A DNA stretch of 20,363 nt from IMG/VR virus record IMGVR_UViG_3300047509_000063, positions 1 through 20,363 of that record; one strand, 5' to 3'. Positions 1 through 20,363 of this stretch are shown in pieces. The stretch is from a virus. Every line of letters starts with the position of its first letter. Position 1 is the first letter of the stretch. The notes under the pieces were generated by a model that worked only from the letters and a program-made list of their open reading frames with translations, did not search any database and was not told where the DNA came from. A program made the translations under genes and the position numbers.

Positions 1-1386
1 ACTAAAATTCCGATTGGTCTCGCTAACAAAAGGCTGATTGCTTTTGAATGAAGATGTGCCGTCGGTCGCGCCCCCCAACGCCTTTGTCACAAAGTCTGTG
101 ATGCCGCTGGTGATGACACCAAGCGGATTGCCGCCCTGGATTTCAAGCGGTCCCTTCGCTTCGCCCGTAGCGCCACCCCGAAGATATCCCACAAGACGGC
201 CAAGGAGATCGCCTTTATCGGATGAAAATACTTCACCGAAACTAGATGGCGGCTTTGATAGATCGTCCTCTGGACGCACCGGCCCGATAAACTCTTTGCC
301 CCCAGACTGCCGGTCGGATGCATGAAGGAAGTTGTCGGTCGCCTCGGCTCCCTTGTTGACCAAGCCGGCGGCTGTATCGATGCCTTTTGTGAGGCCCGCG
401 TGATCGCCGCCCATGGTCTCTGCAAGCCGCTTAGTCGCAGCCTGAAGACCCTCGAATGCGTCGGTGACCCCGCGCGCCGCCTGTGCTTCCTTGTCGGCTT
501 CCGGTGCTTTCTTGGCACCCTCCCTGATTACATCAAACCCGCCGACCTGTGCATTGCCGCGGTCAAGATGCGCTGCGAGTTCGTTGGGATTGCTGAACCC
601 ACGCCCGAGCTTTTGCGATAGGCTGTCGGTGATGAATTTTGCCGCGCTTGGCGCCGCCTGCTGCAACGCTCGCAGGGCATCACCCGTCAGGCCGTCCTTT
701 TTGATGCCGTCCTCAAACTGGCCGGTGATCTGATGAGCTTGATCGCTGTCGCCGACATCGCGCCTGATCTGCTCGAATAAGGCTCTATCGAATGCCTGAA
801 ATTCCCCTCGCGCAGGCGGTGACGTTGAAGGGCCAGCCCCCAATACGCGCACACTGGACGCGGAGTCTTGGGCTCCCCCAGGGACGAAGTTTGGCGGGTG
901 GATGATTGTTTTGTTTTTTGCGTTCTGTTCCTGTTCGGCAGAAATAAACTTTTCATAGCGCCCCTGGAGCCTAGAGACGTCGGTCCCAAGTTTTTTTGCT
1001 TGGTCGGATACCTTGGCAAACCCATCGGAATCACCGAGCGACTTCAGGCGGCCTTTTTGGCGTTCTGTTTCTTCGCCAAGTTTCGCCATGCCAAGCAATG
1101 CGGTAGTGAGCCCGGCAACGAGGCCAGCCGGGGATAAGAGACTGGATGAAAGACGTCCGAACATGCCGGCGACACCAGCGAGACCGGCAGCGTCAGCTAA
1201 GGGAGACACCGCTTCGCTAAGGGCCGCGGCCGGTTTACCACCAGCGCCTCGCTTGGCGCCATCAAGCCGCTTTTCAATGTCGCCCATCGACTGCTTGCCG
1301 GCCTCGCCGACGGCCTGGAGGCGGCGCTTGACGTCTTCGTCACCTTCAAGCGAAATGCGATGCTTGATCTCATTCTTACTAGCCAT
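1..1386 (-). CDS. Tail tape measure protein, N-terminal part (runs off the left edge)
   Basis: One frame is open from an ATG at 1386 to base 1 without a stop, giving 462 codons. The product would run inside the tail tube, set tail length and take part in DNA ejection. It begins MASKNEIKHRISLEGDEDVK. Residues about 62-101 form a long Ala/Gly/Leu hydrophobic stretch, followed by a charged, probably helical stretch at about 101-155, then Ala/Gln/Lys/Gly-rich sequence. That make-up is usual for tape measure proteins, and its place after the tail chaperone pair and the DUF6441-like gene fits. The start overlaps the upstream stop by 8 nt (ATGGCTAG), which argues for coupled translation; the Shine-Dalgarno is weak (GGAAAA). 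Residues about 158-195 are Pro/Ser-rich and look like a linker. The family call rests on position and composition, not on a catalytic motif. The C-terminus is outside the window. Confidence 0.8.
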   Translation of the reverse strand, partial: MASKNEIKHRISLEGDEDVKRRLQAVGEAGKQSMGDIEKRLDGAKRGAGGKPAAALSEAVSPLADAAGLAGVAGMFGRLSSSLLSPAGLVAGLTTALLGMAKLGEETERQKGRLKSLGDSDGFAKVSDQAKKLGTDVSRLQGRYEKFISAEQEQNAKNKTIIHPPNFVPGGAQDSASSVRVLGAGPSTSPPARGEFQAFDRALFEQIRRDVGDSDQAHQITGQFEDGIKKDGLTGDALRALQQAAPSAAKFITDSLSQKLGRGFSNPNELAAHLDRGNAQVGGFDVIREGAKKAPEADKEAQAARGVTDAFEGLQAATKRLAETMGGDHAGLTKGIDTAAGLVNKGAEATDNFLHASDRQSGGKEFIGPVRPEDDLSKPPSSFGEVFSSDKGDLLGRLVGYLRGGATGEAKGPLEIQGGNPLGVITSGITDFVTKALGGATDGTSSFKSNQPFVSETNRNFS

Positions 1387-2005
1387 CGCTGTTTTTCCAG
1401 TTCCCGGAGTAGACCTCGACAAGAGCGTCACCGACGCGGCGTGTTACGGCACCGATATCGAAGCGCTTCGGGTCTTTCACCGATGGGACGCCGACGAATA
1501 CCGGCAGCCACTTTTTGCGGTTGTTCTTTGTGACGCGGCGAGACAACGCAAGCACTGAGCCCGAGCGACTAACCTTCACTTGACCAAACAAAATCGGCTT
1601 GCTGCCATGGCGGCCGCCCTTGAGAGGCCCCACCGATTTCACGAAATCAGCAGGCGTCCACCGCTTGCCGCCAGCCTGCAGCGGCAGATTGCGATCGATC
1701 GGCAGCCAGAGCAGCGGCCGCCCGATGACAGGCTGCGGGTCTTCGAATTGCCCGGCATATTTAATCTTGTGGTAGACGAAGATCGCAGGCGATGCGGAAT
1801 TCCCGCGTTCTGGATAGTTCTTAACTCGAAGCGCATTTTGCCAGCGCGATGAAAACCCGCCGGCCGCAATAGCCGCACGGCCCTCTTCCTTGATGATCCG
1901 CGCTCCTTCTCTAAATGTTGCCGTGGCAACACGCGCGATCCGTTCATTGTCGGCTTCTAACGCCTTGACGATATCGCCGGAAATTTGTTTGAGCGTGATT
2001 TTCAT
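1379..2005 (-). CDS. DUF6441-like tail-associated protein
   Basis: The 208-residue product starts MKITLKQISGDIVKALEADN. It has a helical, charged N-terminal third, then a beta-rich part with a YHKIKYAGQFE segment and LLWLPIDRNLPL, and a basic C-terminal part (SRRVTKNNRKKW). This layout matches my memory of the DUF6441 family, found next to tape measure genes in alphaproteobacterial phages; the exact role is unknown, with tail assembly or completion as the usual guess. It sits just before the tape measure gene and overlaps it by 8 nt. No good Shine-Dalgarno is seen just upstream of the ATG; the nearest purine run (AAAGGG) is about 20 nt away. About 300 nt separate it from the upstream chaperone gene, and that gap is filled by a gene on the other strand. 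An HK97-gp10-like role is the main alternative. Confidence 0.65.
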   Translation of the reverse strand: MKITLKQISGDIVKALEADNERIARVATATFREGARIIKEEGRAAIAAGGFSSRWQNALRVKNYPERGNSASPAIFVYHKIKYAGQFEDPQPVIGRPLLWLPIDRNLPLQAGGKRWTPADFVKSVGPLKGGRHGSKPILFGQVKVSRSGSVLALSRRVTKNNRKKWLPVFVGVPSVKDPKRFDIGAVTRRVGDALVEVYSGNWKNSDG

Positions 2006-2040
2006 TTAAAATCAGACCGCCCTTTGGTTGTCGTAGCCAC

Positions 2041-2096
2041 TTGTGGCCCCATCTCATCTGTGCCATATTAACCGACGTTTATTCTGCGATTAGGGA
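2041..2096 (+). promoter_or_regulatory. Possible promoter and Shine-Dalgarno for the plus-strand RHH gene
   Basis: TTGTGG at 2041-2046 and CATATT at 2064-2069 are separated by 17 nt, an acceptable but weak sigma-70-type pair (3/6 and 4/6 to consensus). AGGGA at 2092-2096 lies 6 nt before the ATG at 2103 and is a credible ribosome binding site. The gene stands alone on this strand, so it needs its own promoter; this is the best candidate I see. The 97-nt gap (2006-2102) is also the leader of the divergent DUF6441-like gene. Confidence 0.3.
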
Positions 2097-2102
2097 ATAC
2101 CC

Positions 2103-2339
2103 ATGGCACGCAAACCAAATGAGCTGGTGAAGCTGAACCTGAGATTCGACGAGGCACTGAGGGCTCGCCTCGAAAAACAAGCTGCGAAAAATAACCTTTC
2201 GCTCAACTCCGAAATTGTGGGTCGATTGGAACGGTCGTTCCACCCGGAGAAGATCAGGGAAGAACGCCTAGCCGATCTGCGAGATATTTTCGCAGAGCTT
2301 GGTATCACTCGGCCCAATCCTTCCGAACGCGCTTGTTGA
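2103..2339 (+). CDS. Arc-like ribbon-helix-helix DNA-binding protein
   Basis: The 78-residue product has the Arc/MetJ ribbon-helix-helix layout: a beta strand with alternating residues (VKLNLRF, 9-15), helix A (about 16-29, DEALRARLEKQAAKN) and helix B (about 33-46, SLNSEIVGRLERSF). A charged helical tail (about 49-67) follows. Such proteins bind operators as dimers through the strand pair, and phage examples repress or tune promoters. It is the only plus-strand gene in the window and sits inside the late tail operon. It converges on, and overlaps by 35 nt, the frameshifted end of the tail chaperone. It has its own Shine-Dalgarno and a possible promoter. It may be expressed independently of lysis genes, in the manner of a moron. 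Its target is unknown; an antitoxin role is less likely because no toxin partner is adjacent. Confidence 0.8.
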   Translation: MARKPNELVKLNLRFDEALRARLEKQAAKNNLSLNSEIVGRLERSFHPEKIREERLADLRDIFAELGITRPNPSERAC

Positions 2340-2945
2340 CGTCCTTGATGTCGCCGCGATGTGCCATCGTAGCGAGGGCCAGCGTTTGACTGCGGTCCCG
2401 TCGTCGTCGTCGCTCGGCAAGCCAGAGAAACGCTTCCGCTTGCAATGGTGTGTAATCCCAAACGTCGGACGGCGGGTGGCCGTAGGCTATCAGTCGTTCG
2501 ACGAAGTCGGCGTAGACGACTCTGGCGTCATCGGCTGGTCGGTCGCCGGCTCGCGGCTTGCGCTTAGTGCGCCGATCACGCTCTGCAAGAAAGGGGCGCC
2601 ACGTTCACCCTTAAAGGTTAGATCAACGATCGTGGCGAGAATGTCGATTTGCTGGCCAGCCGCGGCAGCGTCGAAAGCGGTCATCAGGTTTTCGTCAGTT
2701 GGTGCCCGGCCCCATCGTTGCTTTGCTGGCCCGATAACGCCCATTCCGAACATGGCGAGCGCCATTTCCGAGCCGGAGGATACCAGCGCGGCGGTGTCGA
2801 TCGTGCCGTCCCCGACGAAACTAAGAAGGGCGGGATGATCCCGCACCAGCGACGTCAGCTTGCGCAGGCTGAGGCCTGAAACCTCGACCGCCGCGCGACC
2901 GAGCGCGACGGTTTTAGTAGCTGGCCCAATACTCAACAGGTCCAT
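2305..2945 (-). CDS. Tail assembly chaperone, -1 frameshift product (gpGT-like)
   Basis: The frame one base back from the chaperone gene is open from about 2604 to a TGA at 2307-2305 and encodes a coherent protein segment. It includes VVYADFVERLIAYGHPPSDV and ends RKDWAE. It has no usable start of its own, because the only ATG is near its end. The relation of the two frames is exactly -1. The heptamer C CCT TTC at 2595-2589 fits the X XXY YYZ slippery pattern, with Pro118 and Phe119 in the P and A sites. The product would be the first 119 residues plus 94 residues, 213 in all. This mirrors lambda gpG/gpGT, where the longer form bridges tape measure and tube protein during tail assembly. A short GC hairpin (CGGC/GCCG, about 2574-2554) lies downstream but is weak. 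The frameshift is inferred. Confidence 0.65.
2490..2945 (-). CDS. Tail assembly chaperone (gpG-like)
   Basis: The 151-residue product lies directly after the tail tube gene and before the tape measure region, the position of lambda gene G. It has an N-terminal beta-rich part (TKTVALGRAAVEVSGLSLRK), a helical Ala-rich centre and a Thr/Ser/Pro-rich end after residue about 125 that looks like low-value sequence read past a frameshift site. This supports the shorter form being the unshifted product. The start at 2945 is 3 nt beyond the tube stop. In the family the short form is made in excess and both forms coat the tape measure before tube polymerisation. Sequence similarity is not conspicuous by eye, so the call depends on position, size and the -1 frame. 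Confidence 0.7.
   Translation of the reverse strand: MDLLSIGPATKTVALGRAAVEVSGLSLRKLTSLVRDHPALLSFVGDGTIDTAALVSSGSEMALAMFGMGVIGPAKQRWGRAPTDENLMTAFDAAAAGQQIDILATIVDLTFKGERGAPFLQSVIGALSASREPATDQPMTPESSTPTSSND
2589..2595 (-). promoter_or_regulatory. Candidate -1 ribosomal slippery site CCCTTTC
   Basis: Read on the minus strand in the chaperone frame this is C CCT TTC. Both tRNAs could re-pair after a one-base backward slip (CCT to CCC, TTC to TTT). It lies in the only interval where a slip would enter the open downstream frame, since that frame has stops at 2625, 2613 and 2607 upstream. C/T heptamers are less common than A-rich ones. Confidence 0.5.
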
Positions 2946-2948
2946 GCG

Positions 2949-3488
2949 TTACTCGATTGGCGCGGTGTAAACGCTGCCGGTGCCGGTGTAGTAGTTCAGC
3001 ACGTCTCCGGCCGTCGTCAGAGCGATCGGCGCGCTGCCAGTAGCACCACTGAGCGAGCGAATGGTGCCGAATGCCTGCAAGGTATTGTCATAGAGGACGT
3101 CACCGGAAAGCGGCATCGGCGCGGTTTCGTCGCTGGTATCGATGAAGTTCAGCGCTTCCTTGGCGTTGATGTTAACGCTCGGGCAGATAACCTCCCAGCG
3201 CGGGCCAATCGCATTTGCGCCGGTAAACTTCAACTGCCGCCGCACCACCGTTACACCGATCTTGATCATTTCGCCGGTGGTATCGCTGGCGATTTGGCCC
3301 AACATCGCCATCAAGACGTTGTCCTTGGTCCATTCGTCGCACTGCAGGTCAAGCGCCATCTCGATGAGTGACGTATTGACAAAGTCAACGGCCTTCACCG
3401 GGCCTTGCGTGCCCTTGTGCTTCTGCACCGTCGGCGTCGGGGTTATGCTGAATTTCTGCACGTTGCCGATATGGGTCCAGACAGTCAT
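2949..3488 (-). CDS. Major tail tube protein (gpV-like)
   Basis: The 179-residue product begins MTVWTHIGNVQKFSITPTPT. It carries the usual tube-protein layout of an N-terminal strand pair, a loop with HKGTQGP, then a stretch with DEWTKDNVLMAMLGQ resembling the family's alpha helix (E..T..NL..AL.G), and further strands. It polymerises into hexameric rings that form the tail tube. A strong Shine-Dalgarno, AAGGAG, lies 8 nt before the ATG, fitting a highly expressed protein. The start overlaps by 4 nt (ATGA) the stop of a small upstream gene. It sits between the tail terminator and tail chaperone genes, as V does in lambda. It is shorter than lambda gpV (246 residues) and lacks an obvious C-terminal Ig-like domain. 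Confidence 0.8.
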   Translation of the reverse strand: MTVWTHIGNVQKFSITPTPTVQKHKGTQGPVKAVDFVNTSLIEMALDLQCDEWTKDNVLMAMLGQIASDTTGEMIKIGVTVVRRQLKFTGANAIGPRWEVICPSVNINAKEALNFIDTSDETAPMPLSGDVLYDNTLQAFGTIRSLSGATGSAPIALTTAGDVLNYYTGTGSVYTAPIE

Positions 3489-3649
3489 AGGTGATCTCCT
3501 TGGGGTTGTGCCGGATCGGCCTGTGCCGCTGGCTTTGGTGTTACGTTACGTTCGAAAAAATGCCGGTCGCACAACACGGCTTGAAACTGGTGCGAGAAAT
3601 ATCCGAAGTAGTACCTGCAGACTTCGCAGGGCCGGATCGGATTTGGCAT
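3485..3649 (-). CDS. Small CxxC/CxxH putative zinc-binding protein, 54 aa
   Basis: A 54-codon frame exactly fills what would otherwise be a 160-nt gap. Its ATG shares one base with the stop of the tail terminator gene (TGATG) and its TGA overlaps the start of the tube gene (ATGA), so it is joined to both neighbours. The protein begins MPNPIRPCEVCRYYFGYFSH and contains C8, C11, C27 and H30, a C-x2-C-x15-C-x2-H arrangement typical of small zinc fingers. An acidic/Pro/Gln-rich tail (residues 38-54) follows; that tail also encodes the Shine-Dalgarno of the tube gene. Function is unknown. It could bind a tail protein or nucleic acid, or be a tail completion accessory factor. The overlaps and metal-ligand pattern are seen directly; zinc binding is inferred. 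Confidence 0.65.
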   Translation of the reverse strand: MPNPIRPCEVCRYYFGYFSHQFQAVLCDRHFFERNVTPKPAAQADPAQPQGDHL

Positions 3650-4098
3650 CAGACCTGGCCCGGCCGCAGAACGTAGGTGAACTGGAATTTCAGCGATGTT
3701 TGCCCGAGCATGGCCCCGGCAAAAACTAGATCACTTTCCATGCCGAGGTAGCGCCCGCCACGACTATTGAGGGTCAGAGCAATCAACTGGCTGTCGGTCG
3801 CAATCGCATTGATGATTGCAGCGCGCACCGTGGCCAGCCCCGTCCCAACGGTCGATGAGCTTGCGAAATTTGATAGGAGAATTTGCGGATGCATGTGGAC
3901 GGCGCGCGGCGCTGTGGCCGGACGCGCAATAGGATCTTCCTCGTCGGACATCTCATCGCCTTCAAGAAGGATGATGCGCTTGGTCCGGCTGGTGTCATCG
4001 TCCACAACTATGTCATTGCGTGCGACCTCATCGACCCCCGGAATGGCACCGAGTAGAACCATCAGCCGCTGGAGAATGGTTTCCCTGCTGTCCATCAT
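3649..4098 (-). CDS. Tail terminator / minor tail protein (gpU-like)
   Basis: The 149-residue product starts MMDSRETILQRLMVLLGAIP, a helix followed by a segment with acidic loops (GDEMSDEEDPIARP), a strand HMHPQILLSN, a helix TVRAAIINAIATDSQL, and a final strand pair ending LKFQFTYVLRP. This order of helix, strand, helix and a last aromatic strand is that of lambda gpU and related terminators, which cap the tube and contact the head connector. It lies between the FII-like connector and the tube gene, as expected. Its start overlaps the upstream stop by 4 nt (ATGA). Fold-level recognition only, so a gpZ-like role cannot be excluded. Confidence 0.6.
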   Translation of the reverse strand: MMDSRETILQRLMVLLGAIPGVDEVARNDIVVDDDTSRTKRIILLEGDEMSDEEDPIARPATAPRAVHMHPQILLSNFASSSTVGTGLATVRAAIINAIATDSQLIALTLNSRGGRYLGMESDLVFAGAMLGQTSLKFQFTYVLRPGQV

Positions 4099-4421
4099 GC
4101 CACCAGGATCAGGTAGAGTTCGCCTGAGCCGTCTGGCGTCGGCTTTGGCTGGGTCGCGACAATGGTCCAGTCCTTCCCGTTGAACGAAATCGCAGACCCC
4201 TTCAGGTCATCGCGGATGATCCCGTTGGTTGCTAGTTCGCTTAACCTGACCCGCGCCGCCGGTTTGGCCGCCCCGAATTGCAGGCTTGTTCCGGTGTCCA
4301 GCATGACGCCCTGCGTCTCGTCGAGAACGGTCAACGTCACGGTGCCAGAAGCCTCCAACGAGGCTTCCACACCGAGCGAGTCATAAATTGGGTCTAGCAG
4401 CAGCGTCCCGAAATCGATCAT
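4095..4421 (-). CDS. Head-tail connector (gpFII-like)
   Basis: I take the ATG at 4421, which overlaps the upstream stop by 4 nt (ATGA), rather than a longer frame reaching 4511 whose extra 30 residues are Arg/Asp-rich shadow sequence. The 108-residue product begins MIDFGTLLLDPIYDSLGVEA. Its second half (RVRLSELATNGIIRDDLKGS, then FNGKDWTIVATQPKP and a final GELYLILV strand) resembles the FII/head-tail joining pattern, in which a receptor strand precedes a buried W/F-containing strand pair. FII-type proteins attach finished tails to filled heads. It opens the conserved tail block FII-U-V-G-H. It is separated from the capsid gene by about 9 kb, unlike lambda. Confidence 0.55.
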   Translation of the reverse strand: MIDFGTLLLDPIYDSLGVEASLEASGTVTLTVLDETQGVMLDTGTSLQFGAAKPAARVRLSELATNGIIRDDLKGSAISFNGKDWTIVATQPKPTPDGSGELYLILVA

Positions 4422-4792
4422 GCCAGATCGTCCGGGATCAGCGTCGGCTTGAGGATGAACTTGCCGATCGTCACTGTCGAAATATTGCCGGATGCGTCGA
4501 CCACTTCGCATTCGTGATAGAACGTGCCCGCGGTCTTGCCCTCGGTATCGACCGGATCGAGCGTGACGACGATCGTCGATCCGGCCGTTGAATTCTCGAT
4601 CGTGAGGCCCGATCCTGACGACTTCTTAACGTAGATGTCCTCGGTCGCCGTGGCGCTGACATTCTTGGCCATCCACCAGCGCGCAGCGGCGCCGCTGAGA
4701 TCGACCGACGCCCCCGTCTTGTCCAGCACAGGAATCCGAATCGTTGCGCTATCGCCAGCCCAATGGGTGACGTCCTGATTGATCGCTGGCAT
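4418..4792 (-). CDS. Ig-like/BppU-type small virion protein
   Basis: The 124-residue product begins MPAINQDVTHWAGDSATIRI. It has a pattern common to small phage adhesion domains: W..GDSATI, then PVLDKTGASVDLSGA, a short W-rich strand, and near the end GTFYHECEVVDASGN. This resembles the N-terminal domain of baseplate upper proteins and related beta sandwiches that link fibres to the tail. It lies between a W-rich small protein and the FII-like gene and shares a 4-nt overlap with the latter. Role is inferred from composition and position; no catalytic feature is visible. It could equally be a head decoration or collar protein. Confidence 0.5.
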   Translation of the reverse strand: MPAINQDVTHWAGDSATIRIPVLDKTGASVDLSGAAARWWMAKNVSATATEDIYVKKSSGSGLTIENSTAGSTIVVTLDPVDTEGKTAGTFYHECEVVDASGNISTVTIGKFILKPTLIPDDLA

Positions 4793-4801
4793 ATGATGTC
4801 C

Positions 4802-5011
4802 TTAGTTGAGCGTCGCGCCGCTCAGATCGACGACCGTCTGAAACTGGCCGTCGAGCGTCACATCCGGATCGATGGTGCCGGACACCACGAGATCATTGCC
4901 GAACGCGCCGGATAGCGTCACGAGACTGCCGATCGGCTGCGGCGCTGGCTGGCTGGTGCCCCATGCGTGACCCCAACTATCAGCCCATGACAGGCGCCAT
5001 GCAGAGGCCAT
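4802..5011 (-). CDS. Small Trp-rich virion-associated protein, 69 aa
   Basis: The product starts MASAWRLSWADSWGHAWGTS, a repeated W/SW.WG pattern that I associate with short proteins coded beside fibre genes in phages and prophages of alphaproteobacteria. After a Pro/Gln linker it has a beta-rich C-terminal part (LVTLSGAFGNDLVVSGTIDP and later VDLSGATLN), with a repeat-like period of L.G. It starts one base after the stop of the repeat-bearing fibre gene and ends 9 nt before the next start, so it belongs to the same operon. Function is unknown; an anchoring peptide plus beta domain is a reasonable guess. Confidence 0.5.
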   Translation of the reverse strand: MASAWRLSWADSWGHAWGTSQPAPQPIGSLVTLSGAFGNDLVVSGTIDPDVTLDGQFQTVVDLSGATLN

Positions 5012-5012
5012 G

Positions 5013-6176
5013 TCATGGCCCCCATGGCGAGCCGGTCGTGCCGAGCCCGGCCACCGTCACGTCGTTAACAGAATGCAGGTTCGCGTCGATCTCGCCCGTT
5101 TTGGTGAATGTCAGGCTGTCGGTTTTGGCCTTGATAGCGTTCACGGTGGCGGCATCCGGCAAGGTTGCAATCGCCGCTAATGTCGCATCGTCGGCGCCAG
5201 CAAGAGCCGTCGCTAGTTCAGCATTCGTCGGGAGATCGTCCACGCTCGTCTGCGTAGCTGCCGTCTTTGCCGCGTCATAGGCGATTGTCAGCGTCATGGC
5301 ATCGCCCGTCTGGGCCGCTGTCTGCGGGAGCGCCGCAATCGCTGCGAGCGTCGCGTCATCGGCACCGGCCAGAGCAGTCGCCAGTTCGGCGCTTGTTGGC
5401 AGCGCGTCGAGTTGCGTGTCGAGATTGGCAGAAGCCAGCCCGACCGAAGTCCGCACGCCGGCCGCGTCGAGTGGTGCGGTGTAGGATGACCCGGCCAATC
5501 TGGTCGATACCGCCACGTCAAGATTGCTTGCCGTTAGCCCGGTCACAGAGCCGACCGAGCCGGACAGGTTGCCGGTGATGTTTCCAGTGATGGCGACAGT
5601 CCACGCCGTAACAGCCGCAACCCCATCGGACGCCAGCTTAAACCCTGTCTTATCGCTCACCGTCACCGCAGGTGTTGCGGCGTTGAGGCTGGTTTTCATC
5701 GCCGCCGTGAAGTCGCCGGATGTCGGAGCGTTGGTCAGGTTGGTCGCCGTCGTGATCGTGCCTGCCGTAATATTGGTGGTGCTTGCAAGCGTGGTTGGGA
5801 ACGTCGCGGCCAGGAACCCAGATGGCTGCGAATAAGTCGCCATGCGGCTGGAAATCGCGGCATCGAGATTGGTAAACCCGCCGGTCGATGCACTGACCAC
5901 ATAAAACCGATCTCCGATATCATCGATCGTGGCCGCGGCTCCTCGCAGCGCGAGAATCCCGAGCGACGCGGTGTCCGTAGTATCCAGGGTGACCTTATAC
6001 CAGCCGCCTGAAATTTCCGTCGCGTTAGTCGCGCCAGCATTCGGATTGCCGAACGCGCCGCCGGCCTTCGATATCGTGATCGCAATGGTTTTTCCGGTCG
6101 CCTCGCTTACATGGTCCGACGATAGATAAGCCTTGAAAACGGCGACGAATGATGTCGATTGCGCAATTGAAAACAT
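5013..6176 (-). CDS. Tail fibre-like protein with internal repeats
   Basis: The 387-residue protein has an N-terminal beta domain (about 1-96), including ISGGWYKVTLDTTD and ending DRFYVVSA. Next come NLDAAISSR and NLDVAVSTR repeats (103-111, 218-226) flanking a Thr/Ala-rich shaft with GNITGNLSGSVGSVTG (198-213), a motif common in fibres. Two near-identical 25-residue units of the type LPT.AELATALAGADDATLA lie at about 259-283 and 315-340. The units are probably coiled-coil-forming and repeat with a 168-bp period in the DNA. The gene abuts the previous stop exactly. It probably forms a trimeric fibre or an anchor for the downstream adhesins. Which end contacts the virion is not known. No chaperone or peptidase motif is seen. 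Confidence 0.6.
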   Translation of the reverse strand: MFSIAQSTSFVAVFKAYLSSDHVSEATGKTIAITISKAGGAFGNPNAGATNATEISGGWYKVTLDTTDTASLGILALRGAAATIDDIGDRFYVVSASTGGFTNLDAAISSRMATYSQPSGFLAATFPTTLASTTNITAGTITTATNLTNAPTSGDFTAAMKTSLNAATPAVTVSDKTGFKLASDGVAAVTAWTVAITGNITGNLSGSVGSVTGLTASNLDVAVSTRLAGSSYTAPLDAAGVRTSVGLASANLDTQLDALPTSAELATALAGADDATLAAIAALPQTAAQTGDAMTLTIAYDAAKTAATQTSVDDLPTNAELATALAGADDATLAAIATLPDAATVNAIKAKTDSLTFTKTGEIDANLHSVNDVTVAGLGTTGSPWGP

Positions 6177-7022
6177 CTACATCCCCGCAAATGCGCGTGC
6201 GCGCGAGACACCACCGCCGCCACCCGGCGGATCGATGGTGATCCCGCTATTGTGCAGTAAGTCAAAACTGTTCGTCGCCGTCGGCGACCCCGTAAATGTC
6301 ATGTCACGGACGGCACACCAAGAAAGCGCTGAACTTGCCGCGGCGCCGACGGTGGCAACCGTGCCAAACGACGAAGACGCCAGCGTGATTTCGGAGCCCG
6401 AACTCCCCGCCCACGCCAGCGAATTGGAGACCGTAACGGTCCCCCCGGCAGGAAATTGAACGTAGTTCGGCGCGGTGATGTTGAGCGTGCCAATGGTGCA
6501 GGCCGCATTGATGAAACACACGCCCGCGCCGGAGCTAGCACCGAAACTCACGGCGCCGAACGTGTGCCCCGCTGCGCCGTTAAGAGACATTGTGCGGGTT
6601 CCGGTTGCTCCCGTAAAACTGATGGTCGCCGACGCCGCGCTGAGGGTCAACCCCGTCACGGTCGCGATATTGAAGGTCGCGGCGGTCGCCGACATGGTAT
6701 ATGTCGCCGAACCTAAATTGATTGTCCGCGTGCCCGAACCGCTCAGATTGAACGCGCTCCCGGTGGCCGAAACGGCGATGTTGTTATTATTGGCACTGTT
6801 GTCGAATGTGCCGGTGAATGCCCCCATGTTAAGCGACTGAATTGAAATCGTGCCGCCAAAGTTGACGGTAACGGTGCCTCCACCAGAACTGCCATCAAAC
6901 GTGACGGTGTCGGCAGAGCTGGGGACGGATTGGCCGCCTGCGCCATTGGAGGTCGCAGCCCAATGCGTGGTTGTGACGGCGTCCCACGCGCCTGTGCCGC
7001 CGACCCAGAATCTGGATGCCAT
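6177..7022 (-). CDS. Beta-rich WVGGTG-type virion adhesin
   Basis: The 281-residue product begins MASRFWVGGTGAWDAVTTTH. This N-terminus (F/RFWVGGTG.WD, later VPSSADTVTFDGSSG) recurs in putative phage and prophage tail proteins and in bacterial repeat proteins. The rest is a Ser/Thr/Gly/Ala-rich ladder of short strands (TINLGSATYTM, LTLSAASATISFTG, GTLNITAPNYVQFP), the kind of sequence that folds as a right-handed beta solenoid. Two Cys near residue 167-174 and one near 238 are present. It ends in a PPGGGGG linker and a short basic tail (SRARAFAGM), which could be an attachment peptide. The most likely role is a receptor-binding or fibre-associated protein. No enzymatic residues can be assigned. 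Confidence 0.55.
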   Translation of the reverse strand: MASRFWVGGTGAWDAVTTTHWAATSNGAGGQSVPSSADTVTFDGSSGGGTVTVNFGGTISIQSLNMGAFTGTFDNSANNNNIAVSATGSAFNLSGSGTRTINLGSATYTMSATAATFNIATVTGLTLSAASATISFTGATGTRTMSLNGAAGHTFGAVSFGASSGAGVCFINAACTIGTLNITAPNYVQFPAGGTVTVSNSLAWAGSSGSEITLASSSFGTVATVGAAASSALSWCAVRDMTFTGSPTATNSFDLLHNSGITIDPPGGGGGVSRARAFAGM

Positions 7023-7055
7023 CTATTCAATCACTCGGGCTTGTGGTGGCATTGG

Positions 7056-7592
7056 TTAGGCGACGCGAACCTTGACCGCGCTGGCCGTGCGATACAGGCC
7101 ATTGACAGGTATGCCACCCGCTGAAGCGGTGGCGTCATCTGCAAAATCTTCGAGTCCACCATTGCCGATAATAATATGACCCGCGACCCCGGCACCGTTG
7201 GGCGCCCCGGCCCCTAATGTAAGGTTGCCGCCATTTCCTTCTGTCGTCGCACTTCCCGCTGCTATCTCGAAAGCGCCGCCAGAGCCGCTAGTAGCACCGC
7301 CATATCCTGCTGTGAGAAAGATGCCACCACCATTGCCGGTGTCGCCACCGTTGCCCCCGTCAAGATAAATGTGGCCGCCGTTGCCTGAGCCGTATCCGCT
7401 ACCACTATCAAGGTGCGCGGCTCCGCCGTCGCTATCACCACCAAGGGCATAACCTGCTAGTAATTTGGCGGCTCCCCCCGTCCCGCTCGTCGCCCCGCCT
7501 GCGCCAGCCGAAAGTACGATGGCTCCGCCAATATCAGTTGGCCCCGCCGCATCTGGGGCCGTTGCTACACTAAGATGAACTGTCTCGACCAT
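7056..7592 (-). CDS. Glycine-rich virion protein, probable fibre tip
   Basis: The 178-residue protein is dominated by Gly, with repeated cores of the form GG.I.L.AG.GG..SG.GG from residue about 22 to 145 (for example GGNGGDTGNGGGIFLTAG). Such runs may pack as polyglycine helices, as in some phage receptor-binding adhesins, or form a thin beta roll. The C-terminal 30 residues are different and end GGIPVNGLYRTASAVKVRVA, a closing motif I recognise from the ends of phage tail proteins. The gene starts 4 nt after the LamG-like fibre stop and is followed by the WVGGTG adhesin. The Gly-rich part may be the host-range-determining surface. Exact function is not established. Confidence 0.55.
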   Translation of the reverse strand: MVETVHLSVATAPDAAGPTDIGGAIVLSAGAGGATSGTGGAAKLLAGYALGGDSDGGAAHLDSGSGYGSGNGGHIYLDGGNGGDTGNGGGIFLTAGYGGATSGSGGAFEIAAGSATTEGNGGNLTLGAGAPNGAGVAGHIIIGNGGLEDFADDATASAGGIPVNGLYRTASAVKVRVA

Positions 7593-7596
7593 GGTT

Positions 7597-8457
7597 CTAA
7601 ACCTTTGCTAGGATGTAAGCGTCGTCGCCGTTCAGGATGTACGCGCCAGCGCCGTTGACGATGTATGCGTAGCCAGAGGGAGCGTCGGGGAGGGCATCGC
7701 CGGTCTGGCTCAGCACGCTCAGGCCGGTCGTCGATGGCAGCGCGTCGTAGATGGTGATGGATTGGAGGGCGTTAACCCCAGAACTTCCCAAATCAATCAA
7801 AGTCGCGACAAGGGGATTGCCTGCGGGGCGATCTGCATCTTCCAGTGTGAGCGCCTGGGCGTCGAAACCGTTTATGGTAAATTCAAATCGAGTGCCTGTC
7901 ACTGTGACGGCTACCGTATTTAGCGCTCCCGCAACACCAGAATTAACGCTGGTTGCAATGGTGGCAGAAGCCTCACCGTTATAACTTCCACCGTCTATCT
8001 GCTTCGATGAAGCATCAGCGTTTATATTTAAGCCATCATTGCCGTCAGCGGAGACCACCGCAAAAGATAGCGACCCGTCATAAGGGTCGGCCACCTCTTT
8101 GAATTGTATCGTGAGTGTGGCCGCGTCCAGTATTTTGGATCGCGCCGCACCTATAAGCCCGACGACGAGACCGTCTGTGCCCTCAAGATAACCATCAGCC
8201 GTAAGTTTGCTGGGATCGTATTCAGAAACAGCCCACCCATTCTCCGTATTCGCATCCGCGCCCAGCAGCGTGTCGATGGCGACATCGCCGTCGGCCTCGG
8301 TCCATGCGCGGTCGTTCACAAGGTCAATGTAAATCTTAGCGTTGGCGGGAACCCATTCAGGGGCGCTTGACCCACCTGCATCGACATGCTGGGAAGCCGT
8401 GACCGGCCGACCAAACCCAAACATAAGAAGTGGGCTCCGTTGGACCATGCTAGACAT
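7597..8457 (-). CDS. LamG/concanavalin-like tail fibre protein
   Basis: I start at the ATG at 8457, 8 nt inside the upstream gene and 6 nt after AAGGTG. A longer frame to 8676 adds 73 Arg-rich residues that are only the upstream gene read out of frame. The 286-residue product begins MSSMVQRSPLLMFGFG. Residues about 40-240 resemble a LamG/concanavalin jelly roll, as found in phage fibres that bind glycans: IYIDLVNDRAW near the start, LTIQFKEVADPYDGSLSFAV in the middle and LQSITIYDALP at the end. The C-terminus has an 8-residue tandem repeat (AYIVNGAG, AYILNGDD, AYILAKV at 264-286). It is the first fibre gene after the sugar-modification cassette. Sugar binding is inferred from fold resemblance only. 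Confidence 0.55.
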   Translation of the reverse strand: MSSMVQRSPLLMFGFGRPVTASQHVDAGGSSAPEWVPANAKIYIDLVNDRAWTEADGDVAIDTLLGADANTENGWAVSEYDPSKLTADGYLEGTDGLVVGLIGAARSKILDAATLTIQFKEVADPYDGSLSFAVVSADGNDGLNINADASSKQIDGGSYNGEASATIATSVNSGVAGALNTVAVTVTGTRFEFTINGFDAQALTLEDADRPAGNPLVATLIDLGSSGVNALQSITIYDALPSTTGLSVLSQTGDALPDAPSGYAYIVNGAGAYILNGDDAYILAKV

Positions 8458-8803
8458 CGTTCGCACCTTGCCCGAGCGATGCCTTGAGATCGTCGGCTTC
8501 GGCCTGGATGGCTTTTGCCATTTCAACGGTCTTGACCGCAGCCGCTTTGACGTCAGCAATGGCATTGCCTGCCTGCGTCTGCGCCGCCGCAATCTCGGCC
8601 TTAGCCGTCGCCAAATCCTGCTTGAATTTGTCGCCGAGAAAACTCGCGCCGGTGATGTTCCTTTTGATCGGATCATCTGAAAGCGTATTCGGAGGAAGCG
8701 TCATACTCTGCCCTTTTGGGTTTAGCTCGTGAATCGCCTTGTCCAGAAAGCGATCGAACTTTCCGGCCATCTCGATTGCGGCGGACTTCTGGTCCACCGT
8801 CAC
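8450..8803 (-). CDS. Small coiled-coil protein, 117 aa
   Basis: The start is a GTG at 8803 in a GTGA 4-nt overlap with the preceding 54-aa gene. The product has a helical N-terminal half (KFDRFLDKAIHELNPKG), a Pro/Thr linker and then a long Ala/Lys/Glu helix from about residue 58 (KFKQDLATAKAEIAAAQTQA) with clear coiled-coil character. No enzyme motif is present. Placed between the methyltransferases and the first fibre gene, it may be a fibre assembly or anchoring factor, or a scaffold for the modification enzymes. I do not recognise a family. Confidence 0.6.
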   Translation of the reverse strand: MTVDQKSAAIEMAGKFDRFLDKAIHELNPKGQSMTLPPNTLSDDPIKRNITGASFLGDKFKQDLATAKAEIAAAQTQAGNAIADVKAAAVKTVEMAKAIQAEADDLKASLGQGANDV

Positions 8804-8964
8804 GTAGGGCGGACCGCCAGCCGGTCAATCAGTGCATCAAAATCCGAACGTAGCTTTGCGACCTCGTCGAACAGCGCCGCTAAGTTGGCGTCTGTTGTGG
8901 CCGCGACCGCGCGAAACTGCTCAAAGTTGCAGGCATTTATATTGATCGGTTGACGTTCGATCAT
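8800..8964 (-). CDS. Small acidic protein, 54 aa, unknown
   Basis: A 54-residue frame fills the 160-nt interval between the methyltransferase and the coiled-coil gene. Its ATG shares one base with the methyltransferase stop (TGATG) and its stop forms a GTGA overlap with the next start. The product begins MIERQPININACNFEQFRAV and continues with a heptad-like helix (NLAALFDEVAKLRSDFDALI, about 27-46). The perfect junctions on both sides are strong evidence that it is translated. It might pair with the coiled-coil protein coded next to it. Family and function are unknown. Confidence 0.65.
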   Translation of the reverse strand: MIERQPININACNFEQFRAVAATTDANLAALFDEVAKLRSDFDALIDRLAVRPT

Positions 8965-9488
8965 CAGCAGCCCTCGCAGATAACGGTCTCGATACGGTTG
9001 AATGCATCGCCGATAATACGGCCATGGCCCTCGACGCCTTGCAGTTCAACGTGATCGCTGAGACCTGGATCGCACGGCTTCACGTCATCGAACCCAGCCA
9101 GATAGAGCGACACCGCCAGAAGCGAGGCGGTCCATGGTGCTTGATGGCCGTGACAGTTGAGCATCGCCCAGATTGCCCCACGCATGTCCGGCGTCTTCGT
9201 CCAACCATGGGACTGAACGAAACGAAAATAATCCTCACCACCTTTGCGCCAGATCCGCTCGATCGATGGCACCGCGATCCGGACAACACCGCCGGGCTTG
9301 AGCACCCGACGGCATTCCGTGAAGAACGCCAGCGCCTCATTATATTTGACGTGCTCGACCACATGCTCGGCGAGGATGAACTGCGCGCTGTCGTCGTCGA
9401 AGGGCAGCCGTTTTGTGATGTCAACGTCGTCGTCGTGGTTCAACCATCCGTCAATATAGTTGTTGCCGCACCCGAGATTGATCTTCAT
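8964..9488 (-). CDS. SAM-dependent class I methyltransferase
   Basis: I start at the ATG at 9488, in an ATGA overlap with the preceding gene, rather than a GTG two codons upstream. The 174-residue product shows a Rossmann methyltransferase: motif I INLGCGNNYIDGWLNHD (3-19), an acidic loop, LAEHVVEHV (39-47) and RVLKPGGVVRIAVPS (61-75). The last two are typical of Methyltransf_11/UbiE-type enzymes. It would methylate a small molecule or sugar using S-adenosylmethionine. Neighbouring glycosyltransferases and an FkbM enzyme make a sugar or a glycan-linked group the likely acceptor, but DNA or protein cannot be excluded from sequence. It is the sixth enzyme in the overlapping chain. Confidence 0.8.
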   Translation of the reverse strand: MKINLGCGNNYIDGWLNHDDDVDITKRLPFDDDSAQFILAEHVVEHVKYNEALAFFTECRRVLKPGGVVRIAVPSIERIWRKGGEDYFRFVQSHGWTKTPDMRGAIWAMLNCHGHQAPWTASLLAVSLYLAGFDDVKPCDPGLSDHVELQGVEGHGRIIGDAFNRIETVICEGC

Positions 9489-10192
9489 CGACACATGCCA
9501 ATTAGGTCACAGCGAACAAACAGCATGTTGCTACCAGCGAATGAATGCACCGCATAACCGCGTTCAGCCATAAGGGCGCGGAGTTCTGCGCAAACGTCAC
9601 CTTCGGCCTGCGGCGACACAGCCTCGGCGCAAATCACTTTCGGACCGCCGCGCTTGTAGTCAATGCTTCGCAGGATTATGGCGTCCATGCCCTCGGCGTC
9701 GATGCTCAACAGGTCTGGCCAGCATCCATCCGCGTACTTGTTCACTATCTCGTCGGCGGTCACCGCCGGAACCTCGACTGTGTCGCATATCTTGTGCCCC
9801 TGGATGGGCAGAAGCGAGTTGAGACCGCTGCTGGCCTCGTCAAGACGATTGAGCACCACAGTGCCTTGGTTTGGTGCGCCGACCACTGCCGCGCACACGT
9901 TGACGTCCTCGGGCCGGCGTTGCTTAAATTCCTCGATCAATGCGGGGTTGGCCTCGACATTGATGCCTCGGCTGCCACGCTGGTACAGCAGTGCCGTGTT
10001 GGACAGGTGAAATGGATGATGCGCGCCAATGTCGAGATAAGACGGCCGCGCGATGCGCAGGCACCCGAAAAGGTTGATAATCGCTAGATCATCGCCATGC
10101 TGCGCGTAGGTGCGCCCGCCATACCACTGATGCGGATGATCGAACATTCCCATGAGTGCAATGAATGCCTCCTGCATGTCCGGCTTCATCAT
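9485..10192 (-). CDS. FkbM-family methyltransferase
   Basis: The 235-residue protein carries the FkbM pattern: SYLDIGAHHPFHLSNT (51-66) as motif I, GINVEANPALIEEF (76-89) where the acidic residue binds the SAM ribose, and DLLSIDAEGMDAIILRSID (160-178). FkbM enzymes O-methylate hydroxyls of sugars, polyketides and glycans, and are frequent in exopolysaccharide and glycosylation loci. The gene starts with ATGATG, the first ATG overlapping the upstream stop by 4 nt. It runs between a GT-A-like glycosyltransferase and a second methyltransferase, so O-methylation of a sugar put on by the cassette is the natural inference. The acceptor is unknown. Confidence 0.85.
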   Translation of the reverse strand: MMKPDMQEAFIALMGMFDHPHQWYGGRTYAQHGDDLAIINLFGCLRIARPSYLDIGAHHPFHLSNTALLYQRGSRGINVEANPALIEEFKQRRPEDVNVCAAVVGAPNQGTVVLNRLDEASSGLNSLLPIQGHKICDTVEVPAVTADEIVNKYADGCWPDLLSIDAEGMDAIILRSIDYKRGGPKVICAEAVSPQAEGDVCAELRALMAERGYAVHSFAGSNMLFVRCDLIGMCR

Positions 10193-10869
10193 GCCGGCAC
10201 CATCGCGCTTACAACAAATGCGTCGTAAACCTCGGGCGTGGTGTGGCTAATCCAGTCGTACTCCTGCACGTTGGCCACGGTCAGAATATTCTTGTCATCG
10301 CGCATCGTCTTGATCGGCGCGACTTCCAGCGCATCGTCCTGACTGAGCATCTTGTAGACGACTGCCTCTGGCGTGTTCGGATACCTCTTCGACTCGCCAT
10401 CTTGCCAGTCGTAACGCTCGATAAAGCGACTGTCGCGAATGTACGGCACCGAGAAAAACATGATGCCGGTCTCCACCCACGCAAACTCCTTGAACTTGGT
10501 GCCGTTGACGCTGCAGACGAGTGACTCTAGGTTCTGCTTTTGCATGGTCTCGCAGAGCTTCATCACTGGTAGAAGCAGCAGACTGTCGCCCTCGATATGC
10601 ACCGCGTAGTCGTAGCCGTGGTCCACGGCGTACTTCAGGCCAGCGCAGAAGGCGCGGCCCCATCCGTCCCGCCCCTTGCGCGCGAGGTGCCCAATGTTGT
10701 TGCCGAGTTGCAGGACCGGAACGTCGTGGATCGCGAGAGGCGAGTTGGAGTCCACCAGCAGCAGGTCGCAATCCGGGTTGATGGCGCGGTGCAGTTTACC
10801 CCACAGCGCCGCTAGGCTGCGCTTCTCCTCAGTGTCGCAATACACCGTGCCGAAGATCAAAACCTTCAT
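10189..10869 (-). CDS. GT-A-like glycosyltransferase
   Basis: The start taken is the ATG at 10869 (ATGA overlap), not one four codons upstream. The 226-residue protein begins MKVLIFGTVYCDTEEKRSLA. It has the GT-A order of elements: a DSNSP loop (40-44), LQLGNNIGHLARKGRDGWGR (53-72) and AGLKYAVDHGYDYAVHIEGD (76-95). The EGDS at 93-96 takes the place of the metal-binding DXD. A C-terminal part with a conserved acidic loop (SQDDALE, 176-182) follows. Such enzymes transfer a sugar from a nucleotide donor to an acceptor. It lies between the radical SAM gene and the FkbM gene. Donor and acceptor cannot be read from the sequence, and assignment to a numbered family needs a profile search. Confidence 0.65.
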   Translation of the reverse strand: MKVLIFGTVYCDTEEKRSLAALWGKLHRAINPDCDLLLVDSNSPLAIHDVPVLQLGNNIGHLARKGRDGWGRAFCAGLKYAVDHGYDYAVHIEGDSLLLLPVMKLCETMQKQNLESLVCSVNGTKFKEFAWVETGIMFFSVPYIRDSRFIERYDWQDGESKRYPNTPEAVVYKMLSQDDALEVAPIKTMRDDKNILTVANVQEYDWISHTTPEVYDAFVVSAMVPA

Positions 10870-11705
10870 GCTGCCTTCCACGTCTGCTTGTTAGCTCCGA
10901 CGTCGTGCGGCTGCGCTCGCGCGCAGTTACGGCACAGCGACCCGCCCGAACCACCGAACTTCATGTTTTCGCTGTGCAGTTTGCTCATCGCCTGCGACGC
11001 GAACAGACCGTGGTAGTCATCGACCAGCAGATTGCCGAGCTTATGCTTCACTGAGTAGTCCATGCAGCACAGCACGACGTCTCCGTTCGGAAGCAACACG
11101 TTCTGGTCATAGAACGGCGTAAACGAGCACGTAACGGGCGTGCGGTGAACAGGTTCAAGGTCAATGGTCTGCCCCTCGATTGCCTGCAGATCGAGGTTGC
11201 CCGCCCGCGTCAGCGGATTCCACTTCATGTCGACCGAGCCTGCGACGCTGGTCTCGGCCATCGTCATGAACCGCGCGCCCCTGATCTTCTGAAAGATGGC
11301 GAGAGCCTGTCGGTAGTGCTCACTGTCCTTGAAGCCGCGCATGTTGCCCCGCGCATCGGGGAGATGCACCACGATCGCCTCGACCTGCGACGAGTGCAGC
11401 GTCAGCAAGTTGGCGACGCGCTCTGGATCGCGCATTCCTTGCAATGTGGTGTAAAGCGCGACGTTATAGCCATTCGTGAGAGCGTGATCGAGCATGTCGG
11501 TCGCGAAGCGGTTCGCCCACGGCTCGGACATGCCGGAAAAATCGATGCGGACATACGTCGGCAACTTCGCCACGATGACCATGAAGTTGCCGAGCGAGAG
11601 CGCCCGCACTGCGGCCTCCGGATAGTTGCTCACCAGTTTGTCCTGCGGGCAGAATGTGCACCGCATCGGACAGCCCATCATCGTTGTGATCTCAAGCGTA
11701 GGCAC
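10866..11705 (-). CDS. Radical SAM protein with SPASM-like C-terminus
   Basis: The 279-residue protein has the cluster motif C-x3-C-x2-C (C12, C16, C19, in MGCPMRCTFCP) at the N-terminus. The C-terminal cysteines (C193, C213, C214, C258, C261) sit in SPASM-like surroundings: LLPNGDVVLCCMDY (204-217), then LGNLLVDDYHGLF and SLCRNCARA. SPASM proteins hold extra iron-sulfur clusters and modify peptides, proteins or sugars; members in glycan loci are also known. It is short for the family (often 350-450). Its start directly follows the stop of a 74-aa gene and its stop overlaps the glycosyltransferase start. The substrate is not known. Options are a sugar modification, or a radical modification of the small neighbour or of a virion protein. 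Confidence 0.85.
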   Translation of the reverse strand: MPTLEITTMMGCPMRCTFCPQDKLVSNYPEAAVRALSLGNFMVIVAKLPTYVRIDFSGMSEPWANRFATDMLDHALTNGYNVALYTTLQGMRDPERVANLLTLHSSQVEAIVVHLPDARGNMRGFKDSEHYRQALAIFQKIRGARFMTMAETSVAGSVDMKWNPLTRAGNLDLQAIEGQTIDLEPVHRTPVTCSFTPFYDQNVLLPNGDVVLCCMDYSVKHKLGNLLVDDYHGLFASQAMSKLHSENMKFGGSGGSLCRNCARAQPHDVGANKQTWKAA

Positions 11706-11930
11706 CTACGTCGCCTCCGAACATTCGGGCGCGCGTTCCCATTTGGTGCTTATGTCCGGCTCCGTATCTTGGACCGCGAATTCACACAACTCTCCCCATC
11801 CCCGAATAAAGTTTTGCCTGAAGGCTTCGAATGTCGGATATGCCTTCGTCCATTGGCCGTCATAGACCATTGGAACGAACGCGCAATTTTCATTCGGAAA
11901 CCTAATCCAGAGTGTTTTCGGCTCACTCAT
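11706..11930 (-). CDS. Small hypothetical protein, 74 aa, next to the radical SAM gene
   Basis: I choose the ATG at 11930, which overlaps the GT9-like stop by 8 nt, over a longer frame to 11978 whose extra residues are shadow sequence. The 74-residue product begins MSEPKTLWIRFPNENCAFVP and is aromatic-rich (W, Y and F throughout), with cysteines at 16, 49 and 70. It ends directly before the radical SAM start. It looks like a small folded domain rather than a typical leader-plus-core precursor peptide, since no Gly-rich core or double-Gly cleavage site is visible. A role as a partner or substrate of the radical SAM protein is only suggested by its position. Family unknown. Confidence 0.55.
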   Translation of the reverse strand: MSEPKTLWIRFPNENCAFVPMVYDGQWTKAYPTFEAFRQNFIRGWGELCEFAVQDTEPDISTKWERAPECSEAT

Positions 11931-12870
11931 GACGCTGCTCGTGTTCAACGAATTTCTGGAGCTTCTGCAATGCCGCATGAACGTCGATAGTCTTGTCGCA
12001 CTCGTGCGTCTTTGTCGGCTTCATGAGTCCGGACCTGACGTGGAAGTAGTGTCCCGCGTGGCACTCGCACGGATTGGCCGGCTCAATCGCCAGCGTCGGC
12101 GCGAGGTGAGATCCAACGCTGTTGGTAGTTTTGAACCCCTCATGCCCGCCATAGACGATCACCGTCGGCGTTCCGACTGACTGCGCGAGAACAGGGGCGA
12201 ACCCTGCACAGGTGAAGGCAAGGTCAGCCTCCGCATAGAGACCCGCCAATTCCTCAAATGCCAGTTCACCGCGGTGAAATTTGGTGTCCGCGGGCATCTC
12301 CTGCCCGGCGATATGCTCCCCGTTGTCGCCGAGATTGGCGACGCTCACGACGTGGTAGCTGTCGCGAATGCTCTCGAATAAGGTCGCATAGGTCTTGATG
12401 TCTGGAAGCCGTGGCTCGCAGTGAAACAGGTTATTCAACACGGTCGGCCTATAGACCATTAGCGGCTTACTGATTGCACCGATCTTCCGACGCGCCATTT
12501 GGCGCCACTGGTCAGGAACCGGGAGGCTGAAGTCTGGCCTCGCCGGCATGGGTAGACCGACGCATGAATATTGAGCAGCCAATATGCTCCCATGCTTTCG
12601 GATCAGTTCGGCGTTGTAGCTCATGCGCAAGTAGTTCGCCCCGCCCGGAATGTTGGCGCCGGCACTTGGGAACTTTGCATACTCGCGAATTCGTGGCGGA
12701 TGATGGCTCGCCACGGACTGTATCTGCAATCCGTCGGCCATCAGATCCTGGTAGAGCGCACAGTAGAATGTCTCCAGGACTACCGGCTCACCGCTCGCCA
12801 TCAACGTCCGCATGATCGCGCGCTGGTGAATGCAGTCTCCGAGTCCGAGGTGACCGCGGACGACAATCAT
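11923..12870 (-). CDS. Glycosyltransferase family 9-like protein
   Basis: The 315-residue protein has a GT-B layout like that of ADP-heptose transferases: an N-terminal loop RGHLGLGDCIHQRAIMRTL (5-23), a middle LMVYRPT strand (137-143) and a donor-binding half with FEELAGLYAEADLAFTCAGF (205-224) and GTPTVIVYGGHEGF (233-246). The N-terminal part would bind the acceptor sugar and the C-terminal part the nucleotide sugar. The C-terminal end carries C268, C270 and C291 with nearby His residues, a possible metal or structural site. It starts with a 4-nt overlap with the DUF115-like gene. GT9-like enzymes in phages may modify host lipopolysaccharide or the virion. Specificity cannot be read. Confidence 0.75.
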   Translation of the reverse strand: MIVVRGHLGLGDCIHQRAIMRTLMASGEPVVLETFYCALYQDLMADGLQIQSVASHHPPRIREYAKFPSAGANIPGGANYLRMSYNAELIRKHGSILAAQYSCVGLPMPARPDFSLPVPDQWRQMARRKIGAISKPLMVYRPTVLNNLFHCEPRLPDIKTYATLFESIRDSYHVVSVANLGDNGEHIAGQEMPADTKFHRGELAFEELAGLYAEADLAFTCAGFAPVLAQSVGTPTVIVYGGHEGFKTTNSVGSHLAPTLAIEPANPCECHAGHYFHVRSGLMKPTKTHECDKTIDVHAALQKLQKFVEHEQRHE

Positions 12871-13514
12871 ATCACGTCCTTGAGTTCGACAATCGGCCAG
12901 AAGGGAATTTTGCTGCCCGGCGACGCGTTCAGTAGTTCAACCCCGAGCATCCTAAGCGGAGCAACGGTGCCAGCGAGTTCGTCACGTTGTCGGCCCCAAA
13001 TATCAGCCACCGGACCCCAGGGATGGGGCTGGTGATGATGCGTCCGACCGGATGAATCCGGACCGCCGTCAAGTCCTAGCGTCACGATCCGCTTGACGCC
13101 GAGGTGGCAAAGCAGATTGATCGCGCCGCGCACCGAGGTATGCCGCAGAAAAACCTTCGAAGGATCACCCGACAACCCGTCAGGCGTTTCGCTCGGCCGA
13201 GGCCGGCGCAGAAACTGCACATAACTGCAATGGACATCGCCATGGCTGGCACTGATGACGCGGCCGGCAAAGGCTTTCACCGCGGCGCGGTTGTTCATTT
13301 CCCACCGCTCGTCAGCGTAAAATAATATATCGGCGAACGGCACGCTATAGAGCGACGAGTTGACAACGACCGTGCGACGGCCCCGCAGCAACTCGGGGTC
13401 AACGGCAGTAAAGGAAGGGCCACCGCAGATCAGGAAGGCGTCCTCGCCTTCCCAATCTTGGGTGATAGAAACAAACCCACCGCCCCTTGGGGCGGCGGGT
13501 ACGGGCGAGAGCAT
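12867..13514 (-). CDS. DUF115 / MptE-like protein
   Basis: The 215-residue product has the pattern AFLICGGPSF (26-35), VVVNSSLYSVPFADILFYAD (49-68), a helix-strand pair RGAINLLCHLGVKRIVTLGLDG (129-150) and NASPGSKIPFWPI (196-208). This matches the DUF115/MptE-like family. In bacteria the DUF115 fold occurs in motility accessory factors that act in flagellin glycosylation, and family members occur in phages. The start shares one base with the capsid stop (TAATG), and no other in-frame start precedes the conserved part. Residues 4-13 are Pro/Gly/Arg-rich because their codons form a strong hairpin. Role inferred: sugar transfer or nucleotide-sugar handling at the head of the cassette. Confidence 0.7.
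   Translation of the reverse strand: MLSPVPAAPRGGGFVSITQDWEGEDAFLICGGPSFTAVDPELLRGRRTVVVNSSLYSVPFADILFYADERWEMNNRAAVKAFAGRVISASHGDVHCSYVQFLRRPRPSETPDGLSGDPSKVFLRHTSVRGAINLLCHLGVKRIVTLGLDGGPDSSGRTHHHQPHPWGPVADIWGRQRDELAGTVAPLRMLGVELLNASPGSKIPFWPIVELKDVI
13465..13500 (-). terminator. Intrinsic-terminator-like hairpin just after the capsid gene
   Basis: On the minus strand, bases 13500-13489 pair with 13486-13475: a 12-bp, nearly all G/C stem with one G-U pair and a 2-nt AA loop. It is followed by TTGTTTCTA (13474-13466), a fair U-tract. The stem begins 13 nt after the capsid stop codon. It lies inside the first 13 codons of the DUF115-like gene, so it is either a leaky terminator or an attenuator. 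Structure is read by eye; no energy was computed. Confidence 0.5.
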
Positions 13515-14566
13515 TAGGCGATCGCCGCCTTATACAGCGCACTCGGCATGGTGCAGACGGCGAGCGGGTAGGAATACATCTCCACGTCGGCATACATGTT
13601 GCGCTGCAAATCAGGGACCACCCAGGAATAGGCTTCCTGGCCGGGAGTGTCGACAAAATCGAAGCGCTCGTCGGCTGGCGCATAGCACATCTGAAAGATG
13701 CCAGCGCCGACCGGAAATATCTTGCACTTCTTGTCAGCGATCGCGACAGTCGAATTGTCATCCGTGCCGCGATAGTTGCTAAAGAGAATGCCGCCATACA
13801 TAACATCACGCCACGCCGTCGGCTGTTCACGCAACGCCTGTGCAGCTTGCCAGTTCAGATACGTCGCGCGGACCTCCTTGGAGGATGTCAGCTTGTCAAA
13901 GAAACTGTCCGAGCAGATCGCTTGAATCCTGACGCCGTTTCCGCCGAGACCCTTCAAGGCGCGAAGGATGGAACGAATGGCGGTTTGACACGCGCCAGCC
14001 GTTGACCCGTCATCCGTTGTGTTGGACATTGTCCACGTCACTTCGTTCGGGATGCTCTGATTGAACGCCGTAGACGCGGTCCAGTCATAGATCGTGGTCC
14101 CGTCAGCATCGGTGGTGATACCCTGCACCGCGCCTAGCATCATATTTTCCCACGTCAGAGCAATGTCGTTCTGCATAAGATATTGCAGACGCTGAACCAT
14201 CATTTCCATTGACTGCACCTCGGTCACCGATCCGAAGGCGCGGATGCCGGCAATCGTGGCCGCCATCAGGCGCTTGGATTTAGCAAGGCGCGGAATGGTG
14301 AACGGTCGGACATCGCGCGTCTTCTCATCCGTGCGACCTTCGGCAGGCGGAGAACCGCGATCCGACGTCTGAACCAGCGCGGGTGCGTTGAGGCGGGTTT
14401 CGATCATGATATTCTTGGTCGTGGGCTGACCAAGGGGCGGCGGCACAAAAAGGCCGGGAAGCGAGCGCAAGAACGTCGGGGTAAACCCCTCCTTGTCGAT
14501 GCCGGCGGTAAGATTCTGGGCAGCGAAGGCGTCTTGATTAAAGACGTCCATAGTCAAATTGGCCAT
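13514..14566 (-). CDS. Major capsid protein (lambda gpE family)
   Basis: The 350-residue protein is the HK97-fold shell subunit. It begins MANLTMDVFNQDAFAAQNLT and has the family's features: GFTPTFLRSLPGLF near the N-terminus, the extended E-loop region with IMIETRLNAPAL (53-64), then DVRPFTIPRLAKS, a long helix, and the beta-rich peripheral domain ending SYPLAVCTMPSALYKAA. Size equals lambda gpE (341) closely. GGAG lies 8 nt before the ATG. It follows the decoration gene, as in lambda. A 202-nt leader with hairpins precedes it and a terminator-like hairpin follows it, which fits very high expression. No lysine cross-linking or N-terminal delta domain is evident, consistent with a decoration-stabilised shell. 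Confidence 0.9.
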   Translation of the reverse strand: MANLTMDVFNQDAFAAQNLTAGIDKEGFTPTFLRSLPGLFVPPPLGQPTTKNIMIETRLNAPALVQTSDRGSPPAEGRTDEKTRDVRPFTIPRLAKSKRLMAATIAGIRAFGSVTEVQSMEMMVQRLQYLMQNDIALTWENMMLGAVQGITTDADGTTIYDWTASTAFNQSIPNEVTWTMSNTTDDGSTAGACQTAIRSILRALKGLGGNGVRIQAICSDSFFDKLTSSKEVRATYLNWQAAQALREQPTAWRDVMYGGILFSNYRGTDDNSTVAIADKKCKIFPVGAGIFQMCYAPADERFDFVDTPGQEAYSWVVPDLQRNMYADVEMYSYPLAVCTMPSALYKAAIA

Positions 14567-14768
14567 TGTAGTTTCTCCATTTGATGATGCGACGTCATCT
14601 CGACGTTGCGTTTTGAACGGTCCGACGCTCCACGCGCGGATTTGCGAACGGACGCTTCAAAGAGCGCTCGTCATTTCAGGTTCTAGGCTTGAAAGGTGGG
14701 ACGCTTTCCGTCTAAGGGCTCCGACGCTTCACAGCGTTGGCATCCGCCCGTCCCGTGGCGAGATTGGA
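14567..14768 (-). promoter_or_regulatory. Capsid gene leader with four AGCGTC copies and hairpins
   Basis: This 202-nt non-coding gap has GACGCT on the plus strand (AGCGTC on the minus strand) at 14624, 14651, 14700 and 14723. Hairpins are possible at about 14721-14740 (stem of CGCT/AGCG type, GTGA loop on the minus strand), 14650-14670 and 14590-14610. Only tiny frames (MPTL, MTSAL) begin and end here. GGAG precedes the capsid ATG at 8 nt. No convincing sigma-70 promoter was found. A structured or protein-bound leader is the most economical reading. Confidence 0.45.
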
Positions 14769-15152
14769 TTAAGATCGAACTTTGATCCCGGCGGCCAGGA
14801 GTTCGGTATTTTTGGTGACGGTATAAGCGCCGGCAGTCACCGTCGAATCATAGATCAGCGCGTTGCCATCGACTTCGCAGCCACCAGTGACAACAGTCGC
14901 GAGGACATCGCCATCGCTAGGATCGCAATCGTCGAAAAGAATTGCGACGCCGGTCTGCGAACCGTCCGCGCCGGAGTGTGGCGAAATGACATACTTGCCG
15001 CCAGACGTGAGCTTGCCGAGAACGGTCCCTGCGAGAAGAGGAACGGCGCCGGTGAAGCCGCCGTAAATAGTGACCTGATCGCGCGAGTACCGGCCATTGC
15101 TCTCGCTCTGGATGAAACTGCCAGCGCGGAGGTGGTTAGTCAAAACAGTCAT
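14769..15152 (-). CDS. Head decoration protein (lambda gpD family)
   Basis: The 127-residue protein begins MTVLTNHLRAGSFIQSESNG. It shows the gpD-type beta-rich pattern: YSRDQVTIYGG, then AGTVLGKLTSGGKY, GVAILFDDCDPSDGD, and near the end ALIYDSTVTAGAYT. Size is close to lambda gpD (110). It binds as trimers at the threefold sites of the expanded capsid and stabilises it against DNA pressure. It lies directly upstream of the capsid gene, as in lambda. The Shine-Dalgarno context (GGAG, 8 nt, ATG) is almost the same as that of the capsid gene. Two cysteines in the second half (C76, C93) are unusual for this family. Confidence 0.85.
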   Translation of the reverse strand: MTVLTNHLRAGSFIQSESNGRYSRDQVTIYGGFTGAVPLLAGTVLGKLTSGGKYVISPHSGADGSQTGVAILFDDCDPSDGDVLATVVTGGCEVDGNALIYDSTVTAGAYTVTKNTELLAAGIKVRS

Positions 15153-15212
15153 GATGTTTTCTCCATCTAAAGGGAACGCGGCGCATCACAGCGCTGCGGG
15201 TTGAATTAAGGT
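15153..15212 (-). promoter_or_regulatory. Decoration gene leader with a hairpin like that in the capsid leader
   Basis: The 60-nt gap holds GCAGCGCT, GTGA, TGCGCCGC on the minus strand: a stem interrupted by an A/C mismatch, with a GTGA loop. A closely related element precedes the capsid gene, with one stem pair changed from A-T to G-C, so pairing is kept. GGAG lies 8 nt before the ATG. No promoter consensus is clear. Confidence 0.35.
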
Positions 15213-15638
15213 TTACTTCCGCCCGATGCCCATTTCGGCCTTCACCCGCGCCTGCAGGGACTTCCACTCAGCGAGAGGAGCCTCAGTCGTATGCGGCCTG
15301 GTGTGGCGGGTCGTCATTTCATCCGACGCCGTGACGCGGTCGGACTGCAAAGCAGTGACCACTTCGCTTAGGGTCTTTCCTTCGGAGATGAAGGCGCTGG
15401 ACTTTTCAGGCTTGCCAACCAACTGGCAGGCAGCGTGAATGTCGGCGGCGCGTTGACGCTCCACCTTCACGGCCTCGGCAACGTTGCCTTCAGCCGTTAC
15501 CTTTTCGGCCGCGGCTTTCTCGGCAAGAGCTTTGTCAGCAATCGCCTTGCCGGCTTCCGCCTTTGCGGCGACAGCAGTCTCAGCAACGATCTTCTCAGCA
15601 GCGAGCTTGTCAGCCGCCGCCTTCTCTGCGTCCGTCAT
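15213..15638 (-). CDS. Nested scaffolding protein (internal start in the protease gene)
   Basis: An in-frame ATG at 15638 (residue 223 of the protease) is preceded at 6 nt by GAGGAG at 15650-15645, the best Shine-Dalgarno in the head module. Translation there would give 141 residues starting MTDAEKAAADKLAAEKIVAE, an Ala/Lys/Glu-rich coiled coil, and a basic C-terminal segment (SLQARVKAEMGIGRK). This copies lambda, in which scaffold Nu3 is the C-terminal part of protease gene C from an internal start. Such proteins shape the procapsid through their basic C-terminus binding the capsid protein, and are then removed. Separate expression is inferred from the ribosome site. Confidence 0.6.
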   Translation of the reverse strand: MTDAEKAAADKLAAEKIVAETAVAAKAEAGKAIADKALAEKAAAEKVTAEGNVAEAVKVERQRAADIHAACQLVGKPEKSSAFISEGKTLSEVVTALQSDRVTASDEMTTRHTRPHTTEAPLAEWKSLQARVKAEMGIGRK

Positions 15639-16304
15639 GGAAATCTCCTCATGTTGACGGTTGGGGTTGGCGGCGGTTTCCGCCGTTGCTCCGGGATGTT
15701 TCCACCCGCGGGATTTGGCCAGCGCAACCATCCGTTCCGGTGCGTGCTGGTAAATTCGATAATCGAACGCCGTCGGCTCGATGGACTTCGTCTTGTCCGT
15801 CTCGTCAGCGTAACCCTTCAAGACCGCTTCATTTGCGGTCATCCAGATTTCCGACTTCATCTCCTCGCGAATGTCTGCCGCGGGACGTCCTGTTTTCTCG
15901 GCGTAGATGTCCGCCATAGACGTCGCCATGGTTTCAAGCATTTCCACGCTCTTGGTGTGGTCTTGCGAATTGCCCATGGTGAAAGCTGCGGGGTCATGGA
16001 CCATCATCACGGCGCCTGTGCTCATGACGACCGTGGACCCGGCCATCGCGATAACGGACGCGGCTGAGGCCGCAATCGATTCCACGATGATGGTGACGTC
16101 TCCCTTGTGGGAGTCGAACGCATTGAAGATCGCGACGCCTTCGGCAGCGATGCCGCCGCCGGAATTGATGCGAACAGTAACGTCCTTGTTCCGGCCAATC
16201 GTGGCGAGCGCCTCGACCACGTCGAGGTACGTAAAGCCATCTTCGAACAAGCCGAGGCCGACCGTGCCCGAAAGCACGATCTCGCCATTCTTGATGATGT
16301 CCAT
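15213..16304 (-). CDS. Head maturation protease, ClpP/S49-like, fused to a scaffold domain
   Basis: The 363-residue protein has a ClpP-fold serine protease (about 1-190). It includes VRINSGGGIAAEGVAIFNAF (44-63), VESIAASAASVIAMAG (74-89) with S80 aligning to the ClpP nucleophile, and MMVHDP (100-105) with H103 as the base. The third residue, usually Asp before the WMTANEA stretch, is not obvious; S151/E152 stand there. From about 223 on the chain is an Ala/Lys/Glu-rich coiled coil like a scaffold. The enzyme would cut itself and the scaffold in the procapsid. It starts 2 nt after the portal stop with GGAAG upstream. It lies between portal and decoration genes, the position of lambda gene C. 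Confidence 0.85.
   Translation of the reverse strand: MDIIKNGEIVLSGTVGLGLFEDGFTYLDVVEALATIGRNKDVTVRINSGGGIAAEGVAIFNAFDSHKGDVTIIVESIAASAASVIAMAGSTVVMSTGAVMMVHDPAAFTMGNSQDHTKSVEMLETMATSMADIYAEKTGRPAADIREEMKSEIWMTANEAVLKGYADETDKTKSIEPTAFDYRIYQHAPERMVALAKSRGWKHPGATAETAANPNRQHEEISMTDAEKAAADKLAAEKIVAETAVAAKAEAGKAIADKALAEKAAAEKVTAEGNVAEAVKVERQRAADIHAACQLVGKPEKSSAFISEGKTLSEVVTALQSDRVTASDEMTTRHTRPHTTEAPLAEWKSLQARVKAEMGIGRK
15645..15650 (-). promoter_or_regulatory. Strong internal Shine-Dalgarno GAGGAG in the protease gene
   Basis: GAGGAG on the minus strand, 6 nt from an in-frame ATG (15638). It is within coding sequence (residues QHEEIS), and it marks the likely start of a separate scaffold protein. 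Confidence 0.6.
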
Positions 16305-16306
16305 GT

Positions 16307-17803
16307 TTATTCTTCCGGTGGGTCGATCGTCGGAAAGTCGCTGTCCGCGGGTCGGGCTTGCGTTACACCGGCGCGGCTGACCTGACCGGCGTCGCTATCG
16401 AACACAATGCCGGCGGCATCGGCTCTCTTCTTGTCTGCAATAATTCGGGCGTCAGTCTCAAACGGATCTTCGCCCATTTCTTCGATGACGTCAGAACGCG
16501 ACTTGAACCCGGCGCGAACCGAAAGCAGTTCCGCCTGCAAATCCTTCAATGGGTCAATCCATTCCCACTGTGGCGGCTTCCAATTCACGCGCAGGATGTC
16601 GCGCTTGTTCTTCTCAAAGTCCGCTGGCGATACAGCGATGGCGCGGTGCAACACCGCATCAGACACCCAGCGATTCCATATTGGTCGGCAGAACTGATAG
16701 ACCATCACCGAATGCTGTATGGCCTCGATCCGTCTCCGAAACTCAATGAGGCCGGCGCGAATAGAGCCATAGCTTGTCTGTCTCAAGTCGCCGGTCATCG
16801 CCGCGTATGGCACGCCGAACCCAGCAGCAACCTTCAGAAGTTGTCGGTAAAGAAACGCTTCATAATTCCCGCCAACATCGGCGGGCTCTGAGAACTTCAC
16901 ATCCTCTCCAGGTTCAAGGTCGATCGTTGCGCCCGGCTCAAGCGCCATGGCCGGAACGTCGCCAATAGTCTCGGCACTGCCGAGCGGGTGCGTGGGGTCT
17001 TCCGGAACAGGACGGGTGACAAACGCGGTGAACAATGCCGCGATCCGTTTGCGCTCAAGTTCTGCATCTTCGTATTGATCGAGGACCGCGAGCGTGACGA
17101 TTGCCGATATGGTATGCGGGAGTCCGCGGAGTTGCCCGGCGCGCATCGGCTTGTAGAGGTGCAGAACTTGTTCCGCCGGCACCACAGTTTTCAACCCCGC
17201 CGCGTTATAATAGGGCAGGTCTGTATTTGGCATCTGCCGCCAGAAATGATAGCTGACCCGCCGACCGATCTGGTCTAATTCGATGCCGCTCTCAATATGA
17301 TTCCCGTTCGGAAGAATGCTGTTGTGCTCAAGGGCCAGCATCTCCGCAGGAAGTAACTGCAACTGCATCGGCACCAAAAGTCCGTCTTGCGGAAGACGTG
17401 GCCTGATGCGGATAAAACACTCGCCGGCCTCAAACATCTCTGCAGCAACAAGGGCCTGCAAACCGTAGAAGTCGGTCAGCCAGTCGGCGTCCGCTTCGTC
17501 CGTCCAGTCCCGCCATGCGAGTTCGAGCGAATCCTTCACGCTCTTGTCCGTCGAAAGTGACGACGGCTTGATGCCGCAGCCAACCAGCGCAGAAACGAAA
17601 GTTTCTTTTGCGCAAGCGGCGTGCGGGTTGTTCGCCGTAAGATGACGCGATCGCGCAAGAACAGACTTCCCGTACCGCCTGATCTGCGAATTGATCGCCG
17701 AAGCGGTAGTCGGAACGGAACGCAGCCGACGGCCGTTCTTGCCAGCGTCGAATGCAAGCACCTTCGGAGCCGTACTCGACGGGTTCTTTTTGCCTACAGG
17801 CAT
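16307..17803 (-). CDS. Portal protein (lambda gpB family)
   Basis: The 498-residue protein belongs to the lambda-type portal family. It has a basic N-terminus, RRYGKSVLARSRHLTANNPH (42-61) that begins the core, FYGLQALVAAEMFEAGECF (112-130), RAGQLRGLPHTISAI (221-235), LEPGEDVKFSEP (296-307) and the hallmark TGDLRQTSYGSIRAGL (337-352). The C-terminal part with NWKPPQWEWIDPLKDLQAE is also typical. Twelve copies form the ring at one capsid vertex through which DNA is packaged. Length is close to lambda gpB (533). The gene abuts the gpW-like stop exactly. Residues from about 470 on are low complexity, as expected for a flexible end. Confidence 0.9.
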   Translation of the reverse strand: MPVGKKNPSSTAPKVLAFDAGKNGRRLRSVPTTASAINSQIRRYGKSVLARSRHLTANNPHAACAKETFVSALVGCGIKPSSLSTDKSVKDSLELAWRDWTDEADADWLTDFYGLQALVAAEMFEAGECFIRIRPRLPQDGLLVPMQLQLLPAEMLALEHNSILPNGNHIESGIELDQIGRRVSYHFWRQMPNTDLPYYNAAGLKTVVPAEQVLHLYKPMRAGQLRGLPHTISAIVTLAVLDQYEDAELERKRIAALFTAFVTRPVPEDPTHPLGSAETIGDVPAMALEPGATIDLEPGEDVKFSEPADVGGNYEAFLYRQLLKVAAGFGVPYAAMTGDLRQTSYGSIRAGLIEFRRRIEAIQHSVMVYQFCRPIWNRWVSDAVLHRAIAVSPADFEKNKRDILRVNWKPPQWEWIDPLKDLQAELLSVRAGFKSRSDVIEEMGEDPFETDARIIADKKRADAAGIVFDSDAGQVSRAGVTQARPADSDFPTIDPPEE

Positions 17804-18025
17804 TCAGAGGCCCTTGCAGGACTGATAGAGGTACTTCGGGCCGCGACTTGCAGTCGATCCCAACAACTCAGCGACTTCCCCTTGAAGGGTTGCAATCGCC
17901 GTAATCACTTCACTCATGCTGCGATAGTCCACGCGCTGCGTATCGTTGCGCAGCGACGCCACGCCGGAATCGCGGATCTTTATCAGCGCCGCGAGGCGTG
18001 TTTGCTTGTCAGTCAATTCGCTCAT
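17804..18025 (-). CDS. Head-to-tail joining protein (gpW-like)
   Basis: I take the ATG at 18025, overlapping the terminase stop by 4 nt (ATGA), rather than a TTG three codons upstream. The 73-residue protein begins MSELTDKQTRLAALIKIRDS. It follows the gpW pattern: a helix with basic face, a turn with RNDTQRVDYRSM (beta pair) and a second helix SEVITAIATLQGEV, ending in a basic tail (SRGPKYLYQSCKGL). gpW (68 residues in lambda) sits under the portal and is needed to retain DNA and attach the tail. It has exactly the lambda position between terminase and portal. The long acidic or hydrophobic C-terminus seen in some relatives is absent. Confidence 0.8.
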   Translation of the reverse strand: MSELTDKQTRLAALIKIRDSGVASLRNDTQRVDYRSMSEVITAIATLQGEVAELLGSTASRGPKYLYQSCKGL

Positions 18026-19962
18026 GACATCCAACTGCTTTGACGAACCCGCCGAGTTAATTTCTGTTGTGGCCTAGCAACCGGAGCGGCTGGATGATCT
18101 TGGCCATCCGGCTCTCGCTCGATATGAAGCAACGCTTCGATTTCCGTAAACCGCGCATCCCGCCACCGATCCCAGCCACGCATGGCCGCCAAGCCGCGGG
18201 CATAGTTCGCGCAGTCCAGCCATTCGTTGCGCCGACCCTCGATGACCTGCCATTCACGCTTAAGCCGGCCCTTCACCCGAGCCGTGACCAGCGATTCCGA
18301 AGTCAATTGCTTGACGCCGTCTTCCGTCACATCGGACGGCAGATGAACAAAGCCGGGCGGATAAGCGCCGTCCTCGGCCTTCTTCAACGCTAACTGCGAA
18401 ACGATTTCCTGCTTGCAGTAAGAAACGCCGATCTTCAGCGTCTTCAATCCCCGCCGGAGCTTCTTGCCCTTGATCGTAAGATCCAGACCACCAACGCCCA
18501 TAAAAGCAGCGTCGTAACGATCGTGTCCATCAACCGCGTGGATGTTGCCGCGCCCCTGTTGATTGCGGACGAAGGCCCCAACTTCTGGCGAGAACGCGCC
18601 GGAGTCGATGCCCCAATCCCGAACCGACATTTCCACGCCACTCTCATGGCGCCATGTCTCCGAGAACATCGCCTCAAGATCCGACCAGACTTCCGGCCGG
18701 TTAGTTTGCCCTAGAAGCACGCGATGCTCGATCAGCCACCGTTGCCGGTTACGACCGAAACCCCAAACACCAATTTCAAGCCGATCCTTCTGCACGTCTA
18801 CGCCTGCGAACAGGATCAACGCGCCTGCAGGAACGGCGCCGGATGTGTAGCCATCACGCTGCTGATAGACGTGATCCCAATCCGGCGCGTCACCGCGCGT
18901 CTGCCACGTCTCACCGAGAACGGTATTTGCAAATCCTTTGAGGAGGTCAGGGTCGCCCTGCGCCGCCTCCTTTCGCTGGGCAATCTCTTCCCACGACATC
19001 CACCCAACTGGCGAATATAGCGATGACAGATGGAAGCCGGCGGTTCCATCGCCCTCCGCGGTCTTGCGCCACTCTCCGCGGTGCAGCATCTCCGTCTTGT
19101 GCCGCTCGCTTAAGACAGACCCGCACTCCTCGCAAACATAGTGCGCGGACTTTGGATCGCCCTTGTCCCATTTGAGGTTGGCGAACTTCAGCGTCTGGAA
19201 GTGATCGCACTCCGGACACGGTACAAAGAACCGGCGCTGGTCGGACTTGGAAAACTCCCGCTCGATGCGCGACCGACCACCTATTGTCGGCGTGGACACC
19301 ATGTAGATTTTTCGGCGCTGGAACGTCCGCGTCCGAGCTTCGGCAAGCGCGACCGGATCACCCTCCCCGTCGACGTCGCCCGGATACCCGTCCACCTCAT
19401 CAAGAAACACATACCGCGCCGGCATCGAGCGAAGCCCGACCGCGGAATTCGCGCCGGTCATCACCAGCACGCCGCCGGGAAACTCTTTAGCTAAAACCGT
19501 GTTGCCGCTGTCGCGCTCCCGCGGGTCCTTGACCAGATCCCGGAGGGAATCGCTTTCCTCAATCATCGGCGCGATGCGCTGCTTCGAGTAGCGCTTCGCC
19601 ATATCCACCGTCGGCTGGACCGACAGCATCGGGCCCGGCGCTTGGTGGACGACGTACCCGATCCAGTTCAATCCGGACTCGGTCGCGCCGATCTGGGCGC
19701 CCTTCATGAATACGACGCGCTGTATCGCCGACGATGAAGATAGGGCGTCCATGATCGCGCGCAGGTAAGGCGTTCGATCCGTCCGCCACCGTCCCGGTTC
19801 GCTCGCTGCCTTTTGAGACAGCGTCCGATGCCGATCGGCCCATTCGCTAACAGTTAGGCTCGGTTCCGGCAGTAGGCCCTCAGACCACGCGCGCCGGCTG
19901 ACCTCTTCAGCTTGCGAGGCGAAGCGCCGATCTTGATTGATCGGCAAGGTGTTCTCTGACAT
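18022..19962 (-). CDS. Terminase large subunit (lambda gpA family)
   Basis: The 646-residue protein is the packaging motor and nuclease. Seen in order: an N-terminal segment that contacts the small subunit, a Walker A-like MKGAQIGATE (86-95), a Walker B YVFLDEVD (184-191), a coupling VSTPT (222-226), and a zinc-ribbon type pair C249/C252 and C277/C280. The RNase H-like nuclease follows with GVDVQKDRLE (387-396) as the first acidic site and DWGIDSGAF (449-457) as a second. Length matches lambda gpA (641). It overlaps the small subunit gene by 56 nt and the gpW-like gene by 4 nt. The family usually makes cohesive ends, so a cos site near the small-subunit gene, outside the window, is expected. 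Confidence 0.95.
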   Translation of the reverse strand: MSENTLPINQDRRFASQAEEVSRRAWSEGLLPEPSLTVSEWADRHRTLSQKAASEPGRWRTDRTPYLRAIMDALSSSSAIQRVVFMKGAQIGATESGLNWIGYVVHQAPGPMLSVQPTVDMAKRYSKQRIAPMIEESDSLRDLVKDPRERDSGNTVLAKEFPGGVLVMTGANSAVGLRSMPARYVFLDEVDGYPGDVDGEGDPVALAEARTRTFQRRKIYMVSTPTIGGRSRIEREFSKSDQRRFFVPCPECDHFQTLKFANLKWDKGDPKSAHYVCEECGSVLSERHKTEMLHRGEWRKTAEGDGTAGFHLSSLYSPVGWMSWEEIAQRKEAAQGDPDLLKGFANTVLGETWQTRGDAPDWDHVYQQRDGYTSGAVPAGALILFAGVDVQKDRLEIGVWGFGRNRQRWLIEHRVLLGQTNRPEVWSDLEAMFSETWRHESGVEMSVRDWGIDSGAFSPEVGAFVRNQQGRGNIHAVDGHDRYDAAFMGVGGLDLTIKGKKLRRGLKTLKIGVSYCKQEIVSQLALKKAEDGAYPPGFVHLPSDVTEDGVKQLTSESLVTARVKGRLKREWQVIEGRRNEWLDCANYARGLAAMRGWDRWRDARFTEIEALLHIEREPDGQDHPAAPVARPQQKLTRRVRQSSWMS

Positions 19963-20363
19963 GCTTTTCCAGAACGACCGCTAGCTTGACCTGATCGATA
20001 CCTAGCTCGGCGGCCATCATGGGCGACACCCGCGCCGGCCAGTTCGTCCAGCCATCCCGGTCTAGCCGGGCCATCTCAAAGACAGCCTTGTGAACTACCG
20101 CGGCGTCAACCAGCGAGGCACTCTCGACCTTGAATTTCAGTTTGGCGAGGCGGCCGAGGTAGGTTTCCTTCAGCGCCTTCGCGGAATTGATATCGAGGAT
20201 GACGCCGTCGATCTCGACCGTGCCAGCATCATCACCATGCAACGGCGCTTGCGCCGTCACCGGCTTTTTCGAACGGTTGCTCCAGATCGCGGCGTCGATA
20301 TTCTTGGCGCGATCCTCGTAAACCTCTGATAACTTTACTTTTCCGTCGTGAGAGCGAACCGCC
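19907..20363 (-). CDS. Terminase small subunit (Nu1-like), C-terminal part, cut by the right edge
   Basis: The frame is open from base 20363 with no stop; a GTG at 20260 is internal, because the 34 codons before it read as sensible protein (KVKLSEVYEDRAKNIDAAIW). About 151 codons are visible. The partial protein has a charged helical segment (KALKETYLGRLAKLKFKVES), a hydrophobic helix, then RLDRDGWTNWPARVSPMMAA and VVLEKHVREHLADQ, a layout I link to Nu1-type small subunits. These bind cos DNA through an N-terminal winged helix and recruit the large subunit with the C-terminus. The winged helix is outside the window. The 56-nt overlap with the large subunit gene resembles lambda. Call rests on position plus this pattern. 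Confidence 0.7.
   Translation of the reverse strand, partial: AVRSHDGKVKLSEVYEDRAKNIDAAIWSNRSKKPVTAQAPLHGDDAGTVEIDGVILDINSAKALKETYLGRLAKLKFKVESASLVDAAVVHKAVFEMARLDRDGWTNWPARVSPMMAAELGIDQVKLAVVLEKHVREHLADQSRSALRLAS

Follow-up and report, generated by a model that had tools for sequence, protein, structure and literature searches.

A glycan-enzyme cassette beside a phage capsid gene and its probable role in the glycosylation of virion proteins

Why would a phage carry, directly behind the gene for its major capsid protein, a row of glycosyltransferases and methyltransferases with a radical SAM enzyme among them, and on which molecules would these enzymes act? The locus that raises this question lies in the IMG/VR virus record IMGVR_UViG_3300047509_000063, of which the whole stretch of 20,363 nucleotides (hereafter, the window) was analysed. 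The gene list and gene order given for this cassette in an earlier note were confirmed: all genes are present on the minus strand with open reading frames (ORFs), and from the capsid gene onwards they encode a GT42/MptE-like (DUF115-type) protein, a GT9-like protein, a small ORF, a radical SAM/SPASM enzyme, a GT-A protein, FkbM and Methyltransf_11 proteins and further small ORFs. The features are:

13514..14566, minus strand: major capsid protein (lambda gpE type), 350 aa, Phage_cap_E at E 6.5e-59; anchor of the slot
13475..13500, minus strand: terminator-like hairpin of 11 pairs (9 G-C), just after the capsid stop and inside the 5' end of the DUF115-type gene; fold z-score -2.6
12867..13514, minus strand: DUF115/MptE-like, GT42-like putative glycosyltransferase, 215 aa; phrog_4603 ('alpha-2,3-sialyltransferase') at 2.6e-21
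11923..12870, minus strand: GT9-like (ADP-heptosyltransferase-like) glycosyltransferase, 315 aa, with a C-terminal Cys/His finger-like motif; phrog_6804 (unknown function) at 9e-22
11706..11978, minus strand: small ORF, 90 aa, overlapping the end of the GT9 gene by 56 bases
10866..11705, minus strand: radical SAM/SPASM (twitch-like) enzyme, 279 aa, with CxxxCxxC and C-terminal cluster cysteines; PF13186 at 8.7e-7
10189..10881, minus strand: GT-A-fold glycosyltransferase (by structural model), 230 aa, with an EGDS acidic motif
9485..10192, minus strand: FkbM-family methyltransferase, 235 aa; PF05050 at 1.3e-13, TIGR01444 at 1.8e-11
8964..9494, minus strand: Methyltransf_11-type SAM methyltransferase, 176 aa; PF08241 at 2.1e-9
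8800..8964, minus strand: small ORF, 54 aa, without a credible match in the HMM libraries
8450..8803, minus strand: 117-aa protein, 30% identical to a 118-aa ORF in the short slot of the relative L002 (E 7e-4)

The cassette is tightly joined to the capsid gene, whose stop overlaps the start of the DUF115-type gene by a single base (the shared strand and the overlap had both been correctly described), and its adjacent genes overlap by 1-56 bases or abut. Co-expression with the virion genes, as had been proposed, follows from this overlapping operon, although the hairpin at 13500-13475 may lower its level. On the coding strand it is the strongest hairpin of terminator type, in a region where such sites do not exceed the number expected by chance; its conservation is not clearly seen in relatives, and L003 has a strong but different hairpin. 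The relatives of the capsid protein reside mostly in Alphaproteobacterial genomes. The slot between capsid and connector genes is small in the phages AmM-1 and Cy-LDV1 (one or few small genes) and in the close relative L002 (three ORFs within 1.3 kb), in agreement with the small lambda-type slot that had been expected, and the 117-aa protein is, judging by its likeness to the L002 ORF, more likely to belong to this ancestral slot than to the cassette. The 90-aa ORF matched no family in the HMM libraries and no homologue among related loci. The cassette had also been placed between capsid and fibre genes, which stands on the capsid side only: beyond it come unassigned proteins rich in Gly or Ser/Thr, none of them recognisable as a fibre protein, and then the head-closure and neck genes (about 4095-4511 and below).

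Profile searches bore out the enzyme calls for the SPASM (PF13186), FkbM (PF05050) and PF08241 proteins, and the GT-A call was reached through a structural model. The DUF115-like protein matches phrog_4603; PF01973 (MptE-like, the old DUF115) does not match the window protein and finds only six of the 13 members of its family, weakly (best E 5e-4). The AlphaFold model of this protein (pLDDT 83) resembles the sialyltransferases Cst-I and Cst-II (Foldseek probability 0.97-1.00, TM 0.50, E 8e-3 or worse), a fold match of moderate strength as predicted from the model, and the sequence profile reaches them at E 0.21-0.59. Residues W21, G32, P33, D68, W71 and D149 are invariant. In at least 12 phages a profile search located a DUF115-type gene no more than about 450 bp behind the capsid gene, and the genes behind it vary (sulfotransferase, deacetylase-like, epimerase, FkbM, GT8-like). 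The GT9-like protein has no Pfam match; a profile of 11 of its relatives weakly matches the ADP-heptose:LPS heptosyltransferase II 1psw (E 0.001), and a C-x-C...C..K motif occurs in 40 of 49 family members versus 6 of 1664 other ORFs. Relatives of these two proteins in viral contigs were found with alignment queries; single-protein scans were too specific and found none.

For the GT-A-like protein no HMM library gave a significant match, and its model (pLDDT 80.5) has 202 PDB matches at E<=1e-3, the best 50 of which are nearly all GT-A transferases (TarP, ArnC, GtrB and WrtF, for instance). The FkbM protein scores above the cut-offs of both of its families (PF05050, 51.9 bits versus 22.7; TIGR01444, 44.6 bits versus 37.7), and the Methyltransf_11-type protein is 54-59% identical to the C-terminal domain of a four-domain enzyme in relatives. 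O-methylation by these two enzymes is plausible.

The radical SAM enzyme passes the SPASM cut-off (29.6 bits versus 21.5) and falls below that of Radical_SAM (16.1 versus 29.5), with eight cysteines (C12, C16, C19, C193, C213, C214, C258 and C261) invariant in eight relatives. Peptides are frequent substrates of SPASM/twitch enzymes, and this one could modify a virion polypeptide directly, in the manner of RiPP enzymes, with the sugars secondary. A relative in the head module of the archaeal virus vir524, with no recognised glycosyltransferase adjacent (by annotation), would fit this idea. We nevertheless regard it as very unlikely: most relatives (more than 360 are viral) lie beside glycosyltransferase and FkbM-like genes, many beside GT10, GT2 and FkbM-like ones, and in cyanophage DSL-LC02 the radical SAM enzyme forms part of a single ORF that stands among tail-fibre genes, one on each side, and carries the annotation FkbM methyltransferase. 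Additionally, the closest structural relative found is the aminocyclitol dehydrogenase BtrN (3.7e-6, C-terminal half), a link that rests on a broader three-member profile, since the narrower eight-member profile has no PDB match at E<=0.01. Two observations on this enzyme count against a role of the whole set in virion glycosylation. In about 50 aquatic phages, its relatives are grouped with further glycan genes close to those of DNA metabolism rather than to virion genes, and, being present in only 10 of 48 GT-A-bearing contigs, the radical SAM gene does not belong to the strict core.

A weak, sub-threshold match of the same enzyme to the QueE family, together with the existence of phage glycosyltransferases that decorate DNA (Pyle 2024, as cited in PMC12619734), speaks for sugar hypermodification of the phage DNA bases. 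The cassette sits, however, with virion genes, and no thymidylate-synthase-type or TGT-type enzyme was found in seven phage contigs, which include the block-bearing L093, L099 and L100 and are possibly incomplete. Members of the GT9 and FkbM families have glycans or small molecules as their substrates, which also counts against a DNA target, and we consider this explanation extremely unlikely.

Evidence for a common function comes from relatives in which these genes are fused. The GT-A protein has relatives in 46 viral loci, and with the window included its family occurs in 48 distinct viral contigs (about 44 once near-identical copies are set aside). In 35 of these 48, GT9, GT-A and methyltransferase (MT11) form one ORF, and in six the DUF115-type domain is joined as well, giving DUF115-GT9-GTA-MT11 enzymes of 918-987 aa whose alignment has 393 invariant columns. 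Since the domains are fused in one polypeptide, the enzymes belong to one pathway; the cassette is not a chance assembly.

That pathway could serve to alter the surface LPS or capsule of the host, either in infection or in the lysogenic state, for example to exclude other phages. Serotype-changing phage glycosyltransferases are known (PMC12619734). GT9 is a family to which LPS-core heptosyltransferases belong, and some cassettes are accompanied by genes for heptose supply: a heptose-7-phosphate kinase and an ADP-heptose epimerase follow that of L276, and an HddA-like kinase accompanies that of L100. Several observations argue against it, and we hold it to be unlikely. The cassette overlaps the capsid gene and runs with the structural operon. 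By hydropathy, no cassette protein has a transmembrane-like segment, and neither a flippase nor a Gtr membrane protein or GtrA-like ORF was found in the cassette. The GT-A family is absent from all 397 sampled genomes of the host order of a prophage relative, and 398 genomes of the host phylum gave three weak partial matches only, whereas the profile scores about 1e-115 in phage records (the protein itself had no match among GenBank phages). The family is virus-associated in its distribution, and the genomes sampled did not show it as one of host LPS enzymes.

Placement beside head or tail genes, repeated across different lineages, also argues against a host target. In L265, L266, L269, L270 and the window, the cassette lies between E-type capsid and head-closure/neck genes, and in at least three of the six four-domain phages (L266, L269 and L270) the fused ORF occupies that position. 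In L097, a phage with a phrog_617 capsid, the set lies between the head connector genes Ad1 and Hc1, and in L096 directly before Hc1. In the sister phage L093, whose capsid is 82% identical, the slot holds the DUF115 gene alone, and the five remaining enzymes are encoded behind tail-fibre-like genes; in the large L276-L303 group, tail-fibre- or head-decoration-like genes precede the fused enzyme. The block can thus lie elsewhere than in the capsid slot and does not need to stand next to the capsid gene. Of the O-methylated sugar on capsid or fibre proteins that the earlier note had proposed, the virion-linked glycan cassette is thus well supported, by the fusions, the recurrent head/tail placement and a GT-A family that did not turn up among those of host LPS, while the capsid as specific target is not, given the blocks of L093 and L276-L303.

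Candidate substrates adjoin the cassette, two Ser/Thr-rich proteins whose composition was ranked among 648 genes of related loci:

6177..7022, minus strand: Ser/Thr-rich (28%) protein, candidate substrate, 99.7th percentile of S/T content
5013..6176, minus strand: Ser/Thr-rich (25%) protein, candidate substrate, 99.2nd percentile of S/T content

Neither has a homologue among related loci, and ORFs f283 and f387 had no match in GenBank phages. Ser/Thr-rich proteins (99th percentile) also flank the block in L093, with no homology found to those of the window. It is possible, if not what we expect, that only tail-fibre or decoration proteins are glycosylated and not the capsid, a sub-case whose likelihood overlaps that of virion glycosylation in general. 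The Ser/Thr-rich neighbours in both arrangements and the position of the block in L093 and the L276-L303 group favour it; the DUF115 gene, however, remains beside the capsid gene when the block moves, and in six phages it is fused to the rest, several times directly behind the capsid gene.

Based on the computed enzyme families, operon, fusions, recurrent placement, virus association of the GT-A family and lack of transmembrane segments, we consider it likely that the cassette is a phage-encoded soluble module for glycan assembly, which would glycosylate and O-methylate virion surface proteins in the cytoplasm. In such a mechanism, set within the operon of late structural genes in a phage whose relatives reside mostly in Alphaproteobacteria, the DUF115-type (GT42-like) transferase would act early, the GT9-like transferase would add a sugar and the GT-A transferase a further one. 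The sugar added by the GT9-like enzyme may be heptose drawn from the ADP-heptose of the host, which the heptose genes beside the L276 and L100 cassettes would fit. The FkbM and Methyltransf_11 enzymes would O-methylate the product, and the radical SAM/SPASM enzyme might oxidise or rearrange one sugar. The glycan would be placed directly on Ser/Thr of virion surface proteins (capsid, downstream Ser/Thr-rich proteins or fibres) before or during assembly; here we infer the order of action, donor sugars, linkage, substrate protein, radical SAM role and biological benefit. More tentatively, and with some doubt on our side, the module may represent a widespread, virus-only machine, in which one polypeptide behind the capsid gene (GT42-like initiator, heptosyltransferase-like GT9, GT-A and methyltransferase) builds an O-methylated, heptose-containing glycan on the capsid, and which is here split into genes with an added radical SAM step.

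Glycosylation of phage virions is already known, and it is the enzyme set and its fusion that look new. The fusion at the equivalent position in related viruses suggests a widespread and apparently undescribed self-coating of phages with sugar. If this is true, a mobile module for the glycosylation of capsid or fibres is encoded by phages of environmental bacteria themselves, sometimes as one four-domain protein beside the capsid gene, and one capsid-adjacent gene would be a simple handle on the roles of virion sugars (adsorption, protection, masking). In open-licence PMC text, no paper was found on radical SAM, FkbM and glycosyltransferase together in a phage, and the matches seen for FkbM methyltransferase, glycosyltransferase and phage virion appear to concern an algal virus and haloarchaeal plasmids.

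The nearest known arrangement is that of the Pseudomonas phage D3 group (D3 orf7, orf12 and orf13; PAJU2 gp10-12; Psp6 48-50), where, as in the window, DUF115/'sialyltransferase', GT9-like and methyltransferase genes lie between capsid and tail genes. Those of DUF115 and GT9 type are homologous to their counterparts in the window (the GT9-like protein to D3 orf12 and its relatives, with the Cys motif common to both), whereas GT-A, FkbM and radical SAM are missing from the slot and the methyltransferase is of another type. No published glycan function of the D3-group cassette was found in open-licence PMC text. The cryo-EM paper on the D3 virion capsid never mentions glycosylation (PMC12749128), a silence that counts against virion glycosylation because D3 carries DUF115, GT9 and methyltransferase genes, although flexible or minor glycans could escape and may not have been sought. 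The giant phages of Caulobacter and Brevundimonas (CcrSC gp516 and neighbours) have a DUF115 homologue directly behind tail genes, in CcrSC followed by several proteins of unknown function and a methyltransferase; gp511 is weakly similar to GT9, and, in contrast to the window, no GT-A homologue was found in GenBank phages.

The autotransporter heptosyltransferases TibC/AAH (BAHT) use ADP-heptose to glycosylate protein and bear a cysteine metal finger (PMC4358343). The four-cysteine iron finger of TibC (339, 342, 358 and 370) does not occur in the cassette GT9, which has C-x-C-H...H-x-C, with three cysteines plus histidines and other spacing. The mycobacteriophages Che8 (gp110), Corndog (gp38) and Myrna encode glycosyltransferases that attach glycans to proteins of the capsid and the tail tube (Freeman 2023, as cited in PMC12363180); as described there, these are individual glycosyltransferases, without a DUF115/GT9/FkbM/radical SAM set or fusion, and virion glycosylation by the cassette would widen a phenomenon shown, in the literature covered, mainly for mycobacteriophages. 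The chlorovirus PBCV-1 builds an O-methylated capsid glycan with multidomain enzymes, A064R (two transferases plus methyltransferase) and A111/114R (PMC7826918). The likeness is one of analogy only, PBCV-1 being a eukaryotic virus with N-glycans and rhamnose, but, if our reading is true, the cassette would be a bacterial-virus counterpart to chlorovirus capsid glycosylation.

In the window, a 20,363-base linear fragment from IMG/VR, every structural gene lies on the minus strand, as follows:

18022-19962, minus strand: large terminase
16307-17803, minus strand: portal
15213-16304, minus strand: head protease
14769-15152, minus strand: decoration protein
13514-14566, minus strand: gpE-type capsid, with the cassette coming next
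about 4.8-8.4 kb, minus strand: unassigned Gly- or Ser/Thr-rich proteins beyond the cassette
4095-4511, minus strand: head-closure candidate (weak match, E 0.024; homologue in register in L002, a capsid-slot locus of a sister phage)
2949-3488, minus strand: major tail protein

Gene annotation of the window reproduced the order and coordinates that the earlier note had listed for the cassette, whose neighbouring genes touch or overlap. The strongest coding-strand hairpin in a terminator scan (13475-13500, 11 pairs, terminator-like) lies directly past the stop codon of the capsid gene and falls within the 5' end of the gene for a DUF115/MptE-like (GT42-like) putative glycosyltransferase, hereafter DUF115. 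It might lower cassette expression relative to the capsid, as a possible attenuator between the two; the total count of terminator-like sites is not above chance, and the hairpin is not clearly shared by relatives. The 178-residue, low-charge, Gly-rich (27.5%) protein encoded at 7056-7592 has no relative among the compared loci.

Within the cassette, the SPASM, FkbM and Methyltransf_11 (MT11) domains pass their Pfam cut-offs, and the core of the radical SAM/SPASM protein (rSAM) falls under its own, with a CxxxCxxC motif invariant across eight relatives. The DUF115-like protein matches phrog_4603, labelled alpha-2,3-sialyltransferase (2.6e-21), and its structural model (pLDDT 83) matches the sialyltransferases Cst-I/Cst-II with probability 0.97-1.00 and only moderate E-values; of 13 family members, 6 give weak matches to PF01973, the old DUF115 family. 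The GT9-like protein has a homologue in Pseudomonas phage D3, orf12, and a profile built from 11 relatives found a single sensible match in the PDB, ADP-heptose heptosyltransferase II (E 0.001). For the GT-A-like protein there is no match in the HMM libraries, and its model resembles many GT-A-fold glycosyltransferases (202 matches at E<=1e-3).

A GT-A alignment search of viral contigs returned 46 loci, bringing the family, with the window and earlier loci included, to 48 distinct contigs (about 44 after near-identical copies are dropped), which also carry GT9 (41), Methyltransf_11 (41), DUF115 (17), FkbM (11) and rSAM (10). In 35 of the 48, a single ORF holds GT9, GT-A and methyltransferase, and in six (L264, L266, L268, L269, L270 and L275) DUF115 is also fused, in front. 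These six ORFs follow the order DUF115, GT9, GT-A, methyltransferase, with 32-59% identity to the window proteins and 393 invariant columns. Because the domains are fused, there is strong evidence that the cassette enzymes would share one pathway.

Homologues of rSAM also occur elsewhere. About 50 aquatic phage contigs (L101-L172) carry them in the neighbourhood of DNA-metabolism genes, together with GT10 fucosyltransferase-like, GT2, Anp1-like and weak FkbM-like genes; these make up another family of phage glycan cassettes, larger than the first. In the Methanomicrobiales virus vir524 (L010, 8989-9729) the homologue lies inside the head module with no recognised glycosyltransferase adjoining, and in cyanophage DSL-LC02 (L011:6660-8813) it is the C-terminal part of an ORF annotated as FkbM methyltransferase, which adjoins a glycosyltransferase between tail-fibre genes.

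The fused form of the window arrangement is found in L269, where the capsid (7384-8409) is followed by the four-domain enzyme (8414-11260), FkbM (11364-12125), head closure (12127-12501), neck and tail tube. The capsid of L097 is of the phrog_617 type, and in this phage the stretch between Ad1 and Hc1 holds DUF115, fused GT9-GTA-MT11 and rSAM; L096 has an identical GT-A, likewise with Hc1 as the next gene. In D3-like Pseudomonas phages the interval separating capsid from tail genes is occupied by DUF115, GT9 and a methyltransferase; the paper on the structure of the D3 virion nowhere mentions glycosylation (PMC12749128). At least 12 phages of the gpE family have a DUF115-type gene at most about 450 bp from that of the capsid, and the genes after it differ: L023 has sulfotransferase, B12-radical SAM and epimerase, L025 a methyltransferase and a weak match to PIG-L deacetylase, L040 FkbM and sulfotransferase, L038 a GT8-like gene and L062 GT9. 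Glycan genes concentrate in the capsid slot, a hot spot in which DUF115 is the constant member.

The L023 slot (11063-17666), in which a methyltransferase accompanies the B12-binding radical SAM protein, sulfotransferase and NAD-dependent epimerase downstream of DUF115, offers another set of glycan genes at the same position. One slot (L040:7939-12288) holds two DUF115 copies, another (L025:11266-13299) a tandem DUF115 double domain in a single ORF, and in four Henriciella prophages (L216, L218, L219, L220) the homologue precedes the capsid gene by about 4-5 kb instead of following it.

The block can also be displaced. The sister phage, whose L002 capsid is 82% identical to that of the window, retains DUF115 alone behind the capsid, and on the same contig a GT9, GT-A, rSAM, FkbM and MT11 block (L093), with GT-A and rSAM in reversed order compared with the window, is found downstream of tail-fibre-like genes. 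The L276-L303 group has its fused enzyme after genes several of which match tail-fibre and head-decoration families. Two features, the constant place of DUF115 and the fused enzyme that follows the capsid gene, make the capsid a candidate substrate; block relocations and Ser/Thr-rich flanking proteins make fibres or decorations another candidate. Such proteins, with Ser/Thr contents of 25-28% that reach or exceed the 99th percentile, flank the block both in the window (5013-7022) and in the sister phage, with no homology between the two; as pointers to the substrate they are suggestive only, because fibre proteins tend to be Ser/Thr-rich.

As for the sugar, heptose-pathway genes accompany two cassettes: after its fused glycosyltransferase, L276 (11921-15115) encodes a methyltransferase-like protein, a heptose-7-phosphate kinase (3.1e-76) and an ADP-heptose 6-epimerase (2e-67), and L100 an HddA-like kinase (2.2e-37), all below curated equivalog cut-offs, so that these names are family-level. 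Together with the GT9 kinship, they suggest heptose; since the window has no heptose-pathway gene, its cassette would draw on ADP-heptose from the host. Near the C-terminus, 40 of 49 GT9 members have a C-x-C...C..K motif, against 6 of 1664 other ORFs. This finger-like feature resembles the iron finger of TibC, a heptosyltransferase acting on proteins (PMC4358343), but differs from it, the TibC finger having four cysteines.

The earlier note had kept a host surface-sugar role as its main alternative. A profile search found the GT-A family in 0 of 397 genomes from the order to which the host of one prophage-bearing relative belongs, and in 398 genomes of the phylum it gave just three matches, all weak and partial; in phage records the same profile reaches E about 1e-115. 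By hydropathy, none of the cassette proteins has a transmembrane-like segment, which differs from lipid-linked LPS modification systems. From the GT-A distribution in these genomes and the transmembrane-free proteins, we infer that the cassette is probably not a host pathway. It is best explained, with reasonable probability, as a virion-glycosylation module. Glycosylated phage virions, as a kind, are already known; the literature searched yielded no description of the enzyme set, of its ability to move from head to tail slots or the reverse, or of a four-domain fused enzyme encoded directly after the capsid.
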